Below, one piece after another: positions 1 to 64,000 of a stretch of DNA of 64,000 nt (the stretch's first letter is position 1; each line of letters opens with the position of its first letter). The notes beneath the pieces were generated by a model that saw nothing but the letters and a program-made list of their open reading frames with translations, did no database searches and was not told the origin of the DNA. Origin of the DNA: Listeria grayi DSM 20601 (lineage in GTDB: Bacteria; Bacillota; Bacilli; Lactobacillales; Listeriaceae); the NCBI RefSeq assembly GCF_000148995.1, contig NZ_GL538352.1:62001-126000 (forward strand), in the 5' to 3' direction. The position numbers were made by a program, and so were the translations under genes.

Positions 1-2
1 CG

Positions 3-50
3 GATCTGCCGGAATATCTACCTGCCTATATCAAAGCATTTTCTAAATAA
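3..50 (+). CDS. 3' end of a gene, possibly DJ-1/PfpI family
   Basis: Only the last 15 codons are in the window, ending DLPEYLPAYIKAFSK with a TAA stop at 48-50. A hairpin follows directly, so this is a real gene end. The 'DLPxYxxxxIK' tail resembles the C-terminus of DJ-1/PfpI-type proteins, and as I remember it an intracellular-protease-like gene sits beside the purine permease in Listeria. The fragment is too short to prove the family. Confidence 0.4.
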   Translation, partial: DLPEYLPAYIKAFSK

Positions 51-53
51 AAA

Positions 54-78
54 GAAGCCAATCGCTAAGATTGGCTTC
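54..78 (+). terminator. Hairpin, first copy, without U-run
   Basis: A perfect 10-bp stem, GAAGCCAATC/GATTGGCTTC, with a 5-nt loop sits 3 nt after the stop of the partial gene. It is followed by AGACTGAAG rather than a T-run, so on its own it would be a poor terminator. A nearly identical copy with a T-run lies at 243-274. Confidence 0.6.
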
Positions 79-120
79 AGACTGAAGAAAAATACCATTT
101 CAATCATTATTTTACTGTTT

Positions 121-242
121 TCAGCTTGGTGAAAAATGATTAGATTCTAGGCAAAGCCGAGTACCGAAGCGGAGCGTACTTGTGACGCGTGAATCGGAAC
201 GCAGGCTTTAACGACGAAGATGAGCGTTTTTCGCCAAGCTGA
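121..242. repeat. 122-bp structured palindromic element
   Basis: The outer ends are inverted repeats, TCAGCTTGG at 121-129 and CCAAGCTGA at 234-242, extended by GTGAAAAAT against GTTTTTCGC. Inside are nested pairs: AAAGCC (153-158) with GGCTTT (204-209), and AGTAC (160-164) with GTACT (176-180). This gives a branched cloverleaf-like fold. It has no open reading frame of note and is richer in G+C than its surroundings. It resembles a small palindromic intergenic (REP/MITE-like) repeat, though a structured RNA is possible. No second copy was seen in this window. Confidence 0.55.
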
Positions 243-274
243 GAAGCCAATCACTAAGATTGGCTTCTTTTTTT
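243..274 (+). terminator. Rho-independent terminator, second hairpin copy
   Basis: GAAGCCAATC/GATTGGCTTC stem with loop ACTAA followed by seven T residues. It repeats the 54-78 hairpin with one loop change (G to A). It abuts the 122-bp element and overlaps the stop codon of the opposing small membrane gene. Confidence 0.75.
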
Positions 275-569
275 ACCCTAAATAGAAATTGATTATAAAA
301 CCGATGAAGCAAGGAATTGCGGCGACCACGAAAGCAATACTAAAACGCAGCTGTTTCTTGCGTCCCTCCCGATTGTTCTGATAACGAGAACCGGTGGTGA
401 ATAATGCTGAAAAAATGATCGATCCGAAAATCAAGATCGTTGTTACTAAAGAAAATAGATTGGCGCCTATTTCTTTGGAAGTAAATAAACTGATCAAGAA
501 AATAACAATTGCTCCGCCTAATCCGGCTAAAAATGATTTTAAATACAACGGCTCAGTCACTCTTTTCAC
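273..569 (-). CDS. Small membrane protein of unknown function (98 aa)
   Basis: The protein has three predicted hydrophobic segments, at roughly residues 9-30, 36-58 and 75-96, joined by a basic loop containing NNREGRKKQ. That is typical of a small uncharacterised inner-membrane protein of Firmicutes. The start is the ATG at 567-569. It lies downstream of the purine permease on the same strand, with only 45 nt between the 3' end of the permease (615) and this start, so the two may be co-transcribed. I do not recognise a function; a DUF5316-like family is possible but unproven. Confidence 0.6.
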   Translation of the reverse strand: MKRVTEPLYLKSFLAGLGGAIVIFLISLFTSKEIGANLFSLVTTILIFGSIIFSALFTTGSRYQNNREGRKKQLRFSIAFVVAAIPCFIGFIINFYLG

Positions 570-614
570 ATAAAGTCTTACTTCCTTTATAGCAAAACTT
601 TCGGCGTTTGTCTA

Positions 615-1907
615 TTAATGCGGCAAGAAAGCCACAAGAATGAAGAAAAGAATCGCGATCACGATCAAGAAAGGATTGAGCTCACGCCATTTTCCTGTAA
701 AGACCTTCAAGACAGGGTAAGAAATGAAACCAAATGCCAGACCGATCGCAATGCTAGAAGTAAGTGGCATCGCTAGGATAACGAGGAATGCCGGAAAGGC
801 TTCATCTAAAGTATCCCAATCAATCTCTTTCACGGCACCGATCATCATGCTACCGACAACGATAAGCGCAGGAGCAGTGATCGCAGAGATTCCGGAGATC
901 GCCCCAACTAAAGGTGCAAAGAAGGCAGATACGATGAAAAGCATGGCTACAGTAAATGTAGTAAGCCCTGTACGTCCGCCAGTTTCAACGCCGGCTGACG
1001 ACTCGATATACGCGCTTGTCGGCGTAGTACCCAGCATAGAACCAACACTTGTAGCTACAGCATCAGCAAGAAGCGCTTGCTTAGCATTAGGTAATTTTTC
1101 GCCGCGCATCAATCCTGCACGTTTTGCCACTCCGATCATGGTTCCAGTTGTATCAAAAATCGTGATAAGTAGGAAGGAGAGGATCACGGCATACAGGCTG
1201 TGGCTGATAACATCTCCAAAAGCATGAATCGGATTGGTAAATACGAATTCCGGCATTGTCGGCATTTTTACAAAGCCGTTCGTAAATTTCAACGTACCAG
1301 TAAAGAAAGCAATGATTGCAGTAGCGATCATGCCAATGAAAAGTGCGCCTTTTACGCGCAATGCAAGGAAAATCAAAGTAATCGCTAGACCGATGATCGC
1401 AAGCAGTGCTTCTTGGGAATGCAGGTCACCCAGTCCTACTAAGTTAGAGGGGTTAGCAACAATGATACCAGTCATTCTAAAACCTAAGAAAGCAATGAAA
1501 AGACCGATTCCGGCGGTTATCCCTGCTTTTAGATTATGCGGGATGGCTTCGATCAATTTTTCCCGGAAAGGCGTTAATGAAAGTAATAAGAAAATAAGAC
1601 CAGCCACAAAGACAGCGGCAAATGCTACGGAATAGTCTAGTTTTTGCGTCGTTACGACAGTAACAAAATACGCATTCATTCCCAAACCAGGCGCGATCGC
1701 AATTGGATAGTTAGCGAATAATGCCATCCACAGCGTCCCGATCACAGCAGAAATGATCGTTGCCATAAACACAGTTTGAAAGGGGACATGCGCTGCGGAC
1801 AAGATCGCAGGGTTCACCACGATAATATAGACCATTGTTAAAAAGGTGGTAAAACCAGAGATTACTTCCGTTTTTACATCTGTACCAGCTTCTTTTAACC
1901 GAAACAT
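615..1907 (-). CDS. Purine permease, NCS2 AzgA-like (hypoxanthine/guanine type)
   Basis: A 430-residue, very hydrophobic protein with about 12-14 membrane spans, opening with FRLKEAGTDVKTEVISGFTT, the usual N-terminus of AzgA/PbuG/PbuO permeases. Other family motifs include GLGMNAYF near residue 75, FDTTGTMIGV near 250 and TPTSAYIESSAGVETGGRTG near 295. These permeases import purine bases with protons. The start ATG is preceded by AGGAG. The upstream region holds two facing PurR-type boxes, fitting purine-dependent control. Substrate (guanine/hypoxanthine versus adenine) cannot be settled from sequence alone. Confidence 0.93.
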   Translation of the reverse strand: MFRLKEAGTDVKTEVISGFTTFLTMVYIIVVNPAILSAAHVPFQTVFMATIISAVIGTLWMALFANYPIAIAPGLGMNAYFVTVVTTQKLDYSVAFAAVFVAGLIFLLLSLTPFREKLIEAIPHNLKAGITAGIGLFIAFLGFRMTGIIVANPSNLVGLGDLHSQEALLAIIGLAITLIFLALRVKGALFIGMIATAIIAFFTGTLKFTNGFVKMPTMPEFVFTNPIHAFGDVISHSLYAVILSFLLITIFDTTGTMIGVAKRAGLMRGEKLPNAKQALLADAVATSVGSMLGTTPTSAYIESSAGVETGGRTGLTTFTVAMLFIVSAFFAPLVGAISGISAITAPALIVVGSMMIGAVKEIDWDTLDEAFPAFLVILAMPLTSSIAIGLAFGFISYPVLKVFTGKWRELNPFLIVIAILFFILVAFLPH

Positions 1908-1926
1908 ATAGTTAACACTCCTTTAT

Positions 1927-1972
1927 AAATAACGAACAATTTAAAACCACAATATCAATAATATTCGTTTTT
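1927..1972 (-). promoter_or_regulatory. Paired PurR boxes upstream of the purine permease
   Basis: AAATAACGAACAAT on the plus strand (1927-1940) and AAAAACGAATATTA on the minus strand (1959-1972) are two divergently oriented matches to the PurBox core CGAAC, separated by 18 bp. Paired inverted PurBoxes about 16-17 bp apart are the known PurR arrangement in Bacillales. They lie 20-65 bp upstream of the permease start. Confidence 0.7.
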
Positions 1973-2005
1973 TAGTAAAAAAGCAAGCCTGTTTTGGTAA
2001 TTTCA

Positions 2006-3154
2006 TTAGAAAGAAAGATCCTCTAGCCGATCAAAGGCTTCTTTCAAAATCGGGATTGGCTGAGTGGCAGCGATCCGGACATAATTATCTCCGCTTTCGC
2101 CGAATGCCAATCCTGGGATCACCAGCACTTTTGTTTCTTTTAAGAGGTATTCGCTGAATGGAACAGAGCTCATCTGCGTGCGCGTGATATTAACAAACGC
2201 ATACATGGATCCTTTTACAGGATGGAGTGACAAATACGGAATCGCTGCGATACGCTCTGCGATATATTCCAAGCGTTTTTGGAATATAGCCGTCACTTGA
2301 GGTATTAATGTTTCTGCATGGTTCAACGCATAAATCGCTGCCCGTTGTGAGGGGGACGGTGCTGAATAGGTAATGCCTTCATTCAGTAGCTTGGCTGCCT
2401 CATTGATATAAGGTGGTGCGATCATGTAGCCGATCCGCCAGCCAGTCATGGCGAAATTTTTAGAGAGACTGCCTAGTAGAATCGTATGTTCCGGCGCAAA
2501 AGCAAGCATCGGAGTAAAATCACTGTAAAAGCTGAAGCCATCATAAACTTCATCGGAAATAATATAAAAATCGTATTTTTCCGCGAGTGCAGCGATCTTG
2601 GTAAATGCTTCTTTCGAAAATACCGCACCAGTTGGATTATTGGGGGAATTCAAGATAAATGCTTTGGTCTTAGGCGAAACAGCAGCTTCTAAAAGATCGA
2701 TATCGATCTCAAAACCATCTTTTTCATAAGTAGGAACGACAACGGGAACACCCTGTGATTGGATGATCTGTTCTTTATAAGGTGAAAAGAACGGTTCGTG
2801 CAGAATTACTTCGTCACCGGGATCAAGAATAACTTGCAATGCTAAATACATCGCATGAGAAGCGCCAACTGTGGCACGAACTTGATTGGCAGCTACTTCT
2901 AAATGATAGAATCGTTTGTAAAAATCGATCACAGCATTGATAAAAGTGATTTCTCCGCCAGATTCTGTATATTTGGTATGGCCGGCTTTTACATCTGCGA
3001 AAGCTGCTTCGATGATCGTCTTGTCTGTGATGATGTCGGGATCACCGATGGACAGATCCAGCAGATCCGGAGTCGTTTTGGCAAGTGTGCCGATGTTGGC
3101 AAGAATATTGACGGGTGTTCCTTGATGGCGTTTAGCGATGTTGGTACTGTTCAT
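2006..3154 (-). CDS. PLP-dependent aminotransferase, class I/II
   Basis: A fold-type I aminotransferase of about 382 residues. Visible landmarks are DLSIGDPD near residue 35, the cofactor-pocket stretch VGASHAMYLAL, NSPNNPTGAVF, ISDEVYDGFSF, and the PLP lysine in GSLSKNFAMTGWRIGY. The C-terminal FGESGDNYVRIA supplies the substrate-carboxylate arginine. I place the start at the ATG at 3152-3154 (MNSTNIAK) because AAGGAG overlaps an upstream in-frame GTG at 3164-3166. It lies just downstream of an amino-acid ABC transporter on the same strand, suggesting work on imported amino acids. The PatA/AspB-like subfamily is likely but substrate is unknown. Confidence 0.9.
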   Translation of the reverse strand: MNSTNIAKRHQGTPVNILANIGTLAKTTPDLLDLSIGDPDIITDKTIIEAAFADVKAGHTKYTESGGEITFINAVIDFYKRFYHLEVAANQVRATVGASHAMYLALQVILDPGDEVILHEPFFSPYKEQIIQSQGVPVVVPTYEKDGFEIDIDLLEAAVSPKTKAFILNSPNNPTGAVFSKEAFTKIAALAEKYDFYIISDEVYDGFSFYSDFTPMLAFAPEHTILLGSLSKNFAMTGWRIGYMIAPPYINEAAKLLNEGITYSAPSPSQRAAIYALNHAETLIPQVTAIFQKRLEYIAERIAAIPYLSLHPVKGSMYAFVNITRTQMSSVPFSEYLLKETKVLVIPGLAFGESGDNYVRIAATQPIPILKEAFDRLEDLSF

Positions 3155-3187
3155 TGTGTATTTCACTCCTTATGTTGGTAGATAGAT

Positions 3188-3225
3188 AAAAGGAAGGACC
3201 GTATCGTATGGTCACTTCCTTTTTT
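3188..3225 (-). terminator. Terminator after the amino-acid ABC ATPase gene
   Basis: AAGGAAG (3190-3196) pairs with CTTCCTT (3215-3221), the stem being extended by GACC/GGTC. T-runs follow on both strands. On the minus strand it ends the transporter transcript before the aminotransferase. Confidence 0.75.
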
Positions 3226-3229
3226 ATTG

Positions 3230-3955
3230 TTAGGCGAGTACTTTACTTAGGAAATTTTGTGCACGTTCGGATTTGGTATGATTAAATACTTCATCTGGAG
3301 TGCCTTCCTCTTGGATAACGCCGTCGTCCATAAAAATGACCCGGTCGGCTACTTCTTTAGCAAATCCCATTTCGTGTGTCACCACTACCATGGTCATGCC
3401 TTCTTTTGCTAGTTCTTTCATAACTGCCAATACTTCGCCGACCATTTCGGGGTCAAGGGCGGAAGTAGGTTCATCGAAAAGAAGGACATCGGGGTTCATT
3501 GCCAAAGCTCTGGCGATTGCCACACGCTGCTGCTGGCCGCCGGATAAACTGCTTGGATAATTATCAGCTTTATCAGCGAGACCAACTTTTGTCAGCAAAG
3601 CGAGTGCTTTTTCTTTTGCTTCTTTATCATTTGTTTTTTTAACTTTTAGTGGCGCTAATGTTAAATTTTCTAAAACAGTTTTATGTGGAAATAGATTAAA
3701 GTTTTGGAAAACCATGCCCATTTTTTGACGCAGCTCATTGATATCGGTGTTTTTGGCAAGTAAATCTTTTTCTTCAAAGCGGATCGTGCCTTTGGTTGGC
3801 TGTTCAAGCAGGTTCAAACATCTTAAAAAGGTGCTTTTCCCACTGCCGGAAGGGCCAATAACGACGATCACCTCACCAGTTTGGATATCTAAATCGATCC
3901 CTTTCAAAACCTCTAACTTACCAAAATATTTATGAAGATTGGAAACATTAATCAC
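3230..3955 (-). CDS. Polar amino-acid ABC transporter ATP-binding protein (GlnQ-like)
   Basis: A complete 241-residue ABC ATPase. Walker A is GPSGSGKST, followed by the Q-loop [11 protein letters not shown] typical of polar amino-acid importers. The signature is [15 protein letters not shown], Walker B is [14 protein letters not shown], and the H-loop is VVTHEMGF. It energises uptake by the fused binding-protein/permease encoded just upstream. The start is a GTG at 3953-3955 that overlaps the stop of that gene by 8 nt, with GGAG 12 nt upstream, so translation is probably coupled. The exact amino acid carried is not evident. Confidence 0.95.
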
Positions 3956-5411
3956 TAGTCTTCATTCTCCTTTCTGCAACCCCTAGTAATCTGGACAATC
4001 CGAATGTCAGTACAAAGTAGATAAGGGAAGTGATCACTAACGGAATAAACGGCTTGAAGCTGGCGCCTTGAACGACACCGGTCACGAACATCAGCTCGCC
4101 GACACCGATAACGGATACGATCGAGGATTCTTTGATAACCGAAACAAATTCATTCCCAAGCGCAGGAAGAATATTTTTAACTGCTTGCGGCAAGATAATA
4201 TAGCGCATGCTTGTTCCGCGAGTCATTCCCAGAGAACGAGCGGCTTCCATTTGTCCTTTGTTGACCGCTGAGATACCGGCACGAATGATCTCGGCAACAT
4301 AAGCAGCGCTATTTAGGGAAAGGGCGATACAACCGGATAAGAAGGCAGATAAGTTAAGGCCAAGTATCTGGGTACCGAAGAATACGATAGAAATTTGAAC
4401 AAGCAATGGTGTGCCGCGGACAAACTCGATATACCACGAAGCAGGCCAGCGCAGCCATCTTGTTTCAGAAAGTTTCATCAATGCCAATAGCGAACCGAGA
4501 ATCGATCCAAACAGCACGCCGACAATTGCTAAGAGAATGGTGTAAAGTGTTCCTTTCAGGAAGTAATCTTTGTATTTTTGGAAAAAACTTTCTTCTAAAA
4601 ACATTTGCTTGTTTGCCGTTGCTTGATATTTTTTCAATGCTCCAGAATCCTTGATATCTTTAATAGAAGCATTTACTTTATCCTGCAATGCAGTGGAGCC
4701 TTTTGGAAGGGCGATCGCAGTATCTTTTTGACCATTGGCGAATTTGACATTTTTTGCATAGGCAAGTGCTTTGTTTTGAGAAACATAGGCATCAGCCACA
4801 GGGCCTTCAAGTACAGCGGCATCGATTTTATTCGATGTAAGATTTAAGATAATATCGGGAACTTTTTGTAGAGACATTACGGTAGAGCCACTCAATTCGT
4901 TTTGGGCAAGTTCTTCTTGTGTCGTTTGTTTTTGAGCGCCGACTTTAACGCCTTGGAAGTCGCTGGTGGATTTGAATTTATTTTGATCCACTTTGCGGAC
5001 GATGACTTTCTGATCCACACGCATGTATGTATCAGAAAAATCTACTTCTTTTTCTCGTTCAGGAGTTGGCGACATCCCGGAGATGATCATATCGATCTTG
5101 CCGGTTTTTAAAGCACCGAGTAAACTTTCAAAATTCATTTCTGTAATAACCGGTTTTACTTTTAGATCTTTTGCGATTTTATCTGCAATACTGATATCAA
5201 AACCGACGATCTTATCTTTTCCTTTAATAGTTTGATGAAATTCATAGGGAGGGTAATCAGCAGATAGACCGACTCTTAATTCTCCGTTTTTCTGAATTTT
5301 TTTCAAATAAGGATCTGTTTCTGCGGCGGACGCAGCGTGGATCGAAGGGATGAGGAAGGTGAAAAAAATAGCGAGTGCAATAAATAATTTGGTTGATTTC
5401 CCTTTTGTCAT
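3948..5411 (-). CDS. Amino-acid ABC transporter, fused substrate-binding protein and permease (ArpJ-like)
   Basis: A 487-residue fusion. Residues 1-28 are a signal peptide ending ASAA. Residues about 35-265 form a family-3 binding domain ([47 protein letters not shown]). Residues about 275-487 form the membrane permease, with [10 protein letters not shown] and the EAA loop [34 protein letters not shown]. One polypeptide thus carries both capture and translocation, as in GlnP-type systems. In L. monocytogenes the similar gene is called arpJ. RBS GGAG lies 8 nt before the ATG. Together with the downstream ATPase it makes a complete importer. Confidence 0.92.
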
Positions 5412-5533
5412 AAAAATGCTCCTATCGTTTGTATTATCTTATTATAATACAACATAATGTTTAATTATTCAATAAAAGATTATAAAAATAATAATAACAT
5501 GTATAAAAAAGGATGTTTATACATAGAAATGAA

Positions 5534-5567
5534 TATAGAGCCGACCTTGGTAAGGGCCAGCTCTATA
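5534..5567 (-). terminator. Terminator-like hairpin after the 175-aa gene
   Basis: TATAGAGC (5534-5541) pairs with GCTCTATA (5560-5567), with additional pairing inside (CCTT/AAGG). The minus-strand tail is only moderately U-rich, so efficiency is uncertain. Confidence 0.55.
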
Positions 5568-5569
5568 GG

Positions 5570-6097
5570 CTAAAATTCTTCTTTGAGTAGTTTTTGAATA
5601 AAATAACAGAGAATAAATAAACTGACCGGCAAGGAAGGATCCTTGTCTGCCGTTTCGATCGAAATGAATTTTTTCATCTTATCATTCGTTTGATCGATTT
5701 TTGCAACTTCCTTATCATCCGCATAGATCACGAGTGGATCTTCTTTAGTGATTTGGGAGATTAGGATTTTTTTGCTAGAACCTTCCCACTCACCGGAAAT
5801 AGACAGCGCTTCCTCCATATTTCCTAGTTCTTCTTGGAAGGCGATCGTGCTACTGTCCTCCAAATTATGGAAAACAACGGTTGCGCCTTCTGTGCCAAGC
5901 CAGCCGATCTCAAGCGTGACAGAGGCATTTTCTGTGTTGTTGCTGGCATGATAGGTGTAAATATCCTGCTTTTTGGAAAATGCGATCTGTGTAGCTGCTT
6001 TGGTGATCTCGCCAATAACTTCTTCTTCATTGTTATAGATCGGAATAGGTTTCTTTTTTTGGAACATCAACGGTTTTTCAAAATAATAAATCCCCAT
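5570..6097 (-). CDS. Unknown protein, possible tubby C-terminal/LURP-like fold (175 aa)
   Basis: A soluble, acidic 175-residue protein opening MGIYYFEKPLMFQKKKPIPIY and then alternating short beta-strand-like segments (VIGEIT, VTLEIGWL, TVVFHN, KKILISQI, LVIYADDKEVAKI), ending with a hydrophobic helix LPVSLFILCYFIQKLL. This strand-rich layout with a last hydrophobic helix recalls tubby C-terminal/LURP-one-like proteins, but the call is tentative. The start ATG (6095-6097) has GAGGGG 7 nt upstream. It is the last minus-strand gene of the block with the IbrA/IbrB pair; the 85-nt gap before it leaves co-transcription open. Confidence 0.5.
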   Translation of the reverse strand: MGIYYFEKPLMFQKKKPIPIYNNEEEVIGEITKAATQIAFSKKQDIYTYHASNNTENASVTLEIGWLGTEGATVVFHNLEDSSTIAFQEELGNMEEALSISGEWEGSSKKILISQITKEDPLVIYADDKEVAKIDQTNDKMKKFISIETADKDPSLPVSLFILCYFIQKLLKEEF

Positions 6098-6182
6098 TTA
6101 TTGACCCCTCTTTCTATGTAACACGGTATAAGGAACTTTTCCCTAATCACAAAGTGAAAAACAGCACAATGAGAGGAAGAGA

Positions 6183-6611
6183 TCAAAACTTGTAAGCCCG
6201 CTGTTTCCAGTCATCGGAACGCTTTAGGAAAATATAGTTGGCTGTTTCTTTATATACCTCGAATCCCTTGTTAAGAAAGAAGGTGTGTTGGTGCGTATCG
6301 TTTTTCCTGATATCCGTGTAAAGGGTATAGCTAGCTTCGTTCTTGATCGTTCGTAGCGTCAGGTTGGCGATCTTTGTCCAGTGCGCTTCATCTATACCGT
6401 AAATCTCGCCGATCTCGATTCCTCTTCGACCGTTTTCGAAGGAGGAGAAAGCACAGACTTGTGTTCCTTGTTTGCCGATCAGCCAGGTTTTATCCTGTGT
6501 ATTGACAAGATAGGGAAAGAGTTTCTGCCAAACGCGCTCTGCGAAATAGGGCGCCATGTATTGATAAAAGATTTTTTTGTTATAGGGGGGAGCAAAGATT
6601 ATCGTTTCCAA
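6183..6611 (-). CDS. GNAT-like acetyltransferase domain protein (142 aa)
   Basis: Small protein whose C-terminal half reads like the last strands of a GNAT fold: YTLYTDIRKNDTHQHTFFLNKGFEVYKETANYIFLKR (given in pieces: the FLNKGFEVY element at about residues 112-120 is the usual 'Y.k.GF' end of GNATs). The middle part WLIGKQGTQVCAFSSFENG could be strands 2-3. No clear acetyl-CoA Q/RxxGxG/A loop is visible, so activity is doubtful. It starts at a TTG (6609-6611) with AAGGG upstream and lies 18 nt after the IbrB-like gene, so it appears to be the third gene of that operon. Confidence 0.5.
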   Translation of the reverse strand: METIIFAPPYNKKIFYQYMAPYFAERVWQKLFPYLVNTQDKTWLIGKQGTQVCAFSSFENGRRGIEIGEIYGIDEAHWTKIANLTLRTIKNEASYTLYTDIRKNDTHQHTFFLNKGFEVYKETANYIFLKRSDDWKQRAYKF

Positions 6612-6629
6612 AGTTTCACATCCCTTTTC

Positions 6630-7157
6630 TTAGCTGTAGTAACGTTCTTCAAATTCTTCCCAGGAGTCGGAAAAATCGTGATTAGCGAAGATGTCTTTTA
6701 AAAAAGTATTTTGTTTCAGACGAATGACTTCTTCTTTATCCATTCCGAGATTGAGAGCGATCTCGGATTCATCCCAACCGGAGCGGATCAGCATTTCGAT
6801 TATATTCGACATGCCTTCGATACTGTGTGTTCCCCGTGCGCGGTTATGCCGGATCGTGCTTGCCATACGATGAGCAAGCGATTTGTCGATGACAGTGACA
6901 GGAACCTCTTTTAGCTGAAGTCGTCTTCGGGCCAAGAAAAATCGGTGATAGCCGTCGACGATCTTATATCTGTCGATTTTAGGGATATAATAACAGACGA
7001 TCGGTTGTGTAAAGCCATCCTCGCGAATCGATCGCTCCAGCAGTGCGAGTTCTGGAGTTGCAACTTTGTTGGGATTATAGCCGTTTTCATCGACTTTATC
7101 GATTGGCACCATTTTTACATTTAGAACGGGAAAAGTGATTTTACTCTGCATTGTCAT
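6630..7157 (-). CDS. ibrB: IbrB-like ParB/sulfiredoxin-fold protein
   Basis: A protein of about 175 residues. The N-terminal part is a ParB-type nuclease/NTP-binding domain: VPIDKVDENGYNPNKV, LLERSIREDGFTQPIVCY, and the hallmark VDGYHRFFLAR near residue 70. A helical stretch follows (RARGTHSIEGMSNIIEMLIRSGWDESEIALNLGMDKEEVIRL) resembling the ParB helix-turn-helix. The start is the ATG at 7155-7157 with GGTGG just upstream, 10 nt after the IbrA-like stop; a longer frame running back into the upstream gene is not needed. ParB proteins with this pairing are called IbrB. Its biochemical role is not established. Confidence 0.85.
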   Translation of the reverse strand: MTMQSKITFPVLNVKMVPIDKVDENGYNPNKVATPELALLERSIREDGFTQPIVCYYIPKIDRYKIVDGYHRFFLARRRLQLKEVPVTVIDKSLAHRMASTIRHNRARGTHSIEGMSNIIEMLIRSGWDESEIALNLGMDKEEVIRLKQNTFLKDIFANHDFSDSWEEFEERYYS

Positions 7158-7167
7158 GTGGACCACC

Positions 7168-8445
7168 TTATTTAGAAGTTTCGCGTTGCATTTTGTTGAT
7201 GATAGATTGGTAAATCTTTCCATTGAGGGCTTCGATACCTAGCTGACCGTGAAATTCATCATATAGTTGATAAAGTTCCTGTTCATCTTTTTTCGTCAGG
7301 CTATATTGCCTTGTCGTCAGGGCAAAATCGTTTTTTTCAAGGACGCGGGCGAGACTTTTCCAATTATGCCATAAGCGCTCGTCTTTTTTCCATTCACGCT
7401 GTTTGGCTTCATCTACCATATCGCAAACATCCATGTCGTATTTCTTCTTATAGTAATTCATTAGGATCTTAAATTTACGATGGTAATGGTCGCGCAGCTT
7501 TTCGCTGTAAAAACCATAGCTTTCTAGCAGAAAGACAGTATACTGCTGCCAAGTCATATGGAGCGGTTTTTTTGTTTTCGCATAGCCGAGCAGATGTGTT
7601 TTAGAATACAGACTACCGAAATTAGCACCGCTTACACGATTGACGATCTTTTCCCATAAGTGCGGTTCCAGTGCGGCAAATTGTTTGAGGCCAATGCGCT
7701 GCTGTAGACCATAAGGCTGACAGATACGCATGTGCTTGAAAGGGATCCCATTTTTATACATCTGATCGTAAATGTGATTATACTCCCAGTCGAAACAGGA
7801 GATTGCTTTCCAAATATCTTCAAACTTCCAGTCGAAAATCGGATAGAATTTATAATAGCCATCTTTGGAACGGTTGATCCATTGTTTGCCGCGGTATTTA
7901 TTGATCCCGTTCTGAATCGCATTATAACGCATCAGGCTCTCTTGGGTGCGTAAACCGATCCCGCATGCGATCGTAGAATCGGCGTGGATCTCTTGATACC
8001 ATTTCCCGAATTTTTTTAAAAAGATGTCTGGATTACCGTGGCTGCGATTGAAATAATATAATAGCCGTTCATCTAATTTATCCAATGTTATCGCATCCTG
8101 TGGTAGAGGATGGATCCAACGTTCTTTTTCCCGCGGATTCCACATGATCCATTGCGGCTGCAAGATACTGGAATAGTTATCTTCATAAAACGGCAGACAA
8201 AAATGGTAAACCGTTCCCACAGTGGGCAATTGTTTACAGCGTTCTAAAAATATAACGGTTTCTGTATAGTTTGCTTCGATATCCAAAATCACGATATCGA
8301 ATGTGCGGTTCATTTTCTGGGCGATCTGATTAGCTAGATAGACCATGATACCACTATCTTTACCGCCGCTCACTGAAAAATAAACGTGCTCAAATTCTTG
8401 AAATATGTAACGCATTCTTGCTTGGGCAGCTTCCAGTACATTCAT
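7168..8445 (-). CDS. ibrA: IbrA-like PAPS-reductase-family PP-loop ATPase (DUF3440)
   Basis: A 425-residue protein with the PP-loop SGGKDSGIMVYLANQ at residues about 25-40, and the second family block CGIGLRTQESLMRYNA near 165-180, as in PAPS reductases, DndC and sulfurtransferases. The long C-terminal half (FYPIFDWKFEDIWKAI, MRICQPYGLQQRIGLKQF, FGSLYSKTHLLGY) matches the IbrA/DUF3440 type rather than true CysH; the CysH C-terminal CxxC cluster is not seen. PP-loop enzymes adenylate substrates before adding sulfur or nitrogen. RBS GGAG precedes the ATG. No sulfate-assimilation genes are nearby; the partner is the ParB-fold protein just downstream. Confidence 0.88.
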   Translation of the reverse strand: MNVLEAAQARMRYIFQEFEHVYFSVSGGKDSGIMVYLANQIAQKMNRTFDIVILDIEANYTETVIFLERCKQLPTVGTVYHFCLPFYEDNYSSILQPQWIMWNPREKERWIHPLPQDAITLDKLDERLLYYFNRSHGNPDIFLKKFGKWYQEIHADSTIACGIGLRTQESLMRYNAIQNGINKYRGKQWINRSKDGYYKFYPIFDWKFEDIWKAISCFDWEYNHIYDQMYKNGIPFKHMRICQPYGLQQRIGLKQFAALEPHLWEKIVNRVSGANFGSLYSKTHLLGYAKTKKPLHMTWQQYTVFLLESYGFYSEKLRDHYHRKFKILMNYYKKKYDMDVCDMVDEAKQREWKKDERLWHNWKSLARVLEKNDFALTTRQYSLTKKDEQELYQLYDEFHGQLGIEALNGKIYQSIINKMQRETSK

Positions 8446-8547
8446 TAAGTATCACTCCTAGCCCAGTTATATTAAGTATTATTATGAACATATCATACTA
8501 TTATTGAGTGGGATAATCAAGCAAGGGCAAGAAAGGAAAAGCCTAAT

Positions 8548-8576
8548 AAAAAAGCCTCGCAGCAGGTGCGAAGCCG
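8548..8576 (-). terminator. Terminator after the phosphate transporter gene
   Basis: GCCTCGCA (8554-8561) pairs with TGCGAAGCC (8567-8575) and, read on the minus strand, is followed by a run of six U. It sits just downstream of the Pit stop codon. Confidence 0.8.
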
Positions 8577-8581
8577 TTGTT

Positions 8582-9583
8582 TTATGATAAAAATAAATGA
8601 AGCAGGAAGTAAAGCGCACCTGCAAATAATGCAGAAATCGGTAGTGTGATGATCCAAGTGATCACCATTCGCTGTGCAGTATCCCATTTAACACCTTTGA
8701 CACGATGTGATGTACCTACCCCTAAGATAGAAGAGCTGATAACATGGGTCGTGCTGACAGGCAAGTGGATAAATGTGGCTCCGAATATGATGATAACGGA
8801 ACTCAAGTCAGCTGCTACACCATTGACTGGCTTGATCTTCATGATCTTTCCACCAACAGTTTGGATGATCTTCCAGCCACCGATACTTGTACCGATCGCC
8901 ATTGCCAAGGCACAACTCACTTGAACCCAAAGCTGAACGTCGTCTCCAGTTTGGAAACCATTAGCGATCAAGGCAAGTGTGATGATACCCATTGATTTTT
9001 GAGCATCATTCGTACCGTGCGTGTAGGATTGCAACGCAGCGGTAAAGACTTGGATGTAACGGAAATTACGGTTTGTTGAAGCTAAATTTAGATTTTTTAA
9101 TGTTAATTTGAATATCGTATAAATCAAGTACCCAACTGCAAAAGCAATGAAAGGAGAAGCGATCAGTCCAACGATGATCGTTAGGAACCCACTGTATTCA
9201 ATGGAACCGAAGCCAGCAGCGGCAATAGCTGCACCAGCGATCGAGCCGATCAGGGCGTGCGAGGAACTGCTTGGGATACCGAAGTACCAAGTCAGCAAGT
9301 TCCATGCGATTGCTGAAAGAAGTGCGGCCAACAAGACGATCTCGCCATGTGGCAGTCGAAATGGATCAACGATATCTTTTGTGATCGTTTTGGCAACCCC
9401 TGTAAAAGAAACTGCCCCTATGAAGTTCATTGTAGCCGCCATAACGATAGCGTGACGCGGCTTTAAGGCTTTTGTCGAAACACTTGTCGCAATGGCATTT
9501 GCAGTATCATGAAAACCGTTTATGAGGTCAAATGTTAACGCTGCAAGAACAATAACAACGGTAATTAGTAACATACTCTCCAT
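8582..9583 (-). CDS. pit: Inorganic phosphate transporter, PiT family
   Basis: A 333-residue membrane protein with the two Pit repeat signatures: FDLINGFHDTANAIATSVST near residue 20 and the C-terminal partner SVIIIFGATFIHLPVSTTHVISSSILGVG. The central YTHGTNDAQKSMGIITLAL is also diagnostic. These low-affinity carriers import phosphate, usually as a metal-phosphate with protons. It follows the PhoU-like gene by 11 nt on the same strand, the common DUF47-pit operon. The length is that of the short bacterial Pit form. Confidence 0.95.
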   Translation of the reverse strand: MESMLLITVVIVLAALTFDLINGFHDTANAIATSVSTKALKPRHAIVMAATMNFIGAVSFTGVAKTITKDIVDPFRLPHGEIVLLAALLSAIAWNLLTWYFGIPSSSSHALIGSIAGAAIAAAGFGSIEYSGFLTIIVGLIASPFIAFAVGYLIYTIFKLTLKNLNLASTNRNFRYIQVFTAALQSYTHGTNDAQKSMGIITLALIANGFQTGDDVQLWVQVSCALAMAIGTSIGGWKIIQTVGGKIMKIKPVNGVAADLSSVIIIFGATFIHLPVSTTHVISSSILGVGTSHRVKGVKWDTAQRMVITWIITLPISALFAGALYFLLHLFLS

Positions 9584-9594
9584 TATCTAGCTCC

Positions 9595-10215
9595 TTATGC
9601 ATTTTTCATGACAATCGATTCAAGTGTATTTGCTACACTTTGACAACTGTCTGCAATGTCTTCTAGGTTTTGATAAACTTCTTTGTGACGGATCAAGCGG
9701 ATTGGATCTTGTTCGCGTTTGAACAGTTCAATCAATGCTTCACGATAAACTTCATCACAGTGAGATTCATAATCTTTGATTTTAATAGCAAGTTTGCGTA
9801 CGTCTTTTAATTTTTTGTCGAATACTAGATCCACAGCTCTTTCGATTTCAACCGTGCTGCTTTGGATAGCTTCGATCAATTTGACCATGTAGTCGTCGTA
9901 ATGAGTGATTTGGCAAATTTCAAGTGAGAAAGCAGTTTCTTCCAGACCGTCCATGATATCATCCAGACGATTGGTAAGCTCAAGCATATCTTCTCGTTCG
10001 ATAGGAGTGATAAATGCGTCGTTCAGTTCCATAATAATTTTATGGACCATTGTATCACCAGTGGTTTCGTATTCTTTGATTTTATCAGAAAATATATGAA
10101 GGTCATCTATAGAATTGATATTGAAAGAAGCGAAAAAATTAGCACCTTCCCGTAAATTAACAGCAATATCATGTAGCAATGAAGCAAAACGATCCTTTTT
10201 ATTTTTAAAAGCCAT
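9595..10215 (-). CDS. PhoU-like DUF47 protein, partner of Pit
   Basis: An all-helical protein of 206 residues (MAFKNKKDRFASLLHDIAVNL...), with metal-binding-like acidic motifs EREDMLELTNRLDDIMDGLEE and IKDYESHCDEVYREAL that recur in PhoU-family proteins. DUF47 proteins are thought to modulate the adjacent Pit carrier at the membrane. I start it at the ATG at 10213-10215, which has GGAGG 10 nt upstream; an earlier frame opening exists but lacks a better ribosome site. It lies 11 nt upstream of pit and is surely co-transcribed. Confidence 0.9.
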   Translation of the reverse strand: MAFKNKKDRFASLLHDIAVNLREGANFFASFNINSIDDLHIFSDKIKEYETTGDTMVHKIIMELNDAFITPIEREDMLELTNRLDDIMDGLEETAFSLEICQITHYDDYMVKLIEAIQSSTVEIERAVDLVFDKKLKDVRKLAIKIKDYESHCDEVYREALIELFKREQDPIRLIRHKEVYQNLEDIADSCQSVANTLESIVMKNA

Positions 10216-10416
10216 TTCTGAAATTTCCTCCGATCTTTTTTGATACATAAGTTTGGACCAAACAGGAGAAATAGAGCGTCCGTTCGGCGTTTTTTTATGT
10301 ATAAAATGTTTACAAGAATATAAAAATTTTAAGGTTGAAATTTACCACAAATTAATACTAACATAGGATGATATTAAATAAAAACTCTTTTTTGATAATT
10401 TAATAAAGAAATAATA

Positions 10417-10432
10417 TAGTAAGCGTTATCAT
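10417..10432 (+). promoter_or_regulatory. Candidate CcpA cre site
   Basis: TAGTAAGCGTTATCAT matches the cre consensus WTGNNARCGNWWWCAW at all but one fixed position. It lies in the 359-bp divergent region between the PhoU-Pit operon and the aldo/keto reductase gene, about 140 bp from the latter. The rest of this region is AT-rich with a TATAAT at 10518-10523 that may serve the reductase; nothing else is obvious in it. Confidence 0.5.
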
Positions 10433-10574
10433 TTTGATTTTCCTCCGATTTTTATAAAAATAATAAAAACTGGTTTTTTTATTAGGAGAGTGCATGATTT
10501 TTCGGTATACTGGGTAGTATAATTATTCCACTAAGAACTGGATATAAAAGTCAAACGATCGGGAGGTTTTAAAA

Positions 10575-11453
10575 GTGACCAAAACACTAGAAAGTCGCTT
10601 TGTGTTACCTGATGGTGCCCGTATGCCTTATATAGGTTTAGGCTTATTCAAATTAAATGAACAAGAGTTGCTCCGAGATGCGATCAGTGAAGCTGCTGCG
10701 ATCGGATACCGGCTATTTGATACAGCAGCTGTTTATAATAATGAACAGCTGATCGGCGAAGAACTGCGCGCCAGTAATGTTCCGCGGGAAGAGCTGTTTT
10801 TGAGCACCAAGATCTGGAATGGCGATCTCGGATATGACAGCACGCTTCGTGCTGTAGAGCGAACGCTGACGAACTTGAAAATGGATTATCTGGATCTTTA
10901 CTCGATCCACTGGCCAATCGCCGGCAAATACCGCGACACATGGCTGGCTTTAGAACGTCTCAAAGAAGAAAAAGTCGTACGCTCGATCGGCGTTGCGAAT
11001 TTCAAACAATATCATCTCGATGATCTGTTGACTGTCGCAAATGAAAAGCCAGTCATCAATCAGATTGAAACGCATCCGCTTTTGCCGCAAAATGAATTGC
11101 GTGCTTATATGGCAAAGCTCGGGATCGCCCATGGTGCCTGGTCGCCGCTTGCTAAAGGCGCATTGATGCAGGATAAACTGATCGACAAGATCGCGGAAAA
11201 GCATGGCGCACAAGTAGATCAAGTCGTACTACAGTGGCATCTCAACCGCAATACGATCATTTTTCCGAAATCGATCAATCCAAAACGCTTGAAAGAAAAT
11301 GCAGAACTTTCGTATTTCCACTTGGACAGCCATGATATGGAACGGCTAGATAAATTAGCTGGGGATGTTCGTGTAGGACCTGATCCTGATGATCTGGCGT
11401 ATTTTGTGACAAGCATAGAGCGTGAAAGGGAAGAATTGGCGAATAGAGAATAG
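10575..11453 (+). CDS. Aldo/keto reductase
   Basis: A 292-residue (alpha/beta)8-barrel NADPH-dependent oxidoreductase. The catalytic tetrad can be read: Asp and Tyr in FDTAAVYNNE (about 48-57), Lys in STKIWN (about 78), and His in YSIHWPIAGKY (about 112). The cofactor-binding end is FPKSINPKRLKENAE. Such enzymes reduce aldehydes and 2,5-diketo acids. Start is GTG with GGGAGG 9 nt upstream. It stands alone upstream of the CorA-like gene; a possible CcpA site lies further upstream. The natural substrate cannot be told. Confidence 0.92.
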   Translation: MTKTLESRFVLPDGARMPYIGLGLFKLNEQELLRDAISEAAAIGYRLFDTAAVYNNEQLIGEELRASNVPREELFLSTKIWNGDLGYDSTLRAVERTLTNLKMDYLDLYSIHWPIAGKYRDTWLALERLKEEKVVRSIGVANFKQYHLDDLLTVANEKPVINQIETHPLLPQNELRAYMAKLGIAHGAWSPLAKGALMQDKLIDKIAEKHGAQVDQVVLQWHLNRNTIIFPKSINPKRLKENAELSYFHLDSHDMERLDKLAGDVRVGPDPDDLAYFVTSIEREREELANRE

Positions 11454-11457
11454 ATTG

Positions 11458-11486
11458 GTCGCGTGAGCTGACAAGGTTCACGCGGA
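11458..11486 (+). other. Hairpin between aldo/keto reductase and CorA-like genes
   Basis: CGCGTGA and TCACGCG form a 7-bp stem with an 11-nt loop, in the 68-nt gap. There is no T-run behind it, so it is more likely an RNA-stability or partial-termination hairpin than a full terminator. Confidence 0.45.
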
Positions 11487-11521
11487 CTTAATCAAAACAG
11501 TAAAAGCTAGCAGGAGGAACT

Positions 11522-12427
11522 ATGGATATAAGAGAAACATTCAATGCGGAAACGAATAAATGGATCGATATCGACGCTTCCAACGGCGAGGATCTCTCCA
11601 AACTAAATCAAGTCTACGGCATCGATGAAGAGATCATCGGCTACTCGCTGGATAGAAATGAGCGGGCGCATGTCGAATACGATGAAGATACGGGCGTGTT
11701 CTTCTTGATTTATCACGCACCTAATCTCGATGAAACTGGCGATAACTATGAGACCTTTCCGTTCACTTTTATTGTTAAAGATAATTATTTGATCACAATA
11801 AGCAGTAAACATACGAAATATATCACCACCATGATGGAAAAATACTTACATAACCATCATGAAGAATCACTTTTTCACTTTCTTTTTAAAAGTTTATTCC
11901 TGATCACAGCGGCTTTCTTTCCGTTAGTGGAAAAAATGGATATCAACCGGAAGCGTATCAATGATAAATTAAGAGAAAAAACGACAAAAGAAAACTTGCT
12001 GGGATTATCTGATTTAGAAACAGGGATCGTATATTTGGTTTCCGCCTCGAAGCAAAACACGATGCTGCTTGAACAAATCAAGGCGCAGGCCTTTTATCGA
12101 AAGCTGACAGAATTCGAGAAAGAACAGCTCGATGATGCATTGATCGAAGCGCGGCAATTACTTGAGATGACTCAGCTCTCTTCACAGATCCTCCAGCAGC
12201 TTTCAGGCACCTATAATAATGTCTTAAATAATAATTTGAATGACACGATGAAAATCTTGACTGTCTTATCCGTTCTGCTGACATTGCCAACGATCATTAC
12301 CGGCTTTTTCGGAATGAATATGCCACTTCCGCTCGAACACAATCGAATGGGCTGGATCATTAGCATCGGAATCAGCTTAGTGAGCTGGTTCATATTATCT
12401 TTTATTTTACGCAGAAGAATGCGATAA
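11522..12427 (+). CDS. corA: CorA-family divalent cation channel
   Basis: A 301-residue protein with a soluble N-terminal domain (residues 1-235) rich in acidic and helical segments, followed by two transmembrane helices at about 240-262 and 275-297. The pore signature GMN is present in GFFGMNMPLPLEHN. CorA proteins are pentameric channels for Mg2+ and sometimes Co2+/Ni2+ in the cytoplasmic membrane. RBS AGGAGG lies 6 nt before the ATG. The C-terminus ends in the basic RRRMR usual after helix 2. Whether it carries Mg2+ or another metal is open. Confidence 0.92.
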   Translation: MDIRETFNAETNKWIDIDASNGEDLSKLNQVYGIDEEIIGYSLDRNERAHVEYDEDTGVFFLIYHAPNLDETGDNYETFPFTFIVKDNYLITISSKHTKYITTMMEKYLHNHHEESLFHFLFKSLFLITAAFFPLVEKMDINRKRINDKLREKTTKENLLGLSDLETGIVYLVSASKQNTMLLEQIKAQAFYRKLTEFEKEQLDDALIEARQLLEMTQLSSQILQQLSGTYNNVLNNNLNDTMKILTVLSVLLTLPTIITGFFGMNMPLPLEHNRMGWIISIGISLVSWFILSFILRRRMR

Positions 12428-12463
12428 AAAAGCGCAGCCTCTTTATGAGGTTACGCTTTTTTT
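12426..12463. terminator. Bidirectional terminator between convergent genes
   Basis: AAAAGCG.AGCCTC / GAGGTTaCGCTTTTTTT stem with A and T runs on both sides, placed between the CorA-like gene (plus) and the pseudouridine synthase gene (minus). It overlaps the last codons of the latter. Confidence 0.85.
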
Positions 12464-13335
12464 AATCGGAAAGAATCATCTGGAGGTTGCTCCCACTTAA
12501 GCGTGTTATCTAAAAACGGATGATAGGTTTCCAATTGTTTAGCATGGAGCAACAGCCGCGCGGCACGATTTGAGCCGCCGTAAAGCGAATCCCCGATGAT
12601 CGGGAAACCAGCATCACTCAGATGAACACGAATTTGATGGGTACGTCCGGTATCTAGCCGGCATTCGAGGAGCGTATTATTCTGCGCTTGATGGCGGGCA
12701 AGAATGGCTACATGCGTCACTGCTGTTTGACCGCCGGGGCTCACGCGTCGTTTGTTCGGGTGGTGACGATCACTGCTGATGGGCTTGCGAATAGTGAAAT
12801 TAGCCGGTCCCTTCCAGATATTGTCCGTGATTGCCAGATAATGCCGGTGGATGGTCCGCTGTTCTAACTGATAGGAAAACGCAGCCAGGGCGATCGCATT
12901 TTTAGCAAATAAAAGCAAGCCGCTAGTGGCTTCATCCAAACGGTGGACAGGGGATGCACTTGCACCAGATTGACCTGTTGCATTTAAATAAGCTTGGACA
13001 CGCTGCTGACAGCTATCTATTTCGCTGGAATCATTGGGATGTGTTTTTAAATTCGCCGGTTTATTGGCAACGAGGATAAAATCATCTTCATAGACGATAT
13101 CGATCGGACGGTCAGCAGATGTGACGACAGCTTTTTCGAGCAGCGGCAATACTAATAGATCCCCGGCATGAAGTGGCCTGCGCCAATCCGTCAGCTGTTC
13201 GTTATTCAACTGCACGTCATGCGACATACGCAAAGTATGGCGCGCTTTTTTTCCTAAATGAAAATGATCGCGCAGCAAGGTTTCTGCATTTATGTTATCC
13301 CAAGCCGAAAGTATCGGGATTTTTAAATTCATCAT
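12451..13335 (-). CDS. RluA-family pseudouridine synthase (RluD-like)
   Basis: A 294-residue enzyme that isomerises uridine to pseudouridine in rRNA or tRNA. The catalytic aspartate is in VHRLDEATSGLLLFAKN at about residue 132. Other family blocks are VLVANKPANLKTHP (here LVANKPANLKTHPND), TVTHVAILA and CRLDTGRTHQIRVHLSDAGFPIIGDSLYGG. The N-terminal 80 residues look like a degenerate S4-type RNA-binding region (LLRDHFHLGKKARHTLR). RBS GAGGAG is upstream of tandem ATGs. The RNA target cannot be assigned from sequence. Confidence 0.92.
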   Translation of the reverse strand: MMNLKIPILSAWDNINAETLLRDHFHLGKKARHTLRMSHDVQLNNEQLTDWRRPLHAGDLLVLPLLEKAVVTSADRPIDIVYEDDFILVANKPANLKTHPNDSSEIDSCQQRVQAYLNATGQSGASASPVHRLDEATSGLLLFAKNAIALAAFSYQLEQRTIHRHYLAITDNIWKGPANFTIRKPISSDRHHPNKRRVSPGGQTAVTHVAILARHQAQNNTLLECRLDTGRTHQIRVHLSDAGFPIIGDSLYGGSNRAARLLLHAKQLETYHPFLDNTLKWEQPPDDSFRLKKA

Positions 13336-13356
13336 TTTAGCATGCTCCTCTTTATT

Positions 13357-13809
13357 TTATTTGGTAGAAAGGCGCTTGATAGAGGGGATCAGCAGGTAGC
13401 GGCAGAGAATATCTGCTGTAACAAGTCCGACTGCTAAACCGACCGCTGCATAGCCGACATTTAAAAAGACGAATCCGGCTGCAGAATAATCGCCCAGCAA
13501 CAGTGTACGGAAAGCATCATAAAAAGTGATTCCCGGAACTACTGGTACTAAACCAGGGACGAAATAGACAGTCAGCGGCATTTTGAAGCGGTGTGCAGCA
13601 ATTTGAGCAGCGACTGCGAGCAAGAGGGAACAGACTAGACTTGCTAAAAAGACGCCGTAGCCATGCTTTGTCATTTCAAAATAGCCGATCCAGCCAATCA
13701 TACCAATGATTCCGCTAGTGAAAATCGCTTTTTTAGGAACATTGCATAATACTGCAAACGTGACGGAAGAAATGAAACTGAAAAATAAGTGATATGCGAT
13801 TTCGCCCAT
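13357..13809 (-). CDS. Threonine/serine exporter subunit, ThrE_2 (DUF3815) type
   Basis: A 150-residue membrane protein with four or five helices. Characteristic pieces are FTSGIIGMIGWIGYF, AAHRFKMPLTVYFVPGLVPVVPGITFYDAFRTLLLGDY and the last helix VGLAVGLVTADIL. The VPG(L/I)VPxVPG motif recurs in the partner gene, reflecting the shared ThrE fold. I use the ATG at 13807-13809 (MGEIAYHLFF), which lies after the stop of the upstream partner; a longer frame overlaps that gene and has no good ribosome site. The pair forms a split ThrE-type amino-acid exporter. Confidence 0.85.
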   Translation of the reverse strand: MGEIAYHLFFSFISSVTFAVLCNVPKKAIFTSGIIGMIGWIGYFEMTKHGYGVFLASLVCSLLLAVAAQIAAHRFKMPLTVYFVPGLVPVVPGITFYDAFRTLLLGDYSAAGFVFLNVGYAAVGLAVGLVTADILCRYLLIPSIKRLSTK

Positions 13810-13831
13810 GTGCTTTCCAATCCTCTCTTTG

Positions 13832-14599
13832 CTAAATAATAAATAAATAGTAGACCACTGCGATTCCTGCACCAAGTGAAGCTGCAATCGCAAGTCCTTC
13901 GACCGTTCGGATCATGCCTGACAAATAATGTCTTGCCATAATATCACGGATGGCGTTGGTGATCGTGATTCCTGGAACGAGCGGCACGACAGCGCCGATC
14001 ATTACTAAGCTGGTATGAATACCGATGAAATGTAAAAGTAAATAACCGGTCATCCCACCAACGAATGTTCCACAAAATTCCGCTAAAAAAGGAATGTTCA
14101 ATAATTTAGAAATCAGTACATAAATAGCAAAAGAAACCACTCCAGCAATCATCGAAGCAGGCAGATCAACAAAACTGCCCCCAAAGATCAATACGATACT
14201 GCCACTCAATCCAGCAGTACAAATATATTTCTTCCATAATTGAATCGATGCTTTTTCCGCCTCGACCTTTTTCAAAGCTTGATACAATTCGATCAGCGTG
14301 ATGTGTTGCAGTGCGAAATCGCGTGATAGCTGGTTGACCTGCGTGATCTTGTTGAGATCATAATCCCGATTATCGATCCGTAAAAAATCTGTACCGAAAT
14401 CTTCTAGTTTTACGAAAATGCCATTCAGCGTCACATACGTGTATTTGCTGGATTTTGCCGGGTCATTCAAAGCGATCCGAATGATTCGCTCCATCGTATC
14501 TTCCGTACGGCTGATCTCAGCACCGTTCTCGACAAGCAACTTACCTGCCAGAAGGCTGACAGCGGCAATCATTTTATTTGTATTTACAACTTCTTCCAT
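13832..14599 (-). CDS. Threonine/serine exporter subunit, ThrE (DUF1212) type
   Basis: A 255-residue protein. The soluble N-terminal half carries the family signature LLVENGAEISRTEDTMERI near residue 25 and FVKLEDFGTDFLRIDNRDYDL. The C-terminal half has about five membrane helices, including the VPLVPGITITNAIRD block that parallels the ThrE_2 partner. Together they correspond to the two halves of corynebacterial ThrE, which exports threonine and serine. The downstream partner gene follows after 22 nt, so the two are an operon. Confidence 0.87.
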   Translation of the reverse strand: MEEVVNTNKMIAAVSLLAGKLLVENGAEISRTEDTMERIIRIALNDPAKSSKYTYVTLNGIFVKLEDFGTDFLRIDNRDYDLNKITQVNQLSRDFALQHITLIELYQALKKVEAEKASIQLWKKYICTAGLSGSIVLIFGGSFVDLPASMIAGVVSFAIYVLISKLLNIPFLAEFCGTFVGGMTGYLLLHFIGIHTSLVMIGAVVPLVPGITITNAIRDIMARHYLSGMIRTVEGLAIAASLGAGIAVVYYLFII

Positions 14600-14666
14600 T
14601 CATTTTCGCCTCGATTCTCCATTACAAATCATATCATCTTTTTTACAAAAAGGGAGTAGGGAAAAT

Positions 14667-14698
14667 AAAAAATCCTGCAGCTTTTACCCTGCAGGATG
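14667..14698 (-). terminator. Terminator after the CNNM/CorC-like gene
   Basis: On the minus strand ATCCTGCAG pairs with CTGCAGGAT over a short loop and is followed by a run of six U. It lies directly after the stop codon at 14703. Confidence 0.85.
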
Positions 14699-14702
14699 TT
14701 GT

Positions 14703-16016
14703 TTAATCTTCTTTAGGTGTTTCTTTTTTTATGATCTCAATATATTCGATATGATGAGGTTCCGCTTGCTTGATACGGAAAATATAGCCGCCGTAATCGA
14801 TCTCATCGCCAATTTCCACTTCGTAATTCTGTGTCAAGAACCAGCCGCCGATCGTATCGACATCTTCTTCTTCAATGGAAGTACCTAAGAAATTATTGAC
14901 TTCATCAATCAAAACTTTTGCGTCGACGATGTAATGACCTTCTTTGATTTTGCGCACTTCTGGGATCTCATCGGCATCGAATTCGTCACGGATATCACCA
15001 ACGATTTCTTCAACGATATCTTCTACCGTTACCAGTCCAGAAGTACCACCATATTCATCGAGCAAAATCGCGATATGCGAACGCTCGCGCTGCATTCGGA
15101 TCAGCAGTTCCTTGATCGGGATCGTTTCGATCACTCGAATGATCGGTTTGACATATGGATCGATACTAAAAGAAGCATTGGTTCCATTTTCAACATAAGC
15201 GGACAAAATCTCTTTCAAATTAAGTACGCCGATCACATGGTCCTTATCGCCATCGATGACCGGATAGCGTGTATATCTCTCGATCTGCATGATCTCGGAC
15301 AATTCGCCGATCGTCGAGCCAGCGTCAACAGTAACGACTTCGGTCCGCGGGATCATGACTTCTTTTGCCATTCGTTCATCAAAATCGAAAATCTTATTGA
15401 CATAGCGGAATTCCGATTGGTTGATCTCACCACTTTTAAAACTTTCACCAACAATGATTCGGAGTTCATCCTCCGTATGTGCCACTTCATGTTCGGAAGC
15501 AGGTTCTAGGCCAAACATCTTTGCAATCAGTACAGCTGATTCGTTTAATAACCAGATGAACGGAAACATCACACGATAAAAGACGTGCAGTGGTCGTGCA
15601 ACGCTAAGCGCAACACTCTCTGTTTTGTCGATCGCAAGTGTCTTTGGAACAAGTTCCCCAACGACCACGTGCAGGAACGTGATGAAAATGAATGCAATCA
15701 AGAACGAGATCAGGGTGACAACTGATTCAGGAATCGTCAAAAGCGCAAATAATGGATGCAACGCTGCTTCCACCGTTGATTCCCCTAACCAACCAAGTCC
15801 AAGGGAAGTAATCGTGATCCCTAATTGACAGGCTGATAAATACTCATTCAGATGTGTATTCACATGACGCGCTAACTTTGCTCGCTTGTTTCCCTCTGCG
15901 ATAAGTTGGTCAAGTCTACTTGACCTCATTTTAACGATCGCAAATTCAGTAGCTACAAAGAACGCCGAAATTGCGATAAGCACCGCAATAATAATGAATT
16001 TTAAAAGTAATATCAA
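14703..16016 (-). CDS. CNNM/CorC-type membrane protein with CBS pair (TlyC/HlyC family)
   Basis: 437 residues. Residues 1-190 are the DUF21 transmembrane region (FVATEFAIVKMRSSRLDQL, ACQLGITITSLGLGWLGE, VVGELVPKTLAIDKTE). Residues about 205-330 hold two CBS domains (MIPRTEVVTVDAGSTIGEL, RYTRYPVIDGDKDHVIGVL, HIAILLDEYGGTSGLVTVED). Residues about 345-430 are the CorC_HlyC domain (IGGWFLTQNYEVEIGD). Relatives act in Mg2+ export or resistance; the 'hemolysin' label is historical. The start is a TTG at 16014-16016. The only strong Shine-Dalgarno, AGGAGG, is about 35 nt away with a stable hairpin in between, which is unusual. Confidence 0.9.
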   Translation of the reverse strand: MILLLKFIIIAVLIAISAFFVATEFAIVKMRSSRLDQLIAEGNKRAKLARHVNTHLNEYLSACQLGITITSLGLGWLGESTVEAALHPLFALLTIPESVVTLISFLIAFIFITFLHVVVGELVPKTLAIDKTESVALSVARPLHVFYRVMFPFIWLLNESAVLIAKMFGLEPASEHEVAHTEDELRIIVGESFKSGEINQSEFRYVNKIFDFDERMAKEVMIPRTEVVTVDAGSTIGELSEIMQIERYTRYPVIDGDKDHVIGVLNLKEILSAYVENGTNASFSIDPYVKPIIRVIETIPIKELLIRMQRERSHIAILLDEYGGTSGLVTVEDIVEEIVGDIRDEFDADEIPEVRKIKEGHYIVDAKVLIDEVNNFLGTSIEEEDVDTIGGWFLTQNYEVEIGDEIDYGGYIFRIKQAEPHHIEYIEIIKKETPKED

Positions 16017-16022
16017 TAGTTA

Positions 16023-16058
16023 GCCGCACAGCAGAACTGTGACGGCGAACACCTCCTA
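16023..16058 (-). promoter_or_regulatory. Leader with strong Shine-Dalgarno and hairpin before the CNNM/CorC gene
   Basis: Minus strand: AGGAGG (16052-16057) is followed by an in-frame 10-codon mini-ORF (GTG TTC GCC ... GGC TAA) and by the stem GCCGtCACAG/CTGTGcGGC (16046-16023), then the TTG start at 16016. The mini-ORF stop lies 3 nt from the TTG, so translational coupling or a hairpin that brings the ribosome site near the TTG are both possible. Confidence 0.5.
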
Positions 16059-16203
16059 TAGTTTTTTTATTTCTTTTTGGACAAGGAGATCATCTTGAAT
16101 AAAAAAAGGTTACTTGGAAAATCCGGCAGCAAATCACTTTTATTAAAGAAGTCTACTTGTTGTATATGTTTTGCTAATTGTTGTGTTAGTAAATCTGCCC
16201 CAT
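16056..16203 (-). pseudogene. Broken small ORF upstream of the CNNM/CorC gene
   Basis: Minus strand GGGAGGG followed 9 nt later by ATG (16201-16203) would start a protein, but that frame stops after five codons. Shifting by one base gives an open frame of about 49 codons (GADLLTQQLAKHIQQVDFF, NKSDLLPDFPSNLFFIQDD, ending KEIKKL), which stops at 16056-16058 where the next AGGAGG begins. A one-base deletion would explain it. The product is unknown. Confidence 0.35.
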
Positions 16204-16237
16204 CGAATGTTTCCCTCCCTTTAAATTTAGTTAGTTC

Positions 16238-16259
16238 AATCTAAATTATAATTTAGATT
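16238..16259. promoter_or_regulatory. Perfect 22-bp palindrome, likely operator
   Basis: AATCTAAATT / AATTTAGATT separated by AT, a perfect dyad in AT-rich promoter-like DNA 18 bp before the GGGAGGG of the broken small ORF. Its length and symmetry fit a dimeric repressor site. It does not clearly match Fur, PerR, Zur or MntR consensus sequences. Confidence 0.5.
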
Positions 16260-16293
16260 TGGCAATAACACAATTGTTTTATCATTTTTACGC

Positions 16294-16319
16294 AGAAAAA
16301 CCTCCTAAAAGAAGGAGGT
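16294..16319 (-). terminator. Terminator after the ArsC-like gene
   Basis: On the minus strand ACCTCC/GGAGGT stem, 8-nt loop, then five U. It lies just past the gene end at 16324. Confidence 0.8.
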
Positions 16320-16323
16320 CTTC

Positions 16324-16746
16324 TCAAGCATCCATCAAGTCAAACTCAAGATTTTTGACAGAAAGCGCGATATCGTCGCAAACTTCCTGATAGGACACCC
16401 ATTTGTTCAGCAATTCCTGCCGCCTTTCCGGATCGTCGATATCCCAATAGATTACTTTGTCTTGTAGATCTTCGGGAAAATTTGGAGCGATTTCATATTC
16501 AGAATCATAAATGGTAACGATCAAATCGGCATTTATAAGTAATTCGCGGTTCGGGACAAATGAAATATGAGTAGGTGGTTCCATTGCATACTCGTGCAAT
16601 GCTTTTTTTGCAAGATTCGTAACAGCAGTCTTGCGCCAGGAACCACTAATAAATGTGAAATTTACCAGTGGCAGCTTTTTTGCCCAAGCTTCGGCGATCG
16701 CGCTTCTGATGTGAGTTTGAGAGATGAAATAAATCAGCTTATGCAC
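16324..16746 (-). CDS. ArsC/low-molecular-weight phosphatase-like protein lacking the catalytic cysteine
   Basis: About 140 residues with the LMW-PTP/arsenate reductase fold signature at the N-terminus, KLIYFISQTHIRSAIAEAW. In active members this loop is C-x5-R; here the position six before the Arg is Ile, and the only cysteine is near the C-terminus (YQEVCDDIA). So neither phosphatase nor arsenate reductase chemistry is expected by the usual route. Other fold elements remain (FTFISGSWRK, ADLIVTIYDSEYEIAPNFP, YWDIDDPER). I prefer the GTG at 16744-16746, 9 nt after AAAGGA; the ATG at 16753-16755 abuts it. Expression is probably SigB-driven. Confidence 0.75.
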   Translation of the reverse strand: MHKLIYFISQTHIRSAIAEAWAKKLPLVNFTFISGSWRKTAVTNLAKKALHEYAMEPPTHISFVPNRELLINADLIVTIYDSEYEIAPNFPEDLQDKVIYWDIDDPERRQELLNKWVSYQEVCDDIALSVKNLEFDLMDA

Positions 16747-16813
16747 ATTATTCATTCCTTTCAAGTGTAAAAGAACACTTTTTGATGCTAAAGAATTCTT
16801 CAAGTAGTAATTG

Positions 16814-16839
16814 ATACCCGCTTTTCAAAGGGTAGAAAC
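16814..16839 (-). promoter_or_regulatory. SigB-type promoter for the ArsC-like gene
   Basis: On the minus strand GTTT (16839-16836), 16 nt, GGGTAT (16819-16814): an exact match to the Listeria/Bacillus SigB consensus GTTT-N13-17-GGGWAT. The expected start of transcription is about 50 nt before the coding start. The corresponding L. monocytogenes gene is, to my knowledge, a strongly SigB-dependent one. Confidence 0.8.
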
Positions 16840-16988
16840 CCGATATCTCTAAAACAAAAGCATTATATTACGTTTGTGTTACGAAAATAGGTCTCAAGTT
16901 GGTGGCGTTTCTTCCGAATATCAAGTAAAATATAGCTAGTCTTTAAAATAAGCGTTCTATTCTATAAAAGAAAGACAGGAGATTTATA

Positions 16989-19097
16989 TTGAAAAATGAT
17001 GAAAATAAATTGATAGTCTATATCAAACAATTTTTTGCATTTATTTGGAAGTGGATTTTAATCGGATTTAGAAAATTTCGGCGTTTTCTGCGTCAAAAAC
17101 ATATTATCAAATTCTTGATTCTGATCGGTCTATTACTTATTCTAAGCTTTATTATTTACTTAGTCATCGTAGCGAAATCAGCAAACATCGATACGCTCAA
17201 AAAAGGACTGGAAACAGCCACGATCATTTACGACAAGGACGGCGATAAAGCGGGAGAACTTTCCTCTACCGAAGCAACGTTTATCGGTATTGATAAAATC
17301 TCGCCGAATCTGCAGAATGCTGTTGTATCGATTGAAGACAGACGTTTCTATGAACATAAAGGTTTCGACCTGAAGGGGATTGGTCGTGCCGCACTGGGGC
17401 TTGTTAGTTCCGGTCACATTTCTGGTGGTGGTAGTACGATCACGCAGCAGCTTGCTAAAAACGCGTTGCTGACAATGGACCAGACATTCACCCGAAAAGC
17501 GAAAGAAATCTTTATGGCGCGAGAAATCGAGCGAACTTATTCCAAAAAAGAAATCTTGGAAATGTATTTGAATCGTTCTTACTTCGGTAACGGAGAATGG
17601 GGCGTAGAAAATGCTTCCCAAAAATACTTCGGTAAAAGTGCTTCCGAACTCAATATTCCAGAAGCAGCCACAATAGCAGGTCTGCTTCAAGCGCCAAGTG
17701 CCTATGACCCTTATAATCACATGGAAAAAGCATTTAATAGAAGAAATATGGTGCTACGTGCGATGGTCGCAAATGGAAAATTGTCGAAAGCAGACAGCGA
17801 ACGCTATCAAAAGCAGACGATCGCGCTCAAGGATAATTCGAAGGACCCGTTGGCGAACAAATATCCATGGTATGTGGATGCGGTCATCAATGAGGCAGTT
17901 TCCAAAGCGGATGTGACTCAGGATGAGATCATGCGCAAAGGATATAAGATCTACACCGCACTTGACCAAAACTACCAAACTTCGCTCGAGCAAACTTACA
18001 AAAATGATTACTTATTTGCAGCGAATGCTTCAGACGGAACAAAAGTCCAATCTGGGGCAGTCTTGTTGGATCCGGCAACTGGCGGTATCAGAGCCTTGGT
18101 CGGGGGAAGAGGGGAGCACACATTCCGCGGCTATAACCGCGCGACCCAAATGAAAGCTCAACCTGGTTCCACTTTAAAACCGCTGTCTGTTTACGTGCCG
18201 GCACTGCAAGACGGATGGAAAGTAGACTCCGAACTGACCGATGAACCGAAAACCTATAAAGGCAATTACAAACCAACCAACGTCGGCGGCAATTATCAAG
18301 GTAAAGTGCCGATGTATACAGCGGTAGCTAACTCGATCAATGCACCGGCAGTCTGGCTGTTGGATCAGATCGGTATCGACAAAGGAATCAAATCAGTAGA
18401 ACGATTCGGTATCCCTACCGAAGATGGTGACCGGACACTTGGCCTAGCGCTGGGCGGAATGAGCAGAGGTGCTTCGCCGGTTGAAATGGCAACAGCCTAT
18501 GCAACCTTTGCCAATAACGGTGCTAAACCGGAAGCGCACGTCATCACGAAAATCGTTGCTCCTTCTGGCGACGTGATCTACGAAAACGAACCGCACAATA
18601 AACAGATCATCTCGAAAAAAGTGTCGAGTGAAATGACATCGATGCTACTAGACGTTATTAAAGAAGGAACTGGGAAAAGCGCAGCCGTTTACGGATATGA
18701 AATGGCCGGAAAAACCGGTTCTACGCAAGTACCATTCAACACGATCGGTACAAAAGATCAATGGTTTGTCGGTTATACACCTAACTTAGTAGGTGCCGTT
18801 TGGATGGGCTTTGACAAAACAGATAAAAATCATTATTTGACGACCAATAGTTCCAATGGGGTCGCCAACCTTGCACATTACGTGATGCAAAGCGGTCTCA
18901 AATACCAAAAACCGACGAACTTTGATACGGAGAGTGCCTCGCGGATCACCGAAGAAAAAGCAGCAAAGAAAAACAGCACAGGCGATATGTGGTCCTCTAT
19001 CAAAGATAAGGCTTCTGATGCAGGTAAAACAATCAAAAATGGAGTTGGCAAAGTAAAAGATAAAATTTCTGATTTATTTGGTGCTTTTGGCCGCTAA
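16989..19097 (+). CDS. Class A penicillin-binding protein (transglycosylase/transpeptidase)
   Basis: 702 residues. A basic cytoplasmic tail is followed by a membrane anchor at about 38-58. The GT51 glycosyltransferase domain spans about 90-260 with catalytic E116 in SIEDRRFYEHKGFD and GGSTITQQLAKN. The transpeptidase domain spans about 330-620 with the nucleophile S394 in PGSTLKPL, the SxN motif in ANSINAPA, and K575 in AGKTGSTQ. The C-terminal 60 residues are a low-complexity Lys-rich tail. It builds and cross-links peptidoglycan outside the membrane. The start is a TTG with AGGAG 8 nt before it. It is divergent from the ArsC-like gene. Confidence 0.95.
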   Translation: MKNDENKLIVYIKQFFAFIWKWILIGFRKFRRFLRQKHIIKFLILIGLLLILSFIIYLVIVAKSANIDTLKKGLETATIIYDKDGDKAGELSSTEATFIGIDKISPNLQNAVVSIEDRRFYEHKGFDLKGIGRAALGLVSSGHISGGGSTITQQLAKNALLTMDQTFTRKAKEIFMAREIERTYSKKEILEMYLNRSYFGNGEWGVENASQKYFGKSASELNIPEAATIAGLLQAPSAYDPYNHMEKAFNRRNMVLRAMVANGKLSKADSERYQKQTIALKDNSKDPLANKYPWYVDAVINEAVSKADVTQDEIMRKGYKIYTALDQNYQTSLEQTYKNDYLFAANASDGTKVQSGAVLLDPATGGIRALVGGRGEHTFRGYNRATQMKAQPGSTLKPLSVYVPALQDGWKVDSELTDEPKTYKGNYKPTNVGGNYQGKVPMYTAVANSINAPAVWLLDQIGIDKGIKSVERFGIPTEDGDRTLGLALGGMSRGASPVEMATAYATFANNGAKPEAHVITKIVAPSGDVIYENEPHNKQIISKKVSSEMTSMLLDVIKEGTGKSAAVYGYEMAGKTGSTQVPFNTIGTKDQWFVGYTPNLVGAVWMGFDKTDKNHYLTTNSSNGVANLAHYVMQSGLKYQKPTNFDTESASRITEEKAAKKNSTGDMWSSIKDKASDAGKTIKNGVGKVKDKISDLFGAFGR

Positions 19098-19118
19098 AAA
19101 TTAGTATTGGAGCGATGA

Positions 19119-20492
19119 ATGATGACACGGATCGAACATGATAGTATTGGGGAAATCGAAGTAGACGATGATAAATTCTGGGGAGCGCAAACCGAACGTA
19201 GCCGCCGCAATTTCAAATTTACAGATGAACAGATGCCGGAACCGATCATTCAAGCGTTTCTCGAATTAAAAAAAGCTGCCGCGAAAGTTAATCATCAAGA
19301 AGGCAGACTTACTGCTGAAAAAGCTGAAGCAATCGAACGAGCTATTGATTTTGTTCGTGAGAAAGATGTAATGCCGCATTTTCCGCTCGTTATTTACCAG
19401 ACGGGAAGCGGTACCCAATCAAATATGAATGTTAATGAAGTGATTGCACATGTTGCCAATCACGAGCTCCAAACCCAAAACATTCATCCAAATGATGATG
19501 TCAATATGTCGCAAAGTTCCAATGATACTTTCCCGACTGCTATGCACATTGCTGCTTACAAAGTTGTCGATGACCTGCTAAAAGAAATCGAGACTTTCGC
19601 CCAAGTGCTTGCTGAGAAAAAAGAAACATTCCGTTCCATCGTTAAAATCGGCCGTACTCATTTGCAAGATGCTACGCCGCTTACGCTCGGTCAAGAAATC
19701 AGTGGCTGGGAAGCAATGGTACGGCGTGGCAAGCAATTTATTGAGGAAAGTCGTGCCGCACTGCTTTCGCTAGCGATCGGTGGGACGGCTGTCGGAACAG
19801 GACTTAATGCCAGTGCGACCTTTGGCGAACATGTTGCCAAAGAATTGGAGAAACAAACAAATTTCCCATTCACATCCGATGAAAATAAATTTTTCGCATT
19901 AACAAGCCACAGTCCGATCAATCACGTCCATGGCTCGCTCCGCAGTTTGGCCAGCGATCTGCTAAAGATCGCAAATGATGTCCGTTTCTTAGCAAGTGGT
20001 CCCCGAAGCGGGATCGGTGAACTCGAGATCCCTGCAAATGAACCTGGAAGTTCGATCATGCCGGGAAAAGTAAATCCAACACAATGTGAAGCCTTGACAA
20101 TGGTAGTGGCAAAAGTAATGGGGAACGACACGACCATCAATTTTGCGGCAAGCCAAGGTAATTTTGAATTAAATGTTTACAAACCTGTCATTGCTGCGAG
20201 CTTTTTACAATCTGTTAAACTATTGCATGAAGGTATCTACTCTTTCCGTGTGCATTGTATCGAAGGCTTGGAAGCAAACGAAGCAGTAATCAAAGAAAAA
20301 GTAGAAAATTCACTTATGCTGGTAACTGCTTTAAATCCACATATCGGCTATGAAAAAGCGGCAACTATCTCGAAAAAAGCATTTAACGAGAATACAACGC
20401 TAAAAGAAGCGGCTATTGCGACCGGCTATGTCACCGCAGAACAATTCGACGAGTGGGTCGATCCGCTCAAAATGACAAATAGTGGTGAATGA
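19119..20492 (+). CDS. fumC: Fumarate hydratase, class II
   Basis: A 457-residue fumarase that interconverts fumarate and L-malate. Family blocks: [16 protein letters not shown] near 108-123, [16 protein letters not shown] near 190, and the signature [16 protein letters not shown] near 313. The catalytic serine lies in this mobile loop. The length is exactly that of FumC enzymes. GGAGCG precedes the start; two adjacent ATGs are possible. It follows the PBP gene by 21 nt and may be partly co-transcribed, though functionally unrelated. Confidence 0.96.
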
Positions 20493-20586
20493 GCGGGAAT
20501 GCAATGTTTCTGCTAGCGTCTATGGATTCTTTTTGTTATAGTGAGTAGGAAGAATCAAACTATATAATTAGGTGGAGGATATAGAC

Positions 20587-20937
20587 ATGGCAATTAATAT
20601 TTATGATCTAGCAAATGATTTAGAAAAAGGAATTCGTGAAACACAAGAATTTACGAATTTACAAGAAGCATACCGTTCTGTAAATGCAGACGCGACTTCT
20701 AAAGAAAAATTCGATCGTTTCCGTGAAGTACAAATCACGATCCAAGAAAAACAAATGAGCGGACAAGAAATCGACGAAGAAACAATCAACGTTGCCCAAC
20801 AAGTGGCAGATGAAGTTCAAAAAGATGAAGCAATCGTTGCTTTAATGGAAAAAGAACAAGCGATGAGCACGATCATCAACGATTTGAACCGGATCATCAT
20901 GACACCTCTGCAAGATCTTTACAGCGTTGGCGAATAA
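20587..20937 (+). CDS. yheA: YheA/YlbF-family protein (UPF0342)
   Basis: A 116-residue, almost wholly helical protein ([22 protein letters not shown]..., [21 protein letters not shown]-like segment, ending [15 protein letters not shown]). This is the Com_YlbF fold, found in the YlbF/YmcA/YaaT regulators and the stand-alone YheA. Its role is not well defined. I use the ATG at 20587 because GGAGG sits 8 nt upstream; the in-frame ATG at 20572 lies before that ribosome site. A strong terminator follows. Confidence 0.88.
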
Positions 20938-20942
20938 TAGCT

Positions 20943-20980
20943 GAAAACTCTCGGAAGGGAAACTTTCCGAGAGTTTTTTT
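20943..20980 (+). terminator. Terminator after yheA
   Basis: AAAACTCTCGGAAA/TTTCCGAGAGTTTT, a long perfect stem with a short loop and seven T residues. Confidence 0.92.
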
Positions 20981-20992
20981 ATGCGGATTAGA

Positions 20993-21021
20993 TTGCATCG
21001 ATCTCATTTTTTTAGTATAAT
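20993..21021 (+). promoter_or_regulatory. SigA-type promoter of the yhaONM cluster
   Basis: TTGCAT (20993-20998), 17-bp spacer, TATAAT (21016-21021), 37 bp upstream of the first gene of the cluster. Confidence 0.75.
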
Positions 21022-21057
21022 AAGAACGTATATTCGCTTTTAGGGAGGCTGAGGAAA

Positions 21058-22287
21058 ATGAGTGGAGTACGCTTTCTACATATCGCTGATCTGCATTTGG
21101 ATAGTCCGTTTATCGGTCTAAGTCACGTCGGTGAAAAATTACATAAGATCATCCAAGAGAGCACCTTTGCTTCGCTCGTAGCTTGTGTGCAGATCGCTAT
21201 ACGCGAACAAGTCGATTTTGTCCTCATTGCGGGTGACATTTACGACAGCGATGATCAAAGTGTCAAAGCACAAGCACGTTTTTATCAGGCTATGAAAGAA
21301 CTAGAACAAGCTGCTATCCCTGTTTTTATGATCCATGGGAACCATGACTATTTGAAGGGAAATCGTGAGACACTCCTTCTACCGGAGAATGTTACCGTTT
21401 TTCCCGAAAAAGTAGCAAAGTACTTATATCAGACAAAAAATGGCACACAAGTTGATATCCAAGGTTTCAGTTATGGTAGCCGACATGTGATGGATAGCCA
21501 ATTAGATAAATATGAAAAACAACCTGCTGATTTTCATATCGGACTATTACACGGTTCCGAAAGAACGCATGCAGATGGGCACGATGTCTATGCGCCATTC
21601 ACAACGAATGAATTGCGATCAAAGGGCTTTGATTATTGGGCACTTGGTCACATCCACAAGCGAATGCTGCTGCAAGAGAGTGGGCCAGTCATTTATTATC
21701 CTGGTAATATCCAAGGAAGAAACCGCAAAGAAAGTGGTGAAAAAGGAGCAACGCTTGTACAACTAGACTCGCAAGGCGCCGCATTGACTTTTTACCCTAC
21801 GGCTCCGATCCAATGGGAAACCGTTACACTTACGATCGAATCAGCAGAAGTAATCAATACATTTTTTCAACAAGCTTTGGAAATGATCGAGAGCTATGCT
21901 GTCCAAGATGGCTCCTATCTGCTGGATATGGAAGTGACAGTCACAGCAGAACATCCAACTGTTTCTGCCAATGATCTACTGGAATTAGTGCAGGATAACT
22001 GCAAGCAGACTGAAACGAGTTTTGTGTGGGTCAATTCCCTGCGTCTGATAACGAAAAAAACAAGCCAAACCTCTTTTCTGGAAACACATCTAATTGGGGA
22101 AGAGTGGCAAGCCGCCAGCAATGAACTACAAGATGAAAGTACTTTTTTCCAAGTCATGGAGCAGCTCTATTTTCATAAAGGGATCAACCGCTTTCTGACG
22201 GACATCACTGAAGCAGAACGGACGGAGTTGCTGACGGAAGCCAACCAGTATTTAGAAAAGGCACTCGCAGAATTGGAGGACGACTGA
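21058..22287 (+). CDS. yhaO: SbcD-like DNA repair exonuclease (YhaO)
   Basis: A 409-residue calcineurin-like metallophosphoesterase. The five metal motifs are visible: RFLHIADLHLDSPF, LIAGDIYDSDDQ, MIHGNHDYLKG, IGLLHGSE and WALGHIHKR. The C-terminal 130 residues form an SbcD-like cap. The family pairs with an SMC-like ATPase, encoded here 2 nt downstream, to form an SbcCD/Mre11-Rad50-type nuclease. Such complexes open hairpins and process broken DNA ends. RBS GGGAGG precedes the ATG. Confidence 0.92.
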   Translation: MSGVRFLHIADLHLDSPFIGLSHVGEKLHKIIQESTFASLVACVQIAIREQVDFVLIAGDIYDSDDQSVKAQARFYQAMKELEQAAIPVFMIHGNHDYLKGNRETLLLPENVTVFPEKVAKYLYQTKNGTQVDIQGFSYGSRHVMDSQLDKYEKQPADFHIGLLHGSERTHADGHDVYAPFTTNELRSKGFDYWALGHIHKRMLLQESGPVIYYPGNIQGRNRKESGEKGATLVQLDSQGAALTFYPTAPIQWETVTLTIESAEVINTFFQQALEMIESYAVQDGSYLLDMEVTVTAEHPTVSANDLLELVQDNCKQTETSFVWVNSLRLITKKTSQTSFLETHLIGEEWQAASNELQDESTFFQVMEQLYFHKGINRFLTDITEAERTELLTEANQYLEKALAELEDD

Positions 22288-22289
22288 GC

Positions 22290-25067
22290 ATGAAGATTAC
22301 AGCTATTGACATTATCGGCTATGGCAAATGGATCGATGCACATTTTCATGATTTACAGGCAATGCAGCTTTTTTACGGGGCGAATGAAGCAGGCAAATCA
22401 ACGATCATGGCATTCATCCACAGCATCTTGTTCGGTTTTCCTACTCGTCAGCAATCTACGCCACGAATGGAGCCAAAAACCGGGGGAGCATATGGCGGAA
22501 GACTTACGCTGACAGACACAGCACTCGGAACAGTAACGATCGAGCGTCTAAAAGGAAAAGCGACTGGTGATGTTACGCTCTATTTGGAAGACGGATCGAT
22601 CCATGGTGAAGCAAAATGGAATGAACTGCTCGGCGAAATGGACCGCGCGACTTATGAAGCGATCTTCTCCTTTGATATCCATGCTTTGCAAAATATCCAG
22701 CAGTGGAAACAGGCAGATTTTGAACGATATCTATTGGCTACGAGCATGACCGGCTCCGACTTGCTGCTGAAAGCGATCGAAAAATTACAAAAGGAATTAG
22801 ATAAACGTTTCAAGCCAAGCGGACGTAACCCACTTATCAATAAACAATTGGAAACAGTCAAAGCAGCGAATAGCCGTTTTGAAGAAGCGAAAGCGCACAA
22901 TACCAACTATGAAACGCTTTATAAGGAAAAGGAAGAACTGGAAGAAGCACAGCAGATCAATCTGAATAGACAGAAGACACTACGCTTGGAACATGACCAG
23001 AAGCAGGATTGGCTCGATTATTGGGAAAGTTACCAAGAATGGGCGAATTTGGCAAAATATTTGGCTGATAAAGAGCGGGTTGCTTTTCCGACGGATGGGA
23101 TCGTTCGCTTAGAGCATTTGAATAGCCGGCTGACAGAAAATAAAAATAAACATATTCAGTTACAAGAAAGGTATCAGCAGTTAAAGAAACAAACTGAGAA
23201 AATGGATTATTCGTTTTTTGCGAACAAACAAGATGAGATTACTGCGATTACAGAAACCTATCCGCTTTACCAAGAAAATCTACAGCGTTTAGCTGCCCTC
23301 CAGAAAGAATTAGCTGACATCGATCATTTGCTAGAAGAACAGGCATTCGAAGTTGATCAAGAGCTCCTTCTACGCAATTGGCAGCCCATATACATGCAGC
23401 AGATCGAGGAAGAAGAGCTAGCCTTACAAAGTAATCAACAACGTCTGGAACAGATCGCTTATTTTATGGAAGAAGAAGCGCACAAACAAAACCAGCTGCA
23501 GCAACAGATCGATCATTTAGAAGCGGAGATGTGGAGCCGGCAGCAGTTCCAAGCGGCGGAAGAACAGCAGCAGAAACGCCAGCCGAGCCGTGCAGTCAAA
23601 CCAAACCGTAACAGGTTGTTCCTTCCTTTACTAGCTGTGGGAATAACAGGTATACTTGCAATTTTTCTACCCTCAAAATGGATGCTTGCGCTATTTGGTT
23701 TAGCAGTTTTACTAGCAGCAGGATGGCTACTTAATAAACGCCAACCGATCAGTCAAGCCTTTGATCAAAGTGAATTGGCAGAATTGATGGAGCAACGACA
23801 TAAGCGCCAGACGTGGCAAGAAGTATTAACGCAATTAGATGCATCACAAGCGAAAACAGAAATATGGCGGGAAGAATGCCAACAGAGATTTGCTGAAAAT
23901 GAGCAGCGACGTGAACGGATACATGCTACTTTACAAACACTGGGAATAGCGGCAGAAGCTGTGAATCAAAAATATTATCCTTTTTTTATCAAATTGGAAA
24001 CGAGCGTGCGACAAATCAAGCAAAAACAACAGTTGCAATCTGATTCTCAAGCAATCCACGAAGAAATACAAACGTGGCGTGAACGATGCGTGGCGCTAAA
24101 GCCACCATTTCAAACAACTACATTCGAGGAACTGATAACGTTGTTGAAACAAGGAATGCGGGAATATCAAAATGCAATCGCATCCGTTACGAAACAGGAG
24201 GATAAACTCGAACAAGTCGAAGCAGAGTTAGAACTGATCCGCCGTGATGCTGCCAGCTTGCAAGCAGAGAAAGAGGCGTTACTGGAAAAAGCAGGAGTAG
24301 TAGAAGATGAAGCATTCCGCAAACGTCATCAGGAAGCAGAAGAAATCGAAAAAAATAAAGCGCGGAAACACTTTTTGGAAATGCAATCTGATCAAAATGT
24401 CCGGGAAGCGCTGCAGGCATATGCTTCCAAAGAGACGCTGAAAGCAGAATTGCTTGAGATCGAAGCTGAATTGGCACAGATCAGCCATGCACAAGAAAAA
24501 AGTCATGCAGAATATGCACGTGTAAACCATGAGATCCAATCATTGGAAGCGGGAGGAACATTCGCTGCGCTCATGCAGGAATTTTATACAGAAAAGAGTC
24601 TGCTTCAATCTCAAGTAAAAGAATGGATGACGATCCGCCTCAGCTTGGAGATATTAAAGCGGACGCTGGAACGGCTACAAGCAGATAAACTGCCGAAAGC
24701 ACTCGAACTTGCGAGCCGTTATTTCAAAAAATTGACTAAAGGACATTATGTTCATGTCCGTTTTGCTAATAATCGCTTACAAGTCGAAACCAGCGATCAA
24801 GTGTTTTTCTTTCCGGAAGAATTGAGTCAGGCTACAAAGGAACAGCTTTATCTAGCAGTTCGATTTGCCTTCATTGATATTCTTCATAGCAAATATCCAC
24901 TTCCGATCATCATTGACGACAGTTTTGTAAACTTTGATAAAGAGCGTCTAGCGGAAATGATGGATCTACTAAAAATGCGACAAGGTAAAAATCAAGTATT
25001 GATGTTCAGTTGCCATGAAACAAGTTCAGATTATTTTTCAAGTATGGAGCGTGTCGTGCTATACTAG
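22290..25067 (+). CDS. yhaN: SbcC/Rad50-like AAA ATPase with membrane-spanning hairpin (YhaN)
   Basis: 925 residues. The N-terminal ATPase half has Walker A in [16 protein letters not shown] at about 30-45. Long coiled coils follow, rich in Q, E and K, interrupted by two hydrophobic helices at about 450-490 ([36 protein letters not shown]), an unusual feature for Rad50 relatives. The C-terminal half ends with the signature-like [17 protein letters not shown] and Walker [14 protein letters not shown]. It should form a complex with the YhaO nuclease. The membrane hairpin suggests the complex is tethered, as in the Bacillus YhaN type. Confidence 0.93.
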
Positions 25068-25104
25068 AGAAAAAGAAAATGCAGATAGAAAGAAGGCGAC
25101 AAAA

Positions 25105-26046
25105 TTGGAAAAACGACTATTAGATTTTGAAGTTGGCAGTACGGTCGAATTGTATCTGTTGATAAAATCGAGCGTGAAAGGAACAGCAAGTAATGGGAAG
25201 CCATTTTTAAGTCTTGTATTTCAAGATAAATCAGGGGAATTAGAAGCGAAATTATGGGATATCAAAGAAACGGACGAACAAGCCTACGGAGCGGAACAAA
25301 TTGTTCATGTCGTCGGCGATATTCAAAATTATCGGGGCAGAAAGCAGTTGAAAATCAGACAGATCCGACAAACATCCCCATTTGATAATGTCCAAGCATC
25401 CGAGTTTATGGAAACAGCACCAATCGACAAAGCGAGTATGGCTGAAGAAGTAACGCAATATATTTTTGAAATGAAAAATGCGAATCTACAGCGTATCACA
25501 CGAGCGATTTTAAAAAAACATCAAGAAGCATTTTATGAATATCCAGCAGCAATGCGGCATCACCATGAGTTCGTTTCAGGACTTAGTTTCCATGTCGTTT
25601 CGATGCTGCGCTTAGCAAAAGCGATCGCAGGTTTATATCCCAATGTCAATCAGGATCTGCTGTATGCTGGGATCATTCTACATGATATCGGCAAAGTGAA
25701 AGAATTATCAGGACCGGTTTCCACGACATATACATTGGAAGGAAACCTGATCGGTCACATTTCAATCGTCGTAGAGGAAGTCGGCAAAGTAGCGGAAGAG
25801 TTAGGAATCGATAGTGAAGAAGTCGTCATCTTGAAGCATATCCTGCTAGCACATCACGGTAAAGGAGAATGGGGCAGTCCGAAACCACCGCTTGTTCGGG
25901 AAGCAGAGATCTTGCACCAAATCGACAACTTCGATGCGACAATGGTCATGATGGACAAAGCATTGCGTCATACGAAGCCGGGTGAGTTTACGGAACGTGT
26001 CTTTGGTCTTGATAACCGTGCTTTTTATAAACCGACATTTGAGTAA
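25105..26046 (+). CDS. yhaM: 3'-5' exoribonuclease YhaM
   Basis: About 313 residues with an N-terminal OB fold ([34 protein letters not shown]) and an HD phosphohydrolase domain containing [17 protein letters not shown] and [15 protein letters not shown]. This is the layout of YhaM, which degrades RNA and single-stranded DNA from the 3' end. The start is the TTG at 25105-25107, with AGAAGG upstream, giving the length usual for the family. A longer frame would overlap the end of yhaN. It is the third gene of the yhaONM cluster. Confidence 0.93.
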
Positions 26047-26049
26047 AAG

Positions 26050-26085
26050 AAAAAGCGCAGGAACCAAATCGGCTCCTGCGCTTTA
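26050..26085. terminator. Bidirectional terminator between yhaM and prsA
   Basis: GCGCAGGA (26055-26062) pairs with TCCTGCGC (26074-26081), flanked by A and T runs, between convergent genes. Confidence 0.85.
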
Positions 26086-26092
26086 TTTCATT

Positions 26093-26956
26093 TTATTTCG
26101 TTTTAGAAGTAAATTGGGAGAATGCATCTTTTAGATCTTTGTCTTCCACTTTTACATTTGCATCTTTAAATTCTTTTTTAAGAGCTGCTTGAACAACTTC
26201 TGCGTTGTTCATTTGGCTGTCGATGTAGTCTTTTTTCACTTGTGCTTTGTCTTTTTCGAATGTTGCTTTTTTAGCAGGTTCATCTAATTGGATAACGTGG
26301 TAGCCGAATTGAGATTTAACTGGTTTACTGATATCGCCTTTTTCTTTCAAAGCGTAAGCAGCTTTTTCAAAAGCTGGGTCCATTTGTCCAGTACCAAATG
26401 CATCTAGTTTGCCGCCTTTTGTTTTCGATGCTGTATCAGTAGAATATTTTTTAGCTAGATCAGCAAATTTCTTGCCGTCTTTTAATTCTTGTTCTACTTT
26501 ATCTGCTGTTTTCTTGTCAGCAACTAAAATGTGGCTAACAGTAATTTTTGGCTGCCAAGTTTTGTAGTAGTCTTGCAATTTCTTGTCAGTTACTTTGATA
26601 TAAGCTTTTGTTGCTTTTTGACGAAGTAATTCGTTTTTCAAGCTTAATTTATACATTTTTTCTGTTAAGTTAGCTTGTTGCAAAGCACTTGCAAATTGAT
26701 CGCCATATTGTGCTTTAGCAGCGTTATATTTTTTGTCTACTTCTTTGTCACTCACTTTATATTTATCATCAAGAATTTTATTAAATGTAAGTAGTTGAAG
26801 TACTTGCTCGCCATCTTTATCTTTCAACGCGTCGTACAACTCGTCTTTTGTAACGTCTCCTTGATCAGATTTAACGACTGCGCCGCCCCCGCCGCATGCA
26901 GCTAATCCAACTATAGCCATTAGCATTACGAGGCTTAATAGTAGTTTTTTCTTCAT
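26093..26956 (-). CDS. prsA: PrsA foldase lipoprotein (parvulin-type PPIase)
   Basis: 287 residues. A signal peptide ends in the lipobox LAAC with lipidated C21. The PPIC/parvulin domain spans about 135-230 (KITVSHILVADKKTADKVEQ, FADLAKKYSTDTASKTKGG, SQFGYHVIQLDEP). Flanking helical regions form the NC domain. It folds secreted proteins, including PBPs, between membrane and wall. The upstream region has a plausible SigA promoter (TTTTCA...TATGAT) and RBS AAGGAG. No PrfA-box palindrome is visible, unlike the virulence-linked prsA2 of L. monocytogenes. Confidence 0.95.
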   Translation of the reverse strand: MKKKLLLSLVMLMAIVGLAACGGGGAVVKSDQGDVTKDELYDALKDKDGEQVLQLLTFNKILDDKYKVSDKEVDKKYNAAKAQYGDQFASALQQANLTEKMYKLSLKNELLRQKATKAYIKVTDKKLQDYYKTWQPKITVSHILVADKKTADKVEQELKDGKKFADLAKKYSTDTASKTKGGKLDAFGTGQMDPAFEKAAYALKEKGDISKPVKSQFGYHVIQLDEPAKKATFEKDKAQVKKDYIDSQMNNAEVVQAALKKEFKDANVKVEDKDLKDAFSQFTSKTK

Positions 26957-27068
26957 TAAAAAAACACTCTCCTTAAAAGTTATATATTTCTGTCAATACT
27001 TTCCTATCATATCACAAATTTTATTGAAAATGAAAAGATGACAAAATTCTAATGTGATTTCGTCATTT

Positions 27069-27608
27069 TTAATCAGATATTAATATTGAAACGCCGTTTT
27101 GAGCATGTTCAATGTAACATTTTTTCGGTGTTGCCCAGATTTGTTTCAAGATCAGAAAATCAAGGGATGACATGCCGACATGAACAGCGATCAATGTTAA
27201 AAACAGCCAGTCATGGGCGATTGGTAACGATACAGCAAGCCCGATCAATAGCGCAGAGATCGCAAAAAATGGGAAAAACAATGAACCGATATAGAGCCAC
27301 TTCGGGATAACTTTTGTCCGTTTTAAATGTACACACGGAACGATATAGAAGTGGACGCGCCATTTGAAAGCTTGTAGATCTAAATAGGGTAAACAAATCA
27401 AATACTGTGCCAATTTATGGAGTGGGTAAAGTGCGAGTAAAGCTAAGAAGCCTATAACCGGGTAATGGTTTGTAAATTTTTCTGGATAAAGAAGATTATG
27501 ACTGACACAAATAATACAAAAAGCTGCAAACCCGATGAGAACTCCTTTTAAAATAAGCCGATTGTATTCATCGCGGCGCTCTGTAGATACAGATTTCAAG
27601 CAACGCAT
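27069..27608 (-). CDS. Membrane protein, possibly DUF3267 family (179 aa)
   Basis: Starts MRCLKSVSTERRDEYNRL, with GGAGG 7 nt before the ATG at 27606-27608. Four hydrophobic segments are visible: about residues 20-38, 50-68, 110-132 and 140-160. The sequence LYPLHKLAQYLICLP occupies the place where DUF3267 proteins carry an HExxH-like metal site; here the Glu is replaced, so proteolytic activity is not expected. It lies between prsA and the YtxH gene on the same strand. Family assignment is tentative. Confidence 0.6.
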   Translation of the reverse strand: MRCLKSVSTERRDEYNRLILKGVLIGFAAFCIICVSHNLLYPEKFTNHYPVIGFLALLALYPLHKLAQYLICLPYLDLQAFKWRVHFYIVPCVHLKRTKVIPKWLYIGSLFFPFFAISALLIGLAVSLPIAHDWLFLTLIAVHVGMSSLDFLILKQIWATPKKCYIEHAQNGVSILISD

Positions 27609-27718
27609 TCCTATTCCTCCAATAACTGGTAACTTCCATGTTTTTATTCTGCAAACACTCATAGTATTTTAGTCTTTTCGGAACTAGATTTCAACCCTTT
27701 TTCATAATTATTTTCAAT

Positions 27719-27765
27719 AAAAAAACGAGAAAAATAGCGAAGCCGTTTTTTCTCGTTTTTTAAAG
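27719..27765 (-). terminator. Terminator after the YtxH-type gene
   Basis: AAAAACGAGAAAA pairs with TTTTTTCTCGTTTTT over a 12-nt loop, with A/T runs on both sides. It separates the YtxH gene from the downstream membrane gene on the minus strand. Confidence 0.8.
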
Positions 27766-27774
27766 GGAATCAAA

Positions 27775-28140
27775 TCAACTTTTTTTGTCTTTTTTGAGTG
27801 TTTTTTCTAAATCAGAGATCGTTTTTTGCATGTCTTTGATTTCATCTTTTAGACGCTTTTTCTCAGGCTCCATATCCTCATTCCATTTAGACACAGATTC
27901 TGAGATTTCGCTGGAAACGTCTTTCAGCAAAGAAGCACCTTCAGAACCAAGAACTTGAACAGATTGAAGAAGTTCATTTGTATTATAAGCAAGTTCTTTC
28001 ACAATAACGCTTGCTTCCACGGATTTGTCTAAAATGTTTTTGCGAAGCTCTTTTCCAGATTTTGGAGCTAATAAAATGGAAGCCGCAGCGCCAATAAGGC
28101 TCCCAGCGAAAATACCTATGATCGTTGATTTTTTATCCAT
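27775..28140 (-). CDS. YtxH-domain protein (YhaH-like)
   Basis: 121 residues. An N-terminal glycine-rich membrane helix, TIIGIFAGSLIGAAASILLAPKSGKELR, is the YtxH hallmark. It is followed by a long amphipathic, coiled-coil-like region ending in a charged KKRLKDEIKDMQKTISDLEKTL tail. These proteins are often general-stress products of unknown function in Firmicutes. Position next to hit, ecsAB and prsA matches the Bacillus yhaH neighbourhood. Confidence 0.82.
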   Translation of the reverse strand: MDKKSTIIGIFAGSLIGAAASILLAPKSGKELRKNILDKSVEASVIVKELAYNTNELLQSVQVLGSEGASLLKDVSSEISESVSKWNEDMEPEKKRLKDEIKDMQKTISDLEKTLKKDKKS

Positions 28141-28198
28141 CTAATCTCACCTCGTCGTTTATTTGAACTTACATTCAGTATACCCTGAAATAGGGAGT

Positions 28199-28621
28199 TT
28201 ACACTAATCTTTGATTGATTTCAGCTGCTAGTTTTTGAGCTTCTTCGTTGTTGAAATCATCTTCGTTGCTATGCCAGATCAATCCAAAGCCATCTTCCTT
28301 GCTGTAGCGCGGAATCAGATGAATGTGGCAGTGGAAAACACTTTGCGAGGCAACTTCTTCGTTATTGTTCAAGATATTCATTCCTTCGAGCGGCAATGTC
28401 TCTTTAAGTGCATTGGCGATTTTAGGAATGCGTTTGAAAAGTGCTGCAGCTGTTTCTTCTGGCAAATCAAACATATTACGTGCGTGTTCTTTCGGGATCA
28501 CAAGTGTATGCCCTTTGGTAACTTGCCCCAAATCGAGAAAGGCGTATACTTCCTCATCTTCATATACTTTAGCAGAAGGGATCTTCCCAGCGGCTATTTG
28601 GCAAAAAATACAATCTTCCAT
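28199..28621 (-). CDS. hit: HIT-family nucleotide hydrolase
   Basis: 140 residues, starting MEDCIFCQIAAGKIPSAKVYEDE with the usual CxxC zinc ligands at 4 and 7. The histidine triad is FHCHIHLIPRY near residue 100. HIT proteins hydrolyse AMP- or GMP-linked dinucleotides and related compounds. It is transcribed divergently from ecsAB, as in Bacillus. Two motifs, the length and the context make this certain. Confidence 0.95.
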   Translation of the reverse strand: MEDCIFCQIAAGKIPSAKVYEDEEVYAFLDLGQVTKGHTLVIPKEHARNMFDLPEETAAALFKRIPKIANALKETLPLEGMNILNNNEEVASQSVFHCHIHLIPRYSKEDGFGLIWHSNEDDFNNEEAQKLAAEINQRLV

Positions 28622-28786
28622 TGATTAGGCCACCTCTCTATGGCATTATTCGATCGCCTTAGAAAAGGCAACCTACTTACCATTAATTTATCATAAAATC
28701 GAGAGAAAAGCATGTATCAACTAGGATTATGATAAAATTTACGTTTTATGCTATGATGATAGAAAGACAGATAAGGAGGCTATAAG

Positions 28787-29539
28787 ATGGGTTTAGTAGA
28801 TGTGAAAAATCTTGTAGGCGGCTATACTAAAAGGCCTGTTCTCAAAGATATTACTTTCGAGATCGGGAAAAAGCAGATTGTTGGATTGATTGGATTGAAC
28901 GGTGCTGGGAAAAGCACGACAATCAAACATATCACTGGTTTGATGCAACCAAAATCAGGAACGATCTCCGTAAATGATAAAAAATTGGTAGATGACACGG
29001 AAGTATATCGCAAGCAGTTTGCGTATATCCCGGAAACGCCTGTATTATATGAAGAATTAACATTAAAAGAACATTTGGAATTGACAGCGATGGCTTATGG
29101 CTTATCGGAAGAACAATTGAAGGAGCGAATGCAGCCGCTATTAAAAGAATTTCGAATGGAAAATCGCTTGAACTGGTTTCCAGCGCATTTTTCCAAAGGG
29201 ATGAAACAGAAAGTAATGATCATGTCGGCCTTCCTGATCGAGCCTTCCTTGTATATCATAGACGAACCCTTTGTTGGACTTGATCCATTGGCGATCCAAT
29301 CCTTGCTGCAATTGATCCAAAAGATGCGGGATGACGGTGCGAGTATCTTGATGTCGACGCATATTCTTGCTACCGCCGAAAAATACTGCGACTGGTTCAT
29401 TATTTTGCATCATGGTGAGATTCGTGCACAAGGGACATTGGTAGCGCTTCAAGAGGAGTTCCAGATGCAGGGGGCTTCTTTAGATGAGATTTATATTCAA
29501 TTAACCAAAGAAGAGGACGTGGACGAGGATGTCTTTTAA
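28787..29539 (+). CDS. ecsA: ABC transporter ATP-binding protein EcsA
   Basis: 250 residues with Walker A GLNGAGKST, signature FSKGMKQKVMIMSAF, Walker B LYIIDEPFVGLDP and an H-loop in STHILATAE. It pairs with EcsB, whose gene overlaps its last 11 nt. The Ecs transporter affects regulated intramembrane proteolysis, secretion and competence in Bacillus; its substrate has been debated. RBS AAGGAGG lies 8 nt before the ATG. Confidence 0.95.
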   Translation: MGLVDVKNLVGGYTKRPVLKDITFEIGKKQIVGLIGLNGAGKSTTIKHITGLMQPKSGTISVNDKKLVDDTEVYRKQFAYIPETPVLYEELTLKEHLELTAMAYGLSEEQLKERMQPLLKEFRMENRLNWFPAHFSKGMKQKVMIMSAFLIEPSLYIIDEPFVGLDPLAIQSLLQLIQKMRDDGASILMSTHILATAEKYCDWFIILHHGEIRAQGTLVALQEEFQMQGASLDEIYIQLTKEEDVDEDVF

Positions 29540-30743
29540 TAGCCGGGAATTATGGCAGAAAAGATTCGAGGCTTATACGACAGAACTTATTCGTTATATG
29601 CGCTATATGTTCAACGATCACTTGTTGTTTGTGCTGGTCATCGGTGTAGGTGCAGGGATTTTTTACTACGCCGGCTGGGTAAAAACGATTCAAGAGACGT
29701 TCCCGGCGATCCCGTTAATGGTGACATTGTTGACGATCGCGGTAGTTATAAGTCCGATCATCACGCTGCTGAAAGAGCCTGACATCGTTTACTTGATTGT
29801 GAAAGAAACAGAGATGCAGGATTATTTTAAGCGGGCAAAGCGCATCAGCTTTTGGATGCAACTTTATCTGTATATCGTCATTTTAGCTGTAGCAATGCCT
29901 ATGTATGTAGGGGTTACACATCGGTCATATTTCCATTTTTTCTTATTGCTCGTATCGATTGGCGCAATCAAGCTATGGAATGTCTATACGAATTGGGAGA
30001 GCATGAAGCTAGATAACAGCGATACGACATGGATGTTTGCACGTGTGGTTATCAGCGCGCTTCTCATTTATCTGCTGTTGGCTTTTTCCTTTTACTGGAC
30101 GATTCCGTTGACCATTATTGTATTGGGGCTTTCATATTGGGGGCTGAAAAAACGGACAGAAGGGATCATTTTAAGATGGGAGATCCTGATCGATAAAGAA
30201 CAAGGACGAATGAATCGTTTCTATCGCTTGGTAAATTTATTTACGGATGTTCCGCATTTGAAAGGAACGGTCAGAAGACGAGCCTATTTAGATTTCCTTT
30301 ACCGGCCGATCCCATATGCAAATCGAAAAACATATGCTTACTTATGGAGCCGCACTTTTGTACGAATCAATGAATTTAGTGGACTTTATCTGCGGCTAAC
30401 CGTGGTGGCAGTTATCTTGCTGATTTTCTTAAGTGGCTTTTACTTAACGATCGTGTTCTCACTATTATTCTTATATTTGACCGGTTTCCAATTCATTCCA
30501 ATGATCAAGCACTTTGACGGTCAGATCATGCAGCGCCTGTACCCGATCACGGAAGCGGTGAAGAAGCGAAGCTATATTCATCTGCTACGGATTCTTTTGC
30601 TGGCACAAGCTATTTTGTTCAGCTTGATAGGTATCGCGCAAAATGGAAGCGTGGGCGGACTATGGATCTTGATTATTAATGTCGGTTTCGTAGCCGCATT
30701 TACTTTCCTATATGTACCTTATCGCTTGAAAAAAATGGAGTAA
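29529..30743 (+). CDS. ecsB: ABC transporter membrane protein EcsB
   Basis: 404 residues with about ten hydrophobic segments in two groups and a central cytosolic loop (GRMNRFYRLVNLFTDVPHLKGTVRRRAYLDFL), which is a conserved EcsB block. It forms the membrane half of the Ecs exporter with EcsA. The 11-nt overlap with ecsA indicates coupled translation. A bidirectional terminator follows. Confidence 0.94.
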   Translation: MSFNSRELWQKRFEAYTTELIRYMRYMFNDHLLFVLVIGVGAGIFYYAGWVKTIQETFPAIPLMVTLLTIAVVISPIITLLKEPDIVYLIVKETEMQDYFKRAKRISFWMQLYLYIVILAVAMPMYVGVTHRSYFHFFLLLVSIGAIKLWNVYTNWESMKLDNSDTTWMFARVVISALLIYLLLAFSFYWTIPLTIIVLGLSYWGLKKRTEGIILRWEILIDKEQGRMNRFYRLVNLFTDVPHLKGTVRRRAYLDFLYRPIPYANRKTYAYLWSRTFVRINEFSGLYLRLTVVAVILLIFLSGFYLTIVFSLLFLYLTGFQFIPMIKHFDGQIMQRLYPITEAVKKRSYIHLLRILLLAQAILFSLIGIAQNGSVGGLWILIINVGFVAAFTFLYVPYRLKKME

Positions 30744-30764
30744 GCCATGATAGTTTATGAGGTT

Positions 30765-30800
30765 AAAAAGCCTTCTGTTTCTTGAACAGAAGGCTTTTCT
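30765..30800. terminator. Bidirectional terminator between ecsB and the haem monooxygenase gene
   Basis: AAAAGCCTTCTGT/ACAGAAGGCTTTT with a 7-nt loop and T-runs on both strands. Confidence 0.9.
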
Positions 30801-31304
30801 TTATTTACTATCATGTCTGAAGGCGGGGTAATGATAAATATCTGTATGTGAGAAATTGGCTTGATTGCCCGCTTGTTGGATACGCTGCATGATTTTGGAA
30901 TGGTGCTCGTTTTTGGAAAAAAGGCGATAGGCATCTTCCGAGTCCCAAAAGCTGACGATCAAAAATTTTTGATGGTGGACTTCCTGCGCCAACCGAGCTG
31001 CTTGAAAGCCTAACTGCTTTAGTAACTGTTTGCGCATTGCATCAAAGTCCGCTAAAAAAATCGGAATCTCCTCATCGCGGATCGAGAGGTATTCCAGAAC
31101 AAGAACGCCTGCGTGTTTTCGCTCACCAAACATTTGCAAAATGCGGTATGAGGCGCCTTCCCTAAAAACATTTTCTTGCTCGGTTTCATGGTAAAGAAGG
31201 GATTGCTCATAATTTTGGAAAAGCTCTACGCCGTTTGATGGGATCTCGTCTAAGACTTGTCTAAGATAATGTTCCGTCCCCATTGTAATATAAACATGTT
31301 TCAT
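30801..31304 (-). CDS. IsdG/HmoB-type haem-degrading monooxygenase
   Basis: About 167 residues. The C-terminal half is an ABM-fold domain: VLEYLSIRDEEIPIFLADFDAM, HHQKFLIVSFWDSEDAYRLF, ending FSHTDIYHYP. This matches HmoB and Lmo2213 (Isd-LmHde), which cleave haem to release iron. The N-terminal part (MKHVYITMGTEHYLRQV) is the extra domain of the HmoB form. The start is the ATG at 31302-31304 with GAAGG upstream. It is divergent from hemEH, so haem synthesis and breakdown sit side by side. Confidence 0.85.
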   Translation of the reverse strand: MKHVYITMGTEHYLRQVLDEIPSNGVELFQNYEQSLLYHETEQENVFREGASYRILQMFGERKHAGVLVLEYLSIRDEEIPIFLADFDAMRKQLLKQLGFQAARLAQEVHHQKFLIVSFWDSEDAYRLFSKNEHHSKIMQRIQQAGNQANFSHTDIYHYPAFRHDSK

Positions 31305-31349
31305 TTTAATGACCTTCTTTCTAAAGGGAACAATGTTTTTGTCTTCACT

Positions 31350-31375
31350 ATACCGCGATTTTGTAAAAATAAAAC
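31350..31375 (-). promoter_or_regulatory. SigB-like promoter of the haem monooxygenase gene
   Basis: On the minus strand GTTT (31375-31372), 16 nt, CGGTAT (31355-31350). One mismatch to the SigB -10 GGGTAT. It lies about 45 bp before the coding start. SigB control of the L. monocytogenes counterpart is, as I recall, reported. Confidence 0.5.
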
Positions 31376-31490
31376 CTGACGAAGCCTTCTTATTTGGAAT
31401 TATTATAAATATCATGTAAACTTATTTACGGAACATAAAAGGTAAATGTTGTTCATTCTTGTGTGTCATTGAACAAGGGAAGGATAAGAA

Positions 31491-32543
31491 ATGAAAGAAA
31501 TTAGTAATGATTTATTTTTACGAGCTGCACGCCGCGAAAAAGTAGAACGTCTGCCTGCTTGGTATATGCGACAAGCAGGACGGTCGCAACCAGAATATCG
31601 GGCACTGAAAGAAAAATATTCTTTATTCGAGATCACACATCAGCCTGAATTATGCTCCTATGTGACCAGACTGCCTGTTGAAAACTATGGCGTAGACGCC
31701 GCTGTGCTCTATAAGGATATTATGAGTCCACTTCCAGGAATGGGAGTCGATGTTGAAATAAAAACGGGTATCGGTCCAGTGATCGCGCATCCAATCAGAC
31801 GATATCAAGACGTGGAAAGCTTGGCAGCATTTGATGCCAAATCCCAAGTGCCTTATATCTTGGAAACGATCAAACTGCTTCGAGAGGAACAGCTCGATGT
31901 CCCGCTGATTGGCTTTGGAGGCGCGCCATTTACGTTAGCAAGCTATTTAGTGGAAGGCGGCCCTTCGAAAAATTACTACCAGACAAAAGCATTGATGTAT
32001 CAAGACGAAGCAACTTGGTTCGCGCTGATGGATAAGCTGGCAACTATGACAGCGGACTATCTGTCGGCACAAATCGAAGCCGGTGCATCCGCTGTGCAGC
32101 TGTTCGATTCATGGGTCGGTGCACTCAGCAGAGAAGATTATCATTATTACATCAAGCCTAGCATTCGGATGATCACAACAAAAGTGAAAGCGAAGCATCC
32201 ACAGACACCGATCATTATGCAGGCTGTAGCAGCCGGACATCTTTTACCTGAATGGAATGACGTTCCAATAGACGTTGTCGGAATCGACTGGCGTATGTCG
32301 ATAGCAGCAGCGCGTGATATTCTGCCTGAAAAGGCCCTGCAAGGCAACTTAGATCCAGCATTATTACTCGCACCTCAGAAAAGCTTTGATAAAGCAAAAA
32401 CAATTATTGGAGAAGCCGTGAAACAGCCAGGTTTTATTTTCAATTTGGGACATGGTGTTTTCCCGGAAGTTTCTCCCAGCACTTTAAAACAGCTAACAGC
32501 GCTCGTACATAGCGAAAGTGAGAAATTGTTAAAAGAAAGGTGA
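31491..32543 (+). CDS. hemE: Uroporphyrinogen decarboxylase
   Basis: 350 residues. It converts uroporphyrinogen III to coproporphyrinogen III in haem synthesis. Signatures are [17 protein letters not shown] near residue 20, with the substrate-binding arginines, and [20 protein letters not shown] near 138. The C-terminal [10 protein letters not shown] is also typical. RBS AAGGATAAGAA precedes the ATG. hemH follows after 6 nt. Confidence 0.97.
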
Positions 32544-32549
32544 TTACGG

Positions 32550-33482
32550 ATGAAGAAAAAAGTTGGATTATTGGCGATGGCTTACGGCACGCCTTATAAG
32601 GATGAAGATATCGAACGTTATTATACAGACATCAGACACGGACACCGTCCTTCCGAAGAAATGATCGAGGACTTGCGCAGTCGTTATCATGCGATCGGAG
32701 GACTATCTCCACTTGCAAAAATCACGGAAGCACAAGCGTATGGCCTTGGTGATAAATTAAACGAAGCACAAGACGAAGTAACTTTCCAAGTTTACATTGG
32801 CCTAAAACATATTGAACCATCTATCGAAGAAGCGGTTCAAAAGATGAAAACAGATGGCATCACAGAGGCGATCTCGATCGTTTTAGCGCCGCATTATTCT
32901 AGTTTCAGCGTGGAAGCCTATAACAAACGCGCGCAAGATGAAGCAGCAAAAGTAGGCGGCTTAGTGATCCACTCCATCAATCAATGGTACCAAGAGCCTA
33001 GTTTCATCCAAATGTGGGCTGACCGGATCAATAAAGTAGCGAAGAGTATTCCTGAATCGGAATTAGACGAAACCGTATTAGTGGTCTCCGCACACAGTCT
33101 ACCAGAAAAAATCAAGCAATTTGGCGATCCTTACCCAGAGCAATTGAAAGAAACAGCAAAATTGATCTTTGATAAAACGATTTTGACAAATTATGCACTT
33201 GGTTGGCAAAGTGAAGGTAAAACTGGAGAACCGTGGCTTGGACCAGATGTTCAAGATCTAACACGTGACCTTTTCGCAGAGCATCATTACAAACATTTTA
33301 TTTACACGCCGGTAGGTTTTGTGGCAGAACATTTAGAAGTTCTCTACGACAATGATTACGAGTGTAAAGTCGTAACAGAAGAAATCGGAGCAGCTTATCA
33401 CCGTCCGCCAATGCCAAATGCGGATGACGAATTTCTTGCTGTTCTTAAAAATGTGGTTTGGAAGAAATATCAAACGCTGTAA
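32550..33482 (+). CDS. hemH: Ferrochelatase (coproporphyrin III ferrochelatase)
   Basis: 310 residues of the Gram-positive monomeric type, also named CpfC. Motifs: [26 protein letters not shown], the metal-site histidine in [16 protein letters not shown] near residue 183 region, [11 protein letters not shown], and the C-terminal [21 protein letters not shown]. It inserts Fe2+ into coproporphyrin III in Firmicutes. It is co-transcribed with hemE; the usual third gene (hemY) is not here. Confidence 0.96.
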
Positions 33483-33491
33483 AAATAGCTG

Positions 33492-33524
33492 AAAAGCAGA
33501 TAGCTGTCGTTATCTGCTTTTTTT
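33492..33524 (+). terminator. Terminator after hemEH
   Basis: AAAAGCAGATA/TATCTGCTTTTTTT stem-loop with a 9-nt loop and T-run. Confidence 0.9.
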
Positions 33525-33532
33525 ATCAAAAA

Positions 33533-33546
33533 AGAAAGCGCTTTCT
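33533..33546. promoter_or_regulatory. cre-like palindrome
   Basis: AGAAAGCGCTTTCT is a perfect palindrome with the core of a CcpA cre site (two mismatches to the consensus at the outer positions). It lies about 95 bp before the small XRE-type gene. Confidence 0.4.
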
Positions 33547-33567
33547 AAAAATTAACGAGAATACTAT

Positions 33568-33613
33568 GAGATTTTAATCGATATCTCATCTTGGACGTGC
33601 ATACTCGGAGTAT
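33568..33613. promoter_or_regulatory. Two inverted repeats before the XRE-type gene
   Basis: TGAGAT and ATCTCA flank a 10-bp spacer at 33568-33589, and CATACTC-G-GAGTATG forms a 15-bp palindrome at 33599-33613. They are 29-75 bp upstream of the regulator start and could be autoregulatory operators. Confidence 0.4.
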
Positions 33614-33641
33614 GTCAAGAAAAGCAATACAGGAGGATATT

Positions 33642-33980
33642 ATGGAAGATAAAGAAAAAGAGAGAATTGCAGCTAATATAGCAATCTATATGAAATGGAA
33701 TGGATACACGGAACGCACTTTTGCCCAAGCTACTAAATTATCGCAGGCAACATTAAAAGCGATCACTACTAATAAAACAATGAAACCCGTTAAATTTAAA
33801 AAATACGTAGAAAAAATCTCTGCGAATCTAGGATTAGATAATGAGTATTTCACTCGGGAGCAAGCGGAAATCACCGCGGCGCCGATTCAATATTCCGACG
33901 AAAATAAGCTTCATCTCGGCGATGAAAAACTGAGTGCGATAAGCTTGTTACTTAAAATCAGCGAAATTCATTATAAATAA
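33642..33980 (+). CDS. Small XRE-type helix-turn-helix protein (112 aa)
   Basis: The N-terminal 60 residues resemble an XRE/Cro HTH: ERIAANIAIYMKWNGYTERTFAQATKLSQATLKAITTNKTMK, where FAQATKLSQATLKAI is the helix-turn-helix. The C-terminal 45 residues are of unknown type. It starts at the ATG at 33642 with GGAGG 5 nt upstream. A DNA-binding regulator is likely; its targets are unknown. It is alone between two terminators. Confidence 0.7.
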   Translation: MEDKEKERIAANIAIYMKWNGYTERTFAQATKLSQATLKAITTNKTMKPVKFKKYVEKISANLGLDNEYFTREQAEITAAPIQYSDENKLHLGDEKLSAISLLLKISEIHYK

Positions 33981-33991
33981 TGTTACGTTCT

Positions 33992-34020
33992 AAAACAGGC
34001 CAACGGACGGCCTGTTTTTT
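33992..34020 (+). terminator. Terminator after the XRE-type gene
   Basis: AAACAGGCC/GGCCTGTTT stem with a 7-nt loop and six T residues. Confidence 0.9.
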
Positions 34021-34093
34021 GTTTTAAAAAAATAAGTTGACTTCCCCCTTGCTTTGGCTTAAAATGAAAGCAATTTTTGAAGGAGTGTGTAGT

Positions 34094-34879
34094 ATGATTA
34101 GAAAGTTACTGGAAAAGGATCATGATGAAGTAATTGCGTTATTGAAATCAGAAGCTGCTTTGAATGTTTTTTTGATTGGGGATATCCTTAGTTTTGGATA
34201 TGACAGCGATATCCAGGAAGTATGGGGAGATTTCGATGACACACACTCCTTGCGAGCTGTTTTAGTGAAATTTGGCGATAACTTCTTGCCGTATGCGAAA
34301 AATGACGCTTTCGATGTAGCAGGATTAGCCGAAAAAATACTCGCTTATGAGAATCCGATATTAACGGGTGCTAGTCGCGTAACGACCATGTTCGAAAAAT
34401 ACATGCCTGAGTTAGCAGTGAAGCGAGTGGATCAGCATTTTTGCGAATGTGAAGAAGCGAGCAGGATCAAAGTGAATACTGAAGTAATAGTGCGCACGTC
34501 GATTCCGGAAGATATACCAGCGATCATTGAGATGCGGGCTAATATAAAAGAGTTACAGCCACGTAGAGAAGACAAAGAACTGATGGTCACGCAATTAGCT
34601 GAAAAGACCAAGCGGATCTATTATATCGAACAAAACGGTGAGATCGTTGCTGTAGCAGAGTCAAGCGCTGAAAATCCATATTCTGCGATGATAATCGGTG
34701 TAGCGACAAAAGCAGAATACCGCAAACAAGGTTTAGCCAAGACGATCATGAAGAAACTAAGCTGCGATCTGCTGGCAGAAGGTAAAAAACCATGCTTATT
34801 CTATAGCAATCCTGTTGCTGGAGCTATTTACGAAGAACTTGGTTTTGTGAAGATCGGCAACTATGCGATCTATAAATAG
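34094..34879 (+). CDS. GNAT-family N-acetyltransferase
   Basis: 261 residues. The C-terminal 130 residues are a GNAT domain: TEVIVRTSIPEDIPAIIEMRA, IYYIEQNGEIVAVAESSAENPYSAMIIGVAT, the acetyl-CoA loop EYRKQGLAKTIMKKL, and FYSNPVAGAIYEELGFVKIG. The N-terminal half (LLEKDHDEVIALLKSEAALNVFLIGDIL) may be a degenerate GNAT copy. Substrate is unknown. The start is the ATG at 34094 with AGGAG upstream. Confidence 0.88.
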   Translation: MIRKLLEKDHDEVIALLKSEAALNVFLIGDILSFGYDSDIQEVWGDFDDTHSLRAVLVKFGDNFLPYAKNDAFDVAGLAEKILAYENPILTGASRVTTMFEKYMPELAVKRVDQHFCECEEASRIKVNTEVIVRTSIPEDIPAIIEMRANIKELQPRREDKELMVTQLAEKTKRIYYIEQNGEIVAVAESSAENPYSAMIIGVATKAEYRKQGLAKTIMKKLSCDLLAEGKKPCLFYSNPVAGAIYEELGFVKIGNYAIYK

Positions 34880-34943
34880 GCTTTTTGATTTATCCAGCAA
34901 AGATTGATATGATAGAGGTATCATAGGGAAAAGGAATGATACT

Positions 34944-35714
34944 TTGAAACCGAATGCAATATGTTTTTTTGATATGGATGGCACATTATTGAATAGTGAG
35001 GCAGAATTATTGCCAAGCTCGATGGAAGCTTTAGAAAAGCTTCGTGAGAATAACATCGTACCGATCATCGCAACAGGAAGAACCCTTATTGAGATCGATA
35101 AAAATATGGCAAAAACCAAAATTGATTCAGCAGTCGCGATGAACGGTCAACTGGCTTTTTATAAAGGCGAGGTCGTCTACCAAGATAAATTAGAACCAGA
35201 ATTAATAGCGCGCTTAACAGCCGAAGCAAAATCGCAAAATGTAGAAGTTTGCTTCTATAATGGCGAGCGCATTGGCGCAACAGCTCAGAATGAAACAGTC
35301 AAAAAACATTTTGATTATTTGGGCGAACCCATGCCCGGTGTCTATCCAGATATGTTTGCCAAGGAAACGATCAACATGGCATTATTGCTTCTGGAAACAG
35401 GGGACGAGTATTTCCCGTCTAGATTCCCAGAACTGCAATTTGTTCGCAATACACCATTTAGCAATGATGTACTTCGAAAAGGTGGTTCGAAAGCACGCGG
35501 GATCGAAAAATTGATCGAAGTCATGGGATATGAAGGAATTCCCACGTATGCATTTGGCGACGGCAAAAACGACATCGAAATGTTCCAAGCCGTAGATTAT
35601 GCGGTAGCTATGGAAAATGCTATGCCAGGACTCAAAGAACATGCTTCTTATATAACAGATACAAACAATAATGATGGTATTGCGAAAGCACTTGCGCATT
35701 ATAAATTGATATAA
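34944..35714 (+). CDS. HAD-superfamily hydrolase, Cof type
   Basis: 256 residues. Motif I is FFDMDGTLLNSEAELLP, motif II is PIIATGR, motif III includes KGGSKARGIEKLIEVMG, and motif IV is TYAFGDGKNDIEMFQAVDYAVAMENA. Between I and III is the C2-type cap of the Cof subclass. These are phosphatases acting on sugar phosphates, FMN or PLP. Start is TTG with AAAGGA upstream. Substrate cannot be inferred. Confidence 0.92.
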   Translation: MKPNAICFFDMDGTLLNSEAELLPSSMEALEKLRENNIVPIIATGRTLIEIDKNMAKTKIDSAVAMNGQLAFYKGEVVYQDKLEPELIARLTAEAKSQNVEVCFYNGERIGATAQNETVKKHFDYLGEPMPGVYPDMFAKETINMALLLLETGDEYFPSRFPELQFVRNTPFSNDVLRKGGSKARGIEKLIEVMGYEGIPTYAFGDGKNDIEMFQAVDYAVAMENAMPGLKEHASYITDTNNNDGIAKALAHYKLI

Positions 35715-35734
35715 ATGAATGAAAAGAGGGATCG

Positions 35735-36415
35735 ATGATGGAAGAAATGAATCGTACAGTCAGACAAGCAACTGCAAATCAAGCAGCACCAAAAGAAGTC
35801 GTCATGCAACGAACATTGAATTGGTTTGTGATATCGCTATTGATCGCATCGATCGGAGCAGGCATTGGCAATCAGCTTAGTCCGGAACTCTATTTTCCTT
35901 TGTTGTTGACGGAGATCATCTTATTGGTGGCGGCTTTTATTGTCAGAGCGAATAAAAGTGCTCCCAAAGTTTTAGGCTATCCGATCTTGATTGCATTTGC
36001 TTTCGTCAGCGGCTTGACGATCGGGCCTGTGCTTACTCACTATTTTGCGATCGGAGCGGGAAATGCTGTGCTAATGGCATTTGCCACCACGACGGTAAGT
36101 TTTATCGCCTTTGCAGTTATTGGCGCAAAAGTAAAGAAAGACTTGCAGGCAATGGGTAAAATTCTACTGATCGCATTGATCGTCTTAGTTGTTGTAACCC
36201 TTTTCGGGATGTTTATCCCACTTACTTCGGGAACGTCCACTATTATTTCCGGAGCAGGAGCATTATTATTCAGCCTGTATATCGTGTATGACTTCAATCA
36301 AATGATGAAGCGGACGATCACCTTAGATGATGTTCCGATCTTAGCGTTAAATCTTTACTTGGATTTCGTTAACTTATTTTTATATTTACTACGTCTGTTT
36401 GCTGGACGTGATTAA
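35735..36415 (+). CDS. BAX-inhibitor-1/YccA-family membrane protein
   Basis: 226 residues with seven hydrophobic helices. Family blocks are GYPILIAFAFVSGLTIGPVL and the last segment LYIVYDFNQMMKRTITLDDVPILALNLYLDFVNLFLYLLRL, with the paired acidic residues that act as a pH sensor in the bacterial calcium-leak homologues. The role in Firmicutes is not defined. It starts 20 nt after the HAD gene, so probably co-transcribed. Confidence 0.9.
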   Translation: MMEEMNRTVRQATANQAAPKEVVMQRTLNWFVISLLIASIGAGIGNQLSPELYFPLLLTEIILLVAAFIVRANKSAPKVLGYPILIAFAFVSGLTIGPVLTHYFAIGAGNAVLMAFATTTVSFIAFAVIGAKVKKDLQAMGKILLIALIVLVVVTLFGMFIPLTSGTSTIISGAGALLFSLYIVYDFNQMMKRTITLDDVPILALNLYLDFVNLFLYLLRLFAGRD

Positions 36416-36417
36416 AA

Positions 36418-36447
36418 AACTTGCTGCTTCGGGCGGCGAGTTTTTTT
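36418..36447 (+). terminator. Terminator before clpB
   Basis: ACTTGC.GC / GGCGAGT stem with one G-U pair, followed by seven T residues, right after the BI-1-type gene. Confidence 0.75.
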
Positions 36448-36457
36448 ATGTTTTGAT

Positions 36458-36511
36458 TAGACAAATTTTAGCGGGAGGCGTATAATAAAATAAAGGTCAA
36501 AATAGGTCAAA
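36458..36511 (+). promoter_or_regulatory. clpB promoter with CtsR operator
   Basis: TAGACA (36458-36463), 17 bp, TATAAT (36481-36486), then the heptad repeat GGTCAAA-ATA-GGTCAAA at 36495-36511, overlapping the expected start of transcription. It matches the CtsR consensus RGTCAAANANRGTCAAA with one mismatch in the 3-bp spacer. CtsR control of clpB is established for Listeria. Confidence 0.88.
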
Positions 36512-36526
36512 GAAGAGGTGAAGACA

Positions 36527-39130
36527 TTGAATCCAAATCAATATACAGAACAAGTACAACAACTTATCGCCGATGCACAAGCGCTGGCAGTGGAATGGCA
36601 GCACCAAGAGATCGACAGCTATCATTTGTTTCATGAATTACTCGCTAATAGTGAATTTGCAGCTCGCGTGTACGAAGTCGCAGAAATCGACAAACAATTG
36701 TTGATGGAAACAGTGGATAACGGTTTAGCTGGTTTGCCAGTCATTACGGGAAGCAATGTTCAATACGGACAAGCTATGAGCCAAAGCCTTTATCAGCTTT
36801 TGACAGACGCTGGAAAAGTGGAAAAAGAACTGGAAGACAGCTATCTGTCGACCGAGCATTTGTTACTCGCTATCATGGAGCAGAAAAATCATCCGATAAC
36901 GGAAGCGATCCAAAAACAAAAATGCAGCAAAAAACAATTAAAAGAAGCAATTATGCAAATAAGAGGAGGGAAACGCGTGACCAGTCCAAACGCAGAAGAA
37001 ACATACGAAGCATTATTAAAATATGGACGCGATCTAATCGCAGAAGTCCGCAGCGGGAAGTTAGATCCAGTCATTGGCCGTGATGCCGAGATCCGCAATG
37101 TGATTCGGATATTATCTCGTAAAACAAAAAACAATCCGGTCCTCATCGGAGAACCAGGCGTTGGTAAAACGGCGATCATCGAGGGATTAGCGCAACGGAT
37201 CGTACGAAAAGACGTGCCGGAAGGATTAAAAGATAAAACCATCATTTCGTTAGACCTTGGTTCGCTGATCGCTGGGGCAAAATATCGCGGTGAGTTTGAA
37301 GAACGGTTAAAAGCGGTTTTGCAAGAGGTAAAACAAAGCGAAGGCCAAGTATTGCTGTTCATCGATGAGATCCACATGATCGTCGGCGCAGGAAAAACAG
37401 AGGGTGCAATGGACGCCGGCAACATGTTGAAACCAATGCTTGCAAGAGGTGAGCTACATTGTATCGGCGCGACGACATTAGATGAATATCGGCAGTACAT
37501 CGAAAAAGACGCAGCATTAGAAAGACGGTTCCAAAAAGTTACGGTCAATGAACCGACTTTAGAAGATACAGTCTCGATCCTGCGTGGTTTGAAAGAACGC
37601 TTCGAGATCCATCACGGTGTTAATATCCACGATAACGCCTTAGTAGCTGCGGCTCGCTTATCCGACCGTTATATTACGGATCGCTTTTTACCAGATAAAG
37701 CAATCGATCTGATCGATGAGGCCTGCGCAACGATCCGAGTAGAGATCGACTCGATGCCAAATGAACTCGACGAAGTAACGCGGCGTGTCATGCAGCTTGA
37801 AATCGAAGAAGCAGCTTTAAAAGAAGAAAGCGATCCTGCAAGTAGGAGAAGATTAGAACAACTGCAAAAAGAACTGGCTGATTACAAAGAAGCGGCTAAC
37901 CAAATGCAGTCCAAATGGGAAATCGAAAAAAATGAAATCAGCCAGATCCGCGAAAAACGGGAACAAATCGATATTTTGCGTCATCAATTAGAAGAAGCTG
38001 AAAATAACTATGATTTGACAAAAGCAGCCGAACTAAGGCATGGCAAGATTCCAGAAGCAGAAAAAGAACTAGCTGCTTTGGAAGCTGAAAACCGCGAAAA
38101 GAGCAAAACTGGCGATCGGCTCTTACAAGAAGAAGTGACTGAAAATGAAATTGCAGACATTATTGGCCGCTGGACGGGAATACCGGTTTCTAAATTGGTA
38201 GAAGGCGAACGCGAAAAACTGCTGAAACTTGGCGATCTGCTACATCAGCAAGTCATCGGCCAGGATCAAGCTGTTGAATTAGTCAGTAACGCCGTGCTTC
38301 GTGCCCGCGCCGGCATCAAAGATCCGAAACGTCCGATCGGCTCCTTCATTTTCCTCGGACCGACCGGCGTAGGGAAAACCGAACTTGCCAAAGCACTTGC
38401 TTTCAATATGTTTGATTCTGAAGAACATATGATCCGGATCGATATGTCCGAATATATGGAAAAACATTCTGTTTCCCGCTTAGTCGGAGCACCTCCAGGC
38501 TATGTCGGTTATGAAGAAGGCGGTCAACTCACGGAAGCTGTTCGACGCAATCCATATTCAATCGTTTTGCTGGACGAGATCGAAAAAGCGCATCCAGACG
38601 TTTTCAATATACTGTTGCAAGTCCTCGATGACGGTAGGATCACCGATTCGCAAGGCAGAATGGTCGACTTTAAAAATACCGTGATCATCATGACTTCCAA
38701 TATCGGCTCGACATTACTACTGGAAAGAACGAAAGACGGCGAAATTTCTCCAGAACTGGAAAAAGATATCCAGCAAGTATTGCAGGGTTCCTTCAAACCA
38801 GAATTTTTAAACCGTATCGATGATATTATCCTGTTCAAACCACTTACGATCGAAAATATGAAAGGCATTGTCGATAAACTGATCCACGAATTAGAAAGAC
38901 GACTTGCAGAACAAGAGATCCATTTAGAAATGAGCGAAGAAGCAAAGACATTTATTGCTTCAGAAGCCTATGATCCTGTTTATGGAGCAAGACCGCTGAA
39001 ACGCTACATCGTAAGACAGATCGAAACGCCGCTAGCACGAGATATCGTTGCCGGCAAGATCTTGCCACATTCGACTGTTACAATTGAACGGACAGAAGAA
39101 GGATTTCAATTTCATACCGAAAATAAATAA
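36527..39130 (+). CDS. clpB: Chaperone ATPase ClpB
   Basis: 867 residues. N domain 1-145, then AAA-1 with Walker [16 protein letters not shown] near 200 and Walker [15 protein letters not shown]. The M-domain coiled coil spans about 405-525. AAA-2 has Walker [16 protein letters not shown] near 605 and Walker [16 protein letters not shown]. It solubilises aggregated proteins with DnaK. I start it at TTG 36527 ([12 protein letters not shown]), since AGAGG is 8 nt upstream and this aligns with known ClpB N-termini; the in-frame GTG at 36518 overlaps the ribosome site. Confidence 0.97.
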
Positions 39131-39196
39131 GTTTTGAAAAACACAATATCGGGAACAATATAGGTAGCAAACAAACCAGAAAGGATGAAGTGAGCA

Positions 39197-39889
39197 ATGA
39201 AATTAGTATTGATCAGACACGGACAAAGCGAATGGAACAAATTGAATCTATTCACTGGCTGGCATGACGTCGATTTATCAGAAGAAGGCGTAGAAGAAGC
39301 TAAAACAGCAGGTAAATTAATCAAAGAGGCAGGATTGGAATTCGATGTAGCATTTACATCCGTTTTGACTCGTGCCATCAAGACCTTGAATTATGTATTG
39401 GAAGAAACAGATCAATCATGGCTGCCAGTGTATAAATCATGGCGCTTAAACGAACGTCATTATGGGGCTTTACAAGGCTTGAACAAACAAGAAACAGCAG
39501 ATAAATACGGTGCCGATCAAGTACAATTATGGCGTCGTAGCTATGATACGCTGCCACCGTTGTTGGAAGAAAGCGACGACCGTCATGCAAAACATGATCG
39601 CCGCTACCAGTTATTAGACACCCATGCGATTCCAGCTGGTGAAAATCTTAAAGTAACCCTAGAACGTGTTGTACCTTACTGGATGGATACCATTGCTCCT
39701 CAAATCAAAGAAGGCAAACGTGTAGTGATCGCTGCTCACGGGAACAGCCTTCGCGCATTAGTGAAATTCTTGGAAGATATCGACGACGACGCGATCATGG
39801 ATGTTGAGATTCCAACAGGCGTTCCGCTTGTGTATGAACTAGATGAAAACTTGAAACCTACGGATAAATATTATTTAGGCGATAAATAA
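39197..39889 (+). CDS. gpmA: 2,3-bisphosphoglycerate-dependent phosphoglycerate mutase
   Basis: 230 residues. Catalytic loop [20 protein letters not shown], with the phospho-histidine at residue 8, and the second histidine in [17 protein letters not shown] near 182. It interconverts 3- and 2-phosphoglycerate in glycolysis. RBS AAGGATGAAG precedes the ATG. It stands alone, followed by a strong terminator. Confidence 0.96.
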
Positions 39890-39941
39890 AAAGCGTATAA
39901 ACGTACTTCTTCTCTTAACAAGAGGAAACAATAAAAATAGA

Positions 39942-39988
39942 ATCACTTGAAAGCCAAGTTTAACAGTAGGCTTTCAAGTGATTTTTTT
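39942..39988 (+). terminator. Terminator after gpmA
   Basis: ATCACTTGAAAGCC/GGCTTTCAAGTGAT, a 14-bp perfect stem with a 13-nt loop and seven T residues. Its core CTTGAAAGC also occurs in the opposite terminator at 40213-40256. Confidence 0.9.
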
Positions 39989-40021
39989 GTTTGAAATATA
40001 ATAAGCGTGTAATAGGGAAAC

Positions 40022-40229
40022 CTCGCTTCACTTATGCTGAAAGACTTGAAGAATCATTGGTAAAGCGCGTGGAATCGATCCGAAAATAGAGAAGAAAGCC
40101 AACGCCGTTTATGCAGTCGCCGTTTCCGACGCAAAGGACAAAGCGATGATTACCTGGTTTATAGAAAAAATGGAGTAGTCGTCAAGGAAGCAGGATTTGA
40201 CCATAAACCAAAACAAAAAACCGCTTGAA
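40022..40229 (+). pseudogene. Decayed gene remnant between gpmA and fabH
   Basis: Plus-strand frames carry protein-like pieces broken by frameshifts: PRFTYAERLEESLVKRVESI in one frame, overlapped by IIGKARGIDPKIEKKANAV then YAVAVSDAKDKAMITWFIEK in another, and finally VVVKEAGFDHKPKQKTA in a third. Joining the last two needs one extra A in a homopolymer near 40170. No start codon with a ribosome site is seen. The family is not recognised. Confidence 0.4.
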
Positions 40230-40256
40230 AGCCTATTTCTCAATAGCTTTCAAGCG
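40213..40256 (-). terminator. Terminator after the DUF2929-like gene
   Basis: CGCTTGAAAGC (40222-40232) pairs with GCTTTCAAGCG (40246-40256); on the minus strand it is followed by a U-rich stretch. Confidence 0.8.
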
Positions 40257-40264
40257 ATTCTCTC

Positions 40265-40453
40265 TTACTTAAAATCGTAAGTTTCATTATCTTTCGGCAT
40301 CACGAGGGTTAGAACGATTACCAGCACAGAAACCGCAACGGTAATAATCAAGCCTCTTGAAAAGCTGAATGGTACGCTAAGCATTGAAGAAAGAACGAAT
40401 TCTGCCATCAATGAAAGTAAAAATACCCAAAAGATTGTTACTATATAACGCAT
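40265..40453 (-). CDS. Small two-helix membrane protein (62 aa, DUF2929-like)
   Basis: MRYIVTIFWVFLLSLMAEFV followed by a second helix (GLIITVAVSVLVIVLTLVM) and a short charged tail. The ATG at 40451-40453 has GAGGTGG upstream. Small proteins of this kind (DUF2929) precede fabH in Bacillales, on the opposite strand here. Function is unknown. Confidence 0.65.
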   Translation of the reverse strand: MRYIVTIFWVFLLSLMAEFVLSSMLSVPFSFSRGLIITVAVSVLVIVLTLVMPKDNETYDFK

Positions 40454-40543
40454 GCAACCACCTCGTTTCTCTCCATTACATTTTACCACAAATTTGGTAT
40501 TGCGCAATCTTTTCCCAAAAATCTTATCGCAGAATATAATCCA

Positions 40544-40587
40544 TTGACAAATACGTGTTTTCTGCTAAAATTAGTACCAGGTCATAA
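40544..40587 (+). promoter_or_regulatory. fabH promoter with FapR operator
   Basis: TTGACA (40544-40549), 16 bp, TAAAAT (40566-40571). TTAGTACCAGGTCATAA at 40571-40587 resembles the FapR operator (TTAGTACC plus an imperfect inverted half), overlapping the start of transcription. FapR represses fatty-acid genes until malonyl-CoA binds it. Confidence 0.7.
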
Positions 40588-40644
40588 AAACTACTGATTC
40601 TTTTTTGATTTGGAAAGTAGAAGAATCATTTTGGAGGATATCGA

Positions 40645-41583
40645 ATGAACGCAGGTATTTTGGGTTTAGGAAAATACATCCCTGAACGTATCTTAACAAA
40701 CTTTGATTTAGAAAAAATGGTAGATACAAATGACGAGTGGATCAGAACTCGTACTGGTATAGAAGAAAGACGCATTGCGCGTGATGATGAATATACACAT
40801 GATATGGCTTATGAAGCTGGAAAAAAAGCAATTGAAAATGCAGGTTTGACTCCAGACGACATCGACTTGATCATTGTGGCTACAGTAACACAAGAAGCCA
40901 CTTTTCCATCAGTCGCAAATATTATCCAAGATCGCTTAGGTGCTTCTAAGGCAGCCGGCATGGATATGGAAGCGGCGTGCTCCGGTTTTACTTTCGGAAT
41001 GGTGACAGCTGCGCAATTTATCCAAACGGGTGCTTACAAAAATGTATTGATCGTTGGTGCAGATAAATTGTCGAAGATCACAAACTGGGAAGATCGTTCC
41101 ACTGCCGTATTATTCGGTGATGGTGCTGGTGCAGTCGTCATGGGACCAGTTTCGGACGGACGTGGTTTATTGTCGTTCGATTTAGGTTCAGACGGTTCCG
41201 GTGGTAAGTATTTAAACCTTGACGAAAACAAACATTTGGCAATGAACGGAAGAGAAGTATTCCGCTTCGCTGTTCGCCAAATGGGAGAAGCAGCAGTACG
41301 CGTGATGGAAAAAGCAAAATTATCGCAAGACGAGATCGACTTACTGATCCCGCATCAAGCAAACATCCGCATCATGGAAGCAAGCCGTGAACGCTTAGGT
41401 TTGCCAGAAGAGAAATTAATGAAAACTGTTCATAAATACGGCAACACTTCTTCTTCTTCCATCGCACTAGCACTAGTAGACGCAGTTGAAGAAGGCAGAG
41501 TAAAAGATGACGATGCGCTTCTTTTAGTCGGATTCGGTGCTGGCCTGACTTGGGGCGCATTAGTTCTTCGCTACGGTAAATAA
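40645..41583 (+). CDS. fabH: 3-oxoacyl-ACP synthase III (KAS III)
   Basis: 312 residues. The catalytic triad is C112 in [12 protein letters not shown]237 in PHQANIRI and N267 in KYGNTSSSS. It starts fatty-acid chains by condensing an acyl-CoA with malonyl-ACP; Listeria-type enzymes prefer branched primers. The N-terminal [16 protein letters not shown] is typical. RBS GGAGG precedes the ATG. fabF follows after 199 bp that contain a hairpin. Confidence 0.97.
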
Positions 41584-41597
41584 GACTAAGTAAACTC

Positions 41598-41645
41598 GAA
41601 GTATGTCTTAACGTTTAAATAATCAGTTAAGACATGCTTCTTTAA
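41598..41645 (+). terminator. Hairpin between fabH and fabF
   Basis: GAAGTATGTCTTAAC/GTTAAGACATGCTTC, a 15-bp stem with one mismatch, followed by TTTAATT. It may partly terminate or set the fabH:fabF ratio. The remaining 135 bp before fabF are AT-rich and may hold a second promoter; nothing else is clear. Confidence 0.65.
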
Positions 41646-41782
41646 TTATGTTATAATAGCCTAGACTTTATTTTATTATCTTTTATTGCACTACTATTTT
41701 TTAAGTCTATTTGAGAAATAACTCCTATCAAAAGGTAGAAGTTGTTTTTCTGTGATTTCATTCATTATAAGGAGATGAGCAA

Positions 41783-43024
41783 ATGGAAAAGAGAAGAGTT
41801 GTCGTTACTGGTATCGGTGCCGTAACACCACTAGGCAATGACGCAGAAACGTCTTGGAAAAATGCCCTGGCTGGTAAAAATGGAGTGTCCGATCTTACAC
41901 GTTTGAACCCAGAAGATTTTTCTGTGAAAATCGCTGCGGAATTAAAAGATTTTGATGTAGAAAAATTCATCGAAAAGAAAGAAGCACGTAAAATGGACCG
42001 CTTCACGCATTATGCAGTTGCAAGTGCAGACATGGCGATCCAAGACGCGAAATTAGAGATCAATGATGATAATGCAGCCCGTGTAGGTGTATGGATCGGT
42101 TCTGGTATTGGCGGAATGGAAACCTTTGAAACGCAATACGATACATTTATCAATCGCGGCGCACGACGTGTTAGTCCTTTCTTTGTACCAATGATGATTC
42201 CAGATATGGCTTCTGGACAAGTTTCGATTCGTTTTGGTGCAAAAGGGATCAATTCAACAACGGTAACTGCCTGTGCAACAGGAACGAATTCGATCGGAGA
42301 TGCTTTCAAAGTTATCCAGCGCGGTGATGCAGATGCAATGATCACGGGTGGAGCAGAGGCACCGATCACCAAAATGTCGTTAGCCGGCTTTACAGCAAAT
42401 AAAGCATTATCACTTAATCCTGATCCCGAAACAGCTTGTCGCCCGTTCGATAAAAACCGTGACGGCTTTATCATTGGTGAAGGTGCGGGTATCGTTATTC
42501 TGGAAGAATACGAACATGCAAAAGCACGCGGCGCGAAAATCTATGCAGAAATCGTTGGTTACGGAGCAACAGGCGATGCTTATCACATCACTGCACCTGC
42601 ACCAAACGGTGAGGGAGCTGCAAGAGCCATGAAAGCAGCATTAGAAGATGCAGAAGTGGCGATCGGCGATGTAGATTACATCAATGCGCACGGAACAAGC
42701 ACACCTTACAATGATGAATACGAAACACAAGCCATCAAATCTGTTTTCCAAGAACAAGCAAGTTCTTTGGCAATCAGTTCCACAAAATCCATGACCGGAC
42801 ATACATTAGGGGCTTCCGGCGGTATCGAAGCGATTTTTGCTGTTCTGACGATCCGAGATCAAAAAATCGCACCAACGATCCACTTACAAGAAGCGGATCC
42901 AGCTTGCGACTTGGACTATGTGCCGAATGAAGCTCGTGAAAGAGAAGTAAAAGTTGCTTTATCCAATTCTTTTGGTTTTGGCGGACATAACGCAACGCTT
43001 GTATTCAAAGCAATCGAAGACTGA
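41783..43024 (+). CDS. fabF: 3-oxoacyl-ACP synthase II (KAS II)
   Basis: 413 residues. The nucleophile is C164 in [11 protein letters not shown]; the two histidines are in [12 protein letters not shown] and [15 protein letters not shown]. It elongates acyl chains with malonyl-ACP and controls the temperature-dependent fatty-acid profile. RBS AAGGAGATG lies just before the ATG. It ends at a strong terminator. Confidence 0.97.
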
Positions 43025-43035
43025 GTATAACAATG

Positions 43036-43070
43036 ATCCAGAAAGAATTTTTCTTTCTGGATATTTTTTT
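43036..43070 (+). terminator. Terminator after fabF
   Basis: ATCCAGAAAG/CTTTCTGGAT stem followed by a T-run. Confidence 0.88.
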
Positions 43071-43081
43071 GAGCAAAAGAG

Positions 43082-43123
43082 TTGCTATTTTATTTAAATG
43101 GTGTAAAATCTAATTGTGCACAA
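43082..43123 (+). promoter_or_regulatory. ohrR promoter with OhrR-type operator
   Basis: TTGCTA (43082-43087), 16 bp, TAAAAT (43104-43109), then the palindrome TTGTGCACAA at 43114-43123 within AATTGTGCACAACTTT. It overlaps the expected +1 and resembles OhrR sites (AATTGTA-type half sites). Confidence 0.55.
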
Positions 43124-43144
43124 CTTTAAAAGGAGGAAATGAAC

Positions 43145-43597
43145 ATGTCTACTAGCAATCGACTACTAGAGGATCAATTATGTTTTGCTCTTTATTCTGC
43201 GTCTAGGGCATTCACGAAGCTGTACCGCGAGCCGCTGAAAAAATTCCAGCTTACCTACCCGCAATATATTGCGCTATTGGCACTTTGGGAAGAAGACGGT
43301 CTATCCGTATCGACACTTGGGGATAAACTAAACTTGGATAGCGGGACATTAACGCCAATGTTAAAACGCATGGAGAGTCAGGGACTATTAGATCGTCTTC
43401 GGAGCTCAGAAGATGAACGTCACGTGACGATCCATTTAACAGACAAAGCAAAAAAGATTCGCCCAGAAGTACTTCGAGAGGTAGAAGGCTGTTTAGATCG
43501 TCTGGATTTCCTTGGCGATGATTATAATCATTTGCTAAAGGGTATAAAGGATATAACGAATCAATTGGAGGGAATTAGTAATGAAAAAACTTTATGA
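43145..43597 (+). CDS. ohrR: MarR-family organic peroxide sensor OhrR
   Basis: 150 residues. The redox cysteine is in LEDQLCFALYSASRAFTKLY, the conserved OhrR position near residue 15. The winged helix is YPQYIALLALWEEDGLSVSTLGDKLNLDSGTLTPMLKRME with the wing SSEDERHVTIHLT. Oxidation of the cysteine by organic hydroperoxides releases DNA. It starts at the second ATG (43145), 8 nt after AGGAGG. Its end overlaps ohr by 17 nt. Confidence 0.92.
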   Translation: MSTSNRLLEDQLCFALYSASRAFTKLYREPLKKFQLTYPQYIALLALWEEDGLSVSTLGDKLNLDSGTLTPMLKRMESQGLLDRLRSSEDERHVTIHLTDKAKKIRPEVLREVEGCLDRLDFLGDDYNHLLKGIKDITNQLEGISNEKTL

Positions 43598-43997
43598 AAC
43601 AACTGTCATCAATACCGGAGGAAGAAGCGGAGAAGTACATTCTCCAGATAACATTTTCCAATATGACGTCGTAGCACCGAAAGAATTAGGCGGAGAAGGC
43701 GGCAGTGGTACTAACCCAGAACAATTATTTGCAGCAGGATATGGCGCATGTTTCAACAGTGCGTTAGAACTTGTTTTAAGTAAAGAAAAAATCAACGCGA
43801 AAAGTCAAATCGAAGCAACAGTCTCTTTATACGAAGATCCAGAAGATAAAGGCTTCAAACTAGGCGTTGTCTTAGAAGGACACATTGAAGGTGTAGATAA
43901 AGACAAAGCAGAAGAATTGATCAAAAAAGCACACGAAGTATGCCCATACTCTAAAGCAACACGCGGTAACATCGATGTTGAATTGAAAATCAACTAA
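43581..43997 (+). CDS. ohr: Organic hydroperoxide resistance protein Ohr
   Basis: 138 residues, OsmC/Ohr fold. The two reactive cysteines are in FAAGYGACFNSALEL and HEVCPYSKATRGNIDVEL. Ohr reduces fatty-acid and organic hydroperoxides using lipoyl thiols. It begins inside the end of ohrR, which represses it. The N-terminal KKLYETTVINTGGRSGEVHS is the Ohr subclass signature. Confidence 0.95.
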   Translation: MKKLYETTVINTGGRSGEVHSPDNIFQYDVVAPKELGGEGGSGTNPEQLFAAGYGACFNSALELVLSKEKINAKSQIEATVSLYEDPEDKGFKLGVVLEGHIEGVDKDKAEELIKKAHEVCPYSKATRGNIDVELKIN

Positions 43998-44014
43998 GCG
44001 ATAATATAACAAAG

Positions 44015-44045
44015 AAAAAGCTCTCCGTTTTAAGGAGAGCTTTTT

Positions 44046-44048
<3 letters not shown>
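44015..44048. terminator. Bidirectional terminator between ohr and trpS
   Basis: AAAGCTCTCC/GGAGAGCTTT with 7-nt loop and T/A runs on both sides, between convergent genes. Confidence 0.88.
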
Positions 44049-45342
<1,294 letters not shown>

Positions 45343-45364
45343 ATCCATATATATTTTCAATTCT

Positions 45365-45393
45365 ATTTTACCAACAGCTGATTGCACTGTCAA
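45365..45393 (-). promoter_or_regulatory. SigA promoter of the trpS leader
   Basis: Minus strand TTGACA (45393-45388), 17-bp spacer, TAAAAT (45370-45365), about 20 bp upstream of the T-box. Its -35 overlaps nothing but touches the end of the upstream membrane gene. Confidence 0.82.
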
Positions 45394-45394
45394 C

Positions 45395-45739
45395 TTACAG
45401 AAGCGCCGTAATAAAGCTGCTAAGCGTCACGATCGCAGCACTGATCATCAAATTAGCAAATCGTAGCGAGACAAGCTCTGAAAGCATCATGGAAGCATAG
45501 CGATCGTCTTCATCCTCACCACGCACTTTTCGGAGCATCCCACGGAAACTGTGGTGTACCCGGTCGAAAAAGCCAGTCTGCATGATATAGACGAGAAGTG
45601 TAATAAGAAATAAAGCGAACCCTACCAGAAAAGCAATATTGCTATAAGCCCTGAATGAAAGTGCAGTTTCTTTCCATATGATCAATAGAAAAATAATTAT
45701 TTCCTGTATTCCTGTATATAATAAGATCCGTTTTACCAC
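45395..45739 (-). CDS. Membrane protein, DUF3899-like (114 aa)
   Basis: Three hydrophobic segments: about residues 5-22, 36-56 and 92-112. Between them lies a charged loop HHSFRGMLRKVRGEDEDDRYASMMLSELVS. I prefer the GTG at 45737-45739 as start because GAGGTG is 6 nt upstream. The size and layout match small DUF3899-type proteins that lie next to trpS in Listeria. Function unknown. Confidence 0.65.
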   Translation of the reverse strand: MVKRILLYTGIQEIIIFLLIIWKETALSFRAYSNIAFLVGFALFLITLLVYIMQTGFFDRVHHSFRGMLRKVRGEDEDDRYASMMLSELVSLRFANLMISAAIVTLSSFITALL

Positions 45740-45990
45740 AAAAGTCACCTCAATCAAATTTTAGCACAGCTTCGCCGAAAAAATAAGTAAAATAATTTTA
45801 TTTAAAAAAGTGAGGTAATATCAACGATTACAGAGTTTTCTAAAAAAATATCGTATTTTTTTTGTAAAATGATATAGACAACACTGGAAAAAAAGTATAT
45901 AAATATAAATAACCTTTATTTTTAAGGTAGTTGCCATTTTATTCTAATGAAATGAATTTGATTTCTGAAATATAGCGACAATGTGTTTCT

Positions 45991-46005
45991 CTTTTTCAGA
46001 AAATT
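45991..46005 (+). promoter_or_regulatory. Candidate CodY box upstream of oppA
   Basis: CTTTTTCAGAAAATT matches 13 of 15 positions of the CodY consensus AATTTTCWGAAAATT. It lies about 165 bp upstream of the opp promoter. CodY represses peptide uptake genes when branched amino acids are plentiful. Confidence 0.55.
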
Positions 46006-46133
46006 TAATTAGAATAGTGTGAAAACAGATAAAGCGCATGGAAGCCATTTCTGTGCGATCAAAGTTTTCTTAATATTTCAGTTTTTTGGAAATATTATAA
46101 TAAATTGTATCTTTTCACACTTTTTTAATTTAC

Positions 46134-46175
46134 TTGTAAATTTAATTTACAAAAATTTAATTCTTAGAGTATAAT
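46134..46175 (+). promoter_or_regulatory. opp promoter with overlapping palindrome
   Basis: TTACAA (46147-46152), 17 bp, TATAAT (46170-46175). The 19-bp dyad TTGTAAATTTAATTTACAA (46134-46152) has perfect 8-bp arms and covers the -35. A repressor site is likely. The rest of the 465-bp region is very AT-rich, with another inverted repeat AATATTTC/GAAATATT-like around 46071-46096. Confidence 0.65.
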
Positions 46176-46223
46176 AGTAAACGAATTAATTTTTCGGAAA
46201 AATACAAAAGGGAGGTTCACTAA

Positions 46224-47891
46224 GTGAAAAAATCTAAATTATTTTTAACACTTGGATTTACACTTTTACTAAGCTTAGTCTTAGTAGCATGCGGAGGCGG
46301 CAAAGATTCCAGCTCCGGTTCGAAAGGCTCAGGTAACGCATCTGGAGAACAAGTTCTAAACTTGTCAGAATCAGCACTTATTCCATCTGCTGACAGCACA
46401 AAATCAGATGACCAAGTTGGTCTGAACGTACTTAACCAAACAAACGAAGGTTTGTATGCATTAGATAAAGATGGTGTTCCTGCCATTGCTGGTGCTGCAG
46501 AAGAACCTAAAGTAAGCTCTGACAAAAAAGTCCTTACTTTTAAACTTCGCGACGAAAAATGGTCTAACGGAGATCCAGTAACTGCAAAAGATTATGTATT
46601 TGCTTGGCAACGTGCTGTTGATCCTAAAACAGCTGCAACATATTCTTACCTATTCTCAGCTATCAAAAATGGCGATGAGATCGTAGCAGGTAAGAAAAAA
46701 CCTGCTGAATTGGGTATTAAAGCAGTAGATGATAAGACTCTAGAAATCACACTTGCAAAACCATCTTCTTACATCAACTCTTTACTAGCTTTCCCAACAT
46801 TCTTCCCACTTAACGAAAAATTCGTTAAAGAAAAAGGCGACAAATACGCTTCAAGCAGCGATAACTTGTTAGCAAACGGTCCTTTCGTATTGAAAGACTG
46901 GACTGGTACAAATAAAAAATGGACTTACGTGAAAAACGATAAGTACTGGGATAAAGACAAAGTTAAATTGAAACAAATCAATGTACAAGTTGTTCAAGAT
47001 GCTAATACTGGCGTTAACTTGTATAAAACAGGCAAAATCGATCGTACAGTTTTAAGCGCAGACTATGCAGCTCAAAACAAAAACGATAAAGATTACACAA
47101 CTGTTCAAGATTCATCTACTTTCTACATCAAATTCAACCAAAAACGTGATGGCAAATCAACACCGCTTGCTAACAAAAACATCCGTAAAGCAATCGCGCT
47201 TTCACTTAATAAACAATCTTATGCTGACACAGTACTACAAAATGGTAGTATCCCAGCAAACAACTTAGTACCTACTAAATTTGCTTTTGATCCAAAAACA
47301 AAAGAAGACTTCACGAAACAATCTGGTAAACACTTAGAATACAACGCGAAAGAAGCTAAAAAAGCTTGGGATGCTGGTTTGAAAGAACTAGGAACTAAAA
47401 ACCTTTCGCTTGAATTCACAAGTGATGATACTGAGAATGCGAAAAAATCTTCTGAGTTTATCCAAGACCAATTGGAAAGCAACTTGAAAGGTCTTACTGT
47501 TAAACTAAGAAACGTTCCATTCAAAGTTCGTTTGCAAGATGACCAAAAACAAAATTATGATATCTCTATGAGTGGTTGGGGACCTGACTATCAAGATCCA
47601 TCTACTTTCTTAGATCTATTTGTAAGTGGCGGTTCGCAAAACAGAATGGATTATTCCGATTCTAAATACGACAAGTTGATCAAAGATGCTGACAACAAAT
47701 ATGCTGGCGATGCAAGCAAACGTTGGGACTTAATGGTTAAAGCTGAAAAAGTTCTATTAACTGACGACGTAGCGATTGCACCTTTATATCAACGTGCTAA
47801 TGCTTACCTACAAAAAGATTACATCAAAAACTTACAAAAGAATCCATTCGGACCTGATTACACATACAAAGAAACTTATATTTCTAAATAA
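46224..47891 (+). CDS. oppA: Oligopeptide ABC transporter substrate-binding lipoprotein
   Basis: 555 residues. The signal peptide ends in the lipobox LVAC with C23 as lipid anchor, followed by a Gly/Ser-rich linker. Family-5 binding-protein blocks include FKLRDEKWSNGDPVTAKDYVFAWQRAVDP near 108-136 and a late ISMSGWGPDYQDPSTFLDLF. It captures peptides outside the membrane for OppBCDF. The start is GTG with GGGAGG upstream. Codon use is strongly biased as in highly expressed genes. Confidence 0.96.
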   Translation: MKKSKLFLTLGFTLLLSLVLVACGGGKDSSSGSKGSGNASGEQVLNLSESALIPSADSTKSDDQVGLNVLNQTNEGLYALDKDGVPAIAGAAEEPKVSSDKKVLTFKLRDEKWSNGDPVTAKDYVFAWQRAVDPKTAATYSYLFSAIKNGDEIVAGKKKPAELGIKAVDDKTLEITLAKPSSYINSLLAFPTFFPLNEKFVKEKGDKYASSSDNLLANGPFVLKDWTGTNKKWTYVKNDKYWDKDKVKLKQINVQVVQDANTGVNLYKTGKIDRTVLSADYAAQNKNDKDYTTVQDSSTFYIKFNQKRDGKSTPLANKNIRKAIALSLNKQSYADTVLQNGSIPANNLVPTKFAFDPKTKEDFTKQSGKHLEYNAKEAKKAWDAGLKELGTKNLSLEFTSDDTENAKKSSEFIQDQLESNLKGLTVKLRNVPFKVRLQDDQKQNYDISMSGWGPDYQDPSTFLDLFVSGGSQNRMDYSDSKYDKLIKDADNKYAGDASKRWDLMVKAEKVLLTDDVAIAPLYQRANAYLQKDYIKNLQKNPFGPDYTYKETYISK

Positions 47892-47918
47892 AACTGCTTA
47901 TAAGAATTTTGTTTGATG

Positions 47919-47956
47919 GAGGAGAGAGAGTATATTCCGATATGCTCTCTCCTTTT
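47919..47956 (+). terminator. Attenuating hairpin between oppA and oppB
   Basis: GGAGAGAG.GTATAT / ATATGCTCTCTCC, with a 4-nt loop and a short T-run. Such a hairpin would lower expression of oppBCDF relative to oppA. The next 180 bp before oppB hold a further weak inverted repeat (TTTTATG ... CATAAAA at about 48053-48088). Confidence 0.7.
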
Positions 47957-48138
47957 GATGATATTTAATATGTGGTACAATGTTTTTTGTATATAAAAAT
48001 TGGAATCGACTGTTAGCTATCTGAACATCGAAAATAAAACTGGTCCTGCTTTTATGATAGACTTGCGTAGTAGCCTGCGAGCATAAAATAAGATTAGTTC
48101 TTTTATAAAATAACTACTACCGGGAGGTGTATAGATAG

Positions 48139-49068
48139 ATGTTAAAATATACGTTAAAGCGAATTCTTTACATGCTGATCACTCTCTTCATTATTACTTC
48201 GGTCACATTCTTCTTAATGAAATTTTTACCTGGAACACCGTATCGTAATCAAGAAAAACTTTCTGATCAACAAATCCACATCATGAATGAAAAATACGGA
48301 CTGAATGATTCAGTACCTGTTCAATATCTTCACTATATGGGGGGATTATTGAAAGGCGATCTAGGTATTTCTTTCCAACTTGATAACAGACCAGTATCGG
48401 AAGTCTTAGGTGCTTTGATCGGACCATCTGTCTTATTAGCTTTAGAAGCTATTGTTTTTGGATTACTTTTTGGGATCATTCTCGGGGTTATTGCCGCGAT
48501 GTACCAAAATAAATGGCCTGATTATACGAGTACTTTCATTGCGATAATTGGTAAATCTGTTCCTTCCTTCGTATTTGCTACTGTCTTACAGTATTGGATC
48601 GGCGCTAAATTACAATGGCTGCCCGTTGCTGGGTGGGGGTCATTCTCTTATACGGTCTTACCAGCATTCGCACTTGCGATGTTCCCGCTTGCAACAGCGG
48701 CTCGTTTCATGCGTACCGAATTGATCGATGTATTTTCTTCGGATTATATCCTGCTTGCGAAAGCGAAAGGGAATAGTCGTTCTGAGATCGCGATCAAACA
48801 TGCGATCCGTAATGCATTGATTCCACTAATTACGGTAATTGGACCACTAGCAGTAAGCTTGATGACAGGTTCACTTGTTATCGAAAATATCTATGGTATC
48901 CCAGGAATCGGTAGCCAATTCGTTTCTTCTATCCAAACGAATGACTATCCTGTTATCATGGGGACAACAATTTTATTCGCAGCAATGCTGATTTTGATTA
49001 TTTTAGTAGTAGATATCTTGTATGGTCTAATTGATCCTAGAATCCGTATTTCGGGAGGGAAAAAATAA
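48139..49068 (+). CDS. oppB: Oligopeptide ABC transporter permease OppB
   Basis: 309 residues, six membrane helices. Opening MLKYTLKRILYMLITLFIITSVTFFLMKFLPGTPY is the OppB/DppB signature. The EAA loop is LLAKAKGNSRSEIAIKHAIRNALIPLITVIGP, the coupling helix that contacts the ATPases. It forms the peptide channel with OppC. RBS GGGAGG precedes the ATG. Confidence 0.96.
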   Translation: MLKYTLKRILYMLITLFIITSVTFFLMKFLPGTPYRNQEKLSDQQIHIMNEKYGLNDSVPVQYLHYMGGLLKGDLGISFQLDNRPVSEVLGALIGPSVLLALEAIVFGLLFGIILGVIAAMYQNKWPDYTSTFIAIIGKSVPSFVFATVLQYWIGAKLQWLPVAGWGSFSYTVLPAFALAMFPLATAARFMRTELIDVFSSDYILLAKAKGNSRSEIAIKHAIRNALIPLITVIGPLAVSLMTGSLVIENIYGIPGIGSQFVSSIQTNDYPVIMGTTILFAAMLILIILVVDILYGLIDPRIRISGGKK

Positions 49069-50088
49069 ATGGTAGAACACAATATACCAAAAGAAAAATT
49101 TCAACCAGCCCACGTTGACCATGCAGTTGCTGAAAAAATTTCACGACCGAGTCTTAATTTCCTACAGGATTCTTGGATTCGTATTCGTAAAAATAAGGCT
49201 GCCATCGTTTCCTTGGTCATTTTAGTGATCATCGTTATTATGGCGATCATCGGTCCGATGATTCGTCCTTATCCAGTTAATAAAGTAAATGCACCACATG
49301 CAAGTTTGCCACCAAAGGTACAAGGTTTTGATAACCTACCATTCTTAAATGGTCATCAAGACATTGGTGGGGAAGACGTGAATGTATACAAAACAAAACA
49401 TATCGAAAAAAATACGTATTATTGGTTAGGATCCGATACACTTGGACGTGACCAGTTTGCACGTATTTGGGCAGGAACGCGTATTTCCTTGCTTATCGGT
49501 GTCGTGGCCGCACTCTGTGATTTGATTATTGGGGTCGCATACGGCTTGATTTCCGGATATGTCGGCGGAAGAGTAGATGATTTCATGCAACGTGTGCTAG
49601 AGATTATTTCTGCGATTCCAAACTTAGTTGTCGTTATCTTGATGCTCTTAGTTTTAGATCCAGGTATCACTTCCATCATCATTGCGATTGCAATGACAAG
49701 TTGGGTCACCATGGCTCGGGTCGTTCGGGGACAAGTTTTGAAACTGAAAGACCAAGAATTCGTATTAGCATCGAAAACATTGGGTGAATCGACACCTAAA
49801 ATTTTAACAAAACATTTATTACCAAATACGATCGGTGTTATCATCATTAACGTCATGTTCAGTATTCCAAGTGCTATCTTTTTCGAAGCATTTCTAGGGA
49901 TCATCGGTTTAGGATTATCTGCACCGCAAGCATCGTTAGGTACATTGATCAATGATGGGTATAAATCGCTTCAAGTATTACCATATCTAATTCTGTACCC
50001 GTCAATCGTTCTATGTCTGATCATGATTACATTTAACTTGATTGCAGATGGTCTTCGTGACGCATTTGATCCGAAAATGAGAGATTAA
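49069..50088 (+). CDS. oppC: Oligopeptide ABC transporter permease OppC
   Basis: 339 residues. An N-terminal cytosolic extension is followed by the first helix (KAAIVSLVILVIIVIMAIIG) and the OppC-specific periplasmic segment with YWLGSDTLGRDQFARIWAGTRISL. The EAA loop is LASKTLGESTPKILTKHLLPNTIGVIIINVMF. It is the second channel subunit. It begins directly after the oppB stop, so translation is coupled. Confidence 0.96.
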   Translation: MVEHNIPKEKFQPAHVDHAVAEKISRPSLNFLQDSWIRIRKNKAAIVSLVILVIIVIMAIIGPMIRPYPVNKVNAPHASLPPKVQGFDNLPFLNGHQDIGGEDVNVYKTKHIEKNTYYWLGSDTLGRDQFARIWAGTRISLLIGVVAALCDLIIGVAYGLISGYVGGRVDDFMQRVLEIISAIPNLVVVILMLLVLDPGITSIIIAIAMTSWVTMARVVRGQVLKLKDQEFVLASKTLGESTPKILTKHLLPNTIGVIIINVMFSIPSAIFFEAFLGIIGLGLSAPQASLGTLINDGYKSLQVLPYLILYPSIVLCLIMITFNLIADGLRDAFDPKMRD

Positions 50089-50103
50089 GGGAGGCGAAGC
50101 TAA

Positions 50104-51183
50104 ATGGAGAAAATTTTAGAAGTCAAAGACCTTCACATTTCCTTCCACACTTACGCTGGTGAAGTGCAAGCAATTCGTGGTGTCAGCTTTGACCTTTATA
50201 AAGGAGAAACATTAGCAATTGTAGGGGAATCAGGTTCTGGTAAATCAGTTACAACAAAATCACTGATGCGGCTGCTCCCTGAAAGTAATTCAAAAATAAA
50301 AGCTGGGCAGATCTTATTCGATGGAAAAGATATTGCCAAAGCTTCAGAAAAACAAATGCAAAAAATCCGCGGTAAAGAAATTTCGATGATCTTCCAAGAT
50401 CCAATGACATCGCTGAATCCAACGATGACCATTGGTAAACAAATTTCTGAGCCACTTATCAAGCACCAAAAAATAAGCAAAGCTGAAGCCAAGAAAACGG
50501 CATTACGCTTACTTCAATTAGTTGGTATTCCGAAAGCAGAAGAACGTATCAAGCAATATCCGCACCAATTTTCCGGTGGGATGAGACAACGTGTTGTTAT
50601 CGCGATCTCGCTAGCATGTAATCCGCAGATCCTAATTGCGGATGAACCGACGACCGCACTTGATGTAACCATGCAAGCTCAGATCCTTGATTTGATGAAG
50701 GATCTGCAAAAGAAAATCGATACGTCGATCATTTTCATTACCCATGACCTTGGCGTTGTCGCGAATGTTGCTGACCGCGTTGCTGTTATGTATGGTGGTA
50801 AGATCGTTGAGATCGGAACTGTTGATGAGATTTTCTACAATCCGCAACATCCATATACATGGGGATTGATTAGCTCTATGCCGACACTTGATAGTGAAGA
50901 AGAAGAACTATATGTTATTCCAGGTACACCGCCTGACTTGCTTAATCCTCCAAAAGGAGATGCGTTTGCACCACGTAACCAATATGCGATGCAAATCGAC
51001 TTAGAAGAAGAGCCACCACTATTCAAAGTGTCTGACACTCATTTTGCAGCGACTTGGCTGCTACATCCGGACGCACCAGAGGTTACTCCTCCAGATGCTG
51101 TTCTGCGCCGCCAAGAAGACTTCGCAAAACTTCATCCTGATATGCAAGCAGTGCATGCGAAAGGGGTAGAAGTACATGAGTGA
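50104..51183 (+). CDS. oppD: Oligopeptide ABC transporter ATP-binding protein OppD
   Basis: 359 residues. Walker A GESGSGKSVTTKSLMRLL, signature FSGGMRQRVVIAISLA, Walker B ILIADEPTTALDVTMQ, H-loop FITHDLGVVANVADRVAVMYGG. The C-terminal oligopeptide/dipeptide extension (HPYTWGLISSMPTLDSEEEELYVIPGTPPDLLNPPKG) distinguishes OppD from other ABC ATPases. Its end overlaps oppF by 8 nt. Confidence 0.96.
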   Translation: MEKILEVKDLHISFHTYAGEVQAIRGVSFDLYKGETLAIVGESGSGKSVTTKSLMRLLPESNSKIKAGQILFDGKDIAKASEKQMQKIRGKEISMIFQDPMTSLNPTMTIGKQISEPLIKHQKISKAEAKKTALRLLQLVGIPKAEERIKQYPHQFSGGMRQRVVIAISLACNPQILIADEPTTALDVTMQAQILDLMKDLQKKIDTSIIFITHDLGVVANVADRVAVMYGGKIVEIGTVDEIFYNPQHPYTWGLISSMPTLDSEEEELYVIPGTPPDLLNPPKGDAFAPRNQYAMQIDLEEEPPLFKVSDTHFAATWLLHPDAPEVTPPDAVLRRQEDFAKLHPDMQAVHAKGVEVHE

Positions 51184-52111
51184 AACAAGAGAAAAATTAG
51201 TTGAGATCCAAAATCTGAAACAATACTTCAACCAAGGAACTGCAAATGAAGTTCGCGCCGTTGATGACATCTCGTTTGATATTTATAAAGGTGAAACACT
51301 TGGTCTTGTAGGAGAATCTGGTTGTGGTAAATCGACGACTGGCCGCACGATCATCCGTCTTTATGAAGCAACAGGCGGAAAAGTGATCTATAATGGCGAA
51401 AATGTGCATGCGCATAAATCACGCAAAGAAATGCATAGCTTCCGCAGAAAAATGCAAATGATCTTCCAAGATCCATATGCTTCTCTTAATCCGCGGATGA
51501 AAGTAAAAGACATCATCGGTGAAGGGATTCGTATTCACGAACTTGCCAAATCTGATGCAGAATTGACGCAGCAAGTATATGAATTATTGGAAACAGTTGG
51601 ACTGAGCAAAGAGCATGCTGGACGTTATCCGCATGAATTCTCTGGTGGTCAACGTCAACGTATCGGTATCGCCCGTGCGCTAGCTGTACAGCCAGAATTT
51701 ATCATTGCCGATGAACCAATCTCTGCACTCGATGTTTCCATCCAAGCGCAAGTAGTTAACTTACTGCGCGAACTACAAAAAGAAAAAGGACTTACGTACC
51801 TGTTTATTGCCCATGATCTATCGATGGTCAAATATATCAGTGACCGTATCGGTGTTATGTATTTTGGTAAATTAGTGGAGTTAGCACCAGCTAATGATCT
51901 ATATACCCATCCGTTCCACCCATATACAAAGTCGCTTTTATCTGCGATCCCGCTTCCTGACCCTAACTACGAACGTACTCGTAAACGTCAAAGCTACGAC
52001 CCAAGCATCCATAACTATAAAGACGGCGAAGAAATCAAGATGCGCGAGATCCGTCCCGGACATTTTGTTTTCTGTTCAGAAGCAGAAGCAGAACAATATA
52101 AAAATCAATAA
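51176..52111 (+). CDS. oppF: Oligopeptide ABC transporter ATP-binding protein OppF
   Basis: 311 residues. Walker A GESGCGKSTTGRTIIRLYE, signature FSGGQRQRIGIARALAVQ, Walker B FIIADEPISALDVSIQ, and the C-terminal HPYTKSLLSAIPLPDPNYER with a conserved cysteine-containing REIRPGHFVFCSEAEAE end. It pairs with OppD to energise peptide uptake. It starts inside the end of oppD and ends at a clear terminator. Confidence 0.96.
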   Translation: MSETREKLVEIQNLKQYFNQGTANEVRAVDDISFDIYKGETLGLVGESGCGKSTTGRTIIRLYEATGGKVIYNGENVHAHKSRKEMHSFRRKMQMIFQDPYASLNPRMKVKDIIGEGIRIHELAKSDAELTQQVYELLETVGLSKEHAGRYPHEFSGGQRQRIGIARALAVQPEFIIADEPISALDVSIQAQVVNLLRELQKEKGLTYLFIAHDLSMVKYISDRIGVMYFGKLVELAPANDLYTHPFHPYTKSLLSAIPLPDPNYERTRKRQSYDPSIHNYKDGEEIKMREIRPGHFVFCSEAEAEQYKNQ

Positions 52112-52119
52112 GAATCGTT

Positions 52120-52154
52120 GCATCACCTGCCGGAAACAGCAGGTGATGTTTTAT
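52120..52154 (+). terminator. Terminator of the opp operon
   Basis: CATCACCTGC/GCAGGTGATG stem with 8-nt loop and a short T-run. The 270 bp between here and spx are AT-rich and probably hold spx promoters; no operator was clear. Confidence 0.88.
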
Positions 52155-52427
52155 TAGAAATAAATGATAATATTCTCATTAAAATTTAATATAAAAGTTC
52201 CATTTTTCATTGGATTTTTGTTTAAGTCATGTATACTAGGGGTATAAATTAACTAATGATCGGCGTTACAACCTATTATTTGAAAGAAATTTCAAATTAC
52301 ATCTATAGAATTTCACAAAAATGGTGTATAATAAAGGATATAAACTATTCTTTCCAAATAGTGAGCTGCAAATCCTGTCATTAATTAATAGATGAGACAA
52401 TAACCTGATAAGGAGTGTGAATGTCTA

Positions 52428-52823
52428 ATGGTAACGTTATACACTTCACCTAGCTGCACATCTTGCCGAAAAGCACGTGCATGGTTAGAAGAACATGAAA
52501 TTCCATATAAAGAAAGAAATATTTTTTCCGAACCACTTAATTTGGATGAAATTAAAGAAATTCTTCGGATGACGGAAGATGGTACAGACGAAATTATTTC
52601 CACACGTTCGAAGACATTCCAAAAATTGAATGTTGATTTGGACAGTTTGCCTTTACAACAACTGTTTGAGCTAATTCAAAAAAATCCTGGTTTGCTTCGT
52701 AGACCGATCATCATTGATGAAAAACGTCTCCAAGTAGGCTATAACGAAGATGAGATTCGCCGATTCTTACCTAGAAAAGTACGTACCTATCAATTACGCG
52801 AAGCTCAAAAAATGGTTAATTAA
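52428..52823 (+). CDS. spxA: Redox-responsive transcription regulator Spx
   Basis: 131 residues, ArsC-like fold. The thiol switch is C10-x-x-C13 in [35 protein letters not shown] carries the glycine and arginine needed for RNA-polymerase alpha binding. Spx redirects RNA polymerase under disulfide stress. RBS AAGGAG lies upstream of the ATG. mecA follows directly, whose product delivers substrates to ClpCP. Confidence 0.95.
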
Positions 52824-52829
52824 TAAAAC

Positions 52830-52874
52830 AAATTGCTGGATGGTTCCGCACGGAAAAGTCCGGCAATTTTTTTA
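52830..52874 (+). terminator. Terminator after spxA
   Basis: AATTGC.GGA / TCCGGCAATT stem with a structured loop, ending in seven T residues. Confidence 0.82.
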
Positions 52875-53000
52875 TAAAAAGCATATGTATTGTGTTTTTT
52901 TAAAAGATGCGCTACTATATAGTTCCACTAATAGAAAAGTGGGGCATGAAATGTATTACCCTTCGTTGTCAACAACCAATAGGGAAGGGAGCGAATAACG

Positions 53001-53651
53001 ATGGAAATTGAAAGAATCAATGAGAATACGATCAAATTCTATATCTCTTACATCGATTTAGAGGAACGCGGTTTCAAACAAGAAGATTTCTGGTATGACC
53101 GTGAGAAAAGCGAAGAGCTTTTCTGGGATATGATGGAAGAATTGAAATATGAAGAAGAATTTACTCCAGAAGGTCCATTGTGGATTCAAGTCCAAGCCTT
53201 AAAACATGGTTTAGAGGTACTGGTAACGAAAGCTACAATTGGCAAAAATGATGGAACGATTGATATTACTTTATCGAATGATGATGAATTGGCAGAGGAA
53301 AAAATCGAAAAATTACTCGAGGAAAACTTCAATCCAAATCGCAAAGAAGCAGCAGATGATGCCGATACGTTAGAATTGGTACTTGAGTTTCGCGACTTTG
53401 AAGATGTGATCACGATGTCGCATGCGACAGGCTTAAAGGAACTACAAGCTAAACTCTATCATCATAACGACAAGTACTATCTGCATGCTGAATTCCCAGA
53501 AAATAAATTCAATGAAAGCAATATCGATAATACGGTAAGCATCTTGCTTGAATATGGGAATGAGTCTGATTTAACCGGCTATTTCTTGGAAGAGTATGCA
53601 AAACCGATTTTTACCAAAAATGCACTCGCTGAAGTAAGAAAATATTTCTAA
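53001..53651 (+). CDS. mecA: Adaptor protein MecA
   Basis: 216 residues. The N-terminal domain is MEIERINENTIKFYISYIDLEERGF, which recognises targets such as ComK. An acidic linker in the middle (EEKIEKLLEENFNPNRKEAADDADT) is followed by the ClpC-binding domain LEFRDFEDVITMSHATGL. MecA brings proteins to ClpCP for degradation. RBS GGGAGCG precedes the ATG. The place between spx and coiA is the usual one. Confidence 0.95.
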   Translation: MEIERINENTIKFYISYIDLEERGFKQEDFWYDREKSEELFWDMMEELKYEEEFTPEGPLWIQVQALKHGLEVLVTKATIGKNDGTIDITLSNDDELAEEKIEKLLEENFNPNRKEAADDADTLELVLEFRDFEDVITMSHATGLKELQAKLYHHNDKYYLHAEFPENKFNESNIDNTVSILLEYGNESDLTGYFLEEYAKPIFTKNALAEVRKYF

Positions 53652-53654
53652 AAA

Positions 53655-53698
53655 GTAGCTCGAAGTGATCGAATAAGATCATTTCGGGCTATTTTTAT
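53655..53698 (+). terminator. Terminator after mecA
   Basis: TAGCtCGAAgTGATC / GATCAtTTCGgGCTA stem with 6-nt loop followed by T-rich DNA. Confidence 0.82.
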
Positions 53699-53764
53699 TT
53701 TTTTGCCTTTCCTTAAGGAATTGACGTGCAGCTGGCGAATAAGAAAGTAAAAGGAGGAGGAGAT

Positions 53765-54850
53765 ATGTTTTCAGCTTTAGACGAATCCGGTACAGTTACT
53801 TGGATCACCACAGGGAATGCGGCTCGTTTAAAACAGGAAAAGAAAATTCTTTACTGTCCAAGTTGTCAAAGCAAGTTACTTATCAAAGTTGGTAAAACGA
53901 AACTGCCTCACTTTGCACATCCTGCCCATGCGAATTCATGCATCCTTTCTGGCGAATCTCTGCTGCATCGAGAAGGTAAATACAGACTTGCGACATACTT
54001 TCGTCTGCAAGGGTGCTCTACTGAGCTGGAAGTTTATCTTCCCAATATCAATCGCCAAGCCGATTTGCTTATAAATAAGAATATCGTTTTTGAATATCAA
54101 TGTTCCTCCATTTCGACAAGAGACTTTCTACAACGAACAACAGATTATCAGAGCCAGAAGCTAAAGGTTTATTGGCTGTACGGCAAACCATTAGAACGGA
54201 ATAAGACATACCTTTATTTGACTGCGTTCGGAAAAAACTTTTTACGATACCATCCGCGGCTCGGTCTGTTTTTATTTCGTTTTGACCCGCATAGCGAGGA
54301 GTGGCAGATTTTTTATCATCTGGCAAGTACATTTAAGCAAACAAAGTTTCGCTACCGGCAGCTCATCTTTTCAAAGGGAATAGCTTTGACAGATATTTTC
54401 AGCTGTCTGCGCAGGATTCGGCAACCGGCTTTTTATGCTGATGAAGAAATAGAAGCTGTTCGCCAAAAACGTATCTATATGTATACACGCTTTGATAATC
54501 GCCGTCCGTTCATGCAGTTTCTCTATCAAAACGGCTACTGTCTTCAAAATCTTCCCTCCTATATCGGCATTATCACGCATTGCCAAGCATTGGTTCAGGA
54601 ACCGGCATTAGAATGGCAGTTTTTTCTCTGGCATACTTTTTTTCAATCTCTGCGGGAAGGTGACACATTTACTATGAAAGCATACTTGCACGCATTCAAA
54701 CAGATCGTGCATCCGATTCGCTTGCCAATGATCCAAGAAGATGCTTACCTCGATCTCGGCACTGCTTATCTGAACTATTTGACACGTAAAAAATATATCC
54801 AAAACGCTGAGAAAGAAAGCTACCATGTCTTGCGTTCATTTTCTTATTAA
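53765..54850 (+). CDS. coiA: Competence protein CoiA
   Basis: About 361 residues. Near the N-terminus is a zinc-finger-like segment YCPSCQSKLLIKVGKTKLPHFAHP, then the nuclease-like core LYLPN-type strand (ELEVYLPNINRQADLLI) and VFEYQCSSISTRDFLQRTTDY, with conserved D and E/Q residues typical of the CoiA restriction-endonuclease-like fold. CoiA helps process incoming DNA in transformation. The start is ATG 53765 with AAGGAGGAGG upstream. It is intact. Confidence 0.9.
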   Translation: MFSALDESGTVTWITTGNAARLKQEKKILYCPSCQSKLLIKVGKTKLPHFAHPAHANSCILSGESLLHREGKYRLATYFRLQGCSTELEVYLPNINRQADLLINKNIVFEYQCSSISTRDFLQRTTDYQSQKLKVYWLYGKPLERNKTYLYLTAFGKNFLRYHPRLGLFLFRFDPHSEEWQIFYHLASTFKQTKFRYRQLIFSKGIALTDIFSCLRRIRQPAFYADEEIEAVRQKRIYMYTRFDNRRPFMQFLYQNGYCLQNLPSYIGIITHCQALVQEPALEWQFFLWHTFFQSLREGDTFTMKAYLHAFKQIVHPIRLPMIQEDAYLDLGTAYLNYLTRKKYIQNAEKESYHVLRSFSY

Positions 54851-54944
54851 GTGAAGGTCTGCATTTTTGCATTATTCGCATTTTTACTTCATAATAAAAT
54901 AAGAGTCGTTGGACTACTACTATAACGCGTTTGGAGGTTTTTTC

Positions 54945-56753
54945 ATGAGTGAACAGACATTACCATTAAGACAAGAGGTCCCAGAGCATTTGACGTGGGA
55001 TCTGACTACCATTTATAAGTCAGATGAAGAGTGGGAATCTGCTTTTAAAGAGATCCAGCAGTTAGTGACAGAAAGTGGCCAATATCAGGGTAAACTGGGG
55101 GAGAGTAGCGAAACCTTACTAGCGGCGCTTCGTTTCCGCGATACGTTGTTTGATAAGGCTAGTAATCTATATGTATATGCCCATTTGAAAATGGACCAAG
55201 ATACAGCAAATCCGACATACCAAAGTCTACATAGCAGAGCTGGGAGTCTGATTTCTCAACTGATGGCTGCGGTATCTTATTTTGATCCGGAGATTCTCTC
55301 GATTGATGAAGCAAAATTAGCAGGCTTTTTGGAAGAAAATGCTGATTTGCGCTTATACGAACATTTATTGGACGAACTTTCAATCAGCCGTCCCTATATT
55401 TTGAGTGAAAAAGAAGAAGCACTTTTAGCAAGTGCAGGGGAAGTTCTTGGGAGTTCTTCGGATACCTTTAATACACTCAACAATGCTGACATCAAGTTCC
55501 CAACAATCAAAAATGAAGATGGCGAATCAGTGGAGATCACACATGGTCGTTATGGTAAATTATTGGAAAGCAAAGATCGTTCTGTTCGTGAAGCCGCATT
55601 TAAAGGCGTTTATCAAGTTTATGAAGGCTTGAAAAATACCCTAGCGTCTACATTATCCGGACAAGTAAAGAAATCGAATTTCTACGCTCGTGTCCGCGGA
55701 TATAAATCTGCCCGGGAAGCAGCTTTGTCTGGGAACCATATTCCTGAAGAAGTATATGACTCGTTATTAGAATCTGTCAATAATAATTTGCCACTGCTTC
55801 ATCGCTACGTAAAACTGCGTCAACAGTTGTTAGGAATTGAAGACCTGCGGATGTATGATCTTTATACACCATTATCGAATGATGTCGATTTGAACTTTAC
55901 GTATGAAGAAGCGAAAGAGGTTGTGCTGGAAGGATTAAAACCGCTTGGCGAGGAATATCAAGCAATCTTAAAAGAAGCATTCGACAGCAGATGGATCGAT
56001 GTCACAGAAAATAAAGGGAAACGAAGCGGTGCCTACTCTTCTGGTGCATACAGCACAAGTCCTTACATTTTGCTGAACTGGCAAGACAATATTGACAATG
56101 TCTTTACGTTGGCTCACGAATTAGGGCATAGTGTGCATAGCTACTATACACGTAATAATCAGCCGTTTATCTACGGAGATTATTCGATTTTCTTAGCAGA
56201 AGTAGCCTCTACAACAAATGAAAACTTGCTAACAGATTATCTATTGAAGAAATACGATGATCCGAAGATTCGTGCGTATTTGTTGAATCATTATCTAGAT
56301 GGTTTTAAAGGAACTGTTTTCCGCCAATCACAATTTGCTGAATTCGAGCATAAGATCCATCAAGCTGATCAAGGCGGGGAAGCGCTCACTGCCGATTACC
56401 TTACAGAAACATATGCGGACATCAATAAGAAATTTTACGGAACAGAAGTAATGCATTATGATAAGGAAATTGGCTATGAATGGTCAAGAATTCCTCATTT
56501 CTATATGAATTATTACGTTTTCCAATATGCGACAGGTTTTTCGGCAGCTTCTGCTTTAAGTCAAAAAATCTTAGACGAAGGACAATCAGCTGTGGATGAT
56601 TATATTGCTTATCTGAAGGCTGGTAATTCTGATTTTCCAATCGATGTGCTTAAAAAAGCGGGTGTAGATATGACGACTTCAAAACCAGTCGATGATGCGC
56701 TAGTAGTTTTTGAGAAACGATTAACGGAATTAGAAACGCTTGTGAATAAATAA
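54945..56753 (+). CDS. pepF: Oligoendopeptidase F
   Basis: About 602 residues, M3B metallopeptidase. The zinc site HExxH is in FTLAHELGHSVHSYYTRNN near residue 388, with the third ligand Glu in FLAEVASTTNENLL. It cleaves cytosolic oligopeptides, fitting its position after opp. The start is the ATG at 54945 (MSEQTLPLRQEV) with GGAGG 7 nt upstream. Confidence 0.95.
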   Translation: MSEQTLPLRQEVPEHLTWDLTTIYKSDEEWESAFKEIQQLVTESGQYQGKLGESSETLLAALRFRDTLFDKASNLYVYAHLKMDQDTANPTYQSLHSRAGSLISQLMAAVSYFDPEILSIDEAKLAGFLEENADLRLYEHLLDELSISRPYILSEKEEALLASAGEVLGSSSDTFNTLNNADIKFPTIKNEDGESVEITHGRYGKLLESKDRSVREAAFKGVYQVYEGLKNTLASTLSGQVKKSNFYARVRGYKSAREAALSGNHIPEEVYDSLLESVNNNLPLLHRYVKLRQQLLGIEDLRMYDLYTPLSNDVDLNFTYEEAKEVVLEGLKPLGEEYQAILKEAFDSRWIDVTENKGKRSGAYSSGAYSTSPYILLNWQDNIDNVFTLAHELGHSVHSYYTRNNQPFIYGDYSIFLAEVASTTNENLLTDYLLKKYDDPKIRAYLLNHYLDGFKGTVFRQSQFAEFEHKIHQADQGGEALTADYLTETYADINKKFYGTEVMHYDKEIGYEWSRIPHFYMNYYVFQYATGFSAASALSQKILDEGQSAVDDYIAYLKAGNSDFPIDVLKKAGVDMTTSKPVDDALVVFEKRLTELETLVNK

Positions 56754-56771
56754 TGATTTCAAAAAAATAAT

Positions 56772-56808
56772 AAAAAGAGAGCACCTGCTTTAGGGGCTCT
56801 CTTTTTTG
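56772..56808 (+). terminator. Terminator after pepF
   Basis: AAAGAGAGC/GCTCTCTTT stem with a 13-nt loop and six T residues. Confidence 0.85.
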
Positions 56809-57023
56809 GGAACATATTTCTGTATTCGCCAAATATAATGTTAGAATATTACAGAACTATGGGCGGGGAGAAGCAGTTAGAGAATTGTATCACAAATTAT
56901 ATTTTTTCATAAAACAGTTGTATTGCCAACGGATATTACTTAACGAGTACACCTCAAAAAAAGAAATCAAAAAAATCTTTGTGAAGTGTTGAATTACACA
57001 AATAAATATGGTATATTATTAGC

Positions 57024-57122
57024 GTGAAATGAATCACATTCAAATACCCCCTTTATTTGTTTGTGAAATTTCTCCTTTTGATTGCGCTGAAAAAAGCTGT
57101 ATCCTTATGGATGCAGCTTTTT
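57024..57122 (+). ncRNA. Candidate small RNA between pepF and the glyoxalase gene
   Basis: A full SigA-type promoter, TTGAAT (56989-56994), 17 bp, TATATT (57012-57017), points to a start near 57024. About 100 nt later the hairpin AAAAAAGCTG.ATCC/GGAT.CAGCTTTTTT (57089-57122) would end it. No ribosome site or credible ORF lies between. The 180 bp before the promoter hold nothing clear. The hairpin also serves the opposing glyoxalase gene. Confidence 0.5.
57089..57122. terminator. Bidirectional terminator near the glyoxalase gene
   Basis: Near-perfect 14-bp stem with a 4-nt loop and T runs on both strands; it lies 12 bp beyond the minus-strand glyoxalase stop. Confidence 0.85.
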
Positions 57123-57133
57123 TCAATGTTTTT

Positions 57134-57517
57134 TTATTTATTTTGGATAACTTCTGTTTTATAGCCGTCTGGATCGGTAATAAAATAGTAGTTTGGTTCG
57201 TTGCCTGGCAAGCCTTTTAGCGGGGTAACGGTATAGCCGGCTTCTTCGTGTTCTTTATGGATCGCTTTTAGATCTGGGACGCCGATCGCCATGTGACCAT
57301 ATCCGTTTCCAATTTCATATGCTTCTTCTTGGTCGTAGTTGTAGGTCAGCTCTAATTCAAAGCCGCCTTCTTCAAAAGCAAGGTAAACGAGTGTGAATTT
57401 TGCGTCTGGGAAGTCTTTTCGTCTCGTTTCTTTCAGTCCTAATGCATTTTCGTAAAAATCCATCGATTTGTCTAAGTCTTTTACGCGAATACACGTATGT
57501 AGCATTTTTGCAGTCAT
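57134..57517 (-). CDS. gloA: Lactoylglutathione lyase-type glyoxalase I
   Basis: 127 residues, VOC fold. Metal ligands can be read: His in MLHTCIRVKDLDKSMDFYENALGLKE, Glu in FELELTYNYDQEEAYE, His in GYGHMAIGVPDLKAI, and Glu in DPDGYKTEVIQNK. That full set (H/E/H/E) fits active glyoxalase I, which detoxifies methylglyoxal. RBS GGAGG lies 8 nt before the ATG. It is monocistronic. Confidence 0.9.
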   Translation of the reverse strand: MTAKMLHTCIRVKDLDKSMDFYENALGLKETRRKDFPDAKFTLVYLAFEEGGFELELTYNYDQEEAYEIGNGYGHMAIGVPDLKAIHKEHEEAGYTVTPLKGLPGNEPNYYFITDPDGYKTEVIQNK

Positions 57518-57633
57518 TTTTCATTCCTCCTTATTCCTTTTCATATTTTAATATAATTGGAGAGTGAAAACAAACTAATTGTTTAATCATTTGGAAATTC
57601 GCTATAATAAGAAGCAGAAAGGTGCGTGTAAAT

Positions 57634-58269
57634 ATGATTGTAGATAGAATCGTGACTGGATTGATTGAGGAGAATTGCTATATCATCCATCAAGATAAGA
57701 AAGCGCTCATTGTAGATCCGGGCGCGGAGGCAGAATTGATCATTGCGAAAATCAAGGAGCTTGCTGTAGAACCAGTGGCAATTTTACTTACGCATTGTCA
57801 TTTTGATCACATCGGAGCGCTAGAGGAAGTAAGAAATACATACGAGATTCCCGTATATGTCAGTCCATTAGAACAAGAATGGTTGTCTAATCCTGAATTT
57901 AACGGATCCGCTGCTTTTTCGGCCTATGCGAATCATCCTGTGATCTGTGAACCGGCTGAATACGAATTAGAAATGAAGGAATATGATATAGAGGGTTTCC
58001 GTTTCAGAGTTGTGCCGACACCGGGTCATTCGATTGGGAGTGTCAGCTATATTTTTGCTGATTTTGTCATTTCTGGAGATGCGCTTTTTAAAGGCAGTGT
58101 GGGTAGAAGTGATCTTTATACAGGGGATCATGAAACGCTGATTGCTGGAATCAAAAAACATTTATTTACATTGCCGGATTCATTTGAGGTGTATCCTGGA
58201 CATCGTGACAGTACGACGATTGGTTATGAGAAGGAAACTAATCCATATTTTCAAGCAAATGGAAACTAG
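57634..58269 (+). CDS. MBL-fold metallo-hydrolase (glyoxalase II-like)
   Basis: 211 residues. The zinc motif is LLTHCHFDHIGALEEV near residue 52, with further ligands in TPGHSIGSVSYIF, ISGDALFKGSVGRSDL and the last VYPGHRDSTTIGYEK. The N-terminal IVTGLIEENCYII and IVDPGAE are typical of YqgX-type hydrolases. It hydrolyses thioesters or related substrates, perhaps finishing methylglyoxal detoxification with the neighbouring glyoxalase. I use ATG 57634; a GTG at 57622 overlaps the ribosome site. Confidence 0.88.
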   Translation: MIVDRIVTGLIEENCYIIHQDKKALIVDPGAEAELIIAKIKELAVEPVAILLTHCHFDHIGALEEVRNTYEIPVYVSPLEQEWLSNPEFNGSAAFSAYANHPVICEPAEYELEMKEYDIEGFRFRVVPTPGHSIGSVSYIFADFVISGDALFKGSVGRSDLYTGDHETLIAGIKKHLFTLPDSFEVYPGHRDSTTIGYEKETNPYFQANGN

Positions 58270-58444
58270 AAAACCAGTTAAAGTTTTGCCGGGATTAGCA
58301 AAATAAACAAAATTTATGGTGGGGATTTCAAACGAGCTATAGTTGATAGAAAAACTATTGCATCTGCTGAAATCTCTTTTTTTGTGCAAAGGATATGCTA
58401 AAATTAAGTGGTAAGCCAAACACTAAAGGAAAGGAGGCGGAAAC

Positions 58445-59701
58445 ATGTTAAAAGCACGGTTTCAGTATTTGATGGAAAAGAAAGGGATCAATCGCAAGCA
58501 ATTGGCGGACGGTCTTTTGACATTGCCACATTTATCTAACCTCCTGGCTGAACGTTATTTATTGGCGGATGATCTTGCTGGTGAGTTTGGAAAGAGATTG
58601 GACGTGGCAGCAGAGTACCTTTTGCAGACATCGGACAGCTCTCATCAAATCTTACAGACAGCCAATCAGTATATCAATCAAGTGATTACCGGCGATTATC
58701 TACCGCGGGAGGGAAAAGCGAACGCGCTAGTACTCGAACTCACGATCCAATTAGCAAATGCTTGTTATTATCAATCGCAAAATGATCAAGCAGGCTATCA
58801 AAAGTTGCACGAGGATTATTTGAACTTTTATATTCGTTATTTTGAAGATGGTAGGATCGAGAGCTTGCCGGTGCCGCTGCAGAAAGCTTTTTATTATTAT
58901 AAAGTCCAAACGTACCGTTCGCTCCACCAGTTTGAAGAAGCGGACAAATACGTTATGAAAATTTTGTCACTGCTTCAAGAAGACGAACTAGAGATCTGGC
59001 TTACGCTGCAAAAAATCGAAATGGAAGTATTGTTACATATCAAGGCTTATGACAGGCTGAAAAAAGTTTTTCAAACGACGGAACAGCGGGTGATGCAAGA
59101 GAATGTGTTGCATCATTTAGCTGGACTTTATCTCTTATATAGCGGCTTCACGTTCCAAATTGGTCTAACAGCAGAAGCCTTTTATTATTTGGCAAAAGCG
59201 GAGAGCAATTTAACATACCTTTCATCAGGAAAAGAAGATTATTTGATGATGATCTATAATAACCGGATCGTGATGCACATTCGCATCCAGCAGTATAAAA
59301 AAGCATTGGAGGAAGTGGAGCGTTTGCGGGAGTGGTTGGAGCAAAACAGCGATACACCTGCTCAGCTTTATGCCTTGCTTGCTATCTATAGATGCGATCT
59401 ATTTCTTTTGCAGCAGGATTTTGCCACATTAGCAAAAGAAGTCAAGCATTTGGAAGAAATGGAGAAAAATGAAGATCAAGTTCAAGCGCTGTCTTTTTAT
59501 GAAAGTCAGCTGTTGTTTGAACAAAAGAAAATCGAAGAAGTGCTGCCATTGCTTTTAAAAGTCACCGAATATTTTGAGAAACAGTTTCAAAAAGAACGGT
59601 TATTGGTACTTTACGAACAGATGGGGATCTGTTATGAGGAGCTACGGCAATATAAAAAAGCAGCAGAAATGTATAAAAAAACGATTCAGCTGTTGAAGTA
59701 A
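58445..59701 (+). CDS. HTH/TPR transcription regulator (Rgg/PlcR-like layout)
   Basis: 418 residues. Residues 1-60 look like a divergent XRE HTH (LMEKKGINRKQLADGLLTLPHLSNLLAERY). Residues about 100-418 are repeated helix pairs resembling TPRs, ending LYEQMGICYEELRQYKKAAEMYKKTIQLL, a clear TPR. The layout matches peptide-sensing RRNPP-type regulators, though no signal-peptide gene was seen nearby. RBS AGGAGG lies 7 nt before the ATG. A membrane protein gene follows 19 nt downstream, so the two likely work together. Confidence 0.72.
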   Translation: MLKARFQYLMEKKGINRKQLADGLLTLPHLSNLLAERYLLADDLAGEFGKRLDVAAEYLLQTSDSSHQILQTANQYINQVITGDYLPREGKANALVLELTIQLANACYYQSQNDQAGYQKLHEDYLNFYIRYFEDGRIESLPVPLQKAFYYYKVQTYRSLHQFEEADKYVMKILSLLQEDELEIWLTLQKIEMEVLLHIKAYDRLKKVFQTTEQRVMQENVLHHLAGLYLLYSGFTFQIGLTAEAFYYLAKAESNLTYLSSGKEDYLMMIYNNRIVMHIRIQQYKKALEEVERLREWLEQNSDTPAQLYALLAIYRCDLFLLQQDFATLAKEVKHLEEMEKNEDQVQALSFYESQLLFEQKKIEEVLPLLLKVTEYFEKQFQKERLLVLYEQMGICYEELRQYKKAAEMYKKTIQLLK

Positions 59702-59720
59702 AAGCAAAGGAGGAAAAACA

Positions 59721-60542
59721 ATGCGTATATTTTTACGAGTAGCAAGAGTAATCGGGGTATTAATGATTATCGGTGGATCCATAATGAAATTCATCCAAGT
59801 GAATGAAACGATTAATGGAGGGATCACGAATGACAGTCTTAGTAACATTCTGCTTTATGGTGGGATCGCTGTTACAGTGATCAGCTCGATCTTAGGTGTG
59901 TTTGCCAGCTTGAGCGGCTTGCGGGGAGAGAAGATGAAAAATGGGGAGCTTGGACTTGGCATTACGCGGGAAATCCGTCAAACCGGGACCTATATCAATA
60001 ATAATCCTCAAGTTGCTATCAAACTTGCTGTCATTAAGCAAGATGGTACGGAATTCGAAACAACGATCAAGCCGATCATACCGCTTACTGATATGGGAAG
60101 TTTGAGTATCAATTCACCACTGCCAATCAAAATCGATGATCGTGATCGTGTAGCATTGACAAGTGAAGTGATTGATCCTGAGAAGCTGCAGAGCCTTTAT
60201 GAAGAATGGGGCATCAAGCATGGTTTGTTTACTGCTGAATCGGTCGAGATCAAGAAGAATGGCAGTGAGAGTTATGCGACGGTAAATAATTTAGTGCCAC
60301 TGGGAAGCATGCAGCAGGATCGTATCCCTGTGGAAATAGAATTGACGTTGACTACAACAGCTGGGCGAGAAGAGACGGTGACGGTCCGTAAAGAGGTACC
60401 TCAAGAGGCATGGAGCTATGTCCAACCGGGAAACGTCATCAATGTGATGTATCTGCCTAGCAATCCAGCGAAACTGATTATTGTTTTTCCGAATTCGCCA
60501 GAAGCGATTAGAAAAAGCTTTGAAAATGCCTATGCAAAATAA
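59721..60542 (+). CDS. Membrane-anchored protein of unknown function (273 aa)
   Basis: Two hydrophobic helices lie at about residues 5-25 and 42-68 (SNILLYGGIAVTVISSILGVF). The rest is soluble with two similar halves: VAIKLAVIKQDGTEFETTIKPIIPLTDM and IPVEIELTLTTTAGREETVTVRKEVP, each a beta-rich stretch, and ending VMYLPSNPAKLIIVFPNSPEA. It may be two repeats of one beta domain. I do not recognise the family. It follows the HTH/TPR gene by 19 nt and has AAGGAGG. Confidence 0.6.
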   Translation: MRIFLRVARVIGVLMIIGGSIMKFIQVNETINGGITNDSLSNILLYGGIAVTVISSILGVFASLSGLRGEKMKNGELGLGITREIRQTGTYINNNPQVAIKLAVIKQDGTEFETTIKPIIPLTDMGSLSINSPLPIKIDDRDRVALTSEVIDPEKLQSLYEEWGIKHGLFTAESVEIKKNGSESYATVNNLVPLGSMQQDRIPVEIELTLTTTAGREETVTVRKEVPQEAWSYVQPGNVINVMYLPSNPAKLIIVFPNSPEAIRKSFENAYAK

Positions 60543-60628
60543 ATGTTTTATTTTCTCTACAAGTGGAAAACACTACTATGGAGATAGAAATCTTCATACT
60601 ATCTAACAATAATAGTAGGAGGAGATAC

Positions 60629-60826
60629 ATGATGAGTGAAGATAAAGGATTTAAAGATAAGGCAAAAGGCCTCAAAGACAAAGTCGCTGGTGAAGCTAAA
60701 GATTCTTTTGGTAAGGTGAGCAATGATAAAAGCAAGCAAGCAGAAGGTAAAGCTCAAAAAGCAAAAGGTTCTGTAGAAGATAAAGTCGGCGACGCTAAAA
60801 AAGATCTTTCTGATAAAGATAAATAA
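60629..60826 (+). CDS. CsbD-family stress protein (about 65 aa)
   Basis: A small, lysine-rich, hydrophilic protein of helical repeats, MSEDKGFKDKAKGLKDKVAG followed by KDSFGKVSNDKSKQAEGKAQKAKGS. This is the CsbD pattern, usually under SigB control. Two ATGs (60629 and 60632) follow GGAGG. A weak SigB-like element, GTTT (60545-60548), 16 nt, GGAAAA, lies upstream. Function unknown, probably stress-related. Confidence 0.8.
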   Translation: MMSEDKGFKDKAKGLKDKVAGEAKDSFGKVSNDKSKQAEGKAQKAKGSVEDKVGDAKKDLSDKDK

Positions 60827-60863
60827 AAAAATGATGGCACTTAATTAGTGTCATCATTTTTTT
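60826..60863. terminator. Bidirectional terminator after the CsbD gene
   Basis: ATGATGgCAC/GTGtCATCAT stem with 7-nt loop and eight T residues. It overlaps the stop of the opposing gene. Confidence 0.87.
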
Positions 60864-62388
60864 TGACGTCGTAGCTGCGGTTGTAGTGGAAATTATAACC
60901 GATTGCTTTGCCAGTATGGATATTGATAGTAACGGTGTTTTCGGGATTTCCTGCACCTATGAATAAAATCAGAGAGTCATCGATCTGCTTATAGTCGCTG
61001 ATCGTAACGTTGCCGAGCGGGACCGTCCAGTGGACGGTTCTTTTTTTGGTATCAAAAGAACTGATCAGCAAGCCGCTATTTCCTTCGATCGTTTTGGCAT
61101 GGATAATAAATAATTGATCATCTGCGAGTAATGGCGCTTTCGGTGGTTTGTTATTTGGTCGAAATTGATTGAAAAATGAATCGTAGTTGCTCTTTTGTGT
61201 TAAATATTCAGATTGCTTGTCGTAGGCGGTTGTATAGTCGCGGTTATAAGCAGCTGCGTCTGTATAGTGGCTGGTATCTGGTAGCGAAGGCTTTTTGCGG
61301 TATTTTTGAAAAGCCGGCGGTAATTGGAATTGATAGGCATTTTTCTCATTTCCCCGCTGTAGCAGAAAGTGGCCGTTAATGAATCCCGGTGTATCAAGTT
61401 TTTGTCGATCTGCGACAGAGATTTTATCTTTTTGGTGTAACGTCGTAAGGTATAGATCACGCCGCTCTTCTGTGTTTTGTGCAATTCTCATATCTGTAGC
61501 TCCAGATTCGATCTTTTTGATGTCGGAGGCCGATAAGAAGACCGCATAGTCTGGTTTTGCTGGCGACATGGTGATGATTGGGCTGGTAAGTGTTAGATCT
61601 GTTTCTATTGGTGAGGACTTATCTGAAAAGTAATCACTTGCTACTTTCCCAGCTAAGTGCTTGCCGCGCTTGGTCACAGTATCGAATTGATAGATATCGC
61701 CGTCGAGTCCCTTAAAGATGATCTTGTTACCACGGCTCGTGTAGTTGTCCGATGATGTTGGGAACTTCCCGGCCAATTCAGGCGCTTTTTTCTCCAGCGC
61801 TTTCTGTGTTAGTTTGATCGCGCCGGTCTTTTTGTCGATCGCTGTTAATTTAGAACCATCAAATAACCAAATATATGTATCTTTGGAATGGAAGATTTTA
61901 GGGCTTTGCGATGTGGTACGGTCTAGTTTGACTTTCCAGATCGTCTTTCCAGATTTCGGGAGTATCGCTGTGGCGTAAATTTTAGAAGAGCCATAAGTGA
62001 TGCCTCTGTCAGTCCCATTTGCTTTATATTCATCCGTTAGTACGGCTACAGCCGGTTCTTTATTATAGGTGAAATATACACCGTCGCCGATCACCTTGGC
62101 GCTGCTGACGGATTGTAATGTCACAGTCAAAATCAAAAATAAGCCGACTGGAAAAATAACACCCCAGAATAAAATCGCCGCCATTCCTATGACGGAACCT
62201 ATACCTATCCCTTTTCTTGCTGTTTTGGGTCGCTCAGAACGATGCGTTAGTGATTTTATCAATAATAAAAAGAAGATGAAAATAGCCGCAGCTGCAATTG
62301 CATAAATAAGTGTTAGCATAATATTGTGCCCAATGCTCTCATTATAAGAAAGCGCAAAAGTGATTTTTTGCCATAATGTAAAATCCAT
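60841..62388 (-). CDS. Membrane protein with large beta-rich extracellular domain (515 aa)
   Basis: Hydrophobic helices at about residues 22-45 and 66-92. The rest is beta-strand-rich with PQQ-propeller-like repeats: KIYATAILPKSGKTIWKVKLD, TYIWLFDGSKLTAIDKKTGAIKLT, and the late LISSFDTKKRTVHWTVPLGNVTI. These 'x-x-LD-K-KTG-x' units suggest a beta propeller outside the membrane. It resembles the PA2928-like family, a tentative call. It is monocistronic. Function unknown. Confidence 0.6.
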   Translation of the reverse strand: MDFTLWQKITFALSYNESIGHNIMLTLIYAIAAAAIFIFFLLLIKSLTHRSERPKTARKGIGIGSVIGMAAILFWGVIFPVGLFLILTVTLQSVSSAKVIGDGVYFTYNKEPAVAVLTDEYKANGTDRGITYGSSKIYATAILPKSGKTIWKVKLDRTTSQSPKIFHSKDTYIWLFDGSKLTAIDKKTGAIKLTQKALEKKAPELAGKFPTSSDNYTSRGNKIIFKGLDGDIYQFDTVTKRGKHLAGKVASDYFSDKSSPIETDLTLTSPIITMSPAKPDYAVFLSASDIKKIESGATDMRIAQNTEERRDLYLTTLHQKDKISVADRQKLDTPGFINGHFLLQRGNEKNAYQFQLPPAFQKYRKKPSLPDTSHYTDAAAYNRDYTTAYDKQSEYLTQKSNYDSFFNQFRPNNKPPKAPLLADDQLFIIHAKTIEGNSGLLISSFDTKKRTVHWTVPLGNVTISDYKQIDDSLILFIGAGNPENTVTINIHTGKAIGYNFHYNRSYDVKKNDDTN

Positions 62389-62564
62389 AAAATCCCTCCC
62401 TTCTATTAATTTACCAAATAATCGCTTAAAAATATAGTTCCAAATCGCTTGTGAAAATAAACGATTAGAAATTATTTGATAGTTTTTTAAATCTAAATAT
62501 AGGAAGGGAACACGAAAAGGCCACTATAAGTTGTAGGTAATAATCTTCGCTTCTACGTGTTAAA

Positions 62565-62595
62565 AGTCGCACATTTAAGTGCGAAAATTTTTTTC
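62565..62595 (+). terminator. Hairpin with T-run in the region upstream of nrdE
   Basis: TCGCAC (62567-62572) and GTGCGA (62579-62584) then AAATTTTTTT. No coding gene on the plus strand precedes it for more than 1.7 kb, so it may end a small RNA starting near 62505, for which TTGATA...TATAGG is a weak promoter. Confidence 0.45.
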
Positions 62596-62684
62596 TAAGG
62601 CTTAAAACGTTGTGAATACTACTTTTAAAGAGGATTCTCTATTACTTCACAAGCACAACATCTTGATTTCACAATTAAAAAGTT

Positions 62685-62700
62685 ATACTATATATAGTAT
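62685..62700 (+). promoter_or_regulatory. NrdR box in the nrdE promoter
   Basis: ATACTATATATAGTAT is a perfect 16-bp palindrome that matches the NrdR consensus acaCwATATATwGtgt in the core. It overlaps the probable -10 (TATACT at 62684-62689) of the nrd operon. A second box 31-32 bp away is at best degenerate (62716-62731). Confidence 0.8.
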
Positions 62701-62779
62701 GGAATAGCGAAAACGCTAGAATATAAATAAAGATTTGTCAAGGGGAAAATGACGATTTTTTATTAAATTTTTATTTCAG

Positions 62780-62805
62780 GGCTGACGACCGCAACCAGTG
62801 GTCAG
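62780..62805 (+). other. Hairpin in the nrdE leader
   Basis: GCTGAC pairs with GTCAGC about 12 nt apart, shortly before AAGGAGATGGG. It may affect translation or stability; no T-run follows. Confidence 0.4.
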
Positions 62806-62841
62806 CGGCAATCAGAAATGCAAAGGAGATGGGAAGCATAG

Positions 62842-64000
62842 ATGGCAACGTATATTGTAAAAGACGGTGGTAACAGAAAATTGGAATTCGATCATGCAAG
62901 ACTGGATCGTTATTTAAACAAAGTGCATGAGGAATTTCCTAAATTAGAGATTGAGGACTATAAACGTAAAATCTTCAACTTTATTGAGAAGAAAGAAGAT
63001 TATGCAGCAGATGATTTAGTAGATTATCTTATCCGTGAAGCGGAAGCACGTACAGATATCCATATTCCTGAATGGGAACACTTTGCAGCGCGTTTATATT
63101 TAAATAAATTATATAAAAAGGCAAGCAAAAACCGCTTTTATAATGATGACGATAAATATGGTTCTTACATCGGCCTACAAGAAAGCTTAGGAGAACGCGG
63201 AATCTATTCCGGCAACATCCTAAAAAATTATTCCAAAGAAGAACTGATCGAAGCAGGAAAACTGATCGATCCTGAAAAAGATAAATTATTTACTTATAAT
63301 GGTCTTTATCTATTAGCAACGCGTTATTTAGCGACCGACTCCGAACGCAATGTTTACGAATTGCCGCAAGAACGTTGGCTGACGATCGCCTTGTACTTGA
63401 TGCAAAATGAAGGAAAAGAAAAACGAATGGAGCTTGTTAAAGAAGCATATTGGGCGCTTAGCAATCTTTATATGACAGTAGCGACACCAACACTTGCTAA
63501 TGCGGGGAAAGTCGGAGGACAACTTTCTAGCTGCTTTATCGATACTGTAGATGACAGCTTGCAAGGGATCTATGACAGTAATACGGATGTTGCTCGTGTT
63601 TCCAAACATGGTGGCGGTGTGGGCGCTTACCTTGGGTACGTTCGTTCCACTGGTGCAGCGATCCGCGGCGTAAAAGGTGCGAGCGGCGGCGTGATCCCGT
63701 GGATCAAACAACTTAACAATACGGCTGTTAGTGTAGATCAGCTTGGTCAACGGAAAGGCGCGATCTCTGTTTATTTGGATGTTTTCCATAAAGACATCGA
63801 AGCTTTCTTAGATCTTCGTTTGAACAACGGGGACCAACGTCTGCGTGCACATGATGTATTTACTGCTGTATGTATCCCGGACGTATTCATGGAAGCCGTA
63901 GAACGCCGTGGCGAATGGTATCTATTCGATCCACATGAAGTACACGATAAAAAAGGCTGGTATCTGCAAGACTTTTACGATGAGAAAAAAGGCGAAGGTA
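62842..64000 (+). CDS. nrdE: Ribonucleotide reductase, class I alpha subunit (5' part)
   Basis: 386 codons before the window ends; the rest is missing. It begins MATYIVKDGGNRKLEFDHAR, an ATP-cone domain over residues about 3-90, which binds ATP/dATP to regulate overall activity. The catalytic region starts with TVATPTLANAGKVGGQLSSC, whose C is the active-site thiol that is oxidised during catalysis, then SKHGGGVGAYLGYVRSTGA. The enzyme makes deoxynucleotides. The NrdR box controls it. RBS GGAG precedes the ATG. Whether it is class Ia or Ib needs the rest of the operon. Confidence 0.93.
   Translation, partial: MATYIVKDGGNRKLEFDHARLDRYLNKVHEEFPKLEIEDYKRKIFNFIEKKEDYAADDLVDYLIREAEARTDIHIPEWEHFAARLYLNKLYKKASKNRFYNDDDKYGSYIGLQESLGERGIYSGNILKNYSKEELIEAGKLIDPEKDKLFTYNGLYLLATRYLATDSERNVYELPQERWLTIALYLMQNEGKEKRMELVKEAYWALSNLYMTVATPTLANAGKVGGQLSSCFIDTVDDSLQGIYDSNTDVARVSKHGGGVGAYLGYVRSTGAAIRGVKGASGGVIPWIKQLNNTAVSVDQLGQRKGAISVYLDVFHKDIEAFLDLRLNNGDQRLRAHDVFTAVCIPDVFMEAVERRGEWYLFDPHEVHDKKGWYLQDFYDEKKGEG

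Follow-up and report, generated by a model that had tools for sequence, protein, structure and literature searches.

Three genes lie in a row on the minus strand at 6183–8445 of the window, the 64,000-nt stretch of Listeria grayi DSM 20601 analysed here: one encoding an IbrA-like protein (DUF3440 and PAPS_reduct domains), one an IbrB-like protein (ParB_N domain), and one a 142-aa third protein (Table 1). The tight array that a first-pass annotation had described, with SGGKDS in IbrA and VDGYHR in IbrB, was recovered from both the open reading frames and Pfam. The start listed for IbrB among the open reading frames (7223) overlaps IbrA and is probably too early; both an AAGGTGG ribosome site and the point at which the Listeria farberi homologue begins favour the ATG at 7157, which lies 10 nt beyond the IbrA stop. 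IbrB and the third gene are separated by 18 nt. Sigma-70-like sites are hardly commoner than in shuffled sequence (13 vs 9.0, sd 2.7). The neighbouring genes, judged by eye, are transporters and housekeeping genes.

Table 1. Features of the locus and its flanks, in window coordinates
Feature	Coordinates	Strand	Description
ibrA-like gene	7168..8445	−	PP-loop ATPase (425 aa) of the PAPS-reductase superfamily; carries a DUF3440 region and SGGKDS at residues 26–31
ibrB-like gene	6630..7157	−	175 aa from the probable start; ParB/sulfiredoxin-fold protein; VDGYHR and RHNRARGTH
Third gene	6183..6611	−	142 aa, TTG start; predicted GNAT fold, without the R/Q-x-x-G-x-G/A acetyl-CoA loop
Sigma-70-like promoter upstream of ibrA	8492..8520	−	TTGATT-17-TATGAT, 9/12; consensus match only
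Terminator-like hairpin that follows pit, close upstream of the trio	8553..8575	−	Consensus match only
Tubby-like gene, flanking	5570..6097	−	The pit–arpJ interval of 9 of the 24 other genus genomes has it too
pit-like phosphate permease gene, flanking	8582..9583	−	Matched in 25 of 25 genus genomes
arpJ-like amino-acid transporter gene, flanking, other side of the interval	3948..5411	−	

The first two proteins are clear members of their families. IbrA matches PF11922 (DUF3440; E 3.1e-24, 86.1 bits against a cut-off of 25, covering only 127 of 182 positions) and PF01507 (PAPS_reduct; E 1.8e-10, 41.6 bits against 22.5), and corresponds to phrog_2302 (E 5.5e-75); its PP-loop SGGKDS is intact and a ParB-like IbrB adjoins it, features that together with the two domains define the IbrA family here. 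IbrB matches ParB_N (E 1e-10) and phrog_2159 (E 1.9e-64), and carries DGxHR followed by RHNRARG, the motifs taken here to mark IbrB; D93, G94, H96, and R97 are present in 102 of 102 IbrB sequences. GKDS and RxxES..R are likewise present in all 110 aligned IbrA sequences.

The structure predicted for IbrA is nearest to PAPS reductases, and the PAPS domain of FAD synthase is also among the matches. The first-pass annotation held that IbrA is no ordinary sulfate reductase, and this agrees with a CysH family score of 28.7 bits against a cut-off of 154 and with the absence of any cysteine kept in at least 90% of the 110 sequences. The latter argues against sulfur chemistry and fits adenylylation. 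Cysteines at two alignment positions, C84 (91/110) and C243 (85/110), both present in the window IbrA as residues C83 and C242, would allow for sulfur chemistry in a subset. A PAPS_reduct search of the L. grayi genome (E 0.001) returned IbrA as its one match, hence no separate CysH. On family scores and cysteines we rejected sulfate metabolism as a role. DndC membership was rejected on score, since IbrA reached 15.3 bits against a cut-off of 290.4 when Dnd models were applied to four proteins of the locus; PADLOC gave only a weak DndC match (E 1.4e-4).

The third protein was less readily placed, its GNAT match at the sequence level being weak (Acetyltransf_18, E 0.15), and PADLOC had no match for it. 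Its predicted model (pLDDT 90.4) adopts a GNAT fold and matches 219 PDB chains at E ≤ 0.001 in Foldseek, of which the 50 listed all read as GNAT-fold proteins. The model, together with the protein's relatives, settles a predicted GNAT fold, upholding the earlier suggestion of a GNAT-like protein. In GNAT enzymes the acetyl-CoA loop, R/Q-x-x-G-x-G/A, lies between strand 4 and helix 3. The window protein has GIDEAHW where the homologue at viral locus L060 has RNQGIG, so ‘GNAT-like’ should not be equated with ‘acetyltransferase’. The loop is typical in L060, recognisable in seven other rows of the alignment, and missing in 9 of 17, including seven of the eight from cellular genomes, the window among them. 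An N-terminal signature, FYxxMGxYFAE...PYLxN...W, is conserved even in rows that lack the loop. Because its loop is absent, the window protein is probably an adaptor.

This gene is a recurrent neighbour of IbrA. A search of 295 genomes of the order gave 14 matches, of which seven were strong (E ≤ 1.1e-20, six genomes) and all beside IbrA, five of them independent of the search model, in which the window and L. farberi were themselves rows. For the seven weak matches (E 8e-7 to 1e-5), no IbrA lies closer than 1.5 kb. In one genome the two genes are naturally fused into a 572-aa IbrA::third protein, followed by IbrB. A chance open reading frame was rejected, given strong homologues that adjoin IbrA, and the suggestion that this gene supplies an additional component is borne out.

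IbrA relatives themselves are numerous on mobile elements: at E 1e-5 the window IbrA matched 214 phage records, seven over 80% of the protein, and 596 plasmid records. Plasmids gave a single match to the third gene, on a Paenibacillus plasmid, and it lies next to the best IbrA match. Among the best 80 viral loci of at least 576 IbrA relatives, the first third-gene model found the gene in seven, and a further viral locus, L060, has it as well, although two of the seven matches (L068, 21 bits; L133, 27 bits) are no better than generic GNATs, which score 22–36 bits with the wider model. That wider model added L063 (41 bits). A Halomontanus GNAT gene in L052 was not accepted as the same gene and was excluded from the models for its poor alignment. 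IbrB is present in 76 of the 80 viral IbrA loci, whereas the third gene is undetected in 72, also when the wider model is used, and is absent from 20 of the 27 IbrA places in the order; it is therefore not essential to IbrAB. Its recurrence beside IbrA in bacteria, a plasmid, and viruses suggests a mobile-element machine that modifies or controls nucleic acids.

The pit–arpJ interval shows no trio in any of the 24 other genus genomes, 23 of them with the whole interval visible, and pit and arpJ are neighbours without the block in related genomes, as the first-pass annotation had said of L. monocytogenes. On this comparison the trio is an insertion between pit and arpJ. The claim cannot extend to everything in the interval, since the tubby-like gene, found there in 9 of 24 other genomes, is a longer-standing resident outside the insertion. 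Composition is weak at best as a signal of transfer: GC is 0.41–0.44 in the trio vs 0.40–0.44 in three neighbour genes, and third-position GC is 0.46–0.54, highest in the third gene, vs 0.40–0.44. A search for insertion-site repeats in 5400–9700 found only imperfect, chance-like ones, and no tRNA marks an insertion site in 1–20000 of the window.

Nor is the trio universal in the genus. Just one of the other genomes has it, that of L. farberi, at a different place, and a scan of genome contigs with the window IbrA found this single relative. A divergent IbrAB pair beside an SNF2-like gene occurs at a different site in 17 of the 24 other genomes, so IbrAB itself is not rare in Listeria and it is the trio that is rare. 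From genus, families, and SNF2-like neighbour, we infer that these divergent pairs are of the lmo1309/lmo1310 type. The only match to an SNF2 partner elsewhere in the L. grayi genome is a 1071-aa frame with 27% identity. A decayed copy of the trio was seen near Thoeris-like genes in another genome (G928).

Related pairs keep fuller company. Of the 80 viral loci, 20 have an SNF2-like gene upstream of IbrA, and so do all 17 lmo1310-type loci; several of these matches are weak (43–114 bits in viral loci, 35–50 in lmo1310-type loci), the model was built from one sequence (L051), and Pfam confirms an SNF2 domain for L051 and L204 only. For a zinc-finger-like upstream protein of L051 (2422–3606), Pfam gave a weak SAVED match (E 0.023), PADLOC and NCBIfam gave no family, and one phage protein family without an assigned function was matched. 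Type IV-B csf genes adjoin IbrA–IbrB at eight loci (L052, L053, L060, L066, L071, L072, L079, and L173), four of them among the 80 viral loci; the calls in the last five of those listed rest on models from L060, L052, and L053. PADLOC finds csf genes in L060 and L052, with cas11 of L052 weak (E 3e-4). No viral locus has both SNF2-like and csf genes, the two settings being mutually exclusive in the viral loci seen. Of 60 plasmid csf2 records, six were examined; three have no IbrAB within 8 kb and three have it, two of the latter having been found through IbrA. Models from three loci found no csf genes in the 64-kb window. With neither a helicase gene nor a csf or second cysH-like gene at the window locus, a function read from the fuller loci may not hold for it.

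Among known systems, the IbrA–IbrB pair of Escherichia coli ECOR-9 and phages (phrog_2302 and phrog_2159) has the same two families in the same order. The comparison was made with Escherichia phage PhiR5_2, whose IbrA shares 32.9% identity with the window protein over 95%. The window differs from the PhiR5_2 pair in its IbrA clade and in adding a GNAT-fold third gene, not found beside that pair. Within the genus, lmo1309/lmo1310 (named IbrB/IbrA in PMC5736727) with the SNF2 gene lmo1311 of Listeria sensu stricto belong to the same families, whereas the window pair lies at another chromosomal site, in another IbrA clade, and with the third gene in place of the SNF2-like neighbour. The IbrA tree was built from 110 rows thinned to 74, with labels from the wider third-gene model, itself trained partly on the same loci. 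CasCysH of type IV-B CRISPR-Cas, proposed to AMPylate nucleic acid (PMC8175902), is likewise a PP-loop protein without the catalytic cysteine; unlike type IV-B loci, which are marked by csf1, cas11, csf2, csf3, and a cysH-like gene, the window lacks csf genes and a second cysH-like gene. In DNA modification systems, PP-loop or base-exchange enzymes occur together with ParB-fold proteins (PMC10853773, PMC12839542), as in Dnd phosphorothioation (DndC, PP-loop; DndB, ParB-like) and Dpd (DpdB, ParB-like); from Dnd the window is set apart by the IbrA score, far under the DndC cut-off.

Taken together, we tentatively favour a horizontally acquired three-subunit IbrA–IbrB–GNAT module that acts on nucleic acid, and infer a nucleic-acid-modifying or regulatory role for the trio. 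IbrA would bind ATP at SGGKDS and transfer AMP, or use ATP alpha-hydrolysis, instead of moving sulfur; its substrate may be a nucleic acid or nucleotide held by the invariant RxxES..R. IbrB, with its nucleotide-binding ParB/sulfiredoxin fold, might load or license the complex on nucleic acid; comparable roles, though not in the same form, have been suggested for DndB and DpdB. The third protein would be a GNAT-fold adaptor bound to IbrA, keeping the FYxxMGxYFAE...PYLxN...W face though the loop is lost. The outcome could be the marking or regulation of mobile-element or host DNA or RNA. In fuller loci an SNF2-type helicase or a type IV-B Csf complex may deliver IbrAB to its target, and the window copy would be the stand-alone form.

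A possible but doubtful alternative is that the proteins are transcription co-activators, with IbrB binding DNA, IbrA tuning it with nucleotide, prophage or surface genes switched on, and the third protein a regulator subunit. Annotations call IbrA/IbrB co-activators of prophage gene expression, E. coli IbrAB was named for activating prophage eib genes (Sandt et al. 2002, via PMC6008420), and IbrB is ParB-like; by itself, this account leaves unexplained both the invariant GKDS and RxxES..R sites and the recurrent SNF2-like and type IV-B neighbours. Abortive or toxin–antitoxin defence, in which infection prompts IbrA to adenylylate a nucleotide or tRNA, or to deplete it, and IbrB holds IbrA in check, appears improbable: lmo1309/1310 are listed as a putative toxin–antitoxin pair by neighbourhood (PMC7020466) and the decayed trio lies near Thoeris-like genes, yet carriage of IbrA relatives on so many phages is unusual for an anti-phage suicide system, and PADLOC offers only its weak DndC match for IbrA and nothing for the third gene. 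Acyltransferase activity in the third protein, with the trio making a small-molecule or protein modification that has nothing to do with nucleic acid, is quite improbable: the predicted fold and the rows that retain the loop would suit it, but most cellular copies, the window's included, have lost the loop and kept the N-terminal signature. A sulfate-assimilation or sulfonucleotide enzyme is hardly credible despite the predicted PAPS reductase fold, the Pfam match, and the rise in several cys genes, confounded by many other changes, when ybdO deletion derepressed ybdNM, an IbrA/IbrB-like pair of E. coli (PMC9068703), given the CysH score, the lack of a universal cysteine, the absence of another PAPS_reduct gene, and the frequency of IbrB beside viral IbrA.

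Beyond the nucleic-acid-acting module that we favour lies a broader idea, unlikely as it stands: that IbrA–IbrB serves mobile elements in general as an effector cassette that adenylylates nucleic acid, whether or not the GNAT-fold subunit is present, and can be coupled to more than one targeting machine (the SNF2-type helicases of many phages and plasmids, or the type IV-B CRISPR RNP), and that the window holds a stand-alone form whose GNAT subunit has turned pure adaptor. The analysis found the conserved third subunit, the natural IbrA fusion, and the SNF2-type and type IV-B neighbours. Archaeal viruses are already on record with type IV-B operons that include a CysH-like gene (PMC10848311), and one with IbrA/IbrB (PMC8813620); the open-access literature that we searched yielded no report of an IbrAB–type IV-B link or of the third gene as an IbrA partner, and no settled chemistry for IbrA relatives.

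For a family so common on phages and plasmids (214 and 596 records), these results replace a mere name in annotations with a hypothesis that can be tested: IbrA may be a PP-loop enzyme, with no cysteine conserved throughout, that adenylylates nucleic acid or acts on it in some other way. They also put IbrA–IbrB forward as a candidate partner of some type IV-B CRISPR systems.

The first-pass annotation had described three minus-strand genes in tight array, the third lying 18 nt after ibrB, and this arrangement was recovered in full, as was the identity of the first two products. IbrA carries its expected domains above Pfam cut-offs, IbrB has a ParB_N domain, and the two match phage families phrog_2302 (E 5.5e-75) and phrog_2159 (E 1.9e-64), respectively. 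The ibrB start is preferred for the AAGGTGG just upstream; it leaves a 10-nt gap to ibrA, and the Listeria farberi homologue begins near the same residue. Promoter-like sites numbered 13, compared with 9.0 in shuffles.

Features of the trio locus, in window coordinates
Feature	Coordinates	Strand	Description
Trio	6183–8445	-	Three genes
ibrA	7168–8445	-	425 aa; DUF3440 and PAPS_reduct, both above Pfam cut-offs
ibrB	start 7157	-	175 aa; ParB_N domain
Third gene	6183–6611	-	142 aa; TTG start; 18 nt after ibrB
Promoter-like site	8520–8492	-	Consensus match only
Terminator-like hairpin after pit	8575–8553	-	Consensus match only

The third gene is a genuine partner of IbrA. Searched against 295 genomes of the order with an E threshold of 1e-5, a model built from four sequences (window, L. 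farberi, Paenibacillus larvae, and genome G101) found 14 places in 13 genomes. Seven of these, in six genomes (E 1.1e-20 or lower; two are rows of the model and five are independent), every one directly adjoin IbrA, so that what had been proposed as a possible extra component proved to be a recurrent neighbor; the remaining matches (E 8e-7 to 1e-5; seven places) lack IbrA within 1.5 kb and were taken to be ordinary GNATs. IbrA itself occurs at 27 places in 25 of 290 genomes of the order (E 1e-40), with the third gene present at seven and missing at 20, namely 17 of the lmo1310 type (the IbrAB pair of Listeria sensu stricto) and those of G852, G887, and G1000. The window protein alone, searched against 398 genomes of the class, matched itself, G101 (E 3e-17), and, weakly, G370, where no IbrA was in view. 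A search of 72,556 plasmid records gave a single match, between IbrA and IbrB on a P. larvae plasmid, and 50,697 phage records gave none at E 0.1. On viral contigs, the third gene was found in locus L060, and the first, four-sequence model placed it at 7 of the 80 best-matching viral IbrA loci, 5–72 nt from IbrA. L068 and L133 score 21 and 27 bits with the third-gene model, which generic GNATs can reach; both have the FYxxMG signature.

Gene order is A-B-third in the window and at the L. farberi locus (L022), A-third-B at most loci, and third-A-B at L073 and L081; G101 encodes IbrA with the third protein joined to its end as one frame of 572 aa, and IbrB comes next. In an IbrA tree of 74 sequences, thinned from 110, the window groups with four other sequences in a well-supported clade, and each of the five has the third gene. 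Presence of this gene requires 11 changes across the full tree vs 15.5 in shuffles (as low in 0/500 for the group with the third gene and 1/500 for the group without); the partnership is therefore clustered, yet was gained or lost repeatedly.

An AlphaFold2 model of the third protein, based on ten sequences, reached a mean pLDDT of 90.4, and the 50 Foldseek matches listed were read as GNAT-fold, mainly acetyltransferases with a few acyl-homoserine-lactone synthases, enzymes that share this fold. The family signature is FYxxMGxYFAE...PYLxN...W, with F15, Y16, and W43 constant across a 17-row alignment. The acetyl-CoA loop is recognizable in eight rows (L060, L065, L073, L092, L104, L133, L051, and L162), only L060 having a typical one (RNQGIG); the remaining nine (window, L022, L158–L161, L081, L068, and G101) lack it. 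The earlier GNAT-like label thus holds for the fold and fails for the loop in the window copy, which, judging by this loss, is probably not an acetyltransferase. The kept N-terminal signature together with the lost loop suggests an adaptor.

Within the family, the third gene is present in 2 of 36 genomes, the window's own, which has an extra weak match (E 0.001) in a different setting, and G005 (L. farberi FSL L7-0091). The G005 trio occupies another place (L022, 954–4709), in the terminal part of a 7.4-kb contig and directly after genes that look acetyltransferase-like and glycosyltransferase-like by eye; this genome also has, on contig 58, an lmo1310-type IbrA split into two frames (L018/L021), alongside its open trio. 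A divergent IbrA, taken to be of the lmo1310 type, occurs in 17 of the 24 other genus genomes.

An insertion between pit and the amino-acid transporter gene had been proposed as probable, the two being described as neighbors in L. monocytogenes, and comparison of the interval across the genus supports the insertion. pit was matched in all 25 genus genomes; among the 24 others, it adjoins arpJ in 14, pit, the tubby-like gene, and arpJ lie together in nine, and arpJ falls outside the 1.5 kb seen in one. IbrA, IbrB, and the third gene were seen in this interval in none of the 24. The trio was therefore acquired in this lineage, at a point between pit and the tubby-like gene; the alternative, that every other genome lost it here, is less simple. 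GC content does not mark the trio as foreign; third-position GC is somewhat raised, most in the third gene, and no clear repeats or tRNA were found at the trio ends. The tubby-like gene (window 5570–6097) is fast-changing, with 28–40% identity to its counterparts.

Fuller loci carry additional genes. An SNF2-type helicase gene lies upstream of IbrA on the P. larvae plasmid, in G101, at 20 of the 80 viral loci, and at all 17 lmo1310-type loci, as detected with a model from one sequence that gave several weak matches; Pfam confirms SNF2 in L051 and L204, and lmo1311 is entered as an SNF2 protein in a published table that also lists lmo1309/1310 (PMC5736727). Ahead of the SNF2 gene, the P. larvae plasmid and G101 encode a protein whose CGH and CxxC motifs look zinc-finger-like by eye; it was recognized at 11 of the 80 viral loci. 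In G101 (L163, 5446–7179), the IbrA::GNAT-fold fusion sits after both genes.

Type IV-B CRISPR csf genes and a cysH-like gene adjoin IbrA-IbrB at L052, L053, L060, L066, L071, L072, L079, and L173. Four of these belong to the 80 viral loci, one is L060, and three lie on haloarchaeal plasmids; the SNF2 and csf settings coincide in none of the viral loci. PADLOC identified Csf1, Cas11, Csf2, and Csf3 in L060 and, with Cas11 weak, in L052. The 99.6-kb viral contig of L060 has the gene order csf1-cas11-csf2-csf3-IbrA-GNAT-IbrB-cysH-like in one run (16–5649), and its csf operon looks complete. Six of 60 plasmid csf2 records were examined: three have no IbrAB within 8 kb (Thermococcus, Rhodococcus, and Frondihabitans) and three have it, two of them first found through IbrA, so the link is optional. 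In an open-access library of incomplete coverage, no publication was found that connects type IV-B with IbrA/IbrB or ParB. Related trio copies in G980 and G1008 stand alone within the stretches seen, like that of the window. Downstream of the G1008 trio (L160) lies a PIN_8-domain gene (Pfam), and a frame similar to it by eye follows the decayed trio of G928 (L161). That decayed trio is separated by ∼5 kb from genes resembling Thoeris ThsA and ThsB, of which the ThsA-like one runs off the stretch seen.

Across 110 distinct IbrA proteins (alignment numbering, protein number + 1), G29, K30, D31, S32, R167, E170, S171, and R174 are invariant and S25 and S27 occur in 109, and no cysteine reaches 90% (C84 in 91, C243 in 85); these patterns vary from clade to clade. 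In the IbrA model (pLDDT 84.1, pTM 0.68), PAPS reductases are nearest by E-value, and matches to the PAPS domain of human FAD synthase, with low rmsd, begin at rank 15. CysD and FAD synthase, which transfer adenylyl groups, also match by sequence profile. The lack of a universally conserved cysteine fits AMPylation, by the same reasoning that passages of PMC8175902 apply to the type IV-B CysH-like protein, itself without a catalytic one; against this stand both cysteines in the window IbrA and the raised cys genes, among many others, reported in excerpts on E. coli ybdNM derepression (PMC9068703). IbrB has DGxHR in 102 of 102 sequences and RHNRARG almost everywhere. Its ParB fold beside the IbrA PP-loop resembles Dnd and Dpd DNA modification, in which, according to sections of two papers, ParB-fold proteins accompany PP-loop or base-exchange enzymes (PMC10853773, PMC12839542).

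Our best reading, held tentatively and at somewhat less than even chances, is that IbrA would activate or adenylylate a nucleic-acid or nucleotide substrate, IbrB would act as a nucleotide-dependent subunit for nucleic-acid binding or licensing, and the third protein would sit on IbrA as an adaptor; at fuller loci a helicase or Csf complex would direct these proteins to where they act, and the window copy stands by itself. The main rival is a pure transcription co-activator, based on the E. coli work behind the ibr gene names, as cited in PMC6008420. A defense or suicide role is possible and weakly supported, and wide presence in phages points rather to mobile-element benefit. The protein families of the trio are known, the three-part variant is apparently undescribed, and its context makes the function testable.
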